From Ramlibacter lithotrophicus (GTDB lineage: Bacteria; Pseudomonadota; Gammaproteobacteria; Burkholderiales; Burkholderiaceae_C): a stretch of DNA of 64,000 nucleotides. The stretch covers positions 248,001-312,000 of the forward strand of contig NZ_VTOX01000004.1 in NCBI RefSeq assembly GCF_012184415.1, read 5' to 3'. A program made the translations under genes and the position numbers. This document shows, one piece after another, positions 1 through 64,000 of this stretch; the first letter of the stretch is position 1, and each line of letters begins with the position of its first letter. The notes below the pieces were generated by a model. The model was given only the letters and a program-made list of their open reading frames with translations, ran no database searches and was not told the origin of the DNA.

Positions 1-881
1 TGGCTGTTGCCGCTTGCATAGGGCGTCGGCGCCACGCCGATGCACCCGGCGAGCTCGCGTCGGTTGGCAAACTGCCGCCAGCCGAAGACCTCGTGCGCGA
101 GTACACAGGCACCCCTGGCGCCGATGCCGACCAGGCGCATCAACTGCGCGACCGTGGGCTGCCGGGCGTCCTGCAGTTCCCGCTGGCGAGCCACTTCGAT
201 CTGGCGGACCTGCTCCTTGACCAGTCTCAGCCGCGTAAGTTCGCGCTCGATTTCCTCGCGTAGTCTTCGTCCGAGCTGCTCGCTGTGCTGCGACCACCAA
301 GTGGCCCAGTAGCGCCCGCCAATGGGCACGCTCGGACGAAGGTTGTGCAGCACCAGCAGCGAACGGATGCGACTGGTGTGCGCGGTACGCTCGTGCGTCA
401 GCCGTTCGAATTCGCGATGGTCACGTCGCTCGTCTTCCTGGCTTGCAGTGGGTTCGCGCAAGACCGACCATACGCGCTCGCCATGGTGGTGTCGCAGCAG
501 CATCGTCAGCAGCTTGTCGCCGTCGAGCCGATCGGTCTTGGCGCGCCGCGCTCGCCGATTGACTTCGATGCTGGCCGCGTCGACAACGATGTTGTCCACG
601 CCCAACCCGGTGAGCCACCGATGCAGCCACCAGCCATCGCGACCCGCTTCGTAGCAACTGTGCACCTGTGCGCGCGCCGACGTCTTGAACCGCTTGCCGG
701 CACGCGCGATGCAATCGGCCACGCCGGCTTGGTCGCCGGCGGCCACCGTGTGACGACTGGCAGTACCGCCGCCGTCGCCGAAGGTCAACTTCCAGCTCTT
801 GTCGCCAAGCTCAAAGCTCATATGCAGGTCGCCCGGCTTGGCCGTATCCTTCCGATGTAGGGCTGCTCGCGTCGTAGACAT
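1..881 (-). CDS. IS110-family transposase, 3' end beyond window
   Basis: Transposase of an IS110-type insertion sequence, about 293 residues visible; the reading frame is open to the left edge, so the C-terminus is missing. The ATG is at 881. The N-terminal RuvC-like DEDD domain is recognisable by CYEAGRDGWW (about residue 80) and KTDRLDGDKL (about residue 120). A helical region follows, then the start of the helix-hairpin-helix Transposase_20 domain (VGIGARGACVLAHEVFGW and the GVAPTPYASGNS motif). IS110 elements insert without terminal inverted repeats, so the exact edge cannot be drawn. The upstream end lies between this start and the IS66 remnant at 936, which suggests IS110 inserted into or beside IS66. 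The family call is firm. Confidence 0.9.
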   Translation of the reverse strand, partial: MSTTRAALHRKDTAKPGDLHMSFELGDKSWKLTFGDGGGTASRHTVAAGDQAGVADCIARAGKRFKTSARAQVHSCYEAGRDGWWLHRWLTGLGVDNIVVDAASIEVNRRARRAKTDRLDGDKLLTMLLRHHHGERVWSVLREPTASQEDERRDHREFERLTHERTAHTSRIRSLLVLHNLRPSVPIGGRYWATWWSQHSEQLGRRLREEIERELTRLRLVKEQVRQIEVARQRELQDARQPTVAQLMRLVGIGARGACVLAHEVFGWRQFANRRELAGCIGVAPTPYASGNS

Positions 882-935
882 TTCCAAGCTCCTTTCGAAC
901 AAACGGAACCCCTCGTTTTACCCCCAGCCCTACAT

Positions 936-1241
936 AGCATCTACAGCCTGAAGCGCTGGGGTGAACTCACGCACTTCGTCAGCGACGGGGACGTGTCGAT
1001 CTCGAACAACTGGGTTGAAAACCAGATCAGGCCGATCGCTCTTGGCCGGTCGAACTGGCTGTTCGCGGGTAGCCTGCGTGCGGGCAAGCGCGCAGCCGCG
1101 ATCATGAGCTTGCTGCACTCGGCGCGCATCAACGGGCACGAACCCTACGCGTACCTCAAGGACGTGCTGGAACGCTTGCCGACCCACCAGGCCAGCCGCA
1201 TCGAAGAACTCCTACCGCACCGCTGGTCGCCGGCCGCCTGA
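936..1241 (+). pseudogene. IS66-family transposase (TnpC) C-terminal remnant
   Basis: About 101 codons are left of a roughly 500-residue IS66 transposase. The frame begins without a start codon next to the IS110 copy and reads YSLKRWGEL, then NNWVENQIRPIALGRSNWLF and LRAGKRAAAIMSLLHSARINGH, ending HRWSPAA. This is the conserved C-terminal part of TnpC with the last catalytic Glu (in WVENQ) and the C-terminal helical tail. No tnpA or tnpB accessory genes are visible. The missing 5' portion was probably removed or displaced by the IS110 insertion. It is non-functional by itself. Confidence 0.88.
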
Positions 1242-1305
1242 TTGCCGTCGCTGACTACGCCCTGGCGGTGAAGGTGACTTCGCCGGACGCGTACGGAGGC
1301 ATGGC

Positions 1306-1560
1306 GTGGACACAGGCGACATCGACTACCTGATATACGTTGACCACCCGGATTGGACGAGAGAAATGGGCGACTGGCGCAGCTACATATCGCCCGAATT
1401 GCGCGAGATGTGGGAGACCTTTCTCTACGAACAGAAGTGGGTGATCGCCCAGAGCGTGGCGAAGATGATGGACGCGCTGTCTGCCTCTCATGCGACGTCA
1501 AGACCGCTTACAACGACTGACCGGGGGATCCTTGCTCTGTGTCGCCGCCGGGGCGCGTAG
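1306..1560 (+). CDS. hypothetical protein, 84 aa
   Basis: Short reading frame starting at GTG 1306 with a good Shine-Dalgarno (GGAGG, 1295-1299) at 6-nt spacing. The product is acidic in its first half with several aromatics (DYLIYVDHPDW, DWRSYISPELREMWETF) and Arg-rich at the end. I do not recognise a family. It lies between the IS66 remnant and the convergent TraG-like gene, so it could be a true small accessory gene or the start of a longer gene truncated by rearrangement. The last about 25 residues look less gene-like than the first 55. Low to moderate confidence. Confidence 0.4.
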   Translation: MDTGDIDYLIYVDHPDWTREMGDWRSYISPELREMWETFLYEQKWVIAQSVAKMMDALSASHATSRPLTTTDRGILALCRRRGA

Positions 1561-1604
1561 AAAAGGTCATACCTAAAACGATCTCCTCTTCAGGTCGTCG
1601 TCGC

Positions 1605-4298
1605 CTACGCATCTAAAGACCGTGCGACCACCGCCGCGATTGCCCGCCGCCGTGCGATCGCCTCTGTCGGGTCCGCCTGCGTGACTCGGCTGCGCACGGT
1701 GTACCCCTTCACCACCTTTTCCCTCGGCGCCTGGGTTTGCGGATAGCCATCCAGGAATGCGGGAAGGTCCTCCGGGAGCAGGAACGAAACGCGCTCGCGC
1801 TCGTTCTCCTCGAGAGCCTTCCCGACATGTATGGATAGGCTCTTTAAATGGCGGGCGTGCGATGCGAGCATGACGACATGCGTGAAGGGGTGCGCCAGGC
1901 ACTTTTCGATATTCCCGAGTTCGTGATCCTTCGTGGTCGTCACCGAGATTTCGAAGGCGAGCGCTATCTCTTCCCGGCGCAGGATGACATCCACCCGTCC
2001 GGCGCCATCGTGTATCGGCTCTTCGACGGACGCCCGGAAGCCGCGTTCCTCACCAAGTTCCTTGATGAGATGCTCGATGTACTTGTGCTTGACGCCACCA
2101 CCGCCTGCGTCCCGCTGTTGTACGGGGAGCGGTCGCGCTGGTGATCGCGTGATAACCACTTCGTCCCCCCGTTCCGGTACTGGCTGCGACGCGGCTTTTT
2201 CGGGAACAGGTGTCGGCGCTTCGGTGAGTGCTTGTGATGTACCGGTCGTGCCAGCTTCTGAAAGCCAGTCGCTCGGAGAGTCCGGCGCCCGCTCGGTAAC
2301 GACCGCGTCCTCTAAGTAGACAACCCCGTATTTCTGCCGCGACGCTTCGAGGAGCGCGTCGAAGTCACCGCTCGCGAGCTGCGGGAGGGATTCCAGATAC
2401 CCAAGCGGGATCGACAGTGAGACCGCTTGGTCGGTGATGTTCCGGGCAAAGCAGGCAAAGGACGTTTCCTGCTTGCCTTTCGTTTGTGAGAGGAGAAACT
2501 CCGGGGTAGCCCGAAACTCGGAAGCGAGTGCGCTTGCATCTTTCGCCGATAGGCCGCCAGCCAGCTTGATCGAGGTGTTGGCCATCACGCCGGCGCGCAC
2601 GCCCGGTTCCAGCTGGTCGAGATTCTGATGCGCGAAGGTGATCGCCCCTTTGTACTTGCGCACCTGCGCGAGCATCCGCGCAAGCGTGGTATCCACCACG
2701 CGTTCAGCTTCGTCGATGTACACGTACGTCGGTGTGCGTTCGTGCTTTGGAATGGCCGCACGGCGCATGAAGGCTTGGCCGAGGAGTGCGACGAACATGC
2801 GCGAGAAGATGGCGCACCCTTCTTCGCCGAGGAAGTCCTTGGCGGTGTTGATGAAGACGATGGACCCGTCCTGTAGCGACGAGAACAAGTCGACGCTATT
2901 CTTCGGCGCGCTCATCATCCGGTCGAGCGTTTGGTTCGCCAGGACTCCCCATAGCCTATTGAGGACCTGCTTCTTGGTCTCACTGAAGGCCTTGTCGAAG
3001 AAGCGCGTCTCGAAAAAGACCCGGGCGCTCCCCGAAAGCGTCTTCATGTGCGGACGGAACTTTTCGCCGTCTTCCATGAGCTCGCGGAGGGTGTGGATGT
3101 TCGCACCTGGAATCCGCATCATGAGAACCGCCAGGTAGCGGAAGACCAACCCTTGCTTCTGAGTGAGTTCGGCACCAAGAAGCCCGCCGAAGAAGAAGTC
3201 GAAGAGTTCGACCGTGTTATTAAGGATGGTCTCGTGCGCGACCGCATCCGCCCGGCCGCCGGCAGAGAGGTCTACGTCGAAGAGATTGAGGCCGACTGGC
3301 CGGACGAGATCCGTCGGGTCGATGTAGATGAAGCGCTCACGAAGTGTCGGGTCGGCGAAATAGTCGCTGTGCATGAGCGCTTGGAGCAGATCGCCCTGGC
3401 TGTCCATGACGACCACAGACCGTTTGTCCGTGATCGCTTCCTTCAGGTCGCCGGCAATGAGAAATTGAAGCGTCTGGGTCTTGCCGTGGCCGCTGCCGGC
3501 CACGACGTGCGTATGCTCGAAGCGCACCGCCTCCGGAATGTGGAGGGGGATGTCCACGAAGAAGACGTCGAGGAAGGGCGTCCCGGCGAGGTAGAGCCGG
3601 AGTATCGTCGCGTCATCACCGCGACAGTCTTCCGGCATGACGAAGTTCTTGTTGGTAGTGTAGCGATCCTCAAGCGGGATGTTCGAGGCATTCGCCAGGT
3701 TCATGAGCAGCCGGTCACGGAGTTCGTCGAAGAGCTTGTCGTTTACCAGGTCTTTGGCGAACACCGTCGCAATGATCTTGTGGACGAGAACCGGGATGCC
3801 CTTCACATACGTATAGAGCGGCGCCGTCGGTGAAAGCCTCGAGTACTCTTCGAAATCGCCCTGCTCGTCAGGGTCGACGAAGGCCTGCTCTGGGAACTCT
3901 GCGTAGAGCGCCCCGAGGATCGCGACCATCGCTTCCTTCCACTTCCCAAGGAAGTAGCGCTCGTCTCCATACATCCGTATGGCCGCGCGGAGCCCATTCC
4001 GATACTCGGCGGCATCGGCGAGCGAGAGATTGGCGATGTCATCGGTGAATGCCATGCCGAGCGGCTCGTGCGCGAAGAGGCGCTCAACGAGGGCAAAGAC
4101 CGGCTGCCCGATGCGCATGCCAAACGTCGCCTCGTGGCGCGCACCGGCCTCTTCCAGGACGGAGATGAGGAATTCGATTCCCGCATCGGCGTCAGGAAGC
4201 GAACTTTGCTCCCTGAGAGCCTCTGCCTGGGCCAGGAGGACGCGCGTTTCACTGTCCTCCCTCGGCGGTGTCCGAAGGAAGGAGGACAGGAAGCTCAT
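1605..4298 (-). CDS. VirD4/TraG-like P-loop ATPase with C-terminal nuclease-like domain
   Basis: 897-residue protein of the type IV secretion coupling-protein/HerA-FtsK group, expected to move or handle DNA. Residues 1-255 are a family-specific N-terminal region without clear membrane segments. The Walker A is GSGHGKT (about 268-274), the first Walker-B-like strand VVVMDSQGD (about 296-303) and the second YVYIDEAERV (about 525). The QNLDQLEPGVRAGVMANTS region is typical of TraG/TraD C-terminal recognition folds. After a Pro/Ala-rich linker (about 660-730) the last 170 residues contain GRVDVILRREEIALAFEIS, which resembles a PD-(D/E)xK nuclease core but with Ser where Lys is usual. The start overlaps the upstream gene by 4 nt (ATGA), so the two are co-translated. 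Divergent to the ATPase at 4700. No relaxase was found nearby. Confidence 0.8.
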   Translation of the reverse strand: MSFLSSFLRTPPREDSETRVLLAQAEALREQSSLPDADAGIEFLISVLEEAGARHEATFGMRIGQPVFALVERLFAHEPLGMAFTDDIANLSLADAAEYRNGLRAAIRMYGDERYFLGKWKEAMVAILGALYAEFPEQAFVDPDEQGDFEEYSRLSPTAPLYTYVKGIPVLVHKIIATVFAKDLVNDKLFDELRDRLLMNLANASNIPLEDRYTTNKNFVMPEDCRGDDATILRLYLAGTPFLDVFFVDIPLHIPEAVRFEHTHVVAGSGHGKTQTLQFLIAGDLKEAITDKRSVVVMDSQGDLLQALMHSDYFADPTLRERFIYIDPTDLVRPVGLNLFDVDLSAGGRADAVAHETILNNTVELFDFFFGGLLGAELTQKQGLVFRYLAVLMMRIPGANIHTLRELMEDGEKFRPHMKTLSGSARVFFETRFFDKAFSETKKQVLNRLWGVLANQTLDRMMSAPKNSVDLFSSLQDGSIVFINTAKDFLGEEGCAIFSRMFVALLGQAFMRRAAIPKHERTPTYVYIDEAERVVDTTLARMLAQVRKYKGAITFAHQNLDQLEPGVRAGVMANTSIKLAGGLSAKDASALASEFRATPEFLLSQTKGKQETSFACFARNITDQAVSLSIPLGYLESLPQLASGDFDALLEASRQKYGVVYLEDAVVTERAPDSPSDWLSEAGTTGTSQALTEAPTPVPEKAASQPVPERGDEVVITRSPARPLPVQQRDAGGGGVKHKYIEHLIKELGEERGFRASVEEPIHDGAGRVDVILRREEIALAFEISVTTTKDHELGNIEKCLAHPFTHVVMLASHARHLKSLSIHVGKALEENERERVSFLLPEDLPAFLDGYPQTQAPREKVVKGYTVRSRVTQADPTEAIARRRAIAAVVARSLDA

Positions 4299-4672
4299 TC
4301 GTCGGTGAAGGTGAGGACCGTCTCGCCCCCGAACGATGCGGCCGCGCGCAGCATCTTGTGGAAGGCCTTGGCAGCATCCGTCAGCTGCTCCTCGGCGTCG
4401 AGGATCTCCAGGATGTCCTTGGCCTCAATGGTCTTGCCATCGACCAGGTCGCGCACCTGGATGCGCGGAACCATGAAGCGGTGCCTGGCGAGCGACATGA
4501 AGCTTCCGGGGTCCGGGCGCTCGCCTTGCTTTTCGTACAGGATGGTTTCGCCCATCTTGTACTTCTTCACTGCGGCAGATTCCTGCTCTGTCAGCTTGGC
4601 TCTGGCAGTGAGCTGGAACTTGATGCCGCCCAACATGCCGCCGGCTTGTTCACGCGTAAGCAGTAGCTCCAT
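4295..4672 (-). CDS. small protein co-transcribed with the VirD4-like ATPase
   Basis: 125 residues, soluble, no recognised domain. It has charged helical segments (LTEQESAAVKKYKMGETILY; EILDAEEQLTDAAKAFHKML) and no signal peptide or membrane span. The stop codon overlaps the ATG of the downstream 897-residue ATPase in an ATGA, which argues for a partner or adaptor of that ATPase. The divergent promoter region for this gene and the ATPase at 4700 is only about 27 nt, so regulatory elements must sit inside one of the two genes. Reading frame real; function unknown. Confidence 0.7.
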   Translation of the reverse strand: MELLLTREQAGGMLGGIKFQLTARAKLTEQESAAVKKYKMGETILYEKQGERPDPGSFMSLARHRFMVPRIQVRDLVDGKTIEAKDILEILDAEEQLTDAAKAFHKMLRAAASFGGETVLTFTDE

Positions 4673-4699
4673 GCAGTCCCCTCGAGAGTTGCGGGGAAG

Positions 4700-5950
4700 A
4701 TGCTACTCGCCTTCCAGGCACATGTCACCCTCTCTGTGGAGGATGGGCGCGATGCTACGGTGGGCGATATGGACCCAGAGAAGGAAACGGTCAGCTACGT
4801 GGGAGAGACGGCCGGCAGGCTCCCGCATAAGGTGTTCGGCATCCGCCAAGCCGACCGGGCTTTTCACATGCACATCATCGGAAAGACCGGCACCGGGAAG
4901 ACGACGCTTCTGGAGAATCTCCTGCGCCAGGACATCGATGCCGGCCGCGGCCTCACGCTCATCGATCCTCACGGTGACTTGGCCGAGAGGATCTCAGGCT
5001 ACGCGAAGGCATCCGGCCGCAGCGACCTGATCTACCTCGATGCCGCCGATCCCGAGGCGCCGTACGGCTACAACCCGCTCAAACGCATCGCTGACCACTA
5101 CATCCCGCTTGCCGTCTCCGGGCTCCTGGAGACATTCAAGAAGCGCTTCGCAGACGCGTGGGGTGTCCGCATGGAGCACGTCTTGAGAAACGCGCTCTAT
5201 GCGGTTCTGGATACCGGAGGGGGCACGCTCCCGGACATCCTCAAGCTCCTCGCCGACAAGGACCACCGGAAGGATCTCGCCAAACGCATCCGAAACGAGA
5301 CGGTGCGCGAGTTCTGGCAGAAGGAATTTCCGAACTATTCCGACCGGTACCGCGTCGAGTCCCTGGCTCCCATCCAAAACAAGTTGGGCGCATTCCTGGC
5401 CGACCCGCGCGTTCGCCGGCTTCTGACAGAGGCGCCCCAGGAACTGTCATTCAGACGAATCATGGACCAAGGGGGCGTGCTCATCGTGAACCTGGCCCGC
5501 GGAAAGCTCGGCGAGGACAGCTCCTCGCTTCTTGGGGCGCTCTTTGTGACGAGCGTCGCGCTCGCTGCCTATTCCCGGGCAAGCATGCCGGAGGCAAAGC
5601 GCCTGACCCACTACCTCTACGCCGACGAGTTCCAAAGCTTCACGACTACTGCCGTCGCCGACATGATCTCCGAGCTGCGCAAGTATGGTCTCCGGCTGGT
5701 CGTGGCCCACCAGCACTTCGACCAGCTGGAAGACGCGGTGAAGCACGCGATCCTCGGGAACGCCGGCACGCTCATACGCTTTCGCGTCGGCGCCGAGGAC
5801 GCGAAGCTCATCTCGCGCGAGTTCGCCGGCCTCGTCCCGGCGGAAGACCTAGTCACCTTGCCGAACTACACGGTCTATCTGCGTCTCATGATCGACGGCG
5901 AACCTTCAACGGCATTTCGGGCAAGGACGTTGTCCCCACAGCCTTCATGA
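4700..5950 (+). CDS. TraG/TraD-type conjugative coupling ATPase (short form)
   Basis: 416-residue P-loop ATPase of the VirD4/TraM-recognition group. The Walker A GKTGTGKT is at about 61-68 and [12 protein letters not shown], the Walker-B-type strand of this family, at about 88. A second acidic strand [10 protein letters not shown] (about 300) is followed by [19 protein letters not shown], the motif shared with TraG/TraD C-terminal domains. No transmembrane segments are visible, unlike full VirD4 proteins. ATG 4700 is assumed; an internal ATG at 4769 (MDPEKETV) is also possible because the Shine-Dalgarno for 4700 is poorly spaced. Followed by radC after 89 nt on the same strand. Likely part of the DNA-transfer or element-maintenance machinery. 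Confidence 0.82.
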
Positions 5951-6039
5951 AAAGTGCCGAGGAGGCACAAAGTTGCTCCTACTGCAGGACCTGCTACCTT
6001 GAGAAACTGACAGCGGTTGTTCTTCACACAGGAGCTGTC

Positions 6040-6606
6040 ATGGAAGACATTGAAAGAATGTCTTCGCGTGACCTCCTGGCGGAGCTCATAGGCGAAGACG
6101 AAGCAGAGAGGATCTACACCGGGTCGCTTCTGAAGCTGGTGGACTTCGGTCGCCCACGTCGCGAGTTGCGAACGATGTTCGTGGCTCGCGAGCTGTGGGA
6201 GCGTATCTACCGCCAGGACCTGACCGAGCGGGAAGTGTTCGCGTCACCGGAGGCTGTGAAAGGCTTTCTGTCGACGATCTACGTGCAGAAACCGCACGAG
6301 GTCTTCATGGTTCTTTTTCTCGATGCGCAGAACCGCCTCATCGTTGCGGAGGAAATGTTCCGCGGCACACTGACCCAGACAAGCGTGTACCCGCGAGAGG
6401 TCGTGATTCGAGCCCTGGAGCATCGTGCTGCCGCGGTGATCTTGTCGCACAACCATCCGAGTGGCACCACGCAGCCAAGCCGTGCCGACGAAGCGCTGAC
6501 GCAGACGCTCAAATCGGCGCTGGCGCTCGTTGACGTGCGGGTGCTTGATCACGTGATATGGGCGGCCGGTGAATCGGTCAGCCTTGCTGAACGCGGACTC
6601 CTCTAA
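6040..6606 (+). CDS. radC: RadC/JAB-domain protein
   Basis: 188 residues with the JAB1/MPN+ metal-binding motif [15 protein letters not shown] (His137, His139, Asp150), the hallmark of the RadC family. Start at ATG 6040 with GGAGCT 9-4 nt upstream. The N-terminal UPF0758 helix-hairpin-helix part is replaced by a different about 70-residue segment, as in many copies on mobile elements. The biochemical role of RadC proteins is unsettled; they are common beside integrative elements and phage-type defence genes. Downstream is a strong hairpin terminator shared with the convergent operon. Confidence 0.88.
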
Positions 6607-6631
6607 AGCCACCCCATTGGGGGTGGCTTTT
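6605..6631. terminator. bidirectional intrinsic terminator
   Basis: Inverted repeat AAAGCCACCCC / GGGGTGGCTTT with a short ATTG loop, followed by T on the plus strand and preceded by A residues, so it can terminate in both directions. It separates radC (+) from the CYTH-ended operon (-). Confidence 0.85.
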
Positions 6632-6656
6632 CTCCGAGCCGACGTGATGCCACGTA

Positions 6657-7175
6657 TTAGCGTTCAGAGTTTGGTAGCAGATCAAGATAGGCGCCCTCGA
6701 GAAGCTGGGACTGGTGAATACCCAGACGTTCCAGCAGCCGGTACGCTTCCTGTACGCCGGTGGGACTAGGCTCCCCCTTGGCGAGTACGACTTCAAGCTC
6801 AACGAAGTGACCGAGACCCTCAACTCGGTCCAGGTGCACGCGCGTTCTTCCCACCAGGAACAGGGTGCGCAGTTTCCTGATCCGACCCGCCTCACCGTAC
6901 GCCGACGAAAGGGCCTCCCGCAGCGATTCCGGAGAACTCGTGGGGGATAGGACGTAAGCGGACTCTTTTGGCCCCTTGACGTCTGCACGGCGATAAAAAA
7001 TTAGCTCACCGGTTCCATCTGCAAAGGTGCGGATCTTCAGTCGTCCCGATCTGCACTGGAAGAAAATGTCATCCTGATGAATCTCGCTTGGTCCATCAGT
7101 TGCAATGGCGGCAACTTTGGGGAATACCTCGCTAATATCTGGGACGCGCGCTTTGATTTCAACGTTGCGTTGCAC
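6657..7175 (-). CDS. CYTH-domain protein (class IV adenylate cyclase-like)
   Basis: 172 residues. Begins MQRNVEIKARV, the variant ExK signature of CYTH triphosphate-tunnel proteins, followed by alternating charged beta strands (GRLKIRTFADGTGELIFYRR; RTRVHLDRVEGLGHFVELEV) that line the tunnel. Family members hydrolyse or cyclise nucleoside or other triphosphates with divalent metals; the exact substrate cannot be read here. It is the last gene of a six-gene minus-strand operon, 33 nt after the second permease. In that context it might supply a nucleotide signal, hydrolyse a triphosphate, or modify a product, but all of that is inference. Full length for the family. Confidence 0.85.
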   Translation of the reverse strand: MQRNVEIKARVPDISEVFPKVAAIATDGPSEIHQDDIFFQCRSGRLKIRTFADGTGELIFYRRADVKGPKESAYVLSPTSSPESLREALSSAYGEAGRIRKLRTLFLVGRTRVHLDRVEGLGHFVELEVVLAKGEPSPTGVQEAYRLLERLGIHQSQLLEGAYLDLLPNSER

Positions 7176-7208
7176 GGCCGATTACTCGACGAATTGCGCA
7201 AAAATGAA

Positions 7209-7928
7209 TCATGAATTCTGACGATGAGTACGGGAACTCATCGGATGCTTGCCAAGAAGCTGGAAGAGTGTCGCGAACAACACAAGGTACGCGAGTAAGG
7301 CTAAACTTATGAGCGTCGGGGAAAATAGGAATTGTTCTTTCCCGCGCACAAGCAACGTGCCGAGGTTCAGATCTGTTCTGTTGCCGACGCCCAACAGGCC
7401 TATGGCTCCGTCTACCGCGATGCCGCTCCCGACAATCTGTAACGCTAGCGGTCGCAAGAGCGCCGTGCTATTTGGCAAGATATGCCGAAACACAATGCCC
7501 ATCTTCGATACGCCGAGGCATCGGGCTGCAACTACGAAATCAAGACGACTGATGCGATTTAGCTCCGTCATGACAAGCCGAGTCACGGACGGTGTAGCGA
7601 CGATGGCGAAGGCCAATAGCGGAACTAGGTGCCGAGGCTGAATAACCACGACGACTACAACTAGCACCCACAGGAGGGATGGAATGGCGTCGAAAAGGTC
7701 GGCGACAAAGCGAACCCCGCGCTCGAAAGATTTCCCCTCAAGGACGAACGCCGCCAAAGAGAGGAGTATTGCGACGCCGACGACAACCACCACGATCGCC
7801 ACACCTTTGATGCTAGAGAGGGCCAGCGCCTGCAGCGTGGTGACGCCAATACTTCGCCCAAATTCATCGCTACCGGGGACGAGCAGCGCCAGCAAGAACG
7901 TCAGCCAAAGACCGGCGGTAACCCGCAT
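7209..7928 (-). CDS. ABC transporter permease, DppC/OppC type
   Basis: 239-residue integral membrane protein with about five to six hydrophobic spans. The cytoplasmic loop DFVVAARCLGVSKMGIVFRHILPN is the EAA-type motif of peptide/nickel transporter permeases that docks onto the ABC ATPase. The start ATG at 7928 follows the stop of the preceding permease by one base (TGACATG), typical of translational coupling; a start at 7970 inside the previous gene is less likely. Usual DppC proteins are about 280-300 residues, so the cytoplasmic N-terminus is short here. No ATPase gene follows; a CYTH gene does. Confidence 0.85.
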   Translation of the reverse strand: MRVTAGLWLTFLLALLVPGSDEFGRSIGVTTLQALALSSIKGVAIVVVVVGVAILLSLAAFVLEGKSFERGVRFVADLFDAIPSLLWVLVVVVVVIQPRHLVPLLAFAIVATPSVTRLVMTELNRISRLDFVVAARCLGVSKMGIVFRHILPNSTALLRPLALQIVGSGIAVDGAIGLLGVGNRTDLNLGTLLVRGKEQFLFSPTLISLALLAYLVLFATLFQLLGKHPMSSRTHRQNS

Positions 7929-7929
7929 G

Positions 7930-8769
7930 TCACTCAGGGAATTGAGCTCGAACCACTCGAGCTGTGACATGTACGCCGGCTACAACGATCGCATAAAACA
8001 CGACTAGGCCGAGCGCAAGATCGACATCGACCCGCTTTATCGCGCGTGCGGTCAATGACCCCAGCCCGCCTATTCCGACAAGCACCTCGACAAACAGGAG
8101 GGATGCGAATAGAGCTAGCGTCGCATTGTGTAGGGAGGGCAAGAGCTGATACAGCAGATTCTTGAGCAAGCGCTGCCGCACGCGCGTGGTCGAAGCGCCA
8201 AGCGCAAAATGCATGCGAACATGCTCGCTCCGAAGGTTTTCCTCCGTGATTCTGTAAGCTTGAGCACTCAGGAGCGCCAGCGGCGGTACCGCTAAAGCAA
8301 CCGAGGCGACCACGGTTGGGGCTGTCAGTAACGGTGCGACCGATAGAGAAAGAATCACCAGGAGTGAGATCGCGACATACGGGGGCAGGAAATTGACGTA
8401 GTTGGCAAGCAGTTCGCCATATCTGTCCGGCACTCCTTTGAAGCCGACCAACCAAACGCCGGCGGCGATCAGTACCGTGGCGACAGCCAGATGAGGAGCA
8501 CTTATAAGCGCGGCGTCAAGGATCTGCTCGCGCACCGGCAAATTATCTAGCGACCGCCCAAGGTCACCATGAATAAGATTGGCGAACTGAGTCGCATAGG
8601 AATTTGCATGGCTCAGGCGCCACTGCGCGAGCGCCTCTTGACTCCCAGCGTAAATTCCCAATCCTGAAAAGGAGGAGTCTGGAAGGACGGCGAGAAGGAA
8701 ATATACCAGGCCGTGAGCCGAGAAAACCAGCAAAATTGCCAGCAAACTCTCGCGAACCAGGATCTTCAC
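7930..8769 (-). CDS. ABC transporter permease, DppB/OppB type
   Basis: 279 residues with an N-terminal span (LAILLVFSAHGLVYFLLAVL), a periplasmic segment and a cluster of C-terminal spans. The loop EHVRMHFALGASTTRVRQRLLKNLLYQLLP matches the EAA docking motif in position though its sequence is divergent. DppB proteins are usually about 310-340 residues, so this copy is slightly short. The start overlaps the solute-binding protein stop by 4 nt (ATGA). With the adjacent DppC-type gene it would form a heterodimeric peptide-type importer channel that needs an ATPase from elsewhere. Confidence 0.84.
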   Translation of the reverse strand: MKILVRESLLAILLVFSAHGLVYFLLAVLPDSSFSGLGIYAGSQEALAQWRLSHANSYATQFANLIHGDLGRSLDNLPVREQILDAALISAPHLAVATVLIAAGVWLVGFKGVPDRYGELLANYVNFLPPYVAISLLVILSLSVAPLLTAPTVVASVALAVPPLALLSAQAYRITEENLRSEHVRMHFALGASTTRVRQRLLKNLLYQLLPSLHNATLALFASLLFVEVLVGIGGLGSLTARAIKRVDVDLALGLVVFYAIVVAGVHVTARVVRAQFPE

Positions 8770-10241
8770 TTGAGGCCTATTTCTTCGTAACTGGTCTGGC
8801 CTGCTGGTGAAAGCCGGAGTCCGGTGACGTTCTTCGAATTGAGGACGAGCTTGTTCTCACGAACAACACCGATCCAATTGCCCTCGTCCCGAATCCGAGC
8901 AAGGGTCTCACGGAGCTTCTGAGTATCCATCGGACTTGCCGCCTCAGTTCCTGGTAGCGGTTTTCCGAAGGCAACAAAGGGCGATGCAGGGTTGAAGAAC
9001 GACGTCCAAAAGACCGGTGCTTTAAGAGTCGCCTCGATAACGACGCTTGCAAGGTCGAAGTCGTGCTTCACCAAGCTGCTGATGAGCAGGCCCTTATCGA
9101 CGCCCTTGTAGTCAATTTCGATCGCCCCAATCTCTTTGGGCAGAGTTGCGGCAATGAGGTCCGAAAACGCGTCGCTCTCGCTGATTATCGTCAGCTTCAT
9201 CTTGGGAAGCTGACTTACATCGACCGCTGTAGAAGGGTCGATGGTCGTGCCGTCAACAATATATGGCGCTGTGTGGGGGTTTGCAAGCCCCAATGAAATA
9301 CTCGCCACCTTGCGACGGTCAATTGCACTCGAAAGAGCTCGTTTGAACGTTGCAATTTGCTGCGAATTCAGTCCTTTCTTCGCGAGCTGTTCTTCTCCAA
9401 CTATGAGTACCCGCAGCTTGTCCGTGGTCGCGCTCTTCAGGTACGCGTCGGCCTCATTCCTGTCGATGTCGAGCGACTTAATGAGATTTGGGCTATTCAG
9501 TTCGAGAACGTTCAGTTCGCCGGACTTGAACTTGGTCGCCGCAATGGCATCGTCAGGAACATAGTTGAAGACAATAGTCTCCGCTCTTGCCGGAAGGGGG
9601 GCACCGGCGCGGGATTGCAGCACAACGCGGCTGTCGGGGCGCACCTCCGCCAACCGGAACGCGCCGGCGCCAGGCACATTGCCGTATTCCGCTGGAACTG
9701 CCCCTTTCTTGACAACCCACCCGGCCGGTCCTGACAGCGCTTCGAGAAGCCAGGGGGCCGGAGCACTCTCTTCCACCTCGATCGACGGTCCGACCGCTCG
9801 AATACCGGTACATTTCACCTCTTTGCTACCTGGTGATACTTCATGCTTGATCGACGCTAGAGACCAGGAATACAGGGAAGCGGGTTGCATTGCCTGACAG
9901 AGCGAGGCGGTAACGTCTTCGGGGGTGATCGGTGTGCCGTCGTTGAAAGTCTTGTTCTGCTTCAATGAGAAACGATGCACCGAGCCAGATCTTTCCCATC
10001 TTTCTGCAACGCCTGGGTGGACTGTGCCGTCTTGATCAACCCTGATAAGTCCGAGGTGAAGTAGGGTCGCGACGCGTCGAGATTCGGTATCTGCCAGCTT
10101 AGATGGAGTCAATGAGAGAGCGAACGATTCCAGCCGCAAACTGATCGCCTGCTCGCTTGCCGATTGATTTCTGCTCAGGAGAGAGTATGAGGCCGCGCCC
10201 ACGAGAACCGCGAGAGCAGCGATGGCAGCATACTTCTTCAT
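8766..10241 (-). CDS. extracytoplasmic solute-binding protein (SBP_bac_5, peptide type)
   Basis: 491 residues. The N-terminus MKKYAAIAALAVLVGAASYSLL is a signal or signal-anchor without a lipobox cysteine. The family-5 landmarks are present: LLHLGLIRVDQDGTVHPGVAERWERS, then FSLKQNKTFNDGTPITPEDVTASL, the conserved block of Dpp/Opp/Nik binding proteins. The C-terminal half is divergent and ends right at the permease start (4-nt overlap). It probably captures a peptide or peptide-like ligand in the periplasm. Because a radical SAM gene sits directly upstream with a 4-nt overlap, the ligand might be a modified peptide; that is inference. The mixed G+C is lower than in the chromosomal half. Confidence 0.86.
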   Translation of the reverse strand: MKKYAAIAALAVLVGAASYSLLSRNQSASEQAISLRLESFALSLTPSKLADTESRRVATLLHLGLIRVDQDGTVHPGVAERWERSGSVHRFSLKQNKTFNDGTPITPEDVTASLCQAMQPASLYSWSLASIKHEVSPGSKEVKCTGIRAVGPSIEVEESAPAPWLLEALSGPAGWVVKKGAVPAEYGNVPGAGAFRLAEVRPDSRVVLQSRAGAPLPARAETIVFNYVPDDAIAATKFKSGELNVLELNSPNLIKSLDIDRNEADAYLKSATTDKLRVLIVGEEQLAKKGLNSQQIATFKRALSSAIDRRKVASISLGLANPHTAPYIVDGTTIDPSTAVDVSQLPKMKLTIISESDAFSDLIAATLPKEIGAIEIDYKGVDKGLLISSLVKHDFDLASVVIEATLKAPVFWTSFFNPASPFVAFGKPLPGTEAASPMDTQKLRETLARIRDEGNWIGVVRENKLVLNSKNVTGLRLSPAGQTSYEEIGLK

Positions 10242-11176
10242 GCAAGTGCCCTCTCAAGAAAAGCGTCGCCCGATTCCTCCGCCGGTACCCATCGGGGCAT
10301 GTCGTGGTCGATTTCCCCGAGGATCTCCGCGCCCACGGATGCTCTCCCGCTCGGTGAGAAGCGAATCGTTCTCTCGAGTCGCTTAAGCCGTCGAATGGCG
10401 AGCTTATGAAGAGGGCTGACCTTGTCCGGAAGTTCGTCTTTAATGAGCGAGAACTCGTCGTCGATAACGAGCTTCACTCCGGCTGCGTGGGCCTCGCTCT
10501 GAAGCCGGTAAAGCGTAGAGAAGATGTCGGGTATCGTATCTACCGTCCCTTTCGCCCGAGGGCTCAGCATTGGGCCAACAACCCATTTTTTCGCGCCACG
10601 GTTGGCAAGCCATTGAGCCATCCCGTCTAAGTAGTGGTGGCGATGCGGCTGCAACATGCTGGCAACGATCATCTTGTTTGCCAGCTCAGGCAGCTTCAAC
10701 GCTTTATCGAGACCTGAAACGGCCTTCGCATGTGCACCAAGCGCGCCGCGCCCCAAATCGTGATAGTGCCCGCTAGGGCTATCGACGCTTACCGTTACTG
10801 CTCCCACCTCGAGCGAAATTAGTTCATGGAGCCGCGTCTCCAGATATGTTCCATTCGTCACGAAGGACGACGAGAGACCATGGGCGCGTGCTTCATCGAG
10901 AATGGAAAAGGTGTACTCCCAGGACTCAGGGAGGAGCGGCTCATAGCCTTGAATTGCCACACGGAGATGTTCATATCTGTCGGCTGCGGCGGTGATTATC
11001 TTCCGGTAATCGCTTGGTGAAAGCCATGCCTCTGCCTTCGATACTTCATTGCGAGCCTTGATAAAGCAAGCGGGGCAGTTCAAATTACACTTGGAAGCCG
11101 GCACAACAAAAGTAATGTTGTACGTAAGCGCAGCCTCGTGTTCGGACAGGACAGGAAGTGCTGCTACAACTGCCAT
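10238..11176 (-). CDS. radical SAM enzyme
   Basis: 312 residues. The CxxxCxxC cluster-binding motif is at Cys30, Cys34 and Cys37 (ASKCNLNCPACFIKARNE). The GGEP-like strand is represented by VAIQGYEPLLPESW, and TVSVDSPSG is the usual SAM-binding strand region. There are no cysteines in the C-terminal third, so a SPASM or twitch auxiliary cluster domain is absent. The fold and size suit a small radical SAM enzyme acting on a peptide, sugar or nucleotide; substrate unknown. It overlaps the solute-binding protein by 4 nt and starts 18 nt after the unknown 442-residue gene, so it sits inside a tight operon. Family call firm; reaction unknown. Confidence 0.9.
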   Translation of the reverse strand: MAVVAALPVLSEHEAALTYNITFVVPASKCNLNCPACFIKARNEVSKAEAWLSPSDYRKIITAAADRYEHLRVAIQGYEPLLPESWEYTFSILDEARAHGLSSSFVTNGTYLETRLHELISLEVGAVTVSVDSPSGHYHDLGRGALGAHAKAVSGLDKALKLPELANKMIVASMLQPHRHHYLDGMAQWLANRGAKKWVVGPMLSPRAKGTVDTIPDIFSTLYRLQSEAHAAGVKLVIDDEFSLIKDELPDKVSPLHKLAIRRLKRLERTIRFSPSGRASVGAEILGEIDHDMPRWVPAEESGDAFLERALA

Positions 11177-11194
11177 AAATTCCCCTATAGTCGA

Positions 11195-12523
11195 TTAAAG
11201 CGACATTAGCTCATCGAGCTTAAGAATGTCCCAATTCAAGTACCTCAATTGCTTCTCAGCCTCGGAAGCAGGTTCAAGACCAGCACTCCGATGCAAGGCA
11301 TCCGACACCAGTCCCAATGATGAGGTAAGGTGTATCGGCTGTGATTCGATCAAAACGGTTTCCAAGGTCGAGAAAGTGTCGTGTTCACTAGGAAAATAAA
11401 AATAACGGAAGCCTTTCCCGTCAGCACCCGCCAAGAGTGTCTGTGGGAAGTGTCTTAGAACCTGACCCCGCGGTCCCGTTAATAGCGGCTTCCACTCATC
11501 AGGCATCGCTTCGGGTAGAGGGTCGACCTTCTCAAGTCGGGAACTTGCGGAAAGCGCTTGGACGTACGGACTGTCTCTGAATAACTCCTCCCGCTTAACG
11601 GCAAGAGTGGGTGAGTTCTTGACTACGAATCTACATCGATCGTGAGCGTCCTTCACTAGCTCTTTAAAGTCACGCGCATGCGCATGCAAAAATGCGGCAA
11701 AGCCGGCTCGAAGATCTGCGAAATTCCAATGCGCCAGCCAGTCGGAGGAGTCTTCGTTGTGTTGGAGTCCGTAGTCGCACACCCATACGCAGATCGTCCT
11801 GCGGTGAGGCTCGCGTTGCCTGGTTTTTTGTAGAAGGACAGACAGCGCGCCGCCCTCACCAGCAAATAATGCCAGCGATGTCCGGACACCTATAGCCAAT
11901 GAGGAAAGCTTGCCCTGCCCGTCTTTGACCATTTCCGTAAGTGCATCGTCACGGCCAACGCCGCGGATCGAACGATAGCGGCTGAGAACATATATAAAAT
12001 CAAATTCGGCAAGGCTATTTGCAAAGTCATCCCAACCTCCTTCTTGGACCGGTAGTCTGCTGACATGGAAGCCCTTCTCGGCCTTCGCGAACTGAAAGAT
12101 TAGGTCAATGATTTCTGATGCACAAGCAGAAGGGTCGCTGCAGCCCTTTATGGGCTTGCGCTTTTCCAGGCCGGACGAAGCCTCGTCGTAGTGCCAGTAC
12201 GTGAACATCGAAGTCGCCAGTGCACGTCCGATTTCAGGCGTAAACAGCACTCGACCATTCATGATGTGGGAAATATTTTTCGCCGCCTGCTTCTCTTCCA
12301 GGAACAGATACGTGTTTCGGGAGCGGCCGACCAGCCTCTGCTCAGGTGCGTCGTCCTTCGTCCACTCACCGCCGGCCCCGAGCCAAGCATCAAGCAAGAT
12401 TCTTGGCGAATGCCGCCAATAACCTTGCCGGCATTGCTCGTGGAGCTGCGCACACAGGTGGCGAAAAGCGGCGCCAGTGGAGAGTTGGGCGGGCGCGTCC
12501 ACGCCAGTAGTTGCGTGTTTCAT
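11195..12523 (-). CDS. unknown protein, first gene of the radical SAM/ABC operon
   Basis: 442 residues from ATG 12523 (MKHATTGVDAP); the frame is open further upstream to 12811, but that part overlaps a promoter, a hairpin terminator and a -10 element and is not credible coding. The product is soluble, with mixed alpha/beta composition and no motif I recognise. Notable stretches are RSRNTYLFLEEKQAAKNISH, FDFIYVLSRYRSIRG and RTICVWVCDYGLQHNEDSSDW. The only Shine-Dalgarno-like bases touch the ATG, while a TATACT -10 ends 8 nt before it, so translation may be leaderless. An alternative start is 12568. It is co-directional and 18 nt from the radical SAM gene, so probably a partner of that enzyme or a substrate-recognition protein. 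Confidence 0.72.
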   Translation of the reverse strand: MKHATTGVDAPAQLSTGAAFRHLCAQLHEQCRQGYWRHSPRILLDAWLGAGGEWTKDDAPEQRLVGRSRNTYLFLEEKQAAKNISHIMNGRVLFTPEIGRALATSMFTYWHYDEASSGLEKRKPIKGCSDPSACASEIIDLIFQFAKAEKGFHVSRLPVQEGGWDDFANSLAEFDFIYVLSRYRSIRGVGRDDALTEMVKDGQGKLSSLAIGVRTSLALFAGEGGALSVLLQKTRQREPHRRTICVWVCDYGLQHNEDSSDWLAHWNFADLRAGFAAFLHAHARDFKELVKDAHDRCRFVVKNSPTLAVKREELFRDSPYVQALSASSRLEKVDPLPEAMPDEWKPLLTGPRGQVLRHFPQTLLAGADGKGFRYFYFPSEHDTFSTLETVLIESQPIHLTSSLGLVSDALHRSAGLEPASEAEKQLRYLNWDILKLDELMSL

Positions 12524-12531
12524 TCCTGACC

Positions 12532-12562
12532 AGTATAGCTCCCCACAGTGATGGGTCGGCAA
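12532..12562 (-). promoter_or_regulatory. putative promoter of the six-gene operon
   Basis: On the minus strand TTGCCG (12557-12562) and TATACT (12532-12537) are separated by 19 bp. The -10 is 5/6 to consensus. A transcription start 6-8 nt downstream would fall at the ATG of the 442-residue gene, implying a leaderless mRNA. The spacing is longer than ideal. Confidence 0.4.
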
Positions 12563-12632
12563 ATCCATCAGAGTGATGACGTGATTGTGGCCGGACAAAA
12601 AAGACTTGACATCACTGATGCGTAAGCTAAAG

Positions 12633-12706
12633 TAAAAGGGCCGACAGCGGTTGCACACTGTCGGCCCCGATCGGCAGAGGACGCCGACCAGCCTTTGCCA
12701 AGGCCA
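12633..12706 (-). ncRNA. putative small RNA A (paralogue of 13086-13160)
   Basis: About 74-nt transcript predicted from a promoter at 12712-12741 to the T-run at 12634-12637. Three hairpins can be drawn in order: GCCTT..AAGGC; GGTCGGC..GCCGATC with a pyrimidine loop containing CCTC; and a perfect 10-bp terminator stem GGGCCGACAG/CTGTCGGCCC followed by TTTT. The same architecture with diverged stems occurs 450 bp upstream (unit B), and base changes in the stems are largely paired, which supports RNA structure. The exposed CCTC is complementary to Shine-Dalgarno sequences, so a role as a translation-blocking RNA is possible. It lies between the operon promoter and the 52-codon frame. Confidence 0.55.
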
Positions 12707-12711
12707 TACGT

Positions 12712-12741
12712 ACTGTAGCATTTTAGCAACAGATCTGTCAA
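12712..12741 (-). promoter_or_regulatory. putative promoter of small RNA A
   Basis: Minus strand: perfect TTGACA (12736-12741), 18-bp spacer, TACAGT (12712-12717). Its predicted start lies just before the first hairpin of RNA A. Confidence 0.55.
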
Positions 12742-12822
12742 GCCTTCCAGGTTGTCCTCCGCCGCCCCGGCACAGGCGCTGGCGCCTCACTGCTCGGCCG
12801 AGCTTGAGCAAAGGAGTTGCGG

Positions 12823-12981
12823 ATGGAAACCGAGAAATGCACTGATGTCGAGTTGGACCAAGAGCGGAGCAGAACTCGAGCTCAGCCAGTAAATGACGAT
12901 AGGTACCCGCCTATCGCGTTGTATCGAGATCCGGCGTGGTACCGAGAGCTCGATGACACAACTCTCGGCGAAGCGGACTGA
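12823..12981 (+). CDS. putative 52-aa peptide between the two small RNAs
   Basis: ATG 12823 is preceded by a strong Shine-Dalgarno AAGGAG (12811-12816) at 6-nt spacing; TGA at 12979-12981. The peptide is highly charged with one Cys at position 6 (METEKCTDVELDQ), a central RYPPIALYRDPAWYREL segment rich in Tyr, Trp and Pro, and an acidic tail ending LGEAD. It has no signal peptide. The length, acidic N-terminal half and aromatic core-like segment would suit a precursor peptide for the divergent radical SAM operon, but no homologue is recognised and a competing minus-strand frame covers the same bases. Treat as a candidate small gene. Confidence 0.4.
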   Translation: METEKCTDVELDQERSRTRAQPVNDDRYPPIALYRDPAWYRELDDTTLGEAD

Positions 12982-13085
12982 AAGTCTCCAACTCGCGAGG
13001 GCCCGCGCCGAAGCCCAAGTCGCGGCGCTAACCCGATGGTAGTCAGCGACACGTACGAGGGGAGCACCAATCAACACGTTCTAAA

Positions 13086-13160
13086 CAAAAAGGGACCACG
13101 AACGCCGCAAACGTTCGTGATCCCGATCGGTGGAGGGTCCGCCGACCAGCTCATGAGCTA
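13086..13160 (-). ncRNA. putative small RNA B (paralogue of 12633-12706)
   Basis: About 75-nt unit with the same order of elements as RNA A: an AGCTCATGAGCT hairpin, a GGTCGG..CCGATC stem enclosing ACCCTCCA (an exact CCTCC, the anti-Shine-Dalgarno core), and a terminator stem CACGAACG/CGTTCGTG closed by GGGA/TCCC and followed by TTTTT. Sequence identity with A is clear in the middle stem (CGATCGG...GCCGACCAGC on the plus strand), whereas the terminator stem differs but keeps pairing. No open reading frame fits the transcript. Confidence 0.55.
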
Positions 13161-13165
13161 TGTAG

Positions 13166-13194
13166 AGTCTACCATGTAAGCGCTCACTCTGCAA
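13166..13194 (-). promoter_or_regulatory. putative promoter of small RNA B
   Basis: Minus strand: TTGCAG (13189-13194), 17-bp spacer, TAGACT (13166-13171), placed as in unit A relative to the first hairpin. Confidence 0.5.
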
Positions 13195-13302
13195 GCGACT
13201 GATCCGGACTTTCCTCCTCTCAGACCACTTTGTGTTAGTGGCCGCTCACAGGAGCGCCAGGGAAGAGCTCGCCCGAAAACGAGCTACTGAAGGAGAGAAG
13301 CT

Positions 13303-14832
13303 ATGGAATTCCACCGCAAACCGCCTTCGAAGGTGGCGGAAGTGTCGGCCGCCATCTGGGCGTTCCTGAATAAGACTGCTATCACAGGAAGTGGCAGCGA
13401 TCCGCAACTCCTCGAGCAGCACGGCTCCGCCCAGTGCAAGAGCAAAGCAGCGTCGGTGGGCTGGGCGAATCTCGCCGCCTCATCTCTCGGGGCGATCGGC
13501 GCCTATATCAAGACATACATGATCGTGCCCGGGCCGCTCGCAGCCGTGGCCGCGAGCATCACCGCCGCGATCTATTTCATCCTCATCTTCAATCTGGAGA
13601 AGATGCTCGCCGCCGGAATCAGCGCCTTCTGGCCAGCGTCAACCAAACTGAAGGCACTCGCGGGCCGCGCAAGTGTGACCATGCTATGCACCGCGGTGCT
13701 CCAGGCAGTGCCGTGGACCCTGATCGCCTTCGGCAACCAGTTGGAGGTGAGGTTGGCGAAGTTCGAGATGGACGCCCGCCAGGAAGCGAAGGGCAAAATC
13801 GAGGCGCTGCATGACATCAAGGCTGTCGACGGTAAGACGGCGAAGATGGTCCATGCCGTCAAGGAAGCGGCCGAGCAGGTACGGGTCCTGCCCGAGAGCG
13901 TTGTCGACGTTCAGCAAATCGCGGAGAAGTGCGACAAGGACGCCGACGCCCTCTTCGCCAGCAATAAGCGGAAGGCGGCCTCCCTCCAGGCTCGTCTCCC
14001 CGCGCTGGCGAACATTGAATTCTCGAACACGGCGGTCCTCGCCCAGAAGCTGGAAGCGAAACGCGCCCGGGAGGAAATCGCTGCACGCCTCACCCGTCTT
14101 GCCGACGATGTGGCGGCAAAACGCGCCGAATGCCGTAACAACCACGCGCAGGCCGCCGAAGCCAAGAACCGATACATAACCGAAGCCACGGCCAAGCTGC
14201 ACAAGGTCGAGGCAGAACTCGATGGCCAAAAGCGCGCCGCTGGCGAAGTCGCGAAGGCAGTCAGTGCGGATGTGGCCAAAGCTGACGAAGCCGCTCGCCG
14301 GGGGTACGTCACGAACAGTGCTGCGGAGATCAAGGCCGCCGTAGCCCTTCTCAGCGAGGAGCCCTACGCACGTATCAAGGCATTGTTCATCTACTTCTTC
14401 TTCGTCGTCGTGGACATCGCCTGCATATCGCTCAAATTGCTGGCCAAGCCCGGCTTGTACGACTTCGCGCTGCGCAAGCGCGACGAGCTGGCCCGTATCG
14501 GCGCCGATCAGACCATTCGGGAGGCCGAGCGCGAGGACATGCTGCAGGCGGTGCAAAGCGCGGCCAAGGTGAAGGGCGTCATCGAGTTCCATGCCCAGGA
14601 TGCTGGTGCCGCGTTTGCCTGCCTTGAGCGCCTTGCTCACGACGAAAAGGTGCGCGCGGCTGAACAAACGCACGACATCAGAATGGCGAGGGCACAGCTC
14701 GCAGAGATTGAAACGTTGGCGGCGCAAGTTGAGGCCGTGCTGCAGCGAGTAAAGGGCAACCACGCGCTCGCCGTGCGCCTGAACGAGGTTCTCGCAATCC
14801 TCCGCGGCACCGCAACTCCCAAGGCAGCCTGA
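13303..14832 (+). CDS. DUF4407-like membrane/coiled-coil protein
   Basis: 509 residues. The N-terminal part has three hydrophobic stretches (LAASSLGAIGAYIKTYMIV, AAVAASITAAIYFILIFNLE and SVTMLCTAVLQAVPWTLIAF). A long Ala/Glu/Lys-rich coiled coil follows (about 150-345), then another membrane segment (ALFIYFFFVVVDIACISL) and a C-terminal helix. This TM-coiled coil-TM layout is that of DUF4407 proteins. The start ATG 13303 has AAGGAGAG upstream. A PIN-domain gene follows after 54 nt on the same strand, so the pair probably acts together; a membrane sensor plus nuclease arrangement is plausible for defence. Function not established. Confidence 0.7.
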   Translation: MEFHRKPPSKVAEVSAAIWAFLNKTAITGSGSDPQLLEQHGSAQCKSKAASVGWANLAASSLGAIGAYIKTYMIVPGPLAAVAASITAAIYFILIFNLEKMLAAGISAFWPASTKLKALAGRASVTMLCTAVLQAVPWTLIAFGNQLEVRLAKFEMDARQEAKGKIEALHDIKAVDGKTAKMVHAVKEAAEQVRVLPESVVDVQQIAEKCDKDADALFASNKRKAASLQARLPALANIEFSNTAVLAQKLEAKRAREEIAARLTRLADDVAAKRAECRNNHAQAAEAKNRYITEATAKLHKVEAELDGQKRAAGEVAKAVSADVAKADEAARRGYVTNSAAEIKAAVALLSEEPYARIKALFIYFFFVVVDIACISLKLLAKPGLYDFALRKRDELARIGADQTIREAEREDMLQAVQSAAKVKGVIEFHAQDAGAAFACLERLAHDEKVRAAEQTHDIRMARAQLAEIETLAAQVEAVLQRVKGNHALAVRLNEVLAILRGTATPKAA

Positions 14833-14886
14833 AACCCATTCGGCCGGCCGATCTCATTCGGCCAGGCCGCCTTCTGGAGAACCTTC

Positions 14887-16359
14887 ATGAATGATATTCA
14901 GATGAACAAGGTTGCCCTGCGTTTCGCCGGTATCGACGCCAAAACGAGGGCAGGCGCCAGCATTGCGATCCAACTGAGCGACGAAGCCCGCGAGATCCTG
15001 TGGGGCGATGACGGCGGCGGCGACCTTTACGTTGTCGGCCTCAACCTCCTTGCCGATGTAGGCCCTCTGCGCAACCGGGAAACCTACGATCGCCTGCTGA
15101 AGTTCTTCCCCGACTGGTGGAGGCTGGATGGCAACGCGGCCAAGATAATCGCGCACAAGCTGGAGACGGCGACGGACGCGGGCGAACGCCAGGTGCTCGA
15201 CAAAGAGATCGCCGACGTCGCCACTTGGTTTGCCGAAGACGACCAGCCCTTCGACATCGACCGCGCCCAATTGACCTGGGACACGCTGAAGGAAGGCGCG
15301 CTGCAATGGGAAGTGCGAGACACGAACTGGCTCGCCTCCAACCCTGTTGTATGGTCAAGTGAGCTTCCATCAAGCACGTACAGCTACTACTCCGTCAAGA
15401 CCGTAACCAATACGACGGAGCTCCTTGCTGCGGGAGACGCCGTCGATCGCGCACTGAAAAGCCGGGGTCTCCAGGAGAGTGCGGTGGCTGGGACGGTCAG
15501 GATATTCACAGTCGCTGAAGTCCTGAAGGCGCTTGTCGGCCCAATTGCAGCGATAGTGATCGAGAAAACACCCCAAGGTTGGGAACCCGGGGTAGTTCAC
15601 GTGAAAGGCGAAGGAGGAACCCCTCAGAGCCTCTTGCGCTTGGCGCACCTGCTCGCGTCAGGCTATGCCGCACGGGAACAGGTGAACGAGAACAGGCGGA
15701 AGATTGCGGCTGCAACTAGCGGTATCAATGTCGGCCACCTGCTCGGCTCCATCGTAAGCGAGGCGCTCGGAACCGCCACCAGTGCTCCGAACAGCGAACG
15801 CCCAGTTTCGGCCCTACCGGTCCAAGACAGGCCGAAGGCGCCTCATTTCACTTACATCGACACGTGCACGCTCCTGGAAGCCCCTGAGAGGGAGGCCACG
15901 ATCCACCTCATCGAGGACTCGGAAACGACGGTGATCATCGTTGCAGCCGTCCTCGACGAGCTTGAACGCAAGAAGGCGGGTCGTGCGGACTTGGTCCGCG
16001 ACGCGAATGCCGCCTTGCGTCGTATCGAGCAGTGGCTCCTTGACGGAAAGGCGGAGGTCGAGGGGCTCGACGTGGAGCGTTCGCGCCCCTACGCGGACAA
16101 GGAAATACTGGAGTCAATCGCCAGACATCTCAAGCAAGGGGCAACGGCAACGCTGATCACCGCGGACACCGCCCTGCGCCTCCGCGCCCGAGCGTCCAAC
16201 CCGAAAGGCCAGATCGTGACGATCGATTCCCGTGCGCTCGTGAACGAGACCGATCGACGGCCGGCGCCGGTATCACCGGCAGCATGGACAAGACGCGATA
16301 AAGCATCACGGCTGCCGATCCGGCAGACCGCGCCGCCTCTTCAATTGAGTGGAGGCTGA
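14887..16359 (+). CDS. protein with C-terminal PIN-like nuclease domain
   Basis: 490 residues. The first about 310 residues form a domain I do not recognise. The C-terminal about 130 residues form a PIN-like ribonuclease fold: FTYIDTCTLLE (first Asp), VLDELERKKAG (Glu/Asp), DANAALRRIEQWL and ATLITADTALRLRA (last Asp), in the order seen in PhoH-associated and VapC-type PIN domains. No membrane segments. It follows the DUF4407-like gene by 54 nt, and a small membrane protein gene overlaps or follows within a few bases, so a polycistronic unit is likely. Expected to cut RNA; trigger unknown. Confidence 0.75.
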   Translation: MNDIQMNKVALRFAGIDAKTRAGASIAIQLSDEAREILWGDDGGGDLYVVGLNLLADVGPLRNRETYDRLLKFFPDWWRLDGNAAKIIAHKLETATDAGERQVLDKEIADVATWFAEDDQPFDIDRAQLTWDTLKEGALQWEVRDTNWLASNPVVWSSELPSSTYSYYSVKTVTNTTELLAAGDAVDRALKSRGLQESAVAGTVRIFTVAEVLKALVGPIAAIVIEKTPQGWEPGVVHVKGEGGTPQSLLRLAHLLASGYAAREQVNENRRKIAAATSGINVGHLLGSIVSEALGTATSAPNSERPVSALPVQDRPKAPHFTYIDTCTLLEAPEREATIHLIEDSETTVIIVAAVLDELERKKAGRADLVRDANAALRRIEQWLLDGKAEVEGLDVERSRPYADKEILESIARHLKQGATATLITADTALRLRARASNPKGQIVTIDSRALVNETDRRPAPVSPAAWTRRDKASRLPIRQTAPPLQLSGG

Positions 16360-16363
16360 CGTG

Positions 16364-16738
16364 ATGATCAGGTCGATTTTCACGCGAAAATATGTCCCCG
16401 GGTCAAAGCTACCTCCGCCGGAGTTCGACCACGGCGGGATCTGCCAGGAGTCTTTCCCCTGTGCCCGGGGAAACGCTCCTCCTTCAATAACCATCACGTT
16501 CAATGTTCAGGCGGCGAAGCCAAACCCGCTGCTTACCGCATCGGCGCTGGTCATCGCGCTGGCCGTAGCCATTGCGGTCATCTCGACGATTGTCGAGCGT
16601 GTGATCATCGTGACCGCCGCTTCGTCGGAGGAGGTCGAGGCAAAGCCTCTCGTGATAGAGAGCAAGCCTGGCTGCGATCCCGACGACGCAACGTGTTCCT
16701 TCGGTCGCTCACGAATGAAGCCACAGGAGTTCATATGA
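16364..16738 (+). CDS. small single-span membrane protein
   Basis: 124 residues from ATG 16364 with GGAGG (16351-16355) at 8 nt. An N-terminal Pro/Arg-rich region is followed by one hydrophobic span (LLTASALVIALAVAIAVIST) and an acidic, Cys-containing C-terminal tail. No family recognised. It starts 4 nt after the PIN gene stop, and its own stop overlaps the next frame (ATGA), so it belongs to the DUF4407-PIN transcription unit and may anchor or regulate it. Confidence 0.6.
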   Translation: MIRSIFTRKYVPGSKLPPPEFDHGGICQESFPCARGNAPPSITITFNVQAAKPNPLLTASALVIALAVAIAVISTIVERVIIVTAASSEEVEAKPLVIESKPGCDPDDATCSFGRSRMKPQEFI

Positions 16739-16971
16739 GCGACAAAGTCGTCGACGAGCTGCCTGTGCATGTGGGACCGCGATCCAGCCCGATTCCCCGC
16801 CTTCAGCGGCCATACTTGGTGTTCGCCTCACGGCTCGGCAACATGGCCAGCTACCTTGGTCTGGTCTACCCCCGGGGCGAGGCACAATACCAGGACTATG
16901 CCGAACATCGCTTCCGTACTGAAGGGCGAAATTGCCCGCATCGCCCGAAGAGAAATCAAGGTCGAAACTGA
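16735..16971 (+). CDS. hypothetical small protein, 78 aa
   Basis: Starts at ATG 16735 overlapping the preceding stop (ATGA), with GGAG 9-6 nt upstream. The N-terminal half (MSDKVVDELPVHVGPRSSPI) looks like a designed start; the C-terminal about 25 codons overlap the HTH gene (16898) in another frame and are Arg-rich, so either the true gene is longer and frameshifted or the overlap is genuine. Function unknown. Confidence 0.4.
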   Translation: MSDKVVDELPVHVGPRSSPIPRLQRPYLVFASRLGNMASYLGLVYPRGEAQYQDYAEHRFRTEGRNCPHRPKRNQGRN

Positions 16972-17338
16972 ACCGCTTAAGAAGGCCTCGGCGCAGTATC
17001 GGGCAACGATCGCCGCCCTCAAGCGGCAGGTTCTCGTGCTCGAAAAGAATGTGGCAAAGCTGACCAAGGCAGGCGGCAAACAGCGTCGCGCAGGTGTAGC
17101 GGAGACGAACGCCACTCGACGCGTTCGCTACAGCGCGAAGCGGCTAGCCGCGCACAGGGCGAAGCTGGGCCTCTCAGCCGAGGCATACGGTGCATTGGTC
17201 GGCGTGAGCGGGCAGAGCATCTACCACTGGGAAGCCGAAAAGTCTCGCCCGCGAGCCAGTCAGTTGCAGGCAATCGCCGCCGTCCGGCGTCTTGGTAAGC
17301 GCGAGGCCGCCGCGCGCCTAGAAGAACTCTCCGCGTGA
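16898..17338 (+). CDS. HTH DNA-binding protein (MPNIASVLK family)
   Basis: 146 residues. The N-terminus MPNIASVLKGEIARIARREI followed by a basic coiled coil, and a C-terminal XRE-like helix-turn-helix (LAAHRAKLGLSAEAYGALVG, VSGQSIYHWEAEKSRPRASQ), match a family of small HTH proteins common in bacteria. Start at ATG 16898, within the preceding small frame. The next gene begins directly after its TGA, so translation is coupled. Likely regulates or pairs with the AbiJ-like protein that follows. Confidence 0.75.
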   Translation: MPNIASVLKGEIARIARREIKVETEPLKKASAQYRATIAALKRQVLVLEKNVAKLTKAGGKQRRAGVAETNATRRVRYSAKRLAAHRAKLGLSAEAYGALVGVSGQSIYHWEAEKSRPRASQLQAIAAVRRLGKREAAARLEELSA

Positions 17339-18190
17339 ATGCTGGGACAGGGACGTGCTGCTGTGGAGAGGGTCTACTTCTCGAGCCGTACGGGTCTGAA
17401 TCCGAACGCCGCAGGCTTTCCACTCCCCGAAGTCATTGAAGCCTTTGTCCGAGTCTTCAATCGGCTGCAGGAAGACGGCTATTTCGATCAGGCGTTCGGC
17501 GACTACCACGACATGAACAGCGTCGGTGAAGTCCGCGACATCGGCTTCGAGGTATTTAAGTCACTGCGCAAAAAGCAACTCTGGCCCATCTCGGAGAACT
17601 GGACGCGATACAAGGAAGACGATCTTTTCGACATGATCGAGTTTCTCTTCCAGTATGTCTCGAAAGAAGACCGCCGCACGCTGCCGCGGGCGCGATGGGA
17701 GGTTGCTGAAGTGACGTTCGACCGGGCTGCCGGACAGCGTCACTATCGCAAGTGCATCAACGAAGTGCTTGACCTGTATGTCGAGCGCTTTGAACTGGAC
17801 CAGAACGGCTATGTCGTTAAGAAGACGGAGGCCGGCTTTGAGCCGATATTCAGCGCCTCTCTTCCAACAGAGGATGCTGTCCTCAAGGAGCGCGTGAACG
17901 CTGCAGTTCTTCAATTCCGCAGGCATCGCGCAACTCGGCACGAACGGCGCCAAGCCGTCATCGAACTGGCTGGAGTGCTGGAATCACTTCGCCCCGCGAT
18001 GAAGGACCTGGTGGCGAGCAAAGACGAGCGGGATCTCTTTAATATCGCCAACAACTTCGGACTAAGGCATCAGAATGCCTTGCAGCGAGAGGACTATGAC
18101 CCACTCTGGCTCAACTGGATCTTCTACAACTATCTCGCGACGATTCATCTGGTCTTGAGGAAACAGGAGAATCTCCAGCGGCAGGGTTGA
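17339..18190 (+). CDS. AbiJ-like/abortive-infection-type protein
   Basis: 283 residues, soluble. The C-terminal segment NNFGLRHQNALQREDYDPLW then NWIFYNYLATIHLVLRKQ resembles the end of AbiJ/HEPN-like phage-resistance proteins (an RH.N motif followed by YDPLW..W and a long helix). The N-terminal half (PEVIEAFVRVFNRLQEDGYF, RDIGFEVFKSLRKKQLWPI) is helical. The ATG touches the TGA of the HTH gene, so expression is coupled to a putative regulator, as in toxin-antitoxin or defence pairs. The resemblance is from memory of motif order and is moderate. Confidence 0.5.
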   Translation: MLGQGRAAVERVYFSSRTGLNPNAAGFPLPEVIEAFVRVFNRLQEDGYFDQAFGDYHDMNSVGEVRDIGFEVFKSLRKKQLWPISENWTRYKEDDLFDMIEFLFQYVSKEDRRTLPRARWEVAEVTFDRAAGQRHYRKCINEVLDLYVERFELDQNGYVVKKTEAGFEPIFSASLPTEDAVLKERVNAAVLQFRRHRATRHERRQAVIELAGVLESLRPAMKDLVASKDERDLFNIANNFGLRHQNALQREDYDPLWLNWIFYNYLATIHLVLRKQENLQRQG

Positions 18191-18219
18191 GGCCGGATAC
18201 ACGAAGGGTGGAGGCAAGA

Positions 18220-18708
18220 ATGGAAAACTCCGATCTACTCGACTTGGCGGAAAAAGCAGGCTACGAAAACTTGCGAGGACACTTAGCTCACGCGGAAACC
18301 TTGGCCCGAGAAGCAACCTCAACAGCAACGCTGCTTCTGGCCGGGACCGGTGGCGCACTCACATATGCCATCCGCTGGTTCGACACAACACCGGCGAGTC
18401 CCGCCGTGTGGGGAGCGGTGGCGACAACAGCTTGGCTGGCAACACTCAGCGCCACGCTCGTAATCCGTTGTCTGCGTACCGTGCGCACGGAGATGCTCTA
18501 TAACGAGCCGTTGAACTTGTACAAGCCCGACCTGAATATCGGGTTAACAGAGGCAAGGCGGTGGGAACTGGAAAACCTGCAGGACCGCATCACGTTGACC
18601 AAGACTCGAAACAAGCCTATCGCGCGTTGGCTCGACCGAGTCCGGATCGCAGCTGCGGCTACGCCGCTCGTGTTCCTGGGCGCGGCCGCCCTGGGGGCGT
18701 ACCTTTAG
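18220..18708 (+). CDS. small membrane protein, about three spans
   Basis: 162 residues from ATG 18220 with GGAGG at 6 nt. Hydrophobic segments TATLLLAGTGGALTYAIRWF, VWGAVATTAWLATLSATLVI and a C-terminal AAAATPLVFLGAAALGAYL. No family recognised. It lies 29 nt after the AbiJ-like gene on the same strand, which suggests a three-gene set of HTH, AbiJ-like and membrane protein. Confidence 0.6.
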   Translation: MENSDLLDLAEKAGYENLRGHLAHAETLAREATSTATLLLAGTGGALTYAIRWFDTTPASPAVWGAVATTAWLATLSATLVIRCLRTVRTEMLYNEPLNLYKPDLNIGLTEARRWELENLQDRITLTKTRNKPIARWLDRVRIAAAATPLVFLGAAALGAYL

Positions 18709-18917
18709 GCTCAGGGCCACGTTGAATTGGCTCAGGCTGGGGGAACGGATTTGTTGCCATAGTTTCTTAATGGTGCGCAAGGCACGATACCAGTTCACGT
18801 GGTGACATACAAGGGTGCGTCGAGGCAGCGGCTGCGCTGCGATGGATAACGAACACCTGGGGGCAATCAGAAGCTGGTGGCAGCGCCAGGGAAGAATCCA
18901 AAGAATGGAGGCAGCAC

Positions 18918-19805
18918 GTGGGACTTGGGTATCACAATTTAGTCGTCGCTGACGCCCGAGTTATGGGCTTGCACGGACAGCCTGCACTTTCTGGCTATAG
19001 GTTTCGTATCTCGATTCAATTTCTGCCGACCGCAGGCTCTCCGGCGCATACTGGCATTCAAGTCTTTGGCATCTCCGCGGTCGTTCGCTGCGCAGGGGCA
19101 CATTCCCCACCGAAGTACCTCGGGCGCGCCTATCCAGAAGCTCCCATCTGGTTGCGGAACCTCGAACACCCACAGCCCACAAGCTACCTCTTTGAACTGG
19201 ATTTGACTGCGGCACATCTAGCAGCACTGGAACACGAACGCGGTGGCGGCGAGCTGAGTTTTGAGGTCGAACTACACGCCACAGCAACACAACAAGAGCA
19301 GCACGTCCTAACAACGGCAATCTTGACGTATACAAGCCACCTGAGCGAGTGGAGCCGTGTGCTCAATGAGTTTGGGTACGCGGACTTGATGGTGATAGGG
19401 ATCCCGATCCAGCGCGGAGGTGCTCCAGACTTGCTTGGCGATGCCCGAGACCGCCTAAGTCGCGCATACCAAGACATCCTGCATGGTCGCTACGACGATG
19501 CTGTTGGCCGTGCGCGTAAGGTGATCGAGGGCATCTGGGCCGTCACCGGCGCAGACAAGGACGCGGCACTGGCCGCTAAAGAATACTTCGCCGGCGATCG
19601 CAAGAAGATGACGAAGGACCAACGCGCTCTGTTCGTCCAGGAAGCTGTCCGCCACTACGCACACCCGCCGCACCACGTTGAGGACGACGGGAACGACGCC
19701 TGGTACAGCGCGGAGGACGCAGCTTTTACGGTGGCGTTGGCTAGCGCGGTGCTGGCGCAAGCCTCATCTCAGCTCCACGGATCTCGCGCCCGCCGGTCGG
19801 AATAG
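18918..19805 (+). CDS. hypothetical protein, 295 aa
   Basis: GTG start at 18918 with GGAGG 13-9 nt upstream. The first about 130 residues are beta-rich (GYRFRISIQFLPTAGSPAHT; ELSFEVELHA), like a beta-sandwich ligand domain. The C-terminal half is helical (RDRLSRAYQDILHGRYDDAV; KVIEGIWAVTGADKDAAL; VRHYAHPPHHVEDDGNDAWY) and ends in an Ala-rich helix. No known family. It is alone in its transcription unit, 209 nt after the previous gene and 184 nt before the helicase. Confidence 0.6.
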   Translation: MGLGYHNLVVADARVMGLHGQPALSGYRFRISIQFLPTAGSPAHTGIQVFGISAVVRCAGAHSPPKYLGRAYPEAPIWLRNLEHPQPTSYLFELDLTAAHLAALEHERGGGELSFEVELHATATQQEQHVLTTAILTYTSHLSEWSRVLNEFGYADLMVIGIPIQRGGAPDLLGDARDRLSRAYQDILHGRYDDAVGRARKVIEGIWAVTGADKDAALAAKEYFAGDRKKMTKDQRALFVQEAVRHYAHPPHHVEDDGNDAWYSAEDAAFTVALASAVLAQASSQLHGSRARRSE

Positions 19806-19989
19806 CCCGCTCCGGGCCGCTCGCGGCCAACCTATCGACCAGCGACCGGATGTCTGAGACCCCCGTGTCGCTCAGTCGTGGTGTCGCATACTTCACTCAA
19901 CCAGCAACTCGCATCAAGGTATATTGATAACCGCAACCCTTGCTAGGTTACCCGACTGCACAAGGCAACAGCACGGCGCTAGGAGCTAT

Positions 19990-22506
19990 ATGGTTGACTT
20001 CGCGAAACTACGTACGACAGCACCAAAGCCCAAGTCGACAGATCCTGTAGAGATCTTTCGACGACTGCCGAAGCCTGCGGGTATCAACGACCTGTACACA
20101 AGCCAGGCGGAGGTGCTTCAGCAGTGGTACCCGAGGCGGGGTGACAAAGACATCGTATTAAAGCTGCACACGGGAGGCGGAAAGACGTTGGTTGGTCTGC
20201 TGATGGCTCAGTCGACGATTAATGAAACCTCTGAGCCAGTCCTGTTTTTGGCGCCAACGACGCAGCTGGTTAACCAAACGCTGGAGAAAGCGAAGGGCCT
20301 CGGCATTCCCGCTGTGCCATATGAGCGCAAGAAGCCCCTAAACGACGCGTTTGTCAACGGAAGCGCCATTATGGTCGCGACCTATAAGGCACTCTTCAAT
20401 GGGCAGAGTAAGTTCAAGGTTCGAGGCAACGGACAAGCGCAAAAAGTCGGTGCCATCATTCTCGATGACGCCCACACCGCGTTTTCCGAGGTTCGCGACG
20501 CGTTTACGTTAGAAGTTAGCTCACAGGCGGATCGAGAACGCTACCAAACGCTCACGGGCCTCTTCCGGAACGCTTTCAAAGATTCTGACCGTCTCGGCAC
20601 GTTCGACGACGTCCTCTCTGGCGAGGATTTCGCGATCCTCGAGGTTCCGTATTGGGCTTGGTTCGAACAACTTGGTGCCGTGCAGGAGATCCTCAAAGGT
20701 GCGGGGAGAGATACGTACGCCTTCAGCTGGCCGCTGCTACGAGACAATCTTCATCTCTGTCACGCCTTAATCAGTCGAAGCGCGTTTACCGTGACGCCCA
20801 TACTCCCGCTCGTTGACCTCTTCCCGACGTTTGTGGAAGCGCCTCGACGCATATACATGTCGGCCACGATTGCCGACGACAGTGAGATCATTCGCACTTT
20901 CGACGCCAACAGGGAGTCAGTTCGCAACGCCCTTAGCTCGCGCTCTCTCGCCGGCATAAGCGAACGGATGATCTTGATTCCGGATTTGATGCCGTTTGCA
21001 TTCAAGGTTAGAGATGTGAACGCGAAGCTTCTCAAATGGGCTTCAGGCGACAAAGGTCGCGGGGCGATTCTCTTGGCGCCGTCTGATAAGGCAGCAAGTC
21101 AATGGGCTGATGTCGGAAGCGTAGCAATAGGATCAGAGGCGGTTGAAAAATGTGTGCTGGCACTCCAACAGAGAGCGACAAACGGGCCGGTAATCTTCTC
21201 AAATCGCTACGACGGCATCGATCTCCCCGGCGATTCGTGCCGGCTGCTAGTCATGAGCGGGCTTCCAGCTGGCACATCAAACTATGAGTTCTTTCGAGCA
21301 TCCGCACTTTACGGGGGTGCGAGCATCACGCGGATGCTCGCACAAAGAATCGAGCAGGGCATCGGGCGAGGCGCGCGCGGCGCCGGCGACCATTGTGTCG
21401 TAATCCTTTCTGGATCCGACTTGGCAGCATGGATCGCGAAAGACGCGAACTTCCGCTTCCTTACGAGCGCGACGCGTGCCCAAATGAAGATGGGCTCAGT
21501 CGTCAGCGAAGCGATTGAGAACGTCGATGATATCTTCAGGACGATTGAACGGAGTCTTGACCGGGATTCAGATTGGGTTGAATACCACGCCGAGACACTG
21601 GCTGAACTTGTTGAGGACGATAAACCGGATGAGACGGGGTACCACCTCGCGTCTGCGGAGCGGAAAGCGTTCAATAATTGGCGGGATGGGCACCCCGAGC
21701 AGGCAATTGCGAAGCTCACGAAAGTTCTGGATGAAGTTGCCGGGGTGGACTTGCAGAGTAAAGGCTGGCTGGTGCAGTTTGCCGCAAGAATTGCGGCGAA
21801 GTGGGGCAATTCTGAACGGGCGGAGGAGCTTCAGCAAGATGCGTACGCTAAGAACAGGAACCTCTTGCGGCCGAAGATTCAACCACCATACCGCCAGCTA
21901 CGCAGTCCTGGCCGACAGGCTACCGCGATCGCAGCTCAGATCGGAAGCTACAGGATCCGCAAGGGGTTCATGCAAACGTTTGAGCAAGTCACCTCAAACC
22001 TGCATGGCGGCGCATCGGCGAATCAGTTTGAGCAAGCACTTTCGGAGCTCGGGAAGATGGTCGGATTGTCCGCAGAGCGCCACGACATCGGGGGTGTCGG
22101 ACCGGACGTGTTGTGGCTCCTTCCTGACATGACCGGGCTAGTGATAGAAGCAAAGAGCCGTAAGGATAAAAAGAATGCCTTTACGAAGGAGCAGCATGGG
22201 CAGTTGCTCGTAGCGGCAGAATGGTTTGGGAAGAACTATCCTGGCTATCGTGCCATCAGGGTATCGGTTCACCCTACGAATGTTGCTACAGAGCCTGCGG
22301 CAGCAGATTCTTCCTACGTACTCACCTATGATCGGCTGCAAGCGATGGTCGGCGACGCGCGCGCCCTATTGGTGCGACTTTGTGAGTCGCAACTGAAGCC
22401 ATCTGATTTGGAGACTGAATGTGCACAGCTCCTCGACACTTCCCCCATTCGGGCTGACCGCTTGCCCGCAAGCTACCTTCAGCCTTTCGTTGTTAAGGCC
22501 GAGTAA
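19990..22506 (+). CDS. superfamily 2 helicase fused to PD-(D/E)xK nuclease-like domain
   Basis: 838 residues from ATG 19990 (AGGAG 9-5 nt upstream). DEAD/DEAH-type helicase motifs in order: HTGGGKT (residues 60-66), APTTQLV, LDDAH (158-162), MSAT and QGIGRGARG (motif VI). After a helical linker the C-terminal domain has GGVGPDVLWLLPDMTGLVIE followed by AKS, i.e. the D...ExK core of a restriction-type nuclease, then a Gln-rich helix. Helicase-nuclease single-chain proteins of this layout are typical of phage-defence islands. It is a single-gene unit. Predicted to unwind and cut invading DNA; trigger unknown. Confidence 0.8.
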   Translation: MVDFAKLRTTAPKPKSTDPVEIFRRLPKPAGINDLYTSQAEVLQQWYPRRGDKDIVLKLHTGGGKTLVGLLMAQSTINETSEPVLFLAPTTQLVNQTLEKAKGLGIPAVPYERKKPLNDAFVNGSAIMVATYKALFNGQSKFKVRGNGQAQKVGAIILDDAHTAFSEVRDAFTLEVSSQADRERYQTLTGLFRNAFKDSDRLGTFDDVLSGEDFAILEVPYWAWFEQLGAVQEILKGAGRDTYAFSWPLLRDNLHLCHALISRSAFTVTPILPLVDLFPTFVEAPRRIYMSATIADDSEIIRTFDANRESVRNALSSRSLAGISERMILIPDLMPFAFKVRDVNAKLLKWASGDKGRGAILLAPSDKAASQWADVGSVAIGSEAVEKCVLALQQRATNGPVIFSNRYDGIDLPGDSCRLLVMSGLPAGTSNYEFFRASALYGGASITRMLAQRIEQGIGRGARGAGDHCVVILSGSDLAAWIAKDANFRFLTSATRAQMKMGSVVSEAIENVDDIFRTIERSLDRDSDWVEYHAETLAELVEDDKPDETGYHLASAERKAFNNWRDGHPEQAIAKLTKVLDEVAGVDLQSKGWLVQFAARIAAKWGNSERAEELQQDAYAKNRNLLRPKIQPPYRQLRSPGRQATAIAAQIGSYRIRKGFMQTFEQVTSNLHGGASANQFEQALSELGKMVGLSAERHDIGGVGPDVLWLLPDMTGLVIEAKSRKDKKNAFTKEQHGQLLVAAEWFGKNYPGYRAIRVSVHPTNVATEPAAADSSYVLTYDRLQAMVGDARALLVRLCESQLKPSDLETECAQLLDTSPIRADRLPASYLQPFVVKAE

Positions 22507-22581
22507 AGCTCACGGTGGCCCTCCCGGTCCTACGTGCGAACGCCGTAAAGGCCTTTCTCAAGTCAGCGTGCTTCCGCTACG

Positions 22582-24120
22582 CTAATCCTTCGCTTTCATG
22601 TCTCGGGGACATGGGGATGTGGGGACGTTGTCAGAGTCCATGAGGAGCTTCACCCAGTACTCGGTAGAAGTTCGAAAGTCGTCCTGACGAAGGGCACATT
22701 CAAGAGTTTTCGCTTGATCTAGGACTTCCTGGAACTGGTCAGAGCACCGTAATTCAACGCTTTTCTGTCGCGCATGCAGGTTCGATTTCATGCGCTTGGC
22801 CATCTCCATCGCTACAGCCGGTGAACTCCGAAAAGCCTGTTGTTGAAAGGCTTTCGTGAGTTCGAGGTAATGTTCGGCGAGCGGCGGAATCGGAACACCG
22901 TTTGTCTCGAGTTGCGCTATCTCGCCGGCAATTCGGGCCTTGGCATCGAGGAGCTCGTTCTTCTTCGACAAGAAGGTCTCCCGATCTAGCAGGCCATCAA
23001 TGACCGCATCTGCCGCCGCGCTCAACCGCTCCTCGAGCTTTCCGCGCTTGACAAGAAGCATCTGCATCGTCGCGTCCTTCGTTCGTGAGCGTTCTGCGAT
23101 TGCTTCGCGAAGCACCGGCTCAAGTCCCGGACAGGTCTGCATAAACAGGCTCAAACGGCGCAAGCCCAGTTCCACGGCCTCATGCGCGCGTTCCTCACGA
23201 AAAGAGGTGCCGGCGCACGCCTTTGTATGGCACCTGTAGTAGATGTGCCCTTTCTGTCGTTCACCAGCGAGCCATTGGCCGCACGAGTCACAGCGGATCG
23301 CACGCCGATAGAGAAAGAAATGCTTGCCTGGCTTTCGTCGGAAGCGCCCCGCCAACGCCGCCTGGACCTCATCGAAGAGCGCCTGATCCACGAGCGGCTC
23401 GTGAATGCCGGGGAACGCTTCACCGGAGGACCGAAGTACAAGCTTTCCAACATAGAAGGGATTGCTCAAGATCACACCCAGGGCGTTCTTCCCAGCCGGC
23501 GCCTTCAGCCCACGCGCGTGGAGTTCCTTTCGAAGTGCCTTGAGCGTGTAGTCGCCCGTCGCGTACAGCTTGAAGGCGGTCCGAATGAGCGGACCTTTGA
23601 TCGGATCGATCGTCTTCGCCTGACCTTTGCCGTTATTCACGTACCCGACTGGTGCCCCAAACGGCCACAAGCCCTGCTTGAGCCGGCCGACGATGCCTTT
23701 CTTCGTTTCCTCGCGCAGATTCCTGATGTAGTCGGCGGCAACCGCCGCGAGCATGTCCCCCGTAAGTCGTCCGCCGCGAGTGGTGAGATCAAGGGCGTCG
23801 TGCACGAAGTAGACCTTGACGCCGAGCTCGATCAGATCGGTGATGTCGCTCCATTCACGGAGATTGCGTGCACCGCGGTCGATCTTGTGGAGGATAAGAC
23901 CCTCGGCCGCGCCGGCACGCAACTCCTTCATCATCTGCGCAAATTGCCGACGGCCTTGTTTGGCGGCCGTCTCCATCTCGCAGAAGAGCTTCACTATCTC
24001 CACACCCTTGAGGCGTGCCAGTCGCTCTGCGTCACTGCGTTGCACTTCAAGAGACACCCCTTCGGTGCCTTGCCTGATGGTCGATGTTCTGATGTACGCG
24101 TAGAACCCTCTTTGCCTCAT
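22582..24120 (-). CDS. large serine recombinase (nested element)
   Basis: 512 residues. The N-terminal resolvase domain has the catalytic Ser13 in YIRTSTIRQG and KIDRGARNL (conserved Arg-rich helix), followed by the Recombinase domain (TRGGRLTGDMLAAVAADYIRN is the domain junction) and a zinc ribbon CDSCGQWL...YYRCHTKAC. A coiled coil and tail follow. The start overlaps the stop of the small upstream gene (ATGA). The 3' end of the gene overlaps the left 23-bp inverted repeat at 22608-22630, so the gene sits inside a discrete unit that reaches 25744. It is distinct in sequence from the integrase at 29608. Confidence 0.88.
   Translation of the reverse strand: MRQRGFYAYIRTSTIRQGTEGVSLEVQRSDAERLARLKGVEIVKLFCEMETAAKQGRRQFAQMMKELRAGAAEGLILHKIDRGARNLREWSDITDLIELGVKVYFVHDALDLTTRGGRLTGDMLAAVAADYIRNLREETKKGIVGRLKQGLWPFGAPVGYVNNGKGQAKTIDPIKGPLIRTAFKLYATGDYTLKALRKELHARGLKAPAGKNALGVILSNPFYVGKLVLRSSGEAFPGIHEPLVDQALFDEVQAALAGRFRRKPGKHFFLYRRAIRCDSCGQWLAGERQKGHIYYRCHTKACAGTSFREERAHEAVELGLRRLSLFMQTCPGLEPVLREAIAERSRTKDATMQMLLVKRGKLEERLSAAADAVIDGLLDRETFLSKKNELLDAKARIAGEIAQLETNGVPIPPLAEHYLELTKAFQQQAFRSSPAVAMEMAKRMKSNLHARQKSVELRCSDQFQEVLDQAKTLECALRQDDFRTSTEYWVKLLMDSDNVPTSPCPRDMKAKD
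22608..22630. repeat. left arm of 23-bp inverted repeat
   Basis: GACATGGGGATG..GGGGACGTTG; its reverse complement matches 25722-25744 at 21 of 23 positions. It lies inside the 3' end of the serine recombinase gene. Confidence 0.75.
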
Positions 24121-24332
24121 ACCTTGCCATTCAAGCTAGCACATTCAACCTCGCCGTCAAGTGTCCGATCCTGCTCGTGACGACGCTCGGCGACCCACTG
24201 GTCATGGAGAAATCCGAATAACACAACGAAGCGCTTGTGAATGACGCGCAAGCCGTCGGCATCAAGATGGGGAAAGAGCTTGGCGAGAATTGGAGCAACT
24301 TCGTCCTTGGAATCATGTGGTAGGTGGGGCAT
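24117..24332 (-). CDS. small protein coupled to the serine recombinase
   Basis: 71 residues (MPHLPHDSKDEVAPILAKLF ... DGEVECASLNGKV), acidic, no membrane segment. Its TGA overlaps the recombinase ATG (ATGA), so both are translated together. Small acidic proteins of this size commonly precede serine recombinases on mobile elements and may act as recombination accessory factors; this one has no known family that I can name. Confidence 0.65.
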   Translation of the reverse strand: MPHLPHDSKDEVAPILAKLFPHLDADGLRVIHKRFVVLFGFLHDQWVAERRHEQDRTLDGEVECASLNGKV

Positions 24333-24443
24333 GGTTTGCTCAGTGTCTTCCAGTCACGGCGGAGCACATAGGCGCGATGAGTTGCCGACCGGGCATGTTC
24401 GTTGACCTACCGGCGGCCCATCGTGGGCGGTAGCCTGAGGTCA

Positions 24444-25721
24444 ATGAACAAGCAGAAGAAGCCAGAGAGGGCGGTATTGACGGTGAGCCACACCTCCGCG
24501 GATGGCTCAATGGCGGAACTTGTCCTCAAGGACAACGCGACGGCCTTCTGCACTTATGGTGCAGGGGGCTTAGGAATAGCCCCGTACTTGAAGCACGCCA
24601 ATGGTGAGCTTCGTCCGATCCCACCTACCAACAACCTTCTCAAGCACGCGGCCGTCCTCCTTCCGTCAGAGGCGTCCACATACCGCGATGTTAGTACGCT
24701 GCTGGAGGAACTCCGCAGCTACATCAACCGCTACGTGGACATCTCACCAGACTTCGTGGAAGTTGTCTGCGCCTACGTGCTGCTCACGTGGGTCTACGAA
24801 GCCTTCAACGAGCTGTGCTATCTGCGCTTCTCCGGCGACTACGGCTCGGGCAAGAGCCGGGCGCTCATCGTCATCGGAGCGGTGTGCAACAAGCCATTCT
24901 TTGCCTCCGCCGCATCCACGATCAGTCCGGTGTTCTACACACTCGATACCTTCCGCGGTACTCTCATACTCGACGAAGCTGACTTCCGCTACTCGGATCT
25001 TCAGGCGGACATCGTGAAGATCATGAACAACGGTAGTACGAAGGGCTTTCCCGTTCTTCGTCAGACGCAGACGGAGACGCGCGACTTCGACCCGCGCGCG
25101 TTCCATGTGTTCGGTCCCAAAGTGGTCGCTATGCGCAAGACGTTCGATGACGTCGCACTTGAGAGCAGATTCCTGACTGAGGATATGAACTCGCGCAGTG
25201 TGCGTGCAGATATCCCCTTCAATCTGCCCGACATCCAGCGAGACGAAGCACTCAGGCTGCGCAACAAGCTCCTTATGTACCGATTTCAGAATCTTGCCAG
25301 CACGACAATTTGCGAAGACCAAGTGGACCGGGCGCGCTCGGGCCGGTTCAATCAGACGCTCGTGCCACTGCTCTCAATCGCACCGACCGAGGACATGCGC
25401 GCAGCGATACGCCGCTACGGAGAGCTTTCGGAGGAGCGCACCCGATCTGTTCGCGCTCTCTCGATCGAAGCAGAGCTCATTGGAGCCATTCGTGAGCTGC
25501 TTGCGAGCGAGCTGACTGACGCGGTGTCAGTCGGCGAGATAGCCTCTGCGCTCCGTCAACGAGTTGCCGGTGAATTTGACCGGCCGATCACACCCCGCTA
25601 TGTCGGCCAACTGCTTCGACGAGATCTTGGTCTCTTTACCTTCAAGAGACATGGCGCATACGTGCTGCCGAGATCCGAGGAGGAGAAGATCGAGCGCCTG
25701 GCCAAGCGCTACGGCCTATAG
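24444..25721 (+). CDS. AAA-type ATPase of mobile-element type
   Basis: 425 residues from ATG 24444 (MNKQKKPERAV; TGAGG upstream); a start at 24402 is also open. The Walker A is in FSGDYGSGKSRALI (GxxGSGKS) and the Walker B in TLILDEADF. NNGSTKGFPVLRQ and FGPKVVAMRKTF follow as in the helicase-like ATPases of plasmids and integrated elements. A C-terminal winged-helix-like region ends in KRYGL. Divergent from the serine recombinase pair, and its stop codon is immediately followed by the right inverted repeat, so it is part of the nested unit. Possibly a replication or copy-maintenance ATPase. Confidence 0.7.
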   Translation: MNKQKKPERAVLTVSHTSADGSMAELVLKDNATAFCTYGAGGLGIAPYLKHANGELRPIPPTNNLLKHAAVLLPSEASTYRDVSTLLEELRSYINRYVDISPDFVEVVCAYVLLTWVYEAFNELCYLRFSGDYGSGKSRALIVIGAVCNKPFFASAASTISPVFYTLDTFRGTLILDEADFRYSDLQADIVKIMNNGSTKGFPVLRQTQTETRDFDPRAFHVFGPKVVAMRKTFDDVALESRFLTEDMNSRSVRADIPFNLPDIQRDEALRLRNKLLMYRFQNLASTTICEDQVDRARSGRFNQTLVPLLSIAPTEDMRAAIRRYGELSEERTRSVRALSIEAELIGAIRELLASELTDAVSVGEIASALRQRVAGEFDRPITPRYVGQLLRRDLGLFTFKRHGAYVLPRSEEEKIERLAKRYGL

Positions 25722-25744
25722 CAACGTCCCCATGTCCCCATGTC
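25722..25744. repeat. right arm of 23-bp inverted repeat
   Basis: CAACGTCCCCATG..CCCATGTC, starting right after the TAG of the ATPase gene and matching the reverse complement of 22608-22630 except for two bases in the middle. Confidence 0.75.
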
Positions 25745-25829
25745 GTGCCACAACATCGGGAGTGCTGATGGATCGAGTGAGGACGAGAAATGGTGCTTGT
25801 CAGCCGCTACAAGCCGGACAAACACGAAT

Positions 25830-26465
25830 CTACGCGAACATCCCAGCGGCGCCATCTCTCTCACGAAAGTAGATGTTGAAGCCGTAGGTGGCGTGAGCGC
25901 CTGGAACGAGTCTAAGGAGCTGGCTTGCCGCCTCATGCGCCATCTCACGGGCGGTCAATTTTCCACGCCTTCGACTCTTGTTCCTCCGGTATTCAGCGGC
26001 GAGCTTGTGGAAGAACACCATATCGATCGCACTGCCATCTATCCAATCGACTGTCTCGCGATAGCCGGCAAGCCACTCTAGGCGTGTCCGCTGATCCAGC
26101 AGGAAGCGCGCGGTGTTCATGTTGCCTGTGAGACAGGTGCCAAGATAGAGCCCTTTCACCTGCGCATTGGCATTTCCTTCTTCCAGCGCATTGCGGAACT
26201 CCGTGCGGCTGATTGTGACACCGTTGCCGGGTCCGATCTCGGTCTCGTTGCCATGCGTCGCCACGTACAGAACTTCAGTGATGTCATCGCCTCCACGGGT
26301 GCCAAGCACTCTTCTTAACGAGGAACGATCCGCGAACATGTCGTAGTAGAACGCGCTCGGATTGTCGTGATGAATAGCGCACACCGCTTCAAATAACGCG
26401 CGTACGCTGTGATTGCCATCATCCCACCACCGTGACTCGATCACGGCGAACCTGCTCCGCGGCAT
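25830..26465 (-). CDS. caspase-like/CHAT-type cysteine peptidase, putative
   Basis: 211 residues with GAGGAG upstream of ATG 26465. EVLYVATHGNETEIG carries the His of a caspase-fold His-Gly pair, and KGLYLGTCLTGNMN about 35 residues later carries the Cys at the end of a beta strand followed by Gly. The order, spacing and strand context match caspase/CHAT peptidases, which are common effectors in bacterial defence. No fused sensor domain is present and no obvious partner protease substrate sits next to it. A structural search would be decisive. Confidence 0.6.
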   Translation of the reverse strand: MPRSRFAVIESRWWDDGNHSVRALFEAVCAIHHDNPSAFYYDMFADRSSLRRVLGTRGGDDITEVLYVATHGNETEIGPGNGVTISRTEFRNALEEGNANAQVKGLYLGTCLTGNMNTARFLLDQRTRLEWLAGYRETVDWIDGSAIDMVFFHKLAAEYRRNKSRRRGKLTAREMAHEAASQLLRLVPGAHATYGFNIYFRERDGAAGMFA

Positions 26466-26582
26466 ATATTTCTCCTCTACGGCTGTGTATTGCCCACCCC
26501 TCAGTCAGTTGGGGGTTATATCAGGATCACGTCCCAGTGCACAGCGAGGCACAGATTCCGCGCCGAGCGGACAGGCCCCGCC

Positions 26583-26651
26583 TGTGGATAAGCCGATGTA
26601 AGGCTTGCCCGGCGGGCAACAAAGGGGGTCTAAAGCGAATGCTGTGGATAG
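26583..26651 (+). other. two DnaA-box-like sites
   Basis: TGTGGATAA at 26583-26591 is a perfect DnaA box (reverse orientation of TTATCCACA); TGTGGATAG at 26643-26651 has one mismatch. They lie 60 bp apart in the 192-nt gap between the caspase-like gene and the HTH gene. This might be part of a replication origin for the excised element or a chance pair. Confidence 0.35.
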
Positions 26652-26657
26652 CACATC

Positions 26658-27047
26658 ATGACAATGTTGCCTCGGTCGGGCAACACTCGATATATGACCC
26701 TATCAAAACCACATTCACCAGTTCGTGCGTGGCGGCGCGGTGCCGCGTTCAAACAGAAGGAGATCGCGCGGCTGCTTGGGCTGCGCAGCATCTCTCAGCT
26801 CTCGCGAATTGAGCAGGGCAAACGCGTCCCAGGGCTGTCGCTTGCCATCGGTCTCGAGGTCCTCACCGGAATGTCACTCGAGGAGATCATTGAGCCGTAC
26901 TACGAGGCCGTTGAAGAGGAAACTCTTGCCCGGGTGACGAACATGCTGATGCAGCTTGAGGCGAGCACACATGCCGCGAGCGTTCTGAAGGTGCGGCACT
27001 TGAGGAGTTGCCAGGATCGAGTACTTACCAGAATTAGAAATCAATGA
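26658..27047 (+). CDS. XRE-family HTH protein
   Basis: 129 residues if ATG 26658 is used, 117 from ATG 26694. The HTH core is FKQKEIARLLGLRSISQLSR followed by IEQGKRVPGLSLAIGLEVLTG, a classic Cro/CI-type domain. A C-terminal helical tail may dimerise. It precedes the RuvC-like gene by 4 nt and so may autoregulate this small operon. Confidence 0.8.
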   Translation: MTMLPRSGNTRYMTLSKPHSPVRAWRRGAAFKQKEIARLLGLRSISQLSRIEQGKRVPGLSLAIGLEVLTGMSLEEIIEPYYEAVEEETLARVTNMLMQLEASTHAASVLKVRHLRSCQDRVLTRIRNQ

Positions 27048-27051
27048 GTAC

Positions 27052-27585
27052 ATGCATAGAAACAAAGGGCACCGCAGAGTGCTTTCTGTATATCCCGTTG
27101 TTCGGGGGTTTGCGTTCGTGCTCTTCGACTCGCCACGAGGGCTTCAGGATTGGGGTCGTCGCGATACAGGCAAGGATGTGACTGGGGCGAAGGCAGCGGA
27201 CGGCATCAAAGAGCTCATGCTCCGGCATCGTCCAGACGTTGTGGTCATTTGTGATCCGGACGACCGCCGAGGCCCGGGAGCGATGCGCGTCAAGCGGATT
27301 CACAAAGCCATTGCCAAGCCAGTGTCGGACGTGGGCGCCAAGTTGGCGATCGTCTCGAGGCGCGATGTGCGGATCGCGTTTGCGCAGTTCGGGGCGATTA
27401 ACAAGCAGGACATCGCGGACGCCATCGGTAGAAGGATCGAGGCGCTGTCCATTCGCGTGCCGCCGCCTCGGAAGAAGTGGGAAGGCGAAGACAAGCGCAT
27501 GGGCCTCTTCGATGCTGCGAGCCGCGCGCTGACCTATTACCAAATGGAGGAGCAGGCGCCGGAGGAGCATGACGCGCGGACTTGA
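27052..27585 (+). CDS. RuvC-like RNase H-fold protein
   Basis: 177 residues. SVYPVVRGFAFVLFDSPRGL is the first strand pair of an RNase H-like fold but with Val where RuvC has the catalytic Asp. HRPDVVVICDPDDRR provides the second acidic strand, and NKQDIADAIGRRIEAL the DxxDA-type last helix. The layout resembles RuvC/YqgF-type proteins. The missing first Asp makes resolvase activity uncertain. Overlaps the next gene by 17 nt. Confidence 0.55.
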   Translation: MHRNKGHRRVLSVYPVVRGFAFVLFDSPRGLQDWGRRDTGKDVTGAKAADGIKELMLRHRPDVVVICDPDDRRGPGAMRVKRIHKAIAKPVSDVGAKLAIVSRRDVRIAFAQFGAINKQDIADAIGRRIEALSIRVPPPRKKWEGEDKRMGLFDAASRALTYYQMEEQAPEEHDART

Positions 27586-27889
27586 ACGGGAGCTCGAGCG
27601 GCATTGCAGAGGATTCGCTCTTCACAACCAGGTGAGCGCTCCCGATCCGATCTTTTGCGCCAAGATTCATTGGCCGATCGGCCCTGTCGCCTGGTACATC
27701 GCCGGGTACGACGCCACATGTTACGTGGCGTACGGGTACAGCACAGGATTGAAAAATGGATGGGGCTTCTTCTCGATCGTCGCGGTAGCCGAAACACTCA
27801 TTGCCGGCATTCCGCCTACGGTAGACAAGAGCTTCGTGCTTACGCGCGCGAGCATGCTTGGAATCACGAAGGATGCGGCAAGCGGATAG
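27569..27889 (+). CDS. DUF2958-like small protein
   Basis: 106 residues with GGAGGAG before ATG 27569. The motif order (DPIFCAKIHWP, AWYIAGYDATCYVAYGYS, GWGFFSIVAVAE) resembles DUF2958 proteins, which are frequent on plasmids and integrative elements but have no known activity. Starts inside the RuvC-like gene, so co-expressed with it. Confidence 0.55.
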   Translation: MTRGLERELERHCRGFALHNQVSAPDPIFCAKIHWPIGPVAWYIAGYDATCYVAYGYSTGLKNGWGFFSIVAVAETLIAGIPPTVDKSFVLTRASMLGITKDAASG

Positions 27890-27924
27890 GGAGGACCCGT
27901 TTGCCGGTATTCCTGTCCGATCCC

Positions 27925-27971
27925 GCGAGGGTGTGGACGGCTTGGAACGCCCGAGCCGTCCACACCCTCGC
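27925..27971. repeat. perfect 18-bp inverted repeat
   Basis: Arms 27925-27942 and 27954-27971 (GCGAGGGTGTGGACGGCT and its exact complement), 11-bp loop, no T-run on either strand. Located after the DUF2958-like gene. It might be a terminator-like hairpin, a protein-binding site or an origin-type hairpin. Confidence 0.75.
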
Positions 27972-28062
27972 AGGATGTGAGGGAGAAGGCTCGGCATGAC
28001 GTTGCTGTACAGGCCCGCGCCAGCCCTTTCTAGTGAACTTGCTAGCCGGTAGTACGGCGGCG

Positions 28063-29040
28063 CTAGCGACCGCGATATGGAATGGAAGAAACGGTCACTG
28101 GTACGTCGGTGTACCCATAATTTCTGAGCAGAAGCTCAGTTGCCAGCTTTCGATTGCTGTTCTCGGCGTGCGGTCCGATCAGGACGCGCTTGAGCGGAAG
28201 CCGGCCTTGTACAGGACAGGACAGCTTATCGAACAATGCCATGTACGGAACCGCTGCACCGTTTTTAAGTACGTGATGGACCGTCTTCAAGACATGCTCA
28301 TCGGGGAGAGCCTCCACCAGGCTCGGATGAGGTTGGCTGAGTACGAGTCTTACCTCCCTTTCCTCGCGGAAGCCCCAGTGCTTCGTTGTGCACCCCATCT
28401 GATGGATGGGAACAAAGATCGGTGCCAAATCGTTGGACTCTCCCGAGGCTAGGAACTTCGCGATGTTTGAAACGACGGTTTCCCTGTTCTTGCGGGTCTC
28501 CGGATACTGGCCATCGTCGAGAGCTGGATCATCGTAGTACTCGACATCGCCCATGAAGAGCACCATGCCTCTGATTTGCGTGCCTTCCTCAAAGAGCAAT
28601 TTTTCGAATCGCGCAGTATCGAAGACCATCGCGTAGCCGCCGTCAGGGCCATACGCCCGCCACTGACTCAGTAACCCATGCTCAGCTACGAGGCGGGTTT
28701 CAGGCACGCAAAAAGATGCGACATACGGTGCGTTGAACTCCCGAGTCCAGTGAGCGAACACTGGCAAGAGTTCGTCGAATTTCTTCTGCTTATAAGCACG
28801 CTCACCGCCCGCTCGCCTTACGTCGTGAGTGACAAAGGGATGTGTCCGGACAGCTTCATAGGCACGCTCAACTGAGCTTCGGATCATCCTAGGCAGGATC
28901 GCACGGAAGAAGAGGCGATACTCCTCATGATCATTGAGGAACTCTATGTGGGTAGTCCGGAGTGTTCCGCTGCTGACGATCCCGGCAAGACCGGCACCGT
29001 TCGTGTAGTGAAAGATTTCGCTATGCTCCCCGCTTACCAT
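28063..29040 (-). CDS. DUF2971 protein
   Basis: 325 residues from ATG 29040 (an in-frame GTG is at 29046). The N-terminal EIFHYTNGAGLAGIVSSGTL then RTTHIEFLNDHEEYRLF is the signature of DUF2971. WRAYGPDGGYAMVFDTA in the middle and HWGFREEREVRLVL are also typical. The family is enriched in defence islands and has ART/toxin-like features, but no biochemical role is proven to my knowledge. It stands alone on the minus strand. Confidence 0.82.
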   Translation of the reverse strand: MVSGEHSEIFHYTNGAGLAGIVSSGTLRTTHIEFLNDHEEYRLFFRAILPRMIRSSVERAYEAVRTHPFVTHDVRRAGGERAYKQKKFDELLPVFAHWTREFNAPYVASFCVPETRLVAEHGLLSQWRAYGPDGGYAMVFDTARFEKLLFEEGTQIRGMVLFMGDVEYYDDPALDDGQYPETRKNRETVVSNIAKFLASGESNDLAPIFVPIHQMGCTTKHWGFREEREVRLVLSQPHPSLVEALPDEHVLKTVHHVLKNGAAVPYMALFDKLSCPVQGRLPLKRVLIGPHAENSNRKLATELLLRNYGYTDVPVTVSSIPYRGR

Positions 29041-29258
29041 CTTCACACCCAGAATGCCCCTTGGAAGTTGTACCCGTAGATCGATGTTTTGGCTGAAAGA
29101 TTAAGTACCCGGTGTCTGGTGTGAACTCTACTCTCGGAAACGATCCGTTAACCTGGTTGCGGATCGGCACAGTGGCAATGAAGATTGGGGGAGAAGAGTT
29201 CAAGAGTTAACCGCACCTTCGTCGGCCCGCGGGATAATTTCGACAGTGCGTCCGGCGA

Positions 29259-29510
29259 TCACACATCTGCGATGGACTTTCCGCGGCGCGCATTCGGCTC
29301 AATATCGAGCCCTTCCAGTCGCTCACGGAACCGGATGTTGTGCTCGGCCAGCAAGCGCATGAGGACGGCGATCACGGCGAGGTTTGAAGGCACGTCGCCT
29401 CGCCGCTTGTAACCTGAGATCGTATTGAGGTTCAGTCGCAGTAACCTGGCGAACTCGCGGCCGGAAATGTTTGCGGCGCTCAGCTCACCGACAAAATCTT
29501 CATAGGTCAT
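29259..29510 (-). CDS. small HTH repressor-like protein
   Basis: 83 residues from ATG 29510 (MTYEDFVGEL). The core ANISGREFARLLRLNLNTIS then GYKRRGDVPSNLAVIAVLMR is an XRE-like helix-turn-helix. It is divergent from the integrase gene, with two repeat sites in the 97-bp gap, the normal arrangement for a regulator of integration. The upstream 218 nt (29041-29258) on the other side hold no recognised gene. Confidence 0.8.
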   Translation of the reverse strand: MTYEDFVGELSAANISGREFARLLRLNLNTISGYKRRGDVPSNLAVIAVLMRLLAEHNIRFRERLEGLDIEPNARRGKSIADV

Positions 29511-29529
29511 GAGGCGAAACTGTAGCATA

Positions 29530-29581
29530 CACGCTAAATAACATGTGCAAATGCTTGCAAACGCGCTAATTAACGTGTACT
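29530..29581. promoter_or_regulatory. paired operator-like sites upstream of integrase
   Basis: Two similar partly palindromic blocks, CACGCTAAATAACATGTG (29530-29547) and CGCGCTAATTAACGTGT (29562-29578), 32 bp apart (three helical turns). They lie between the HTH gene and the integrase start, AT-rich within a G+C-rich region, and are probably bound by the HTH protein. Confidence 0.6.
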
Positions 29582-29607
29582 CTTGAGTCTTCCTCAAGGG
29601 TGAACGG

Positions 29608-31092
29608 ATGGAAAAGGCCGAAACTTCGAAGCGAGTTGGAATCTGGATTCGCGTCAGCACCGAGGACCAGGTGCGCGGCGAATCGCCGGAGACCCATGAG
29701 CGTCGTGCCCGGGCGTATGCGGAATCGCGAGACTGGACGGTCGTGGAGGTCTACCGCCTCGACGCCGTCTCCGGGAAGACCGTCAAGGACCATCCAGAAG
29801 CCAAGCGGATGCTCGAAGACGCTCGCAAGGGGCACATCACCGGTCTCATTTTTTCCAAGCTCGCCCGTCTCGCACGCAATACCAAAGAGCTCCTGGACTT
29901 CGCGGACCACTTCCGCACAGCCGGTGCTGACCTTGTCTCTCTTGGTGAGGCGATCGACACATCCACTCCGGCCGGGCGCTTGTTCTACACGATGGTGGCG
30001 GCTATGGCCACATGGGAGCGTGAGGAGATCGCAGCCCGCGTGGCCGCATCCGTCCCTGTCCGCGCCCAGATGGGTAAGCCGCTTGGTGGCGCGGCGAGCT
30101 TCGGTTACGAGTGGAAAGACGGACAGCTTGTCGTCAACGACAAGGAAGCTCCCGTGCGGAAGCTTGTGTATGAACTGTTTATCGAACACCGCCGCAGGAA
30201 GACGGTGGCCCGTATCTTGAACGAACGCGGCTACCGGACGAGAAACGGGAGCGCATGGAGCGATACCACGGTAGAGCGTCTTCTGCGCGACCCGACGGCA
30301 AAGGGCACCCGCCGCGCCAACTACACGCAGACCAAAAGCTCAAACGGTGCCTGGGAACTGAAACCCGAGGACGAATGGGTTCTCGTGCCGGTCGAACCCA
30401 TAGTGAGCGAAGAGACCTGGGCAACGGCGAACTCCATCCTCGACGAGAGGCGCGTGAGGGGTACGCGGCAGACCAAGCCGGTGACGCACCTCTTTGCCGG
30501 AGTGGCTGCATGCGAATGCGGGCACAAAATGTACGTCCCGTCGAACTCGCCGAAGTACACCTGTGCCAAATGCCGGAACAAGATTCCAGTGAAGGACTTG
30601 GAGGCGATCTTCAAGGAGGAGCTCCGGGCGTTCGTGTTCTCGCCGGAGGAAATCTTCGACCATGTCCAGGCCGGCAATGAGCAGCTCAATTCGTTTGAGT
30701 CGCTCATCTCCAGCATGGAGGCCGAGCACAAGAAGCTCACAGGTGAAGCCGACAAGTTGATCGAGCTGTACCAGGCGAATCTTCTGGACAAGGGAGGCTT
30801 CGGCCAGCGCTACGAAAAGCTCCGAGCGAGACTCGAGCAGGTTGGCGAAGAACTGCCCAAGCTCCAGGCCAAGCGGGATGTCTTGAAGATCGCCTTGGCA
30901 TCCCAGGAAGAGGTGCTGTCAGGCAGCAAGGATCTGGTTGAGCGGTGGGATACGCTGGAGCACCCTGACCGTCGGCATGTAGTCGAAGCCATCCTGGACC
31001 GGGTGGTCATAGGAAATGGAGAAGTTGAGTTCAACTTCCTCTACAACCCTGGCTTTGCAAGTTCTTCGAACTCGCAAAGCCATCGCGGCTGA
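29608..31092 (+). CDS. int: large serine integrase of the element
   Basis: 494 residues. The catalytic Ser17 is in GIWIRVSTEDQVRG, followed by FSKLARLARNTKELLDF, the Arg motif of resolvases. The Recombinase domain begins around residue 160 (AASFGYEW), followed by a zinc ribbon CECGHKM...YTCAKC, and a long coiled coil with LYQANLLDKGGFGQRYEKL. It ends 57 nt before the broken comM gene. The position at the element edge and the interrupted comM make it the enzyme that put the element there. The ATG 29608 follows a GGTGAACGG region without a strong Shine-Dalgarno. Confidence 0.93.
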   Translation: MEKAETSKRVGIWIRVSTEDQVRGESPETHERRARAYAESRDWTVVEVYRLDAVSGKTVKDHPEAKRMLEDARKGHITGLIFSKLARLARNTKELLDFADHFRTAGADLVSLGEAIDTSTPAGRLFYTMVAAMATWEREEIAARVAASVPVRAQMGKPLGGAASFGYEWKDGQLVVNDKEAPVRKLVYELFIEHRRRKTVARILNERGYRTRNGSAWSDTTVERLLRDPTAKGTRRANYTQTKSSNGAWELKPEDEWVLVPVEPIVSEETWATANSILDERRVRGTRQTKPVTHLFAGVAACECGHKMYVPSNSPKYTCAKCRNKIPVKDLEAIFKEELRAFVFSPEEIFDHVQAGNEQLNSFESLISSMEAEHKKLTGEADKLIELYQANLLDKGGFGQRYEKLRARLEQVGEELPKLQAKRDVLKIALASQEEVLSGSKDLVERWDTLEHPDRRHVVEAILDRVVIGNGEVEFNFLYNPGFASSSNSQSHRG

Positions 31093-31149
31093 CGCAGCCC
31101 ATTCACTTTCCTTCTTTTCTCTAATTGATGGTGGTTAAGCAATGAATCC

Positions 31150-33517
<2,368 letters not shown>

Positions 33518-33549
33518 ACGACGGCAGGACCTCACGAGGAGAAAGCATC

Positions 33550-35061
33550 ATGAAGCGAGTGATTGCATCGCTGGCCCTGGGGCTGGCGCTGTTCGCCGGG
33601 GCAGCGGTGGCGCAGGCGCCGGCGACGCCGGCCGCGCCGGCCGCCGAGAGCACCGCGCCGGCGGCGGCTGCGACCTCCGCGACGCCCGCGGCGCCGGTTG
33701 CAGCGGCGCCCGCCGCCGTGCCCGTTGCTGCCGCACCGGCGGCGGCGCCGGTGCCGGACAAGGGCGACACCGCCTGGCTGACGGTGGCGACGCTGCTGGT
33801 CGTGCTGATGACGCTGCCGGGGCTGGCGCTGTTCTACGGCGGCCTCGTGCGCAGCAAGAACATGTTGTCGGTGCTGATGCAGGTGTTCGTCGTCTCGTCG
33901 CTCGTCTACGTGCTGTGGATCCTCTACGGGTACAGCGCCGCGTTCACCGGCGGCAACCCGTTCATCGGCGGGCTCGACAAGCTGTTCCTCAAGGGTGTGA
34001 CGCCGGAGTCGGTGGCGGCCACCTTCAGCAAGGGCGTCGTCATCCCGGAACTCTCCTTCGCGGCGTTCCAGGCCACGTTCGCCGCCATCACCTGCGCGCT
34101 GATCGTCGGCGCCTTCGCGGAGCGGATCCGCTTCGCCTCGGTGCTGCTGTTCATGGTGCTGTGGTTCACCTTCAGCTACCTGCCGGTCGCGCACATGGTG
34201 TGGTACTGGGACGGCCCGGATGCGATCACCGATGCGGCGTCGCTGGAGAAGGTGACCGCCGCCGCCGGCTGGCTGTGGGCCAAGGGGGCGCTGGACTTCG
34301 CCGGCGGCACGGTGGTGCACATCAACGCGGGCGTTGCCGGACTGGTCGGCGCGTACGTGATCGGCAAGCGCATCGGCTACGGCCGCGAATCGCTCGCGCC
34401 GCACAACCTGACGCTGACCATGGTGGGCGCTTCGCTGCTGTGGGTGGGCTGGTTCGGCTTCAATGCCGGCTCCAACCTGGAAGCCAACGGTGTCGCGGCG
34501 CTGGCATTCGTCAACACGCTCGTGGCCACCGCCGCCGCGACGCTGTCGTGGATCGCCGGCGAGGCGCTGACCAAGGGCAAGGCGTCCATGCTGGGCGCTG
34601 CGTCGGGCGCGGTGGCCGGCCTGGTGGCGATCACGCCGGCTTGCGGTTTCGTCGGGCCGGCGGGCGCCGTGGTGATCGGGCTGGTCTCCGGCCTGCTGTG
34701 CCTGTGGGGCGTCAACGGCCTGAAGCGCCTGCTCGGCGCCGACGACGCGCTGGACGTCTTTGGCGTGCACGGCGTCGGCGGCATTGCCGGCGCGCTGCTC
34801 ACCGGCGTCTTCGCCTCGCCGGCCCTGGGCGGCACCGGCATCTTCGACTACGTCGCCAACAAGGCGGCCGCGGAGTACTCGATCGCAAGCCAGGTGTGGA
34901 TCCAGTTCCAGGCCGTGCTGACCACCATCGTCTGGTCGGCGGTGGTCTCCTTCGCCGCGTACAAGCTCGTCGACCTGGTGCTCGGCCTGCGTGTGGCGGA
35001 AGAAGAAGAGCGCGAAGGCCTGGACATCTCCTCGCACGGGGAGGCTGCGTACAGCCGCTGA
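33550..35061 (+). CDS. amtB: ammonium transporter
   Basis: 503 residues from ATG 33550 (GAGGAG at 8 nt). A signal peptide ending AAVAQA is followed by an unusually long Ala/Pro-rich linker (about residues 20-65) before the first of 11 membrane spans. Conserved segments: ALFYGGLVRSKN, AFAERIRFASVLLF, WYWDGPD, GTVVHINAGVAGLVGAYVIG and DVFGVHGVGGIAGALLTGVF (pore His pair). Conducts ammonia; controlled by GlnK encoded just upstream. An in-frame ATG at 33514 overlaps the glnK stop but lacks a good Shine-Dalgarno. Confidence 0.96.
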   Translation: MKRVIASLALGLALFAGAAVAQAPATPAAPAAESTAPAAAATSATPAAPVAAAPAAVPVAAAPAAAPVPDKGDTAWLTVATLLVVLMTLPGLALFYGGLVRSKNMLSVLMQVFVVSSLVYVLWILYGYSAAFTGGNPFIGGLDKLFLKGVTPESVAATFSKGVVIPELSFAAFQATFAAITCALIVGAFAERIRFASVLLFMVLWFTFSYLPVAHMVWYWDGPDAITDAASLEKVTAAAGWLWAKGALDFAGGTVVHINAGVAGLVGAYVIGKRIGYGRESLAPHNLTLTMVGASLLWVGWFGFNAGSNLEANGVAALAFVNTLVATAAATLSWIAGEALTKGKASMLGAASGAVAGLVAITPACGFVGPAGAVVIGLVSGLLCLWGVNGLKRLLGADDALDVFGVHGVGGIAGALLTGVFASPALGGTGIFDYVANKAAAEYSIASQVWIQFQAVLTTIVWSAVVSFAAYKLVDLVLGLRVAEEEEREGLDISSHGEAAYSR

Positions 35062-35099
35062 GCATCCATCGATTGCAAGCGTCTCCTTGCAGACCTTCG

Positions 35100-35132
35100 C
35101 CCGCCGCGCGCCCAGCGCCGGCGGGTTTTTTT
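35100..35132 (+). terminator. intrinsic terminator of glnK-amtB
   Basis: CCCGCCG (35100-35106) pairs with CGGCGGG (35119-35125), followed by seven T. Confidence 0.85.
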
Positions 35133-35183
35133 CGCCCCCACGATAGTCGCTGCCGGCGGCACAATGGCCCGAGGAGGCATCCG

Positions 35184-36038
35184 ATGATCCGACTTCAGGC
35201 AGGCGAGCTCGCCTGCGAGATCGAGCCCAGCCTGGGCGGCTGCATCGCCGGGCTCTGGCTGGGCGACCTGCCGGTGCTGCGTTCCACGCCGGCGGCGCAA
35301 CTCACCTCGTCGCGCCAGGCCGGCAGCTATCCGCTGGTGCCTTTCTCCAACCGGATCGCCGGCGCGCGTCTGGTCTGGCAAGGGACGGCCCATCCGCTGG
35401 TGCGCAACAACGGCGCCGAGCCGCACGCGATCCACGGCGTCGGCTGGCAGCGGCCATGGCAGGTGCTGGAAAGCGATGAGCGCTCGGCCCTGCTGTCGTA
35501 CGAACACAAGCCGGACTCGGCCTGGCCGTTCGCCTTCGACAGCTCGCAGACCATGCAGCTGCGCGACGGCGCGCTGGCCCTGACGCTGTCGCTGACCAAC
35601 CAGTCGCCGCAGCCGGCGCCGGCCGGGCTCGGCTGGCATCCCTACTTCGTGAAGCGGCCGGGCAGCCGCATTGCGTTCGAGGCGACCGGCCGCTGGGAGA
35701 TGGGACCGGACAAGCTGCCGACCGAACGCCGGCCGCACGCCGGGCTGGATGCCGACTGTGCCACGCTGGACGTCGACCATTGCTTCGACGGCTGGCAGGG
35801 CGTTGCGCGCCTGCGCGACGAGCGGCTGCGCGTGCGCATCACGTCGACGCTCGGCAAGCTGGTGGTGTTCACCAACCCCGCACGCGATTCCATCGCGATC
35901 GAGCCGGTGAGCCATGTCAACAACGCCATGAACCTGGTGGCGGCCGGCGCCGATGCCGCCGGACTGGGTCTCGCAGTCCTGCAGCCGGGCGAGTCGTGCA
36001 GCGCCCAGCTCACCATCGAAGTGGAGCGCCTGCCATGA
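35184..36038 (+). CDS. aldose 1-epimerase family protein
   Basis: 284 residues, GAGGAGG upstream of ATG 35184. Beta-sandwich galactose mutarotase fold: YPLVPFSNRIAGARL, the catalytic-type His in PHAIHGVGWQRPW, GLGWHPYFVK, and a C-terminal acidic base near FTNPARDSIAIEPVSH. Overlaps the lactonase gene by 4 nt. Interconverts alpha and beta sugar anomers, feeding the lactonase pathway of the next gene. Confidence 0.9.
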   Translation: MIRLQAGELACEIEPSLGGCIAGLWLGDLPVLRSTPAAQLTSSRQAGSYPLVPFSNRIAGARLVWQGTAHPLVRNNGAEPHAIHGVGWQRPWQVLESDERSALLSYEHKPDSAWPFAFDSSQTMQLRDGALALTLSLTNQSPQPAPAGLGWHPYFVKRPGSRIAFEATGRWEMGPDKLPTERRPHAGLDADCATLDVDHCFDGWQGVARLRDERLRVRITSTLGKLVVFTNPARDSIAIEPVSHVNNAMNLVAAGADAAGLGLAVLQPGESCSAQLTIEVERLP

Positions 36039-36949
36039 ATGCCTGGACCATCGCCGTGCCGCAGCCGGACCAGCTCGGCGAGTCGCCGTTCTGGCATCCG
36101 CGCGAGGGGCGGCTCTACTGGGTCGACATCCAGGGCCGGGCCGTGAACCGGCTCGATCCGGTCAGCGGCGCGGTGGAGCGCTGGGCGATGCCGGCGGAGC
36201 CGGGCTGCGTCGCGCCGGCGGACAGCGGCGGCCTGGTGATCGCGCTGCGCGACGGGGTCTACCGCGCGCCTGACTGGGGCGGGCAACTGCGGCTGCTCGC
36301 CCGCGCTCCCTACGACCCGGCGACCAGCCGCTTCAACGACGGCAAGGCCGATCCCGAAGGGCGGTTCTGGGCCGGCAGCCTCTACGACCCGCGCGATGCG
36401 CAGGCGGCTGCCTTGTACTGCCTGGATCTGCGCGCCGGCGCCGGGAGCATGGAGCGCAAGGTCGGCGACGCCACGGTCGCCAACGGCCTCGCCTGGTCAC
36501 CGGACGCGCGGACCATGTACTGGGCCGACACCTCGCAGCACGTGGTGTGGGCCTGGGACTGGGAGGCGGGCAGCAACGCGATGTCGAACCAGCGCGCGTT
36601 CCTGCAGTTTCCAGGCAAGCCCGGGGGCTGGAAACCGGGCGACGCCGGGTATGGCGGCCGCCCCGACGGCGCCGCCGTCGACGCGCAGGGCAATTACTGG
36701 TGCGCGATGTACGAAGGCGGCCGCGTGCTGCAGTTCGCGCCGTCCGGCCAGTTGTTGCGCGAGATTCCGGTGCCGGTGCGCTGTCCGACCATGCCCTGCT
36801 TCGGCGGCGCCGATCTCAGGACGCTGTACCTCACGTCCGCGCGCCATTCGCGGACGCCCGACGAACTGCTCGACCAGCCGCAGGCCGGCTGCGTGTTCGC
36901 GATGCAGGTGGATGTCGCAGGCCGGCCGGTCGATTTCGTGCGCGACTGA
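36035..36949 (+). CDS. SMP-30/gluconolactonase family protein
   Basis: 304 residues. Six-bladed propeller with LGESPFWHPREGRLYWVDIQ (metal-binding Glu), SRFNDGKADPEGRFWAGS (Asn/Asp), NGLAWSPDARTMYWADT (catalytic region) and GRPDGAAVDAQGNYWCAMY. It hydrolyses a sugar lactone to the aldonate; the sugar (for example arabinose, galactose or gluconate) is not determined. Coupled by ATGA to the epimerase. Confidence 0.9.
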   Translation: MNAWTIAVPQPDQLGESPFWHPREGRLYWVDIQGRAVNRLDPVSGAVERWAMPAEPGCVAPADSGGLVIALRDGVYRAPDWGGQLRLLARAPYDPATSRFNDGKADPEGRFWAGSLYDPRDAQAAALYCLDLRAGAGSMERKVGDATVANGLAWSPDARTMYWADTSQHVVWAWDWEAGSNAMSNQRAFLQFPGKPGGWKPGDAGYGGRPDGAAVDAQGNYWCAMYEGGRVLQFAPSGQLLREIPVPVRCPTMPCFGGADLRTLYLTSARHSRTPDELLDQPQAGCVFAMQVDVAGRPVDFVRD

Positions 36950-36993
36950 CCGCCGCTCGCGGGCGTGGGCCCGCTCGGGCTACCATGCTGGCC

Positions 36994-38085
36994 ATGGAGA
37001 GCATCCTCAATCCGCTCGTCGAGCGCATCCGCGCCGCGGCCGAACGCGGCACGCCGCTGCGCATCCGCGGCGGCGGCAGCAAGGACTTCTACGGCGAGCG
37101 GCTCGAAGGCGAGCTGCTGGAGACGGCGGCGCTGGCCGGCATCACCAGCTACGAGCCCACCGAACTGGTGGTCACGGCGCTCGCCGGCACGCCGCTGGCG
37201 CAGCTGGAGGCGGCGCTGGCCGGGCGCGGCCAATGCCTGCCCTTCGAACCGCCCCATTTCGGCGGCGGCGCGACCGTCGGCGGCATGGTGGCGGCCGGCC
37301 TGAGCGGGCCGGCACGCGCCAGCGCCGGCGCCGTGCGCGACTACGTGCTGGGCCTGACCATGGTCAACGGCCGCGGCGAGGTCGTCATGTTCGGCGGCCA
37401 GGTGATGAAGAACGTCGCCGGCTACGACGTGTCGCGGCTGGTGGCCGGCTCGCTGGGAACCCTCGGCCTGATCGTGGAAGTGAGCCTCAAGGTGCTGCCG
37501 GTTCCACCGGGCCAGGCGACGCTCAGGTTCGAGCTGTCGCAGGAGGAGGCGCTGCAGCGCCTGAATGCCTGGGGCGGCCAGCCGCTGCCGCTCAATGCCA
37601 GTTGCTGGGTGCGCGACGGCGGCGTCGACACGCTGTACCTGCGGCTGCGCGGCGCGGTGGCGGCGGTGGAAGCGGCGTGCCGGTCGCTGGGCGGCGAGCG
37701 CCAGGACGAGGCGCAGGTGGCCGGCGACTGGAGCCTGTGCCGCGACCAGCAATTGCCATGGTTCACGGAGCGGGCGGGACGGGACCTGTGGCGCCTGTCG
37801 GTGCCGCAGACGGCGCCGGTGCTCGACCTGCCCGAGCCGCCGCTGATCGAGTGGCACGGCGGCCAGCGCTGGGTGCGCGCCGAGCCGGGTGCGGGAGCGC
37901 AGCTGCGCGAGGCGGCGGCGCGAGCCGGCGGCCATGCGACTCTTTTCGCCGCGGGGCACCCGCCGTCGGACGGTGCCCGCTTCACGCCGCTGGCGCCGGC
38001 GCTGGCCCATATCCACCGCGAGCTGAAGCGCCAGTTCGACCCGGTCGGCATCTTCAACCGCGGCCGCCTGTATCCCGATTTCTGA
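36994..38085 (+). CDS. glcE: glycolate oxidase FAD-binding subunit
   Basis: 363 residues from ATG 36994 (an alternative ATG at 36985). FAD_binding_4 region with IRGGGSKDFYG, PFEPPHFGGGATVGGMVAAG, GEVVMFGGQVMKNVAGYDVS and LGTLGLIVEVSLKV, and the C-terminal FDPVGIFNRGRLYPDF. Together with GlcD and GlcF it oxidises glycolate to glyoxylate at the membrane. glcF follows within 6 nt, but glcD is not adjacent; upstream is the lactonase. Confidence 0.93.
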   Translation: MESILNPLVERIRAAAERGTPLRIRGGGSKDFYGERLEGELLETAALAGITSYEPTELVVTALAGTPLAQLEAALAGRGQCLPFEPPHFGGGATVGGMVAAGLSGPARASAGAVRDYVLGLTMVNGRGEVVMFGGQVMKNVAGYDVSRLVAGSLGTLGLIVEVSLKVLPVPPGQATLRFELSQEEALQRLNAWGGQPLPLNASCWVRDGGVDTLYLRLRGAVAAVEAACRSLGGERQDEAQVAGDWSLCRDQQLPWFTERAGRDLWRLSVPQTAPVLDLPEPPLIEWHGGQRWVRAEPGAGAQLREAAARAGGHATLFAAGHPPSDGARFTPLAPALAHIHRELKRQFDPVGIFNRGRLYPDF

Positions 38086-38091
38086 GCCCGC

Positions 38092-39321
38092 ATGCAAACC
38101 CACCTCAGTCCCGAGTTCGCCAACACGCCGGCCGGCCAGGAAGCCGAAGCCATCCTGCGGCGCTGCGTCCACTGCGGGTTCTGCACCGCCACCTGCCCCA
38201 CCTACCAGTTGCTCGGCGACGAGCTGGACGGCCCGCGCGGCCGCATCTACCTGATCAAGCAGGTGCTGGAAGGCGAGGTGCCCACGCGGCGCACCCAGTT
38301 GCACCTGGATAGGTGCTTGACCTGCCGCAACTGCGAGAGCACCTGCCCGAGCGGGGTCGAATACGGCCACCTGGTCGACATCGGACGGCGCATCGTCGAG
38401 GAGAAGGTGCCGCGCGGCGCCGGCGCCAGGGCCCTGCGCTGGGCGCTGAAGGAAGGCCTCACCTCGCCGCTGTTCGCGCCCGCGATGAAACTGGGACAGG
38501 CCGTGCGGCCGGTGCTGCCGGCCGTGCTGAAGAACAAGGTGCCCGCGCCGCAGGACGCCGGCCGCTGGCCGGCGCGGGAGCATCCGCGCAAGGTGCTGCT
38601 GCTGGCCGGCTGCGTGCAGCCGGCCATGGCGCCCAACATCAACGCCGCGACGGCGCGCGTGCTGGATGCCGCCGGCATCCAGACCATCGTGGCGCCGGAG
38701 GCCGGCTGCTGCGGTGCGGTGAAATTCCACCTCAACGACCAGGAAGGCGGCTTGGCGCAGATGCGCGCCAACGTCGATGCCTGGTGGCCCTGGGTCGAGA
38801 GCAGCCAGGTCGAGGCGATCGTCATGAACGCCTCCGGCTGCGGCGTCACGGTCGCCGAGTATGGCCATCACCTGCAGCACGATGCGCTCTACGCGGACAA
38901 GGCGCGCCGCATCAGCGAACTCACGCGCGACCTGAGCCAGATGCTGCCTGGCCTCGTGTCGTCGCTGCGCGGCAAGGTACGGCCCCCCGAAGGCCTGCTG
39001 GCGTTCCATCCGCCGTGCAGCCTGCAGCACGGCATGAAGCTGCGCGGCGGCGTGGAGCGGCACCTCGGCGAACTGGGGTTCCAGGTGCGGGTCGCGACGG
39101 CGGAATCGCACCTGTGCTGCGGGTCGGCGGGGACCTACTCGGTGCTGCATCCCAAGATGGCGGGCGACCTGCGCGACCGCAAGCTGGGCGTGCTCGGCGA
39201 GCTGCAGCCGCGGGCGATCATCTCGGCGAACATGGGGTGCATCACCCACCTGCAAAGCGGCACGTCGCTGCCGGTGCGGCATTGGGTGGAGGTTCTGGAC
39301 TCGGCGCTGGAATCTGCGTAG
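38092..39321 (+). CDS. glcF: glycolate oxidase iron-sulfur subunit
   Basis: 409 residues. Two 4Fe-4S motifs, CVHCGFCTATCPTY and CLTCRNCESTCPSG, then two CCG domains (EAGCCGAVKFH and HLCCGSAGTYSVLH) for a further cluster. Passes electrons from the glycolate oxidase flavin to the membrane. Last gene of its unit; followed by a hairpin-rich repeat. Confidence 0.95.
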   Translation: MQTHLSPEFANTPAGQEAEAILRRCVHCGFCTATCPTYQLLGDELDGPRGRIYLIKQVLEGEVPTRRTQLHLDRCLTCRNCESTCPSGVEYGHLVDIGRRIVEEKVPRGAGARALRWALKEGLTSPLFAPAMKLGQAVRPVLPAVLKNKVPAPQDAGRWPAREHPRKVLLLAGCVQPAMAPNINAATARVLDAAGIQTIVAPEAGCCGAVKFHLNDQEGGLAQMRANVDAWWPWVESSQVEAIVMNASGCGVTVAEYGHHLQHDALYADKARRISELTRDLSQMLPGLVSSLRGKVRPPEGLLAFHPPCSLQHGMKLRGGVERHLGELGFQVRVATAESHLCCGSAGTYSVLHPKMAGDLRDRKLGVLGELQPRAIISANMGCITHLQSGTSLPVRHWVEVLDSALESA

Positions 39322-39332
39322 CGGGGGGAAAC

Positions 39333-39456
39333 CCAACAGCCCAACGCAGAGGCCGCAAAGGTTACGCAGAAGCCGCAGAGAATTCAATGAGAGAAAGGGG
39401 AGAAGAAATCTCCTTCATCTTTCTGTCCTTTCTGCGGCTTCTGCGTTCGGCTGTTG
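39333..39456. repeat. long imperfect inverted repeat of CGCAGAAGCC type
   Basis: Arms 39333-39360 (CCAACAGCCCAACGCAGAGG..) and 39428-39456 (complement of CCAACAGCCGAACGCAGAAG..), with an internal copy CGCAGAAGCCGCAGAG near 39366. A related shorter hairpin is at 42911-42946. Fills most of the gap between glcF and the convergent transporter gene and may terminate both. Confidence 0.75.
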
Positions 39457-39465
39457 GCTCTTCAC

Positions 39466-40395
39466 CTACGCACGCTCCGGCCGAGGCTGCCGATCCGGCC
39501 ACGCCGACCACGCCGCGGCGGCCAGGATCAGCAGCCCGCCGACCACCACCTGCTGCGTCAGTTCCGCCGCGCCCAGCGCCACCGACGACAGGCTGGCAAA
39601 CACCACCTCCGACAGCATGATCAACGCCGTCGTGTGGGCGTTCAGCCGCGACGCGCCGTACTGCAGCGCCACGTTGCTGGCCAGGAACCCCAGGCTCAGC
39701 GCGAGGCCCAGCCACCACGAGGAACGGATCGCCTCCGGTGCGGTCACGAAGCCCTGGTGCAGCCCGACTGCCGCAGCCGCCCCGGCCAGCAGCGCGCCGC
39801 CGACGAACATCGCCAGCACGCGCGACTCGGCCGGCACGCGCTGCAGCTTGCGCAGCATGATGTTGTTCAGGGCAAAGCTGAACCCTCCCGCCAGCGCCAG
39901 CCAGTCGGCCAGCGTTTCCGGGACCGGCCAGGGCGTGCCCGGCGTCTTCAGCACCACCGCCACGCCGGCCATCGCCAGCAGCATGCGGAACAGCGAGATC
40001 GGCGTCGGCTTCTCCCCCAGCAGCAGCCACGCCAGCAGCACGGTCCAGGCCGGCATCAGGTAGAACAGCAGCACGACGCGGACCACGTCGCCCACGGTCA
40101 CCGCCCAGTTGAAGCCGACGTTGGTCATGCCGGCCGCCGCCGCGAGCACCCAGACGACCGGCTGCGCGAACAACGCGCGCCACGCGCCGGGGCGCACGGC
40201 CAGCAGCACGATCACCGACAGCACGTAGACCAGCGCCGTGGCCAGCAGCGGGTGCAGCCCGGCGGCCTGCAACTGGCGGAACGGCCACCACGAGATCCCC
40301 CAGACGAAGCCATTGAGCACCAGCGCCAGCACGGGCAGCAGCGAGCGGGCGCCCGCCGCCGCGGGCGGCGCAGCTCCTTCTGCCGCCCTAGCCAT
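39466..40395 (-). CDS. EamA/DMT-family transporter
   Basis: 309 residues with ten hydrophobic spans in two EamA repeats: LVLNGFVWGISWWPFRQLQA at the first span, LPAWTVLLAWLLLGEKPT-type end of repeat one (written here as PAWTVLLAWLLLGEKP) and ALIMLSEVVFASLSSVALG in repeat two. Probable metabolite exporter; substrate unknown. Its ATG overlaps the end of lplT by 8 nt, so the two are co-transcribed. Confidence 0.88.
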   Translation of the reverse strand: MARAAEGAAPPAAAGARSLLPVLALVLNGFVWGISWWPFRQLQAAGLHPLLATALVYVLSVIVLLAVRPGAWRALFAQPVVWVLAAAAGMTNVGFNWAVTVGDVVRVVLLFYLMPAWTVLLAWLLLGEKPTPISLFRMLLAMAGVAVVLKTPGTPWPVPETLADWLALAGGFSFALNNIMLRKLQRVPAESRVLAMFVGGALLAGAAAAVGLHQGFVTAPEAIRSSWWLGLALSLGFLASNVALQYGASRLNAHTTALIMLSEVVFASLSSVALGAAELTQQVVVGGLLILAAAAWSAWPDRQPRPERA

Positions 40396-41671
40396 GCGGG
40401 TTGTCGTGGCGCGCGATCTTGAGCAGGTGCTCGACCTCGTCCCGGTAATTGACGCAGTTGCTGCGATGCCAGCGCTGGATGATCCACATCACCCCGGCGA
40501 CCACGAGGCCGAAGGCCGTGATGGCGCCGAATGCCGACAGGCCCATGCCGGTGGACAGGCTGTAGAACGCGCCGAGGCCCAGGATGCAGGCCTGCTCGTT
40601 GAAGTTCTGCACGGCGATGGAACGGCCGGCGCCCATCAGGTTGTGGCCGCGGTGCTGCAGCAGCGCGTTCATCGGCACCACCATGAAGCCGCCGATCGCG
40701 CCCAGCAGGATCAGGAACGGGGCGGCCACCCAGACGTTGCCGATGAAATTCATCAGGATCACCAGCACGCCCATGAGGATGCCCAGGGGCATTACGCTGG
40801 TCGCCATGTCCAGCCGCATCCGCATCGACGCCACCACCGCCCCGACGGCCGTGCCCAGCGCGACGACGCCCGACAATGCCGACGCCTGGGTGGTGCTGTA
40901 GCTCAGTGCCGCCGCGCTCCACGCCAGGATGATGTAGCGCAGGTTGCCGCTGACGCCCCAGATCAGCGTCGTGGTGGCCAGCGAGATCTGGCCCAGCTTG
41001 TCGCGCCACAGTCGCGAGTTGCAGGTCCAGAAGTCCGGCACCAGGTGCAGCAGGTTGGCCGGCATCGGCCGCATCTCGACGCCCGTATGCGGGATGCGCA
41101 GGTTGAACCAGGCCGCCAGCGCGTAGATGAAGATCAGCACGAAGATGGCGGCTTCGGGCGCCGTGTCCAGGCCGGTATCGACCAGCGGCAGGTCGATCGC
41201 CAGCATCTGGCTGGCCAGCGCCTGCCCCACGAGTTGCCCGCCCAGCAGGATGCCCAGGATGATCGACGCGATGGTGAGGCCCTCGATCCAGCCGTTGGCC
41301 TTGACCAGCTGCGATGCCGGCAGCAGTTCCGTGAGGATGCCGTACTTGGCCGGCGAATAGGCCGCCGCGCCGAGGCCCACGACCGCGTAGGCGAGCAGGG
41401 GATGGAGCCCGAACAGCATCAGCAGGCAGCCCGCCACCTTGATCGCGTTGCTGATGAACATCACGTTGCCCTTGGGCATCGAGTCAGCGAAGGCGCCCAC
41501 GAAGGGAGCCAGCACCACGTAGAAAAGGGCGAACATCGGCACCAGGGCGGCCCGCTGCCATTCGGCGGCGCCGCTGGTGCGCAGCAGTTCCACGGCGGCC
41601 ACGAACAACGCGTTGTCGGCCAACGACGAGAAGAACTGGGCCGACATGATCGTGTAGAAACCGCGCTTCAT
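40388..41671 (-). CDS. lplT: lysophospholipid transporter
   Basis: 427 residues from ATG 41671 ([20 protein letters not shown]); the frame opens 46 codons earlier but those residues lack sense. Major-facilitator protein with about 12 spans; [17 protein letters not shown] and [19 protein letters not shown] are typical of LplT. It flips lysophospholipids across the inner membrane for re-acylation. Divergent from alr, with 131 bp between. Confidence 0.92.
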
Positions 41672-41802
41672 TGGCTGCCGTGGCCGCGCATCAGCCTCCT
41701 GATGGCGAGAGTTTGGGGGAGGTGCTCCAGGTTGGTCGAAGGTTATATCACGCTGCCGAGTGCGAAAATCGCGCTCCTCCACCCCCCGCCAGCCCAGACC
41801 CC

Positions 41803-42897
41803 ATGCCACGCCCGATCCAGGCCACCATCCACACCGCCGCGCTGCGCCACAACCTCGACCGGATGCGCCGTGCGGCGCCCGGCGCCAAGGTGTGGGCGGT
41901 CGTCAAGGCCAACGCCTACGGCCACGGCATCGAGCGCGCGTTCGAGGGGCTGCGCGGCGCCGACGGCTTCGCCCTCCTGGACCTGGACGAGGCCCAGCGC
42001 GTGCGGGCGCTGGGCTGGCGCGGGCCCATCCTGCTGCTGGAAGGCGTGTTCGAGGCACGCGACCTCGAACTGTGTTCGCGGCTGGGCCTGTGGCACACGG
42101 TGCACTGTGACGAGCAGATCGACATGCTGGCGATGCACAAGACCCACGTGCCGCATCGCGTGTTCCTCAAGCTGAATTCGGGAATGAACCGGCTGGGTTT
42201 CGCGCCGCAGCGCCTGCGCGCGGCCTGGACCCGCCTGGCCGCCTTGCCGCAGGTGGACGAAATCTCGTTCGTCACGCACTTCAGCGACGCCGACGCGGCG
42301 GGCGGGATCGAGGCGCAGCTGGCGGTGTTCGACGAAGCGACGCGCGACCTGCCGGGCGAGCGTTCGCTGTCCAACAGTGCGGCCTCGCTGCGCCACGGCG
42401 GCGATGCGGCGGCGCGGGGGGACTGGATCCGCCCCGGCATTGCCGTGTACGGCAGCGCGCCCGACGCGCCCGAGCACGACATCGCGCACTGGGGCCTGCA
42501 GCCGACGATGACGCTGGCGACCCGGATCATCGCCGTGCAGCAGCTGCAACGCGGGGACACCGTGGGTTACGGTTCGAGCTTCACCGCACCCGGGCCGCTG
42601 CGCATCGGCGTCGCCGCGTGCGGCTACGCGGACGGCTACCCGCGGCATTGCGGCACCGGCACGCCGGTGCTGGTGGAGGGCGTGCGCACGCGCCTGATCG
42701 GCCGGGTGAGCATGGACATGATCGCGGTCGACCTGAGCGCGGTGGCGCAGGCCGGCTTCGGCAGCGAAGTGACGCTGTGGGGCCGCTCCGGCAACGGCGC
42801 CGTCCTGGCGATCGACGAACCGGCGCAGGCCGCCGGCACCCTGGGCTACGAGTTGATGTGCGCGCTGGCGCAGCGGGTGCCGGTGGTGGTGGAGTAG
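41803..42897 (+). CDS. alr: alanine racemase
   Basis: 364 residues. PLP-lysine motif [18 protein letters not shown] near the start, [10 protein letters not shown], and the second catalytic Tyr in [17 protein letters not shown] with [13 protein letters not shown] and [12 protein letters not shown]. Makes D-alanine for peptidoglycan. Full length. Confidence 0.96.
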
Positions 42898-42910
42898 TTG
42901 GTCAGAAAAC

Positions 42911-42946
42911 CCAACAGCCGAACGCAGAAGCCGGCGGCTTCTGCGT
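42911..42946. repeat. short hairpin copy of the CGCAGAAGCC repeat
   Basis: CCAACAGCCG then ACGCAGAAGCC, GGC loop, GGCTTCTGCGT. Perfect 11-bp stem sharing sequence with 39333-39456. Sits between convergent alr and a DMT gene. Confidence 0.8.
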
Positions 42947-42966
42947 ACGGATGTCCGCTCCCGGAC

Positions 42967-43869
42967 TCAGACCCGCTTCCGCATTCCCAGCGCCATCACC
43001 GCGCCGACCACGATCAGCGCGCCGGCCACCTGCACCGGCGCGATCGCCTGTCCCAGCAGCAGCCAGCCGAGCACCAGCGCGAACACCGGCTCCACGTTCA
43101 TGATCGCCGAGTTGCCGACGACGCCCAGCTTCGGCAGCACGGTGAACATGATCGTGAAGCCGCTGCCGTAGAGGAACGTCAGCGCGGCCAGTCCCCACCA
43201 GCCGGCGGCGGCGGTGGGCAGGTGGAAGCCGCCTTGCAGCGCCACGCTGACCAGCGCCACCATGCCGGCCACGGTCATGGTGGTGGCGGTGCGCACGCGG
43301 CCGTCCAGGTCGGCCGCCTCGTGCTGCGTGATCACCATGGCGAGCCCGAAGGTGGCCGCCGCCGCCAGCGCGAAGCCCACGCCGGCGCCGATGCGAGCCC
43401 ACTGGCCGGCCGCGCCCAGGCCGGAGGCGGCGCCGAAGACGTCCAGCGCGAGCGCCAGCCCGGCCAGGATCACCGGCATCGCGATCAGCAGCGGCCGCTC
43501 GACCGGGTGCCGGTAGATCAGCCAGGCCCACAATGCGATCCAGATCGGGTAGGTGTTGAACGCCAGCAGCGCCAGCGCCACCGGCAGCCGCGCCACCGAC
43601 GAATACAGGAACAGGCTCTGGAAGCCCACCAGCAGCCCGATCAGCGGCAGGAAGCGCTTGTGCCGCGCTGTGAACCGCAACTGCACCTGCTGCACGCCGA
43701 TCAGCACCATCAGCACGATGGCCGTGACGCCGCTGCGGAACACCACCGCCGTCGCGACGTCGGCGCCGTGGTTGAACGCGATGCGCGCCGCCACGTGGTT
43801 CGCGCCCATCACCAGCGCGATGAGCAGCAGCGTGGCGAACGCCGTCGTCGTGAGGGCCCGGCCCTGCAT
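42967..43869 (-). CDS. EamA/DMT-family transporter
   Basis: 300 residues, ten spans. LLIALVMGANHVAARIAFNH near the N-terminus, SLFLYSSVARLPVALALLAF, and MNVEPVFALVLGWLLLGQAI at the end are standard EamA features. The ATG shares one base with the panE-like stop (TGATG), so it is the last gene of that operon. Substrate unknown. Confidence 0.9.
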   Translation of the reverse strand: MQGRALTTTAFATLLLIALVMGANHVAARIAFNHGADVATAVVFRSGVTAIVLMVLIGVQQVQLRFTARHKRFLPLIGLLVGFQSLFLYSSVARLPVALALLAFNTYPIWIALWAWLIYRHPVERPLLIAMPVILAGLALALDVFGAASGLGAAGQWARIGAGVGFALAAAATFGLAMVITQHEAADLDGRVRTATTMTVAGMVALVSVALQGGFHLPTAAAGWWGLAALTFLYGSGFTIMFTVLPKLGVVGNSAIMNVEPVFALVLGWLLLGQAIAPVQVAGALIVVGAVMALGMRKRV

Positions 43870-44843
43870 CAGTACAGGCCGCGCACGCGCGCGTGCAGGC
43901 GGGCCATCCCGAGCAGCGCGTCGGTGAACGGCGTCGCGACGCCGGTGAGCACGCCCAGTTCCTTGACCACCGTGACCAGCGCGTCGAGTTCCACCGGCTT
44001 GCCGGCTTCGACGTCCTGCAGCATCGAGGTCTTGAAGGCGCCCAGCTTCAGGGTGACCTGGTGCCGGTCCTCTGGCCGCTGGTCGATCGGGATGCCGATG
44101 CGCGCGCCGATCTCCCTGGCTTCCAGCATCACGCTGCTGACGAAGCCGCGCACCAGGTCGTCGCCGAGGATCAGGTCGCTGGTCGCGCCGGTCAGCGCGC
44201 TCACCGGGTTGATCGTCATGTTGCCCCACAGCTTGAACCAGATGTCGCGCTGGATCTGCTCCGACAGCACCGTCTCCAGGCCGGCGCCCTGCAGGAGCGC
44301 GACGAGCCGCTGGACACGCCCGGTCTGCTCGCCCGACGGCTCGCCCACGATCAGCCGGCCGCCGAAATGATGGCGGGCCTCGCCCGGTGCATCGACCGAG
44401 CAGCTCGCGTGCACGACGCAGCCGACGACGCTGGACGCGGGGATCGCCCGCGCGATGCTGCCGCCCGGGTCCACCGCCTGCAGCCGCGTGCCGGCGAAGC
44501 GCCCGCCGAAGCCGTCGAAGAACCACCATGGCACGCCGTTCATGGCCGTGAGCACGATCGTCGATGGACCGAGCAGCGGCGCCACCGACGCGGCGACCTG
44601 CGCCAAGGCCGGCGCCTTGACGGCGACGACGACCAGGTCCTGCACGCCGAGCTCGCGCGCATCGGCGCTGGCGCGCACCGGCATCGTCGCCGTGCCGGCT
44701 GCCGAGTGCAGGGTGAGGCCGCGGCCACGCAAGGCGTGAAGCGTCGCGCCGCGCGCCAGCACGGCCAGTTCGCTGCCGGCCTGCGCCAGCTTCACGCCCA
44801 TCCAGCCGCCGATGGCGCCGGCGCCGACGATGCAGGCCTTCAT
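43869..44843 (-). CDS. panE: ketopantoate reductase family protein (2-dehydropantoate 2-reductase)
   Basis: 324 residues. NADPH-binding [20 protein letters not shown], catalytic-type Lys in WFKLWGNMTINPVSALTGAT, and a C-terminal helical domain with IPIDQRPEDRHQ and KLGAFKTSMLQDVEAGKPVE. Likely reduces 2-dehydropantoate, though paralogues act on other 2-oxoacids. Overlaps hpaI by one base and the transporter by one base. Confidence 0.85.
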   Translation of the reverse strand: MKACIVGAGAIGGWMGVKLAQAGSELAVLARGATLHALRGRGLTLHSAAGTATMPVRASADARELGVQDLVVVAVKAPALAQVAASVAPLLGPSTIVLTAMNGVPWWFFDGFGGRFAGTRLQAVDPGGSIARAIPASSVVGCVVHASCSVDAPGEARHHFGGRLIVGEPSGEQTGRVQRLVALLQGAGLETVLSEQIQRDIWFKLWGNMTINPVSALTGATSDLILGDDLVRGFVSSVMLEAREIGARIGIPIDQRPEDRHQVTLKLGAFKTSMLQDVEAGKPVELDALVTVVKELGVLTGVATPFTDALLGMARLHARVRGLY

Positions 44844-45634
44844 CAGGCTTGCGGCGCGGGGCTCTTGAAGCGGGCTGCCAGTTGCGTCGTGGCCCGGGCC
44901 AGGAGGTTGTTGTCCAGGCCGACGGCGACGAAGGTGGCGCCGAGTTCCAGATAGCGCCGCGCCAGGCCCTCGTCGGGCGTCAGGATGCCGGCGGCCTTGC
45001 CGGTCTTCACGATGCGGCGGATCGCGTCCTCGATCGCCTGCTGCACCTGCGGATGTCCCCAGTTGCCGACGTGCCCCAGCGAAGCGGCGAGGTCGGACGG
45101 CCCGATGAAGATGCCGTCGATGCCGTCGATCGCCGCCATGGCTTCGATGTTGTCCAGGGCGGTGCGGGTCTCGGCCTGCACCAGCAGGCAGACCTGCGCG
45201 TTGGCCTCCTTCGCGTAGTCCGGATACCGGCCCCAGCGCGACGCGCGGGCGCCGCCGACGCCGCGGATGCCTTGCGGCGGATAGCGCATCGCCTGCACCA
45301 GCTCCTGCGCCTGCTGCGGCGTGTCGACCATGGGCACCAGCAGCGTCTGGATGCCGAGGTCGAGGAACTGCTTGATGATCGCCGTGCCGCCGACGCCGTG
45401 GCCCACCGGCACGCGGGCGATGGCGTGGCTGCCGGGATAGCCGGCGATCACCTGCGCCTGCTGCAGGATGCTGCGCAAGTCGTTGGGCGAGTGCTCGCCA
45501 TCGATCAGCAGCCAGTCGAAGCCGGCGCCGGCGCAGATCTCGGTCACGTAGTGGTCGGCCAGGCCGAGCCAGAGGCCGATCTGGGCGCGCCGCTGCGCGA
45601 GCGCCTGCTTGAAGGGATTCACGGGTGTCTGCAT
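44843..45634 (-). CDS. HpcH/HpaI aldolase family protein
   Basis: 263 residues from ATG 45634. [34 protein letters not shown], metal-binding Glu in [13 protein letters not shown] and [13 protein letters not shown] are the family motifs. Class II pyruvate aldolase that cleaves 4-hydroxy-2-oxo acids. With the CHMI-like gene 4 nt away it suggests aromatic-acid degradation, but only parts of that pathway are present. Confidence 0.9.
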
Positions 45635-45638
45635 GGGG

Positions 45639-46040
45639 TCACCGGGGAAAGAGTGGGTTGATGTTGTTCTGCTTGCCGTCGTACACGGCGGGAGCATCGT
45701 CGATCTGCAGCGTCATGCCGAGCAGCCGCCGCTCGGACAATGGCGCGAAGTGGGCCCTGGCCGCCGCCAGCAGGCCGTCGCCCACCCGCTGCTTCACGGC
45801 GTCGGAACGTCCCGGCGCCATCCTCACGTTCAGGTACACGAAGGCGTAGTCGCGCTGGCTGTCGGCCACCGCGTAGTGCGCCGCCGGATAGGCGTACACC
45901 CGGGTGGCCCCGGTCGGAAACAGCTGCTGGCCGGCGTCGTCGCGCACCGCCAGCATGGTGTCGCACAGCGTGCGGCACAAGGCCGTCATGTCGGTTTCGG
46001 GTTCGAGATTGGCCGTGTAGAGGATGACGAGGTGCGGCAT
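45639..46040 (-). CDS. CHMI-like isomerase (5-carboxymethyl-2-hydroxymuconate delta-isomerase family)
   Basis: 133 residues. [13 protein letters not shown] provides the N-terminal Pro used as catalytic base in this tautomerase-fold family, and [20 protein letters not shown] the second strand and helix. Lies 4 nt upstream of the HpaI-type aldolase in the same operon, supporting a ring-cleavage context. Confidence 0.8.
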
Positions 46041-46066
46041 GGGCGGATCGAAGTGGCGCCGTGAGC

Positions 46067-47020
46067 TTACCCCTGATCGGCGGCGCGTCCGGTCGCCAGC
46101 GTCACGGCCTGCTGGACGGCCGTGTTCACTGTCAGTGAAAAGACGTCGGGTCGCGCGTAATGGCCCACGGCATCGAAGTCCATCTGCGCCATGGGAATCA
46201 GCGACAGGTCGAGTTCGGCCGTCAGCAAGGCGTCCTCGTTGTACACCGGCCCGGCGAGCACGCGGCCGAGCGGGTCGATGATCATGCTGCCGCCGCGCAT
46301 CAGCACCGTGTCCGGGGCTTCGGGCAGCCGGTTGTTCATGCGATCGGCCGGGAACTGCCGGCGCCGCAGGTGCTGGCAGGCCGAGAGCACGAAACAGCGG
46401 CCCTCCAGCGCGATGTGCTGCATGGTGGAGCCCCAGCTGTCGCGGTCGTCCGCCGTCGGCGCGCAATAGAGCGCCACCCGCTGCTGGTACATCGCCATGC
46501 GCAGCGCCGGCATGTAGTTCTCCCAGCAGATCACGGCCCCGAGCTTGCCGAACGGCGTGTCGACGGCGGCCAGCGTCGAGCCGTCGCCGAAGCCCCACAC
46601 CAGCCGCTCCAGCGCCGTCGGCATCAGCTTGCGGTGCTTGCCGAGGATGCCTTCCGGCCCCAGGTACACCGCCGTGCAATAGAGCGTGCCGCCGTCGCGC
46701 TCGATGATGCCGACCACCGTGTACAGCTTGTGGCGCGCCGCGGCCTTGGCCAGTTGCGCGATCTCGGGGCCGTCCACGGCGACGGCGGCGTCGAAATAGC
46801 GCTTGAACTCGGCCCGGCCTTCGGGCGTGCGCGCGCCCAGGTAGATGTGGAAGTCGGCGCCTTTCGGGTAGCCGCCGATGAACGCCTCGGGAAACACCAG
46901 CAGCTGCGCGCCGCGCTTCGCGGCTTCGCCCATGAGGCCGATCGCGCGTTCCACGGTGGCGGGGGTGTCGAGCAGGACGGTGGCGGTCTGCGCGACCGCC
47001 GCGGTGAGGGTGTTGCTCAT
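46067..47020 (-). CDS. nitrilase
   Basis: 317 residues from ATG 47020. The catalytic triad is visible: Glu in LLVFPEAFIGGYPKG, Lys in LGKHRKLMPTALER and Cys in GAVICWENYMPALR. DRDSWGSTMQHIALEGRCFV is the conserved segment after the Cys. Hydrolyses organic nitriles to acids and ammonia; about the usual length. 26 nt before the CHMI-like gene. Confidence 0.93.
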   Translation of the reverse strand: MSNTLTAAVAQTATVLLDTPATVERAIGLMGEAAKRGAQLLVFPEAFIGGYPKGADFHIYLGARTPEGRAEFKRYFDAAVAVDGPEIAQLAKAAARHKLYTVVGIIERDGGTLYCTAVYLGPEGILGKHRKLMPTALERLVWGFGDGSTLAAVDTPFGKLGAVICWENYMPALRMAMYQQRVALYCAPTADDRDSWGSTMQHIALEGRCFVLSACQHLRRRQFPADRMNNRLPEAPDTVLMRGGSMIIDPLGRVLAGPVYNEDALLTAELDLSLIPMAQMDFDAVGHYARPDVFSLTVNTAVQQAVTLATGRAADQG

Positions 47021-47119
47021 GGCAGGTTCCAGGCAGGATGCGACACGACAGGGTAAATCAGGGCAGGCGCGCCGGCACGAGCGGTTTCCCCGAGCCGGGC
47101 CCGCTATAGTCCCCCGGCG

Positions 47120-48496
47120 ATGGCCAAGGAAAAAACCAGCTACACCTGCACCGAGTGCGGCGGCTCGAGCCCGCGCTGGCTGGGCAAGTGCCCGCACTGC
47201 GAGGCCTGGAACACGCTGATCGAGACCGTGCCTGAAACCGGCGCGGGCGGGCGCAATCGCTTTGCCTCGCTGGCGAAGACCGCCGCCGTCGCGGCCCTCG
47301 CCGACATCGAGGCGAGCGAAGTGGAGCGGGCGCCCACCGGCATCGGCGAGCTGGACCGGGTGCTGGGCGGCGGCATCGTCGAAGGCGGCGTCGTGCTGAT
47401 CGGCGGCGATCCCGGGATCGGCAAGTCGACGCTGCTGCTGCAGGCGCTGGACGCGCTGCAGCGGGCAAACATCCCCACGCTGTACGTCACGGGCGAGGAA
47501 AGCGGCGCCCAGGTGGCGCTGCGCTCGCGCCGGCTCGGCCTGGACAACTCGCAGGTGAAGGTGCTGGCCGAGATCCAGCTGGAGAAGATCCTGGCGACCA
47601 TCGCGGCCACGCAGCCGGCGGTGGCCGTGATCGACTCGATCCAGACCGTGTATTCGGACCAGCTCACGTCGGCGCCGGGCTCGGTGGCGCAGGTGCGCGA
47701 GTGCGCGGCGCACCTCACGCGCGCGGCCAAGTCCGGCGGCACCAGCATCGTCCTGGTCGGCCACGTCACCAAGGAAGGCGCGCTGGCCGGTCCGCGCGTG
47801 CTGGAGCACATGGTCGACACGGTGCTGTACTTCGAAGGCGACACGCATTCGAGCTTCCGGCTGGTGCGCGCGATCAAGAACCGCTTCGGCGCCGTCAACG
47901 AGATCGGCGTCTTCGCGATGACCGAGAAGGGCCTCAAGGGCGTGGCCAATCCGAGCGCCATCTTCCTGTCGCAGCACAGCGAGCCGGTGCCGGGCAGCTG
48001 CGTGCTGGTCACGCTGGAAGGCACGCGGCCGATGCTGGTGGAGATCCAGGCGCTGGTGGACAGCGGCGGGCCGAGCCCGCGCCGGCTCTCGGTGGGCCTG
48101 GACCGCGACCGGCTGGCCATGCTGCTGGCCGTGCTGCACCGGCACGCGGGCGTCGCCTGCATGGACCAGGACGTGTTCGTCAACGCCGTCGGCGGCGTGC
48201 GCATCAGCGAGCCGGCGGCCGACCTGGCGGTGATGCTTGCCATCACCTCCAGCCTGCGCGGCCGGCCCCTGCCCAAGGGCTTCATCGCCTTCGGCGAAGT
48301 CGGGCTGGCCGGCGAGGTGCGGCCGGCCCCGCGCGGGCAGGAGCGCTTGCGCGAAGCGGCCAAGCTGGGATTCTCGGTGGCGGTCGTGCCCAAGGCCAAC
48401 GCCCCGCGCAAAGGCAGCCGCGAGATCGAGGGCCTGACCATCCACGCGGTGGACCGCATCGAAGAGGCGATGGACGTCGTGCGGCAGCTCGGCTGA
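47120..48496 (+). CDS. radA: DNA repair protein RadA
   Basis: 458 residues, full length. C4 zinc finger CTECGGSSPRWLGKCPHCEAW, Walker A GGDPGIGKSTL, the RadA motif KNRFGAVNEIGVF, and a C-terminal Lon-like domain (GLDRDRLAMLLAVLHRHAG). Processes recombination intermediates. A TATAGT -10 (47105-47110) ends 9 nt before the ATG, so the leader is very short. Confidence 0.97.
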   Translation: MAKEKTSYTCTECGGSSPRWLGKCPHCEAWNTLIETVPETGAGGRNRFASLAKTAAVAALADIEASEVERAPTGIGELDRVLGGGIVEGGVVLIGGDPGIGKSTLLLQALDALQRANIPTLYVTGEESGAQVALRSRRLGLDNSQVKVLAEIQLEKILATIAATQPAVAVIDSIQTVYSDQLTSAPGSVAQVRECAAHLTRAAKSGGTSIVLVGHVTKEGALAGPRVLEHMVDTVLYFEGDTHSSFRLVRAIKNRFGAVNEIGVFAMTEKGLKGVANPSAIFLSQHSEPVPGSCVLVTLEGTRPMLVEIQALVDSGGPSPRRLSVGLDRDRLAMLLAVLHRHAGVACMDQDVFVNAVGGVRISEPAADLAVMLAITSSLRGRPLPKGFIAFGEVGLAGEVRPAPRGQERLREAAKLGFSVAVVPKANAPRKGSREIEGLTIHAVDRIEEAMDVVRQLG

Positions 48497-48556
48497 GCGG
48501 CGCGCTTACGCAGTGCCCACACGGCCGGCACCGGCCGCTGCCCTGAAAATCGAGCC

Positions 48557-48961
48557 ATGAACTTCCAGAAGATCCTGATTCCCGTGCTGGGCGTGGTGCT
48601 GGTCGCCGGCGCCTGGCGCGCCTACGGCTGGGCCGGCGTGGCGCTCGTCGCCAGCGGCATCGTGATGTGGATGCTGCTGCACTTCACGCGCCTGACCAAG
48701 GTTCTGGGGAAGGCCGCCGACCGCCCGATTGGCTATGTGGCCAGCGCCGTGATGCTCAATGCGAAATTGAAGCCGGGCGTGAACCTGCTGCACGTGATCG
48801 CGATGACGCAGGCGCTGGGCGAGCGGCTGTCGGCCGAAGGCGAAGACCCCGAAATCTATCGCTGGACCGACGGCGGCGCGTCGAGCGTGACCTGCGAGTT
48901 CGCCAAGGGCAAGCTGGTGAAGTGGACCTTGTTCCGGCCGCCGGCGGCTGAAGAGGCCTAG
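48557..48961 (+). CDS. small membrane protein, 134 aa
   Basis: Two N-terminal hydrophobic spans (ILIPVLGVVLVAGAWRAYGW and VALVASGIVMWMLLHFT) then a soluble domain ending in SVTCEFAKGKLVKWTLFRPP. Widespread in Burkholderiales next to radA and sometimes named glycerate kinase by mistake; no kinase motif is present. Function unknown. It overlaps the convergent gene by 4 nt at the stops. Confidence 0.75.
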   Translation: MNFQKILIPVLGVVLVAGAWRAYGWAGVALVASGIVMWMLLHFTRLTKVLGKAADRPIGYVASAVMLNAKLKPGVNLLHVIAMTQALGERLSAEGEDPEIYRWTDGGASSVTCEFAKGKLVKWTLFRPPAAEEA

Positions 48962-49626
48962 CGCGACTCCCGCGCCGCATCCGCGGCGAAGTCCGCATCC
49001 CCCGCCGGCGCCTTCGCCCACCCCGGGTACAGCGCCGCGAAGTCGGCCGCGATCCGAGCCACCGGCACGTCGTCGAAGCTGCCGCGCTGGTTCACGTACT
49101 CCATGTGGAGGCGGCCGGCCTTGTCGTAAGGGTGATAGAGCGAATCGGTGCGGCCGTCCCAGTCCATCGGACGGATGCCGAAGCGCTCGCACAGGTCCAG
49201 GTTGAACGCCGGCGTCGCCTTCACCCAGCCCCCGTCCAGCCACAGCTCCGTGTAGCCGTGCCAGACGTAGAGATCGGTCTGCAGGATGCTCCGCAGCCGC
49301 TCGGTGGAGAGATGGTTGCGCACGTCCGCGTAGCCCACCCGCGCCGGGATGCCGGCGGCGCGCGCGGCGGCGGCGAGCAGTGCCGCCTTCGGCACGCACC
49401 AGCCGTAGCCGCACTCCAGGACCCGGCTGGCCCGCAGCCCTTCGACGCCGAGGTCGACGCGGTACGGGTCGTAGCGGAACTCGTCGCGCACCAGGTAATA
49501 GAGTTCGACCGCGCGTTCGCGCGCACCGCTGGCGGTGGCGCGCCGCGCGAACGCGACCACGGCCGGATGATCGCTGTCGATCAGCGGCGTCGGCGCCAGG
49601 GTGGCCGGGCTGGGGGCTGCGCTCAT
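48958..49626 (-). CDS. transglutaminase-like cysteine protein
   Basis: 222 residues. [20 protein letters not shown] carries the catalytic Cys, and [20 protein letters not shown] the His and Asp; [18 protein letters not shown] is the segment before the Cys. Fold of transglutaminase-like peptidases; no signal peptide. Substrate unknown. A strong hairpin lies just upstream. Confidence 0.85.
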
Positions 49627-49641
49627 GGTGGCTGTCTCCTG

Positions 49642-49697
49642 GGGGAAGCTCTGAGCAAATCGCGTCGCGCACGGCGGGATTTGCTCAGAGCTTCCCC
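49642..49697. repeat. perfect 20-bp inverted repeat
   Basis: GGGGAAGCTCTGAGCAAATC at 49642-49661 and its exact complement at 49678-49697, 16-bp loop. Lies between divergent genes, about 15 bp before the transglutaminase-like ATG, where a terminator would not be expected. Confidence 0.85.
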
Positions 49698-49769
49698 GGG
49701 GACTATACGGCCGGGGCCGGGCCCCGCCCCGATAATCCCTGTCACATACCAAGGCAAGGAGACCAGCGC

Positions 49770-50387
49770 ATGCCCTGTTACGCGATCGACGGCGTGGTGC
49801 CGGTCGTGGACCCCGGCGCCTACCTGCACCCGACGGCGGTGCTGATCGGCGACGTCATCGTCGGCCCCGGCTGCTACGTCGGCCCTTGCGCCGTGCTGCG
49901 CGGCGACTTCGGCCGCATCGTCCTGAAGCGCGGCTCCAACGTGCAGGACACCTGCGTCATCCACGGTACGCCGGCGCACGACACCGTGGTCGAGGAAAAC
50001 GGCCACATCGGCCATGGCGCGGTGCTGCATTGCTGCATCGTCCGGCGCGACGCGCTGGTGGGCATGAACGCCGTGGTGCTCGACGAGGCCGAGATCGGCG
50101 CCCGATCGATCGTCGCGGCCTGCGCTTTCGTTCCGGCCGGCACCAGGGTGCCGCCGCGCAGCCTGGTGGCGGGCATTCCCGCCAAGGTGCGCAGGGAGCT
50201 CAGCGACGAGGAGATCGCCGGCAAGCGCGCCGGCACCGAGGTCTACCAGGAACTGACCGGGCGCGCGCTGGCCTCGATGCGCGAGGTCGAGCCGCTGCCG
50301 GCGCTCACGCCCGGGCGGCCGCGCCTGCCCGTCACCAAGGTGGACGCGCTGGTCGCCGGCCGCAAGGGCTCCGGCCGGGACGCTTAA
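49770..50387 (+). CDS. gamma-carbonic-anhydrase/PaaY-like hexapeptide protein
   Basis: 205 residues. Left-handed beta-helix repeats ([32 protein letters not shown]), metal-binding His residues in [11 protein letters not shown] and [11 protein letters not shown], and [16 protein letters not shown]. Closest in style to PaaY/CaiE. The rest of the phenylacetate operon is not here, so the role may be a thioesterase or carbonic anhydrase-type function. Confidence 0.88.
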
Positions 50388-50428
50388 AATCAACGGGTTT
50401 CACCCCCCGACGGAAAAGGACAAGGCTC

Positions 50429-51364
50429 ATGATCGCACCCCCCTCGATGGCCGACCGCGACGGCAAGATCTGGATGGACGGCGAGATGGTGGACTGGCGC
50501 GACGCCAAGATCCATGTGCTGACCCACACCCTGCACTACGGCTGCGGCGTCTTCGAGGGCGTGCGGGCGTACAACACCGTCGACGGTACCGCCGTCTTCC
50601 GCCTGCAGGAGCACACCGACCGGCTGTTCAACAGCGCGAAGATCCTGCGCATGACGATGCCCTTCAGCAAGGAGCAGGTGAACGAGGCGCAGCGCGCGGT
50701 CGTCCGCGCCAACAAGCTGGAGTCCTGCTACATCCGTCCGCTGGTGTGGATCGGGTCGCAGAAGCTGGGCGTCAGCCCCAAGGGCAACCAGATCCACGTG
50801 ATGATCGCCGCCTGGGCCTGGGGGGCCTACCTCGGCGAGGAAGGCATGAAGCGCGGCATCCGCGTCAAGACCTCCAGCTATACCCGGCACCACGTCAACA
50901 TCACGATGACGCAGGCGAAGGCGGTGAGCAACTACACCAATTCGATCCTCGCCAACATGGAAGCGCTGGACGACGGCTACGACGAGGCGCTGCTGCTGGA
51001 CAGCTCGGGCTTCGTGAGCGAGGGCGCCGGCGAGAACGTGTTCGTCGTGAAGAACGGCGTCATCTACACGCCCGACCTGTCGGCCGGCGCGCTCAATGGG
51101 ATCACCCGCAACACGGTGTTCGCGATCTGCAAGGACCTCGGCATCGAGATCGTGCAGAAACGCATCACGCGCGACGAGATCTACATCGCCGACGAGTGCT
51201 TCTTCACCGGCACCGCCGCCGAAGTGACGCCGATCCGCGAACTGGACCGCCTCGAGATCGGCGCCGGCTCGCGTGGCCCGATCACCGAGAAGATCCAGAG
51301 CGCGTTCTTCGACATCGTCAACGGGCGCAACGCGAAGTATGCGAACTGGCTGACCAAGGTGTGA
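50429..51364 (+). CDS. ilvE: branched-chain amino acid aminotransferase
   Basis: 311 residues. Class IV PLP fold: HTLHYGCGVFEGVRAY, Lys-PLP in TMTQAKAVSNYTNSILA, and SEGAGENVFVVKNGVIYTP plus CFFTGTAAEVTPIRELD. Last step in Leu, Ile and Val synthesis. Followed by a zinc-finger gene after 2 nt. Confidence 0.96.
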   Translation: MIAPPSMADRDGKIWMDGEMVDWRDAKIHVLTHTLHYGCGVFEGVRAYNTVDGTAVFRLQEHTDRLFNSAKILRMTMPFSKEQVNEAQRAVVRANKLESCYIRPLVWIGSQKLGVSPKGNQIHVMIAAWAWGAYLGEEGMKRGIRVKTSSYTRHHVNITMTQAKAVSNYTNSILANMEALDDGYDEALLLDSSGFVSEGAGENVFVVKNGVIYTPDLSAGALNGITRNTVFAICKDLGIEIVQKRITRDEIYIADECFFTGTAAEVTPIRELDRLEIGAGSRGPITEKIQSAFFDIVNGRNAKYANWLTKV

Positions 51365-51366
51365 CC

Positions 51367-51588
51367 ATGGACCAACCCGTCAAGAAACAAGCCGTGGTGG
51401 AGCTGCTCGCTTCCGACCTGAATGCGAACGGCGGCGTCTTCTGTCCCAATCCCAAGGCGGACATGAAGCTGTGGAACAGCCATCCGCGCATCTACCTGGA
51501 CGTCGCCCACACCGGCGAGGCCATGTGCGCCTACTGCGGGACGGTGTACAAGCTCAAGGCCGGGGAGCACTTCGGCGGCGGGCACTAG
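51367..51588 (+). CDS. zinc-finger domain protein, 73 aa
   Basis: Small protein with VFCPNPKADMKLWNSHPRIY and a C-terminal CAYCGTVYKL pair plus His, i.e. a C-H-C-C zinc site as in the zf-CHCC/NDUFS6-like family. Begins 2 nt after the ilvE stop, commonly conserved next to ilvE and waaF in Burkholderiales. Confidence 0.88.
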   Translation: MDQPVKKQAVVELLASDLNANGGVFCPNPKADMKLWNSHPRIYLDVAHTGEAMCAYCGTVYKLKAGEHFGGGH

Positions 51589-51659
51589 CGGATTCGCGCG
51601 CATTCCAGCCTGCGGCCGGAATGCCTGTTCATCGGCTCGACGAAACGGGGTCGAAAACC

Positions 51660-51746
51660 GCTCATTCGGGGTCAGAGCCCGATTCGTTGGAGACCGCGCG
51701 CTCCGGCAGCCGAGCGGTCCGAATCGGGATCCGACCCCAAATGAGC
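51660..51746. repeat. REP-like hairpin
   Basis: Arms 51660-51686 and 51720-51746 match at 24 of 27 positions (GCTCATT.GGGGTC..A..CC). An inner GACCGC/GCGGTC stem extends the structure. GGGGTCAGAGCCCGATT-type hairpins are dispersed repeats in many beta- and gamma-proteobacteria. Confidence 0.75.
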
Positions 51747-51767
51747 CGCCCCCATTTCGCCGACCCA

Positions 51768-52760
51768 ATGAACAGTCTCATCATCGCCCCCCAGTGGATC
51801 GGTGACGCCGTCATGACCGAGCCGCTGCTGCGCCGGCTGCACGCGCGGGGCGAGCGGCTCACGGTGGGGGCGCTGCCCTGGGTGGCACCGGTGTACCGGG
51901 CCATGCCGCAGGTGCAGGAAGTGATCGAGTTCCCGTTCCGGCACGGCGGGCTGCAGTGGCGAGCCCGCCGGACGCTGGCGAAGCAGCTGAACGGCCGCTT
52001 CGACACGGCGTACGTGCTGCCCAACTCCATCAAGAGCGCGCTGCTGCCGTTTCTCTCCGGCATCCCGAAGCGGATCGGCTACCTCGGCGAATCGCGGGTC
52101 GGCCTGCTCACCCACCGGTTGAGGAATCCGAAGGACAAGCCGCCCATGGTGGCGTTCTATTCGGCGCTGAGCGGCGAGACGCAAGGGTTGGAGCAGGACC
52201 GGCCGCGCCTGCAGCTGGACCAGGTGCAGGTCGACGAGGCGCTGGCCCGCCACGCGCTGCGGCCACGGGGCTACCTCGTCTTCGCGCCCGGCGCCGAATA
52301 CGGCCCGGCCAAGCGCTGGCCGGCCATCCATTTCGCCGAGCTCGCGCGCCTGCTGGACCGGCCCGCCGTGCTGCTCGGCTCGGGCAAGGAGGCGCCGTTG
52401 TGCGAAGAGATCGCGCAGGCGGCCGGCGGCGGCCACTGCGTCAACCTCGCCGGGCGGACCAGCCTGATGGAAGCGTTCGCATTGATCGCGGGGGCCGGCA
52501 CGGTGGTCAGCAACGACTCCGGCTTGATGCACGTGGCGGCGGCGTTCGGGGTGCCGCAGGTGGCGCTGTTCGGTTCGTCGAGTCCGCTGCACACGCCGCC
52601 GCTGAACGATCGCGCCCAGGTGGTCTGGCTGAAGCAGGAGCCCGCCTACCAGCCGCCGCTGGATTGCTCGCCGTGCTTCGAGCGCGAATGTCCGCTGGGC
52701 CACACCCGCTGCCTGGTGGACATCACGCCCGAACGGGTGGCGGGAATGCTCAGGGGCTAG
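51768..52760 (+). CDS. waaF: lipopolysaccharide heptosyltransferase II
   Basis: 330 residues. MNSLIIAPQWIGDAVMTEPL start, GAEYGPAKRWPAIHFAELAR, NLAGRTSLMEAFALIAGAGT and VSNDSGLMHVAAAFGVPQVA are GT9 family motifs; CSPCFERECPLGHTRC is the C-terminal Cys cluster seen in WaaF. Adds the second heptose to the LPS inner core. Confidence 0.94.
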   Translation: MNSLIIAPQWIGDAVMTEPLLRRLHARGERLTVGALPWVAPVYRAMPQVQEVIEFPFRHGGLQWRARRTLAKQLNGRFDTAYVLPNSIKSALLPFLSGIPKRIGYLGESRVGLLTHRLRNPKDKPPMVAFYSALSGETQGLEQDRPRLQLDQVQVDEALARHALRPRGYLVFAPGAEYGPAKRWPAIHFAELARLLDRPAVLLGSGKEAPLCEEIAQAAGGGHCVNLAGRTSLMEAFALIAGAGTVVSNDSGLMHVAAAFGVPQVALFGSSSPLHTPPLNDRAQVVWLKQEPAYQPPLDCSPCFERECPLGHTRCLVDITPERVAGMLRG

Positions 52761-52763
52761 CTG

Positions 52764-53951
52764 CTAGCCCCGAACCCCTGGTACTCGCAGCACGAAGCAC
52801 GCCCCGCCGCCGTCCTGGTCTTCGCACTGCACGCTGCCATGGTGGCGCTGCGCGATCGAGCGCACCAGCGCCAGCCCGAGTCCGACTCCGCCGTGCTGCT
52901 CGCTGGCGCCGGGCAGGCGGTAGAACGGCTCGAAGATGCGTTCGCGCTCCGCCGGCGGCACGCCCGGGCCCTGGTCGCGCACGCGCAGGGCGATCACGTC
53001 GCCTTCTCGCGCGAGTTCCACCCGCACCGGCCCGCTGCTGTAGCGGCGGGCGTTCTCCAGCAGGTTGCGCACCGCCCGGCGCAGCAGCTTCACCACGCCT
53101 TCGACCAGCACCGGCTGGCCGTCGGCCGGCGGGATCAGTTCGGCATCGGCCCGCGCGCATTCCTCCGCCGCCAGCCCGGTGAGGTCCACCGCCTCGAAGC
53201 TGCCGACGTCGGTCTCCCTGGCGTCCAGCCGGCTGGCCAGCAGGATCTCGTCGATCAGCTGGTCCAGCTCGGCGATGTTGCGCCGGATCTCTTCCTGGAA
53301 CGCCGGCGAGGCTTCCGGTCCCAGGAGCTCGACGCCCATGCGGATGCGCGCCAGCGGCGAGCGCAGTTCGTGCGAGGCGTTGGCGAGCAGTGACTTGTGC
53401 GATTTCAATAGCGTTTCGAGCCGCTCGGCGGCGTGGTTGAAGCGCTGCGCGACGAAGGCCAGTTCGTCGGAACCCTCCTCGTCGACCCGCGCCGACAGGT
53501 CCCCTTCGCCCCAGCGCTCGACGCCGCGGCGCAGCGCGTCCAGCCGCAAGGTGAGGCGCCGCACGATCGGATAGGCGCCGATGGCCACGGCCAGGGCGGT
53601 GATCCCGAGGATCCACAGCAGCGTGTCGGAGCCGCGCACCCACGGCCGCACCGACGGTCCTTCGCCGACGCGGCGCTGGCGCGGCGGCAGCTGCACGAAC
53701 TGCGTGCTGCCATCGCGCATCGTCACCTGGAACTCCAGCCCCTGCCCCGGCACCCACGCGGCGCGCTGGCTCACGCGGCCGATGACGTCGCCGGCCTCGT
53801 TGCGGATGATCACTTCGCGCGCCGGCGCCTGCTGTGCGGTGGCGCGCCACAGGTAGCCGAACGCCAGCGTCAGCAGCACCACCGCCACCACCACCGCCAG
53901 CCACAGGCGCAGGTAGAGGGGAAAGCGGAAGCGTCCGCGCCAGGGGGCCAT
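52764..53951 (-). CDS. two-component sensor histidine kinase
   Basis: 395 residues. Two membrane spans (LWLAVVVAVVLLTLAFGYLW and TLLWILGITALAVAIGAYPI) flank a periplasmic domain of about 65 residues; a HAMP domain follows, then the H-box LLANASHELRSPLARIRMGV, N-box LLENARRYS and G boxes DQGPGVPP and GGVGLGLALV. Starts 9 nt after the response regulator stop; resembles RstB/CpxA-type kinases. Signal unknown. Confidence 0.94.
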   Translation of the reverse strand: MAPWRGRFRFPLYLRLWLAVVVAVVLLTLAFGYLWRATAQQAPAREVIIRNEAGDVIGRVSQRAAWVPGQGLEFQVTMRDGSTQFVQLPPRQRRVGEGPSVRPWVRGSDTLLWILGITALAVAIGAYPIVRRLTLRLDALRRGVERWGEGDLSARVDEEGSDELAFVAQRFNHAAERLETLLKSHKSLLANASHELRSPLARIRMGVELLGPEASPAFQEEIRRNIAELDQLIDEILLASRLDARETDVGSFEAVDLTGLAAEECARADAELIPPADGQPVLVEGVVKLLRRAVRNLLENARRYSSGPVRVELAREGDVIALRVRDQGPGVPPAERERIFEPFYRLPGASEQHGGVGLGLALVRSIAQRHHGSVQCEDQDGGGACFVLRVPGVRG

Positions 53952-53960
53952 GAGCCGGCG

Positions 53961-54683
53961 TCAGTCCTGCTGCTTGGCGAACACGTAGCCGACCCCGCGC
54001 ACCGTGAGGATGCGCTTCGGGTTCTTCGGATCGGCTTCGATCGCCGCCCGGATGCGACCCATGTGGACGTCGATCGAGCGGTCGAAGGCCTCCAGTTCGC
54101 GGCCGCGCACGGCTTCCATGATCTGGTCGCGCGTCAGCACCCGGCCGGCGCGCTCGGCCAGCGTGATCAGCAGGTCGAACTGGTAGGAGGTCAGCTCGCA
54201 CGGCTTGCCGCCGACGGTGACGGTGCGCGCGTCGCGATCGATCTCGAGCGAGCCGAACCGCATCATCTTGGCGGCGGGCTGCGCGCCCGCGCCGCGCCGT
54301 CGCAGCACGGCGCGGATGCGCGCCAGCAGTTCGCGCGGCTCGAAGGGCTTGGGCACGTAGTCGTCGGCGCCGATTTCCAGGCCCACGATGCGGTCCATCG
54401 GGTCGCCCTTGGCGGTGAGCATCAGCACCGGCAGCTGGCCGCGCTCGCCGGGCAGCGAGCGGATGCGGCGGCACACCTCGAGGCCGTCCATGTCGGGCAG
54501 CATCAGGTCCAGGATCACCAGGTCCGGCGCCGGGCCGGCGCCTGGCTCCTGCAGCAGGGCGAGCCCCGCCTTGGCGTCGATGGCGTGGGTGATGCCGAAG
54601 CCCGAGCGCTCCAGGTACTCGCCCACCATCTGCGCGAGGCGGGCGTCATCCTCGATGATCAACAGGTGCTGCATGTCGGACAT
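53961..54683 (-). CDS. OmpR-family response regulator
   Basis: 240 residues. Receiver with IIEDDARLAQMV, phospho-acceptor Asp in LVILDLMLPDMDG, Thr in LMLTAKGD and Lys in YVPKPFEPRELLARI; C-terminal winged helix ending in KRILTVRGVGYVFA. ATG 54683 chosen (MSDMQHLLIIE); ATG 54674 also possible. Partner of the histidine kinase downstream. Confidence 0.94.
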   Translation of the reverse strand: MSDMQHLLIIEDDARLAQMVGEYLERSGFGITHAIDAKAGLALLQEPGAGPAPDLVILDLMLPDMDGLEVCRRIRSLPGERGQLPVLMLTAKGDPMDRIVGLEIGADDYVPKPFEPRELLARIRAVLRRRGAGAQPAAKMMRFGSLEIDRDARTVTVGGKPCELTSYQFDLLITLAERAGRVLTRDQIMEAVRGRELEAFDRSIDVHMGRIRAAIEADPKNPKRILTVRGVGYVFAKQQD

Positions 54684-54798
54684 GGTAATGAGTTCCCACT
54701 GCCGCTGCTGGAATGCGCGGTCCGGGACGATGGTGATCGTGCCGCCGCGCCCGCGCACGTCGCGGCAGTAAAGTTAGGTAAACCGGCGTTCCCGGTTT

Positions 54799-56142
54799 CT
54801 ACGGCGCCGGCTTGACCGGCGTCAGGCGCGAGGCCAGCCACACCAGCACGAGCACCGGCACGCCCAGCGCCGCCGTCGAAGTGAAGAAGTTGACGTAGCC
54901 GAAGGCGTCGACATACACGCCGGAGAAGCCGGCGAGGTACTTGGGCAGCAGCAACATCATCGAGCTGAACAGCGCGTACTGGGTCGCCGAGTAGTTGACG
55001 TTGGTGAGGCTCGAAAGGTAGGCGATGAAGGCTGCGGAAGCGATGCCCGACGAGAGGTTGTCGGCGGAGATCACGAACACGAGCGCCTGCAGGTCGTGCC
55101 CGAGCCCGCCCAGCCAGGCGAACAGCAGGTTGCTGGCGGCGCTCAGCACGGCGCCCAGCATCAGCACCCTCATCACCCCGAAGCGCAGCGCCAGTGCCCC
55201 GCCCACGAAGGCGCCGACCAGGGTCATGACGACGCCGAACACCTTGGTGATGGCCGCCACTTCGTCCTTGGTGTACCCCATGTCGACGTAGAACGGATTG
55301 GCCATGATGCCCATCACCACGTCGCTGATCCGGTAGACCGCGATCAGCGCCAGGATCAGCGCCGCCTGCCAGCGGTAGCGGCGCAGGAATTCGGCGAAGG
55401 GCTCGACCAGCACCTCGCGCAACCACGCGGCGGCATTGCGCGAGGGCGGCAGCACCCGCTGCGCCGGCTCCGGCGACAGCAGCACGGTGACCACGCCCAC
55501 GGCCATCGACGCCGCCATCACGAGGTAGGCCGTCTGCCATGCCCCGTGCTGGTAGCTGGCCGCGCCGGCCACTTCGGCGCGGGCCGCGACCCACAGCACG
55601 CCGGCGCCGGCCCAGATCATGGCCAGCCGGTAGCCGGTCTGGTACGCGGCCGCGAGCGCGGCCTGCCGGCTGGTGTCCGCCGACTCGATGCGGAACGCAT
55701 CCAGCGCGATGTCCTGCGTCGCCGAGCCGAACGCCACCAGCAGCGCGCACCACACGATCGGCTCCAGCGCGCGCTGCGGATCGTTCAGCGCCATGCCGGC
55801 CAGCCCGGCGACCACGAGGCCCTGCGCCACGAGCAGCCAGGCGCGCCGGCGTCCCAGCGCCCGCGACAGCAGCGGAATGGGCAGGCGGTCCACCAGCGGT
55901 GCCCAGGCCCACTTGAAGGCATAGGCGAGCCCGACCCAGCTCAGGAAGCCGATGGTGGCGCGGTCCACGCCCGCCTCGCGCAACCGGAAGCTCAGGGTTC
56001 CCAGCACCAGCAGCAGCGGAAGGCCGGCGGAGAACCCGAGGAACAACATGCGCAGCGAGGCCGGCTCCAGGTACACCTTCAGGGTCTGGCCCCAGGTTGG
56101 ACGCTCTGCGGTCTGAGGGGCGGTGGGGGTGTTGTCCGACAT
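54799..56142 (-). CDS. ampG: AmpG-family muropeptide permease
   Basis: 447 residues, MFS with about 12 spans. LFLGFSAGLPLLLVLGTLSF and WAPLVDRLPIPLLSRALGRR are the AmpG signature at spans one to three. Imports anhydro-muropeptides for cell-wall recycling. Ends about 115 bp from the regulator gene on the same strand; divergent from the M48 protease. Confidence 0.92.
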   Translation of the reverse strand: MSDNTPTAPQTAERPTWGQTLKVYLEPASLRMLFLGFSAGLPLLLVLGTLSFRLREAGVDRATIGFLSWVGLAYAFKWAWAPLVDRLPIPLLSRALGRRRAWLLVAQGLVVAGLAGMALNDPQRALEPIVWCALLVAFGSATQDIALDAFRIESADTSRQAALAAAYQTGYRLAMIWAGAGVLWVAARAEVAGAASYQHGAWQTAYLVMAASMAVGVVTVLLSPEPAQRVLPPSRNAAAWLREVLVEPFAEFLRRYRWQAALILALIAVYRISDVVMGIMANPFYVDMGYTKDEVAAITKVFGVVMTLVGAFVGGALALRFGVMRVLMLGAVLSAASNLLFAWLGGLGHDLQALVFVISADNLSSGIASAAFIAYLSSLTNVNYSATQYALFSSMMLLLPKYLAGFSGVYVDAFGYVNFFTSTAALGVPVLVLVWLASRLTPVKPAP

Positions 56143-56173
56143 GGGCGCGATGGTCCGTCATTATCATGGCCGC

Positions 56174-57028
56174 ATGTGCCAGCAGTGCTACGCCAGGTCC
56201 TCGTGGATGCCGCGTCGCGGCTTCCTCGCCGCGATGGGCGTCGCCGCGGCCGCGCCGGCCCTCGCGCAGGTGCAGGTCGGCGAGGCATCGCGCCTGCGCT
56301 CGCTGGTCCCTGCCGACCAGCTGGAGACGGCGGCGACACAGGAATACGGCAAGCTGCTGGCGCAGGCCCGGCAGCAAGGGGCGCTGGCGCCCGAGAGCCA
56401 TCCGCAACTGCAGGCCCTGCGCGCCATCTCGTCGCGGCTGATCACGCAGAGCGCGCGCTGGAACGAGCGCGCGAGCAAGTGGCGCTGGGAAGTCAACCTG
56501 ATCGGCAGCAAGCAGGTCAACGCGTTCTGCATGCCCGGCGGCAAGATCGCCGTGTTCACCGGCCTGCTGAACGGCCTGCGGCTCACGGAAGACGAAACCG
56601 CGATGGTCGTCGGGCACGAGATGGCGCACGCGCTGCGCGAGCATGCACGCGAACGCATCGCCAAGACCCAGGGCACCGGCACGCTGCTGTCGCTGGGGGC
56701 GCAGATCCTGGGACTGGGCCAGCTCGGCGAGGTGGCCGCCAACATCGGCACCCAGCTGCTCACGCTGCGCTTCAGCCGCGACGACGAGATCGAGGCCGAC
56801 CTGGTCGGCCTGGAGCTGGCCGCCCGCGCCGGCTTCGACCCGCAAGCGTCGGTCAGCCTGTGGCAGAAGATGGGACAAGCCACGGGCGGGCAAGGCGGAC
56901 CGGCGTTCCTCTCCACCCACCCCACCGGCCCCGACCGGACGCGCCGGCTGCAGGAGAACATCCCGCGCGTGCGCGGCCTGTACGAGCAGGCGGTCGCGCG
57001 CGCGGGGCAGCCGCGCCGCGGCTGGTAA
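56174..57028 (+). CDS. M48-family metalloprotease
   Basis: 284 residues from ATG 56174; an internal ATG 56207 starts MPRRGFLAAMGVAAAAPALA, a Tat-like signal. Zinc motif VVGHEMAHALREHARERI (HEMAH) and the third ligand in DDEIEADLVGLELAARAGFD; FLSTHPTGPDRTRRLQENIP is typical of the family. Periplasmic protein quality control is likely. Confidence 0.93.
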   Translation: MCQQCYARSSWMPRRGFLAAMGVAAAAPALAQVQVGEASRLRSLVPADQLETAATQEYGKLLAQARQQGALAPESHPQLQALRAISSRLITQSARWNERASKWRWEVNLIGSKQVNAFCMPGGKIAVFTGLLNGLRLTEDETAMVVGHEMAHALREHARERIAKTQGTGTLLSLGAQILGLGQLGEVAANIGTQLLTLRFSRDDEIEADLVGLELAARAGFDPQASVSLWQKMGQATGGQGGPAFLSTHPTGPDRTRRLQENIPRVRGLYEQAVARAGQPRRGW

Positions 57029-57387
57029 CCGGCTTCTCGCCGGCCCGCTGGGCATGACGCCACAGGCCGGCGGACGCCGGCCGATGCAGCTGGTTTTCAC
57101 CGCTTGACTCGATTCCCTACGGTCCAGCTCGGAGATTGAGCCGCGTGCGCCGCAGGCCGCCGGTGAGCCGCCCTCCAGAGGGGCCGCGCCGCACCGGTGC
57201 GTGCTGGTTGACCCACGTCAATGGCCAGGGATGGCGCAGCGGAAGAATCGCCTGACACAGATTGTGGAAAGCGATTTCACATGTCGCAACCTTGCATCCG
57301 CGGACAGGCACCCCGGGCGGCACCCGCCGCCCCCCGCCGCCCGTCGTCCGGCGCCTTCGCGTCACAACCCTCGTTTCGGAGACCGCC
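57029..57387. other. 359-nt non-coding regulatory region
   Basis: No credible gene is seen. It holds a CGGCGGACGCCGGCCG hairpin just after the M48 gene, then the FNR-type site at 57208 and the promoter and leader (about 165 nt) of the 2-oxoacid oxidoreductase operon. Confidence 0.6.
57208..57221. promoter_or_regulatory. FNR/ANR-type binding site
   Basis: TTGACCCACGTCAA fits the FNR-family consensus TTGAY-N4-RTCAA on both half-sites. It lies 167 bp upstream of the ATG at 57388, in the only sizeable gap before that operon. Confidence 0.7.
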
Positions 57388-58431
57388 ATGCTGATCTCGC
57401 CCTCGCCCCACGCCCCGGCCGCGAGCCTGCAACCCGCGACCCGGGTGTCCCTGCCGCACGCGGATGAGTATTTCGAGGTCCGCTTTGAGTCCATCGGCGG
57501 ACTGGGCGCCCATGCCGCCGGCCAGGTGCTGGCCACGGCGGCCGTCGTCCGGATGGGCTTGAACGGCGCCCACTTCTCCTCGTACGGGTCGGAGAAGAAA
57601 GGCTCGCTGATCCGCTCGTACGTGCGACTGGCCGACGGCGACCGGCCGATCCGCACCAGCGCGCCGATCGACCGGCCCGACGTCGTGGTCGTGTTCCACG
57701 CCGCGCTGCTGCGCAATGCCGCGACCTTCTCCGGACTCAAGGCGAACGGCGTCCTGGTCTACAACGCGCCTCCCGGCGTGATCCCCGCCGAACTGGCCGC
57801 GCTGCCGAAGACGGCCCGCGTGATCCGCGTCGATGCCACCGGCATCGCGATGCAGCAGCACTCGCGGCCGAACGCGGTCTTCCTGGGCACCGTGTGCGCG
57901 GTCTGTCCCTGGCTGGACCGCCAGAGCGTGCTCGATGCGCTGTCGGAGGAATTCGCCGGCAAGCATCCGGAGGCCGTCGCGTCCAACGAACGCGCCTTCG
58001 AGGCGGGGGCCGCGCAGTTCGAACAGCTCGCCGGCGTCGGCACGGCCGAGGGCGACCTGAGCCCGCTGCAGGGCGAGGCGCTGTGGGGATACCAGACGCA
58101 GCCCGCCGGCGGCCTGCTGCCCGCGCCGGGCAACACGATCTGGAACGACCTCACGACCTCGCGCACCGGCTGGATGCCGGTGCTCGATGCCACCAAGTGC
58201 ATCCATTGCGGCGTGTGCGACCTGGTCTGCCCCGACTACTGCCTGGCCTGGGGCGAGTCGGACGACGGCGACAAGTTCGTGCGCAAGCTCAAGGGCGTGG
58301 ACTACCGCTATTGCAAGGGGTGCCTGCGCTGCGTCGAGTCCTGCCCCACCGGCGCGCTGGCCAAGACCACCGAAACGCCCGGACTGGCGGACAAGCTGCG
58401 CGTGCCGCTGTTCCCGGAACTGATTGCCTGA
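57388..58431 (+). CDS. 2-oxoacid:ferredoxin oxidoreductase, gamma-delta fusion
   Basis: 347 residues from ATG 57388 (GGAG at 6 nt). Residues about 20-215 are the POR gamma domain (ESIGGLGAHAAGQVLATAAV; SYGSEKKGSLIRSYVRL). The C-terminal part is a two-cluster ferredoxin-like delta domain: CIHCGVCDLVCPDYC and CKGCLRCVESCPTG. It links the catalytic subunit to ferredoxin. First gene of the operon under the FNR-type box. Confidence 0.9.
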   Translation: MLISPSPHAPAASLQPATRVSLPHADEYFEVRFESIGGLGAHAAGQVLATAAVVRMGLNGAHFSSYGSEKKGSLIRSYVRLADGDRPIRTSAPIDRPDVVVVFHAALLRNAATFSGLKANGVLVYNAPPGVIPAELAALPKTARVIRVDATGIAMQQHSRPNAVFLGTVCAVCPWLDRQSVLDALSEEFAGKHPEAVASNERAFEAGAAQFEQLAGVGTAEGDLSPLQGEALWGYQTQPAGGLLPAPGNTIWNDLTTSRTGWMPVLDATKCIHCGVCDLVCPDYCLAWGESDDGDKFVRKLKGVDYRYCKGCLRCVESCPTGALAKTTETPGLADKLRVPLFPELIA

Positions 58432-58441
58432 GGGATCCACC

Positions 58442-60754
58442 ATGAACACACAAGCCATCGCCCAGGCACCGGAAGCCGCCTCCGCGGCGTCCGCGCCGGT
58501 GCGGCAGAAGATCGAATTCCGCAGCGGCAACGAGGCCGCCGCGCTCGCCGCGCGCGACATCGGCTACCACGTGATGGGGTTCTTCCCGATCACGCCGTCG
58601 ACCGAGGTCGCCGAGAACCTCTCGAAGATGCAGGCCGAGGGCCAGCACGACATCGCCATGATCGCCGGCGACGGCGAGCACGGCGCGGCCGGCATCTGCT
58701 ACGGCGCCGCGCTGGGCGGCGGCCGCGTGCTCAACGCCACCAGTTCGCAGGGCCTGCTCTACGCGCTGGAGCAGCTGCCGGTGCAGGCCGGCACGCGGGT
58801 GCCGATGGTGCTGAACGTGGCCGCCCGGGCGGTGTCGGGTCCGCTGGACATCCGCGGCGACCACTCCGACTTCTATTACGCGCTCAACACCGGCTGGATC
58901 GTGCTGTGCGCGCGCGACCCGCAGGCCGCCTACGACCTGAACTTCGCGGCGATCCGCATCGGCGAGCATCCCGACGTGCGGCTGCCGGTGATGGTGGTGT
59001 ACGACGGCTTCTTCACCAGCCACCAGAAGCGCCGCATCCAGGTGTTCGACGACCCCGCCGCCGTGCAGCGCTTCCTGGGCGAACGCCCCGTATGGCCGTC
59101 GCCGCTGGACACCGAGCATCCGGCCACGTTCGGCGCGTACATGAACGACCCGGACCTGATCAACAACAAGGTGCAGCTGTCGCAGGCGATGGACGCGGCC
59201 CGCGGCGTGATCCCGAAGATCTTCGCCGAGCTGGAGCAGTTCACCGGCCGGCCGTATGCGGTGCTCGACTCGTACCGCATGGAAGACGCCGAAGTGGCGC
59301 AGATCCTGATCAACTCGGCCGCCGAAACCGCCAAGGAGGTGGCCGACGCGCTGCGCGACGAGGGCCGGAAGGTCGGCGTGCTGTCGCCCAACGTGATGCG
59401 GCCGTTCCCGTCCGAGGAGTTCCGCCACGCGCTCAAGGGCGTCAAGGCCGCGACCATTGGCGACCGCGCCGACTCGTACGGCGCCGGTGGCGGCAACCTG
59501 TCGCTCGAAGTGCGGGCGTCGCTGCAGCTCGATCGCGACAACGACACGCTGGTGCTCTCGCGCATCTACGGCCTGGGCGGCAAGGACTTCGTCGGCGCCG
59601 ACGCCAAGGTGTTCTTCGACGAGGCGGCGCAGGCCGCGGCCAGCCAGCAGGCGACCCCGCCCGTCTTTGCCTACCACGGCGCCACCGCCGGCCGCGTGGG
59701 CCAGGGCGCGAAGCCGGGCCTGCCGCCGATCCGGGTCGAGGAGGTCTCGCGCGGCAACGCGACGGTCACCACCGACGCGGCCACGGGACGCCTGAAGGTC
59801 GAACTGGCCCCGCTGTGGAAGATGACCGAGACGCCGGGGCGCATCGCCCCCGGACACGGCGCCTGCCCCGGCTGCGGCGCGTTCCCGACGCTGCACCAGA
59901 TCGACCGCGTGCTCGAAGGCGACGTCGTCGTGCTGTTCCAGACCGGCTGCGCGATGGTGGTCACGACCGGGTATCCGACCACCGCGCACCGCATCAACTA
60001 CATCCACAACCTGTTCCAGAACGGCGCGGCGACGCTCTCGGGCCTGGTCGAGATGTATCACGAGAAGGTGCGCCGCGGCGAACTGCAGCGGCTGGACGAT
60101 CCGACCTTCGTGATGATCACCGGCGACGGCGGCATGGACATCGGCATGGGCGCGGCGCTGGGCGCCGCCCACCGCAACCACCGCATGATGATCCTGGAGT
60201 ACGACAACCAGGGCTACATGAACACCGGCGCGCAGCTGTCGTACTCGACGCCGTTCGCGCACCGCACGTCCACCAGCGAGGTCGGCGGCGCGCTGCCCGG
60301 CAAGCGCTACCACCACAAGGACACGGCGCAGATCTTCGCCTCCTGCCACCTGCCGTACGTCTTCACCGCGAGCGAAGGCTATCCCGAGGACCTGATGCGC
60401 AAGGTCGCCAAGGCGCAGTACTACGCCAAGCGCGAAGGGCTGGTGTACGGCAAGATCCTGTCGTTCTGTCCCCTGAACTGGCGTACCGCGGACGATGCGG
60501 CCGAGCCGGTGCTGCAGGCCGCGATCGACTCGTGCTTCTTCCCGCTGTACGAGGTGGAGCACGGCCACACGACGCTCAACTACGACCCGGAAACCGCGGG
60601 GCGACGCAAGCCGGTGGGTGACTGGCTGAAGATGATGGGCAAGACGAAGCACATCGTCACGCCGGCCAATGCGCAGGTGCTGGAAGGGATCCAGGGCGAG
60701 GTGGATCGCCGCTGGAGCCGCATCAAGGCAATGCACGAGCACCCGCTGCTGTAA
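58442..60754 (+). CDS. 2-oxoacid:ferredoxin oxidoreductase, alpha-beta fusion
   Basis: 770 residues. Alpha part: RSGNEAAALAARDIGYHVMG, FFPITPSTEVAENLSKMQAE, NVAARAVSGPLDIRGDHSDF and NVMRPFPSEEF. Beta part from about 470: GHGACPGCGAFPTLHQID (cluster Cys), and the TPP-binding ITGDGGMDIGMGAALGAAHR followed by EYDNQGYMNTGAQLS. It oxidatively decarboxylates a 2-oxoacid with CoA, reducing ferredoxin; pyruvate or another 2-oxoacid cannot be told apart here. All four classical subunits are present as two fused pairs. Confidence 0.92.
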   Translation: MNTQAIAQAPEAASAASAPVRQKIEFRSGNEAAALAARDIGYHVMGFFPITPSTEVAENLSKMQAEGQHDIAMIAGDGEHGAAGICYGAALGGGRVLNATSSQGLLYALEQLPVQAGTRVPMVLNVAARAVSGPLDIRGDHSDFYYALNTGWIVLCARDPQAAYDLNFAAIRIGEHPDVRLPVMVVYDGFFTSHQKRRIQVFDDPAAVQRFLGERPVWPSPLDTEHPATFGAYMNDPDLINNKVQLSQAMDAARGVIPKIFAELEQFTGRPYAVLDSYRMEDAEVAQILINSAAETAKEVADALRDEGRKVGVLSPNVMRPFPSEEFRHALKGVKAATIGDRADSYGAGGGNLSLEVRASLQLDRDNDTLVLSRIYGLGGKDFVGADAKVFFDEAAQAAASQQATPPVFAYHGATAGRVGQGAKPGLPPIRVEEVSRGNATVTTDAATGRLKVELAPLWKMTETPGRIAPGHGACPGCGAFPTLHQIDRVLEGDVVVLFQTGCAMVVTTGYPTTAHRINYIHNLFQNGAATLSGLVEMYHEKVRRGELQRLDDPTFVMITGDGGMDIGMGAALGAAHRNHRMMILEYDNQGYMNTGAQLSYSTPFAHRTSTSEVGGALPGKRYHHKDTAQIFASCHLPYVFTASEGYPEDLMRKVAKAQYYAKREGLVYGKILSFCPLNWRTADDAAEPVLQAAIDSCFFPLYEVEHGHTTLNYDPETAGRRKPVGDWLKMMGKTKHIVTPANAQVLEGIQGEVDRRWSRIKAMHEHPLL

Positions 60755-60766
60755 AGGAAGACCGCC

Positions 60767-61621
60767 ATGACCCGTATCCTGGAAACCCGGCGGCTGACGC
60801 CCGTCACCAAGTACTTCCGGCTGGACGCGCCGCTGATCGCGCGCTCCGCGATGCCGGGCCAGTTCGTGATGCTGCGCGTGCGCGAAGGCGGCGAGCGCAT
60901 CCCGATCACGATCGCCGACTACGACCGGAAGGCCGGCACGATCTCGCTGGTGATCCAGCAGGTCGGCGCGACCACGACGCTGATCTCCGCGCTGGAGGCC
61001 GGCGACGACATCCTCGACGTCGCCGGTCCGCTCGGCAGCCCGATCGAGGTGGCGGCCGGCGCGCATGTCTGCGGCGTCGGCGGCGGCTTCGGTTCGGCCG
61101 TGCTGCTGGGCCTGATGCGCGAGCTCAAGGCCAAAGGCCATCGCACCACGGCGATCATCGGCGCCCGCAACAAGGACCTGCTGATCCTGGCCGACGAGCT
61201 CAAGCCCAATTGCGACCATCTCGCGATCTGCACCGACGACGGGTCGTCCGGCTTCAAGGGTTTTGTCTCGCAGCAGCTGGAACGCTTCATCGAAGGCGAA
61301 GGTCCGGGGCGCCCGGACTGCGTGGTGGCGATCGGACCGATGGCCATGATGCGCGCCGTCGCCGAGACCACGCGCGGCCCGAAGGTGAAGACGCTGGTCT
61401 CGATGGATCCGCTGATGGTGGACGGCACCGGCATGTGCGGCGGCTGCCGCGTCATGGTCGGCGGCAAGGCGCAGTTCGCCTGCGTGGAAGGCCCGGCCTT
61501 CGACGGCCACGAGGTGGACTTCGACGTCGCGATGCGCCGCAACAAGGCTTATGTGAAAGAGGAAAAGCAGTCGCTCGAGCGAGTGAACTGCGCCCGGTCC
61601 GCAGCGAAGGAGGTGCACTGA
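60767..61621 (+). CDS. NfnA/SudB-type ferredoxin-NADP reductase subunit
   Basis: 284 residues. FAD-binding SAMPGQFVMLRVREGGERIP, NAD(P)-binding VCGVGGGFGSAVLLGLMREL, and a 2Fe-2S-type cysteine set CGGCRVMVGGKAQFACVEGP. Partners with the GltD-like protein that starts one base inside its stop. Together they exchange electrons between NAD(P)H and ferredoxin. Confidence 0.9.
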   Translation: MTRILETRRLTPVTKYFRLDAPLIARSAMPGQFVMLRVREGGERIPITIADYDRKAGTISLVIQQVGATTTLISALEAGDDILDVAGPLGSPIEVAAGAHVCGVGGGFGSAVLLGLMRELKAKGHRTTAIIGARNKDLLILADELKPNCDHLAICTDDGSSGFKGFVSQQLERFIEGEGPGRPDCVVAIGPMAMMRAVAETTRGPKVKTLVSMDPLMVDGTGMCGGCRVMVGGKAQFACVEGPAFDGHEVDFDVAMRRNKAYVKEEKQSLERVNCARSAAKEVH

Positions 61622-63027
61622 TGCCAGTCAAGCGCTCTGACAAGACCCCGATGCCGGTGCACGACGCCCAGCTGCGCGCGCACGACTTCGTCGAGGTCAA
61701 CACCGGCTACACGCCGGCCCACGCCGCCTTCGAGGCCGAACGCTGCCTGCGCTGCCAGGACGCCGCCTGCGTCGACGGCTGCCCTGTGAACATCCCGATC
61801 CCGGACTTCATCCACGCCGTGGCCGCGGGCGACATGCCCAAGGCGGCGCAGATCCTGCGCGGTGCCAACCCGCTGCCGTCGATCTGCGGCCGGGTCTGCC
61901 CGCAGGAGAACCAGTGCGAAGCGCAGTGCCACATGCTCAAGCGCTTCAATCCGGTGGCCATCGGCCATCTGGAGCGCTTCGTGGCCGACTGGGAACGCAC
62001 CCAGCCCGTGACGGCGAAGCCGAACATCACGCGCAAGGAGAAGATCGCCGTGATCGGCGCCGGACCCTCCGGCCTGGTCTGCGCCGGCGAACTGGCGCGC
62101 CTGGGGTATTCGGTCACCGTCTACGAGGCGCTGCATGCGCCGGGCGGCGTGCTGCGCTACGGCATCCCCGAGTTCCGCCTGCCCAAGTCGGTGCTCGACT
62201 GGGAGATCGGCGTGCTCAAGGCGATGGGCGTCGAGATCGTCTGCAACGTCGTGATCGGCCGCACCATCAAGATGGACGACCTGTTCGAGAACATGGGCTA
62301 CGCGGCGGTGTTCATCGGCACCGGCGCCGGGCTGCCGCAGTTCCTGGGCATCCCCGGCGAGAACCTCAACGGCGTGATGTCGGCCAACGAGTTTCTCACC
62401 CGCATGAACCTGATGGGCGGCTACAAGTTCCCCGAGAACGACACCCCGATGAAGGTCGGCAAGCGGGTTGCCGTCATCGGCGCCGGCAACACGGCGATGG
62501 ACGCGGTGCGCTCGTCGCTGCGGCTGGGGGCGGAGGCGGCCTACATCGTGTATCGGCGCAGCGAGAAGGAAATGGGCGCGCGGGTCGAGGAATACCACCA
62601 CGCGATCGAGGAAGGCGTCGACTTCCGCTGGCTCACCAATCCGCTGGAAGTCGTGGACGATGGCAACGGCTGGGTGAGTGGCCTGAAGTGCCAGAAGATG
62701 AAGCTGGGCGAACCGGACGCGTCCGGACGCGCGCGGCCGATCCCGATAGAGGGCAGCGAATTCGTGCTGCCGGTGGACAACGTGGTGCTGGCGATCGGCA
62801 CGACGCCCAACCCGCTGCTGACGCGAACGACCTCCGGGCTGATGACCAACAAGAAGGGCTGCCTGGTCGCCGACGAGAGCACCGGGCTGACGTCCAAGGC
62901 GCTGGTGTTCGCCGGCGGCGACGCCGTGACCGGCGCGGCGACGGTGATCCTGGCGGCCGGGGCCGGCAAGCGCTCGGCCCAGGCGATCCACGAGGCGCTG
63001 CAGCAGGCGCCGGTGGCGGCCCACTGA
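61621..63027 (+). CDS. NfnB/SudA-type (GltD-like) flavoprotein
   Basis: 468 residues, AGGAGG upstream. N-terminal cluster Cys RCLRCQDAACVDGCPVNIPI and ICGRVCPQENQCEAQC, FAD motif IAVIGAGPSGLVCAGELARL, NADPH motif VAVIGAGNTAMDAVRSSL and C-terminal VFAGGDAVTGAATVILAAGA. With the preceding gene it forms an Nfn-like complex, suited to couple to the 2-oxoacid:ferredoxin oxidoreductase. Confidence 0.93.
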   Translation: MPVKRSDKTPMPVHDAQLRAHDFVEVNTGYTPAHAAFEAERCLRCQDAACVDGCPVNIPIPDFIHAVAAGDMPKAAQILRGANPLPSICGRVCPQENQCEAQCHMLKRFNPVAIGHLERFVADWERTQPVTAKPNITRKEKIAVIGAGPSGLVCAGELARLGYSVTVYEALHAPGGVLRYGIPEFRLPKSVLDWEIGVLKAMGVEIVCNVVIGRTIKMDDLFENMGYAAVFIGTGAGLPQFLGIPGENLNGVMSANEFLTRMNLMGGYKFPENDTPMKVGKRVAVIGAGNTAMDAVRSSLRLGAEAAYIVYRRSEKEMGARVEEYHHAIEEGVDFRWLTNPLEVVDDGNGWVSGLKCQKMKLGEPDASGRARPIPIEGSEFVLPVDNVVLAIGTTPNPLLTRTTSGLMTNKKGCLVADESTGLTSKALVFAGGDAVTGAATVILAAGAGKRSAQAIHEALQQAPVAAH

Positions 63028-63078
63028 GCTGCCAGGCGGGAACGGCTCTTCAGAACGCTCCCGCCTCGAGGTCCTTCG

Positions 63079-63822
63079 ATGAAGGTCGCACTGTTCGTTC
63101 CCTGCTACGTCGACGCGTTCTTCCCGGAGGCGGGCATCGCCACGCTGGAACTGCTGGAGCGCTTCGGTTGCGAAGTCGAGTACCCGCTGGAGCAGACCTG
63201 CTGCGGGCAGCCGATGGCCAACGCCGGCTGCCATGACGACGCGCGCGCCGCCGAGGCGCTGTTTGCGAAGAACTTCGCGGGCTACGAGTACATCGTCACA
63301 CCGTCGGGCAGTTGCTGCCACCATGTCCGCGACCATCTCACCGCCATCGAGCAGACTCCTTCGGTGCAGGCAGTGCGGCGCAACACCGTGGAACTGGTGG
63401 AGTTCCTGCACGACGTGCTGCAGGTGCGCGAGTTTCCGTGGGCGCAGTTTCCGCACAAGGTGGGCCTGCACATCGGCTGCTCCACGCTGCGCAGGCTGGG
63501 CGAGGCCAGCACGTCCGAGGTGGCCGGACCGGCGTTCAGCAAGCCGCGCGCGCTGCTGTCGGCCGTGAAAGGCATCGAATTCGTGGCACCGCAGCGGGTC
63601 GACGAGTGCTGCGGCTTCGGCGGCACCTTTTCGGTGTTCGAGGAGCCGGTCTCGGCCCGCATGGGCCAGGACAAGGTGCGCGACCACGCGGGTGCCGGCG
63701 CCGAGTACATCGTGTCCCCGGACCTCTCCTGCCTGATGCACCAGCAGGGCTGTGCCCGGCGCCTCGGCGTCCCGCTGAAGTTCCTGCACATCGCGCAGGT
63801 GCTCAACGGAGCGCGCGAATGA
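63079..63822 (+). CDS. lutA: lactate utilization protein A
   Basis: 247 residues with two CCG domains: EQTCCGQPMANAGCHDD and VDECCGFGGTFSVFEEP, plus TPSGSCCHHVRDHL. Part of the LutABC iron-sulfur L-lactate dehydrogenase. Overlaps lutB by 4 nt. Confidence 0.92.
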   Translation: MKVALFVPCYVDAFFPEAGIATLELLERFGCEVEYPLEQTCCGQPMANAGCHDDARAAEALFAKNFAGYEYIVTPSGSCCHHVRDHLTAIEQTPSVQAVRRNTVELVEFLHDVLQVREFPWAQFPHKVGLHIGCSTLRRLGEASTSEVAGPAFSKPRALLSAVKGIEFVAPQRVDECCGFGGTFSVFEEPVSARMGQDKVRDHAGAGAEYIVSPDLSCLMHQQGCARRLGVPLKFLHIAQVLNGARE

Positions 63823-64000
63823 GGGCGCCGGCCGGCGCGACCGCCAACCGCGTCGACCACGCCGGTGCCGCGGCGGAGTTCATCGCCGCGCCGCAGCACG
63901 TCGAGTTCCACGACCGGCGGCTGTGGGAGATCCGCCGCAAGCGCGACCAGGAATGCCACGCGATTCCGGAGTGGGAGGAGCTGCGCTCGCTCGCCTCTGC
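63819..64000 (+). CDS. lutB: lactate utilization protein B, N-terminal part
   Basis: 61 codons visible before the window ends. ATG 63819 overlaps lutA (ATGA). DRRLWEIRRKRDQECHAIPE and WEELRSLAS match the N-terminus of LutB, which carries the ferredoxin-type clusters further on. Confidence 0.85.
   Translation, partial: MRAPAGATANRVDHAGAAAEFIAAPQHVEFHDRRLWEIRRKRDQECHAIPEWEELRSLAS

Follow-up and report, generated by a model that had tools for sequence, protein, structure and literature searches.

A tightly packed six-gene unit on an apparent mobile island of Ramlibacter lithotrophicus, with an orphan protein and a radical SAM enzyme as its likely core

A stretch of 64,000 nucleotides from Ramlibacter lithotrophicus (hereafter the window) contains a minus-strand run of genes in which an orphan protein, a radical SAM enzyme, parts of a peptide-type importer and a CYTH protein stand side by side, and the question is whether these genes form one fixed system, as the initial annotation had proposed, or a smaller core with added neighbors. 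The unit and the two elements that may delimit it are as follows:

6657..7175, minus strand: CYTH (triphosphate tunnel) protein, 172 aa (Pfam)
7209..7970, minus strand: Dpp/OppC-type permease (C), 253 aa, alternative start at 7928 (Pfam, NCBIfam)
7930..8769, minus strand: Dpp/OppB-type permease (B), 279 aa (Pfam, NCBIfam)
8766..10241, minus strand: SBP_bac_5 solute-binding protein (SBP), 491 aa (Pfam, NCBIfam)
10238..11176, minus strand: radical SAM enzyme (rSAM), 312 aa, with the cluster motif CNLNCPAC (Pfam, fold comparison)
11195..12523, minus strand: gene X, orphan, 442 aa, with a putative HTH-like segment at about residues 80-115 and an alpha/beta remainder (poor model)
6605..6632, no strand assigned: hairpin separating the operon from the convergent radC, a possible bidirectional terminator (z-score)
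12532..12620, minus strand: possible promoter region of X, identified by eye

All six reading frames at 6657-12523 are open, and the unit is real and tightly packed: an 18-nt gap separates X from rSAM, the rSAM/SBP and SBP/permease B junctions overlap by 4 nt each, permease C overlaps permease B by 41 nt with the start ATG 7970 or follows it after 1 nt with the in-frame ATG 7928, and a gap of 33 nt leads to CYTH. These open frames, overlaps and short gaps bear out the description of a closely packed, operon-like cluster, and the identities assigned to its members hold as well, with matches above the Pfam cut-offs for Radical_SAM (46 bits), SBP_bac_5 (86), BPD_transp_1 (43 and 54.6) and CYTH (61.7). 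The GC content is even over the six genes (0.540-0.565); from 30 kb on, the window ranges from 0.654 to 0.739 in 2-kb steps. Of the proposed bidirectional terminator, the hairpin itself stands, being strong on either strand (z -5.2 and -4.1); against it, the T tract is short, particularly in the direction of the operon, and the hairpin is missing from the consensus terminator/promoter scan. The possible X promoter combines TATACT (12537-12532) with three motifs of the CATCA type (12620-12610, 12578-12566 and 12553-12542), likewise with no entry in the consensus scan.

Just upstream of the operon we came upon an unexpected arrangement in which a short ORF accompanies two structured RNA-like units, paralogues of each other:

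12630..12741, minus strand: RNA-like unit A, three predicted hairpins and a T tract, with a promoter-like TTGACA-18-TACAGT including a TG
13085..13190, minus strand: RNA-like unit B, a paralogue of A with the same predicted three-hairpin layout
12823..12981, plus strand: ORF of 52 aa between units A and B, a possible small protein or precursor with a good Shine-Dalgarno sequence

Rfam gave no match within 5900-13400 at E <= 1. An RNA model built from the two copies alone recovered just those two in 61 genomes, its own included, under the stricter filters. Within the window, a rigid core pattern retrieved unit B alone, also when 3 mismatches were allowed (0 expected), and a variable-gap pattern retrieved units A and B, nothing else in the genome and nothing in viral contigs; a blastn search of plasmids with the region of unit A gave no match. 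The two units may be members of the system. The 52-aa ORF has AAGGAG 6 nt before its ATG and was the sole match when two stretches of the window were scanned; PHROGs yielded nothing for it at E <= 1.

The surroundings agree with the proposal that the unit is carried by a mobile element. Serine recombinases at 22582-24120 and 29608-31092, an IS66 remnant and coupling-protein-like ATPases make the location look like a mobile or integrative island, which also carries, nearby, a strong defense-candidate homologue, PDC-S28.

The idea of a fixed six-gene system did not withstand comparison with other genomes, and we reject it for now. The complete set was not found outside this window. In all six wider CYTH loci (three plasmids and three genomes of the order), CYTH occurs without homologues of X, rSAM, SBP or the permeases; its relatives include proteins of a cyanobacterium, Comamonas and Arthrobacter, and among 150 genomes of the order it occurs in five others, the remaining two of which show it alone in 3.5-kb loci. 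Conversely, at E 1e-3 neither the importer nor CYTH has a homologue in the other two rSAM loci, which span 19.5 and 19.9 kb, with every stop-to-stop frame of at least 50 aa considered across nine loci. X and rSAM are probably associated outside the island as well; the importer and CYTH appear to have been added locally. These distributions favor an explanation by accretion, in which only X and rSAM cooperate, the importer serves nutrient uptake and CYTH is a mobile gene in its own right, all co-transcribed by chance or convenience; the 4-nt overlaps that join rSAM, SBP and permease B and the even GC through all six genes speak against it, and we regard it as quite possible but short of probable.

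X itself is an undescribed orphan with respect to the libraries searched, as the initial annotation had supposed: its single Pfam match is sub-threshold (E 0.26), and PADLOC, NCBIfam and PHROGs yielded no match at E <= 1. Among 7,999 candidates scored in the protein database, X has at least three close relatives besides itself, one of which (P0003) is 43% identical; no relative appeared in the plasmid search or in two scans of genome contigs, and the alignment of the four sequences (A1) found none in viral contigs. Structure prediction, which had been suggested as a check, returned a poor model in which the remainder of the protein appears alpha/beta. Hints of an HTH come from one member only and lie below threshold: the X-like protein P0126 has HTH matches in Pfam (residues 82-112, E 0.12) and PHROGs (81-122, E 0.3), and hhalign pairs its residues 95-171, which overlap this stretch, with residues 81-147 of X, which itself has no HTH match in Pfam or PHROGs. 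Peptide-sensing regulators of the Rgg/RRNPP type combine an N-terminal HTH with a TPR-like C-terminal domain; Pfam scans of X and the X-like proteins revealed no TPR family. We also considered the phospholipase D superfamily for X; its catalytic motif HxKxxxxD is missing in all four A1 sequences.

X lies directly upstream of rSAM in the window, and what may be the same arrangement occurs elsewhere. In two other, apparently alphaproteobacterial genomes, the gene immediately preceding the rSAM relative is X-like (431 and 437 aa), with a gap of 2 nt in one and about 390 nt in the other; at one rSAM locus, LuxR and LuxI genes follow downstream of rSAM. The similarity of these proteins to X is weak (hhalign probability 9-40%), yet their scores of 32.1 and 37.6 exceed every control: 51 further ORFs drawn from the same set of five loci reached at most 24.4, and 120 shuffles at most 23.5. 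Some of these ORFs came from greedy ORF picking and are possibly in wrong frames. The A1 HMM matched neither of the two at E <= 1. Moreover, P0003 and P0006, the closest rSAM relative (68% identity), are both listed with 20,850 bases as the length of their longest contig, so that the pair is probably linked on one further contig; for the other X relatives, P0002 and P0004, no rSAM with a matching longest contig was present among the 120 listed of 177. Because X-like genes stand upstream of rSAM and the contig linkage is probable, the X–rSAM pair is likely the conserved core of the operon.

For rSAM we found one plasmid match (25.8%), one phage match (31.3% over 41%) and, with the alignment, one weak match in viral contigs (23%), where the single protein had none. 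P0007, P0118, P0125 and P0126 had no plasmid match, and no rSAM relatives were found in a further 165 genomes, seemingly of the same order as those sampled earlier. The enzyme has a viperin/BlsE/MoaA/SPASM-like core, and the three cysteines of its CxxxCxxC motif are present in 29/29 aligned sequences.

What the enzyme modifies bears on two further explanations. In the first, its substrate is a small ribosomally made peptide (perhaps encoded by the 52-aa ORF in the window and by an 18-aa ORF in locus L031) that would, once matured, be imported as a signal. Its fold matches to SuiB (22.6) and SkfB (21.4), the peptide type of the importer and the short ORFs with good ribosome sites near rSAM in two of three loci are in keeping with this; the L031 ORF, shortly upstream of rSAM, is preceded by AAGGAGGT, one of five matches in that stretch. 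The two candidate ORFs are, however, mutually unlike, the one in the window lies on the strand opposite to rSAM, and the L032 scan offers no comparable ORF (three matches, all antisense). The RiPP-like reading of the initial annotation is weakened above all because the window enzyme has no auxiliary-cluster cysteines: it contains three cysteines in all, those of the cluster motif, and lacks the next conserved column, which is cysteine in 20/29 sequences. The relatives in L031 and L032 have 6 and 5 cysteines, which makes this picture less clear for them. Taken together, we consider peptide maturation unlikely. Equally improbable is a viperin-like role in defense or signaling, in which rSAM would make a modified nucleoside triphosphate and CYTH would provide balance or self-protection, since the NCBIfam viperin profile NF038283 gives 52.8 bits against a cut-off of 180, the PADLOC pVip match covers residues 28-150 only, SuiB, SkfB and MoaA (21.0) score equal to or above viperin by fold, and CYTH occurs without rSAM and rSAM without CYTH. 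With X lacking any PADLOC match, the earlier suggestion of a defense system finds no backing in family membership.

Our own explanation, which we advance tentatively and with some doubt, is that an integrative element carries the unit as a cargo operon whose X–rSAM core makes and senses a small-molecule product and to which an importer was added. rSAM would generate a 5'-deoxyadenosyl radical from its single 4Fe-4S cluster and alter a small molecule, be it a peptide, a nucleotide or a sugar-nucleotide; X would sense or answer to the product through its HTH-like N-terminal segment and its alpha/beta C-terminal part. The importer, a binding protein and two permeases that may have been gained in this lineage, would bring in the product or a precursor. 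None of the six genes encodes an ATPase by Pfam; the host genome holds 22 oligo_HPY matches elsewhere, so that ATPases are available for borrowing, and an Opp/Dpp-type pair of the host could power the importer. In keeping with ATPase coupling, permease C matches an EAA-type loop pattern; permease B gave no match to that pattern. CYTH would hydrolyze a triphosphate or be a mere passenger. A long shot, less probable than any of these readings, is that X is the first of a new regulator or effector family that works with a single-cluster rSAM in a mobile make-import-and-sense circuit of Gram-negative bacteria, the product being the signal, the importer with borrowed ATPases the receiver, X the switch and two paired small RNAs the control.

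The comparison yields a named pair to test: beside rSAM stands the X family, of which the searched database has four close members, and in two distant genomes the rSAM relatives are accompanied by a similar protein. Should the pair indeed make and sense a modified small molecule, mobile DNA of Gram-negative bacteria would carry a signal circuit of a new kind; the evidence that CYTH does not belong to a fixed set of six genes disposes of a misleading lead.

Narrow word searches of the open-access literature returned no paper combining radical SAM, CYTH domain and phage defense, none uniting radical SAM, CYTH and oligopeptide permease, and none on an orphan DppB/substrate-binding protein with ATPase and radical SAM. 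Individual parts nevertheless invite comparison. BlsE, a cytosylglucuronate decarboxylase, is the top match of rSAM both in Foldseek (E 1.9e-10) and in the PDB sequence search (E 7.2e-6), but the identity is 19% (Foldseek) and the NCBIfam BlsE profile gives 40.5 bits against a cut-off of 400. With pVip the enzyme shares a radical SAM core that has one cluster and measures about 300 aa. It departs from SPASM/twitch RiPP maturases in lacking the extra cysteines for auxiliary Fe-S clusters. The CYTH protein resembles triphosphate tunnel enzymes but does not reach the CyaB cut-off for class IV adenylate cyclases (TIGR00318, 46 bits against 57.95); according to one report, a cyclase annotation is attached to many bacterial members, although one was characterized as an inorganic triphosphatase (PMC3440374). 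Like Dpp/Opp/Nik ABC importers, the unit has an SBP_bac_5 protein with B- and C-type permeases, and unlike them it comes without its own ATPase genes; for Borrelia Opp, two permease pairs with one ATPase pair are reported (PMC5736914). A further analogy is to the streptococcal Rgg/SHP - RaS-RiPP circuits, in which, according to one report, small peptides are made and answered by a regulator working together with a radical SAM enzyme and Opp peptide import (PMC13361665). The window departs from these circuits in that X has no recognizable Rgg/RRNPP domain in the libraries searched, its peptide is only a candidate, its rSAM has no cysteines for auxiliary clusters, its host is not a streptococcus and its ATPase-less importer lies within the operon; what it shares with them is a putative regulator, a radical SAM enzyme and Opp-type import brought together.

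The six minus-strand genes at 6657–12523 encode protein X (442 aa), a radical SAM enzyme (rSAM), an SBP_bac_5 binding protein (SBP), two Dpp/Opp-type permeases (B and C) and a CYTH protein. The operon is real: A sequence check of the window bore out the existence, open frames and tight packing of all six genes, and a Pfam scan upheld the domain assignments of five. X, which had been described as belonging to no recognizable family, indeed gave no above-threshold match in Pfam, NCBIfam, PADLOC or PHROGs. GC content is uniform across the six genes (0.540–0.565); beyond 30 kb the DNA is richer in GC (0.654–0.739). As for the proposed bidirectional terminator, the hairpin that separates the operon from radC is predicted to fold strongly on either strand; its T tract, however, is short, and the hairpin is absent from the terminator-scan listing.

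The initial annotation regarded the six genes as one system. We examined nine loci by a six-frame homology test with a threshold of E 1e-3, namely a Rhizobium plasmid locus (L003), six CYTH loci from three plasmids (L018–L020) and three genomes (L033–L035), and rSAM-bearing loci of two other genomes (L031, L032). The rSAM family was found in L003, L031 and L032 and was absent from all CYTH loci, CYTH occurred in L018–L020 and L033–L035, and no homologue of X (phmmer), SBP, permease B or permease C passed the threshold in any of the nine. A fixed six-gene system is thus unsupported. Against plasmids, SBP yielded 704 matches and permease C 122; identity does not exceed 26.6% among the best 20 for SBP, nor 34.6%, across roughly half of the protein, among the best 15 for permease C. 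As a separate observation, L003 carries, at 5019–9971, three consecutive radical SAM genes with a CYTH-annotated gene close by, which does not match the window CYTH at E 1e-3.

Scoring of 7,999 candidates assigned at least four proteins, X included, to the X family at E ≤ 0.001, and a repeat search with the alignment of these four recovered the identical set. Among 399 genomes of the order, X occurs solely in its own; the same holds for rSAM at E ≤ 1e-30 (1/399) and, at phylum level, at E ≤ 1e-40 (1/398), while 177 of 3,480 candidate proteins match rSAM at E ≤ 1e-10, 120 of them known individually. At E ≤ 1e-25, 6 of 150 genomes of the order carry CYTH, counting the source genome; its plasmid relatives come from a cyanobacterium at 64.7%, from Comamonas at 57.0% and from Arthrobacter at 52.4%.

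The probable core of the operon is X together with rSAM. The X-like protein P0003 (43% identical) and the rSAM relative P0006 (68% identical) are probably linked, because the longest contig listed for each measures 20,850; among the 120 individually known rSAM relatives of 177, none lies on contigs sized like those of the X relatives P0002 (24,204) or P0004 (34,740). The rSAM family was further found in 2 of 397 genomes of the order of genome G560 (E ≤ 1e-30), and a family-level search of eight genomes returned the same two carriers; a set of 165 genomes, apparently of that order, yielded none. G560 possesses a ChpT-type family whose matches in a set of 14 control genomes were confined to Caulobacter, and both carriers therefore appear to be alphaproteobacterial. 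Their rSAMs (L031, L032) are 34% and 29% identical to that of the window over 271 and 231 columns, and in both loci the next large same-strand gene upstream encodes a protein of 431 or 437 aa with no Pfam match at E ≤ 0.1. This gene and rSAM lie 2 nt apart in L032 and about 390 nt apart in L031, whose features include:

L031:10555–10611, 18-aa ORF with AAGGAGGT, between the X-like gene and rSAM, shortly upstream of the latter
L031:6579–8156, LuxR/LuxI pair downstream of the rSAM relative

In single hhalign comparisons, the X alignment matched the two upstream proteins with E 0.0039 and 0.00033. In a run with controls they scored 32.1 and 37.6, whereas none of 51 other ORFs exceeded 24.4 and none of 120 shuffles exceeded 23.5. 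Because the hhalign probabilities are low (9–40%) and an HMM of the four-protein X alignment detected neither protein, the two are probably homologues of X, and only distant ones. A piece near residues 80–115 of X is conserved in every comparison and by eye resembles a helix-turn-helix; in P0126, one of these X-like proteins, an overlapping stretch matched an HTH family (E 0.12) and a family of CII-like activators (E 0.3), both below threshold. The predicted structure of X is poor (mean pLDDT 50.6).

Upstream of the operon lie:

12630–12741, minus strand, RNA-like unit with three predicted hairpins (z −6.1), ending in a T tract with a terminator-like hairpin
13085–13190, minus strand, RNA-like unit with three predicted hairpins (z −5.5), ending likewise
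12823–12981, plus strand, 52-aa ORF between the units, with a strong Shine-Dalgarno sequence and no PHROG match

The two units are paralogous and share a core of which the genome holds no further copy; neither matches Rfam, and R1, an RNA model built from both, matched nothing in 60 other genomes. Read by eye, each has a TG-extended −10-like element, preceded in unit 12630–12741 by TTGACA and an 18-nt spacer. A minus-strand stretch at about 13200–13225 resembles GAGGAAAGTCCGG, a conserved segment of RNase P RNA, probably by chance, since Rfam found nothing there.

In this genome of 5.26 Mb (24 contigs), the operon neighbours coupling-protein-like ATPases, radC, an IS66 remnant, a DUF4407 protein, a PIN protein, a helicase and serine recombinases. 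Features of this region include:

17339–18190, ORF upstream of the helicase, weak match to PDC-S32 (E 7.7e-8)
19924–22506, plus strand, helicase-like protein, match to defence candidate PDC-S28 (E 4.8e-280)
22582–24120, serine recombinase
29608–31092, serine recombinase

Beyond the recombinases follow ammonium transporter and P-II genes, taken as host genes, and we infer that the operon region is cargo of an integrative element.

According to the Pfam scan, the importer genes of the operon comprise a binding protein and two permeases without an ATPase. The genome contains 22 oligo_HPY matches, many as adjacent pairs, and a coupling-loop pattern fits permease C and has no match in permease B. 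In our hypothesis for the operon's mechanism, the importer would borrow its ATPase from elsewhere in the genome; for the Opp system of Borrelia, PMC5736914 describes two permease pairs alongside one ATPase pair.
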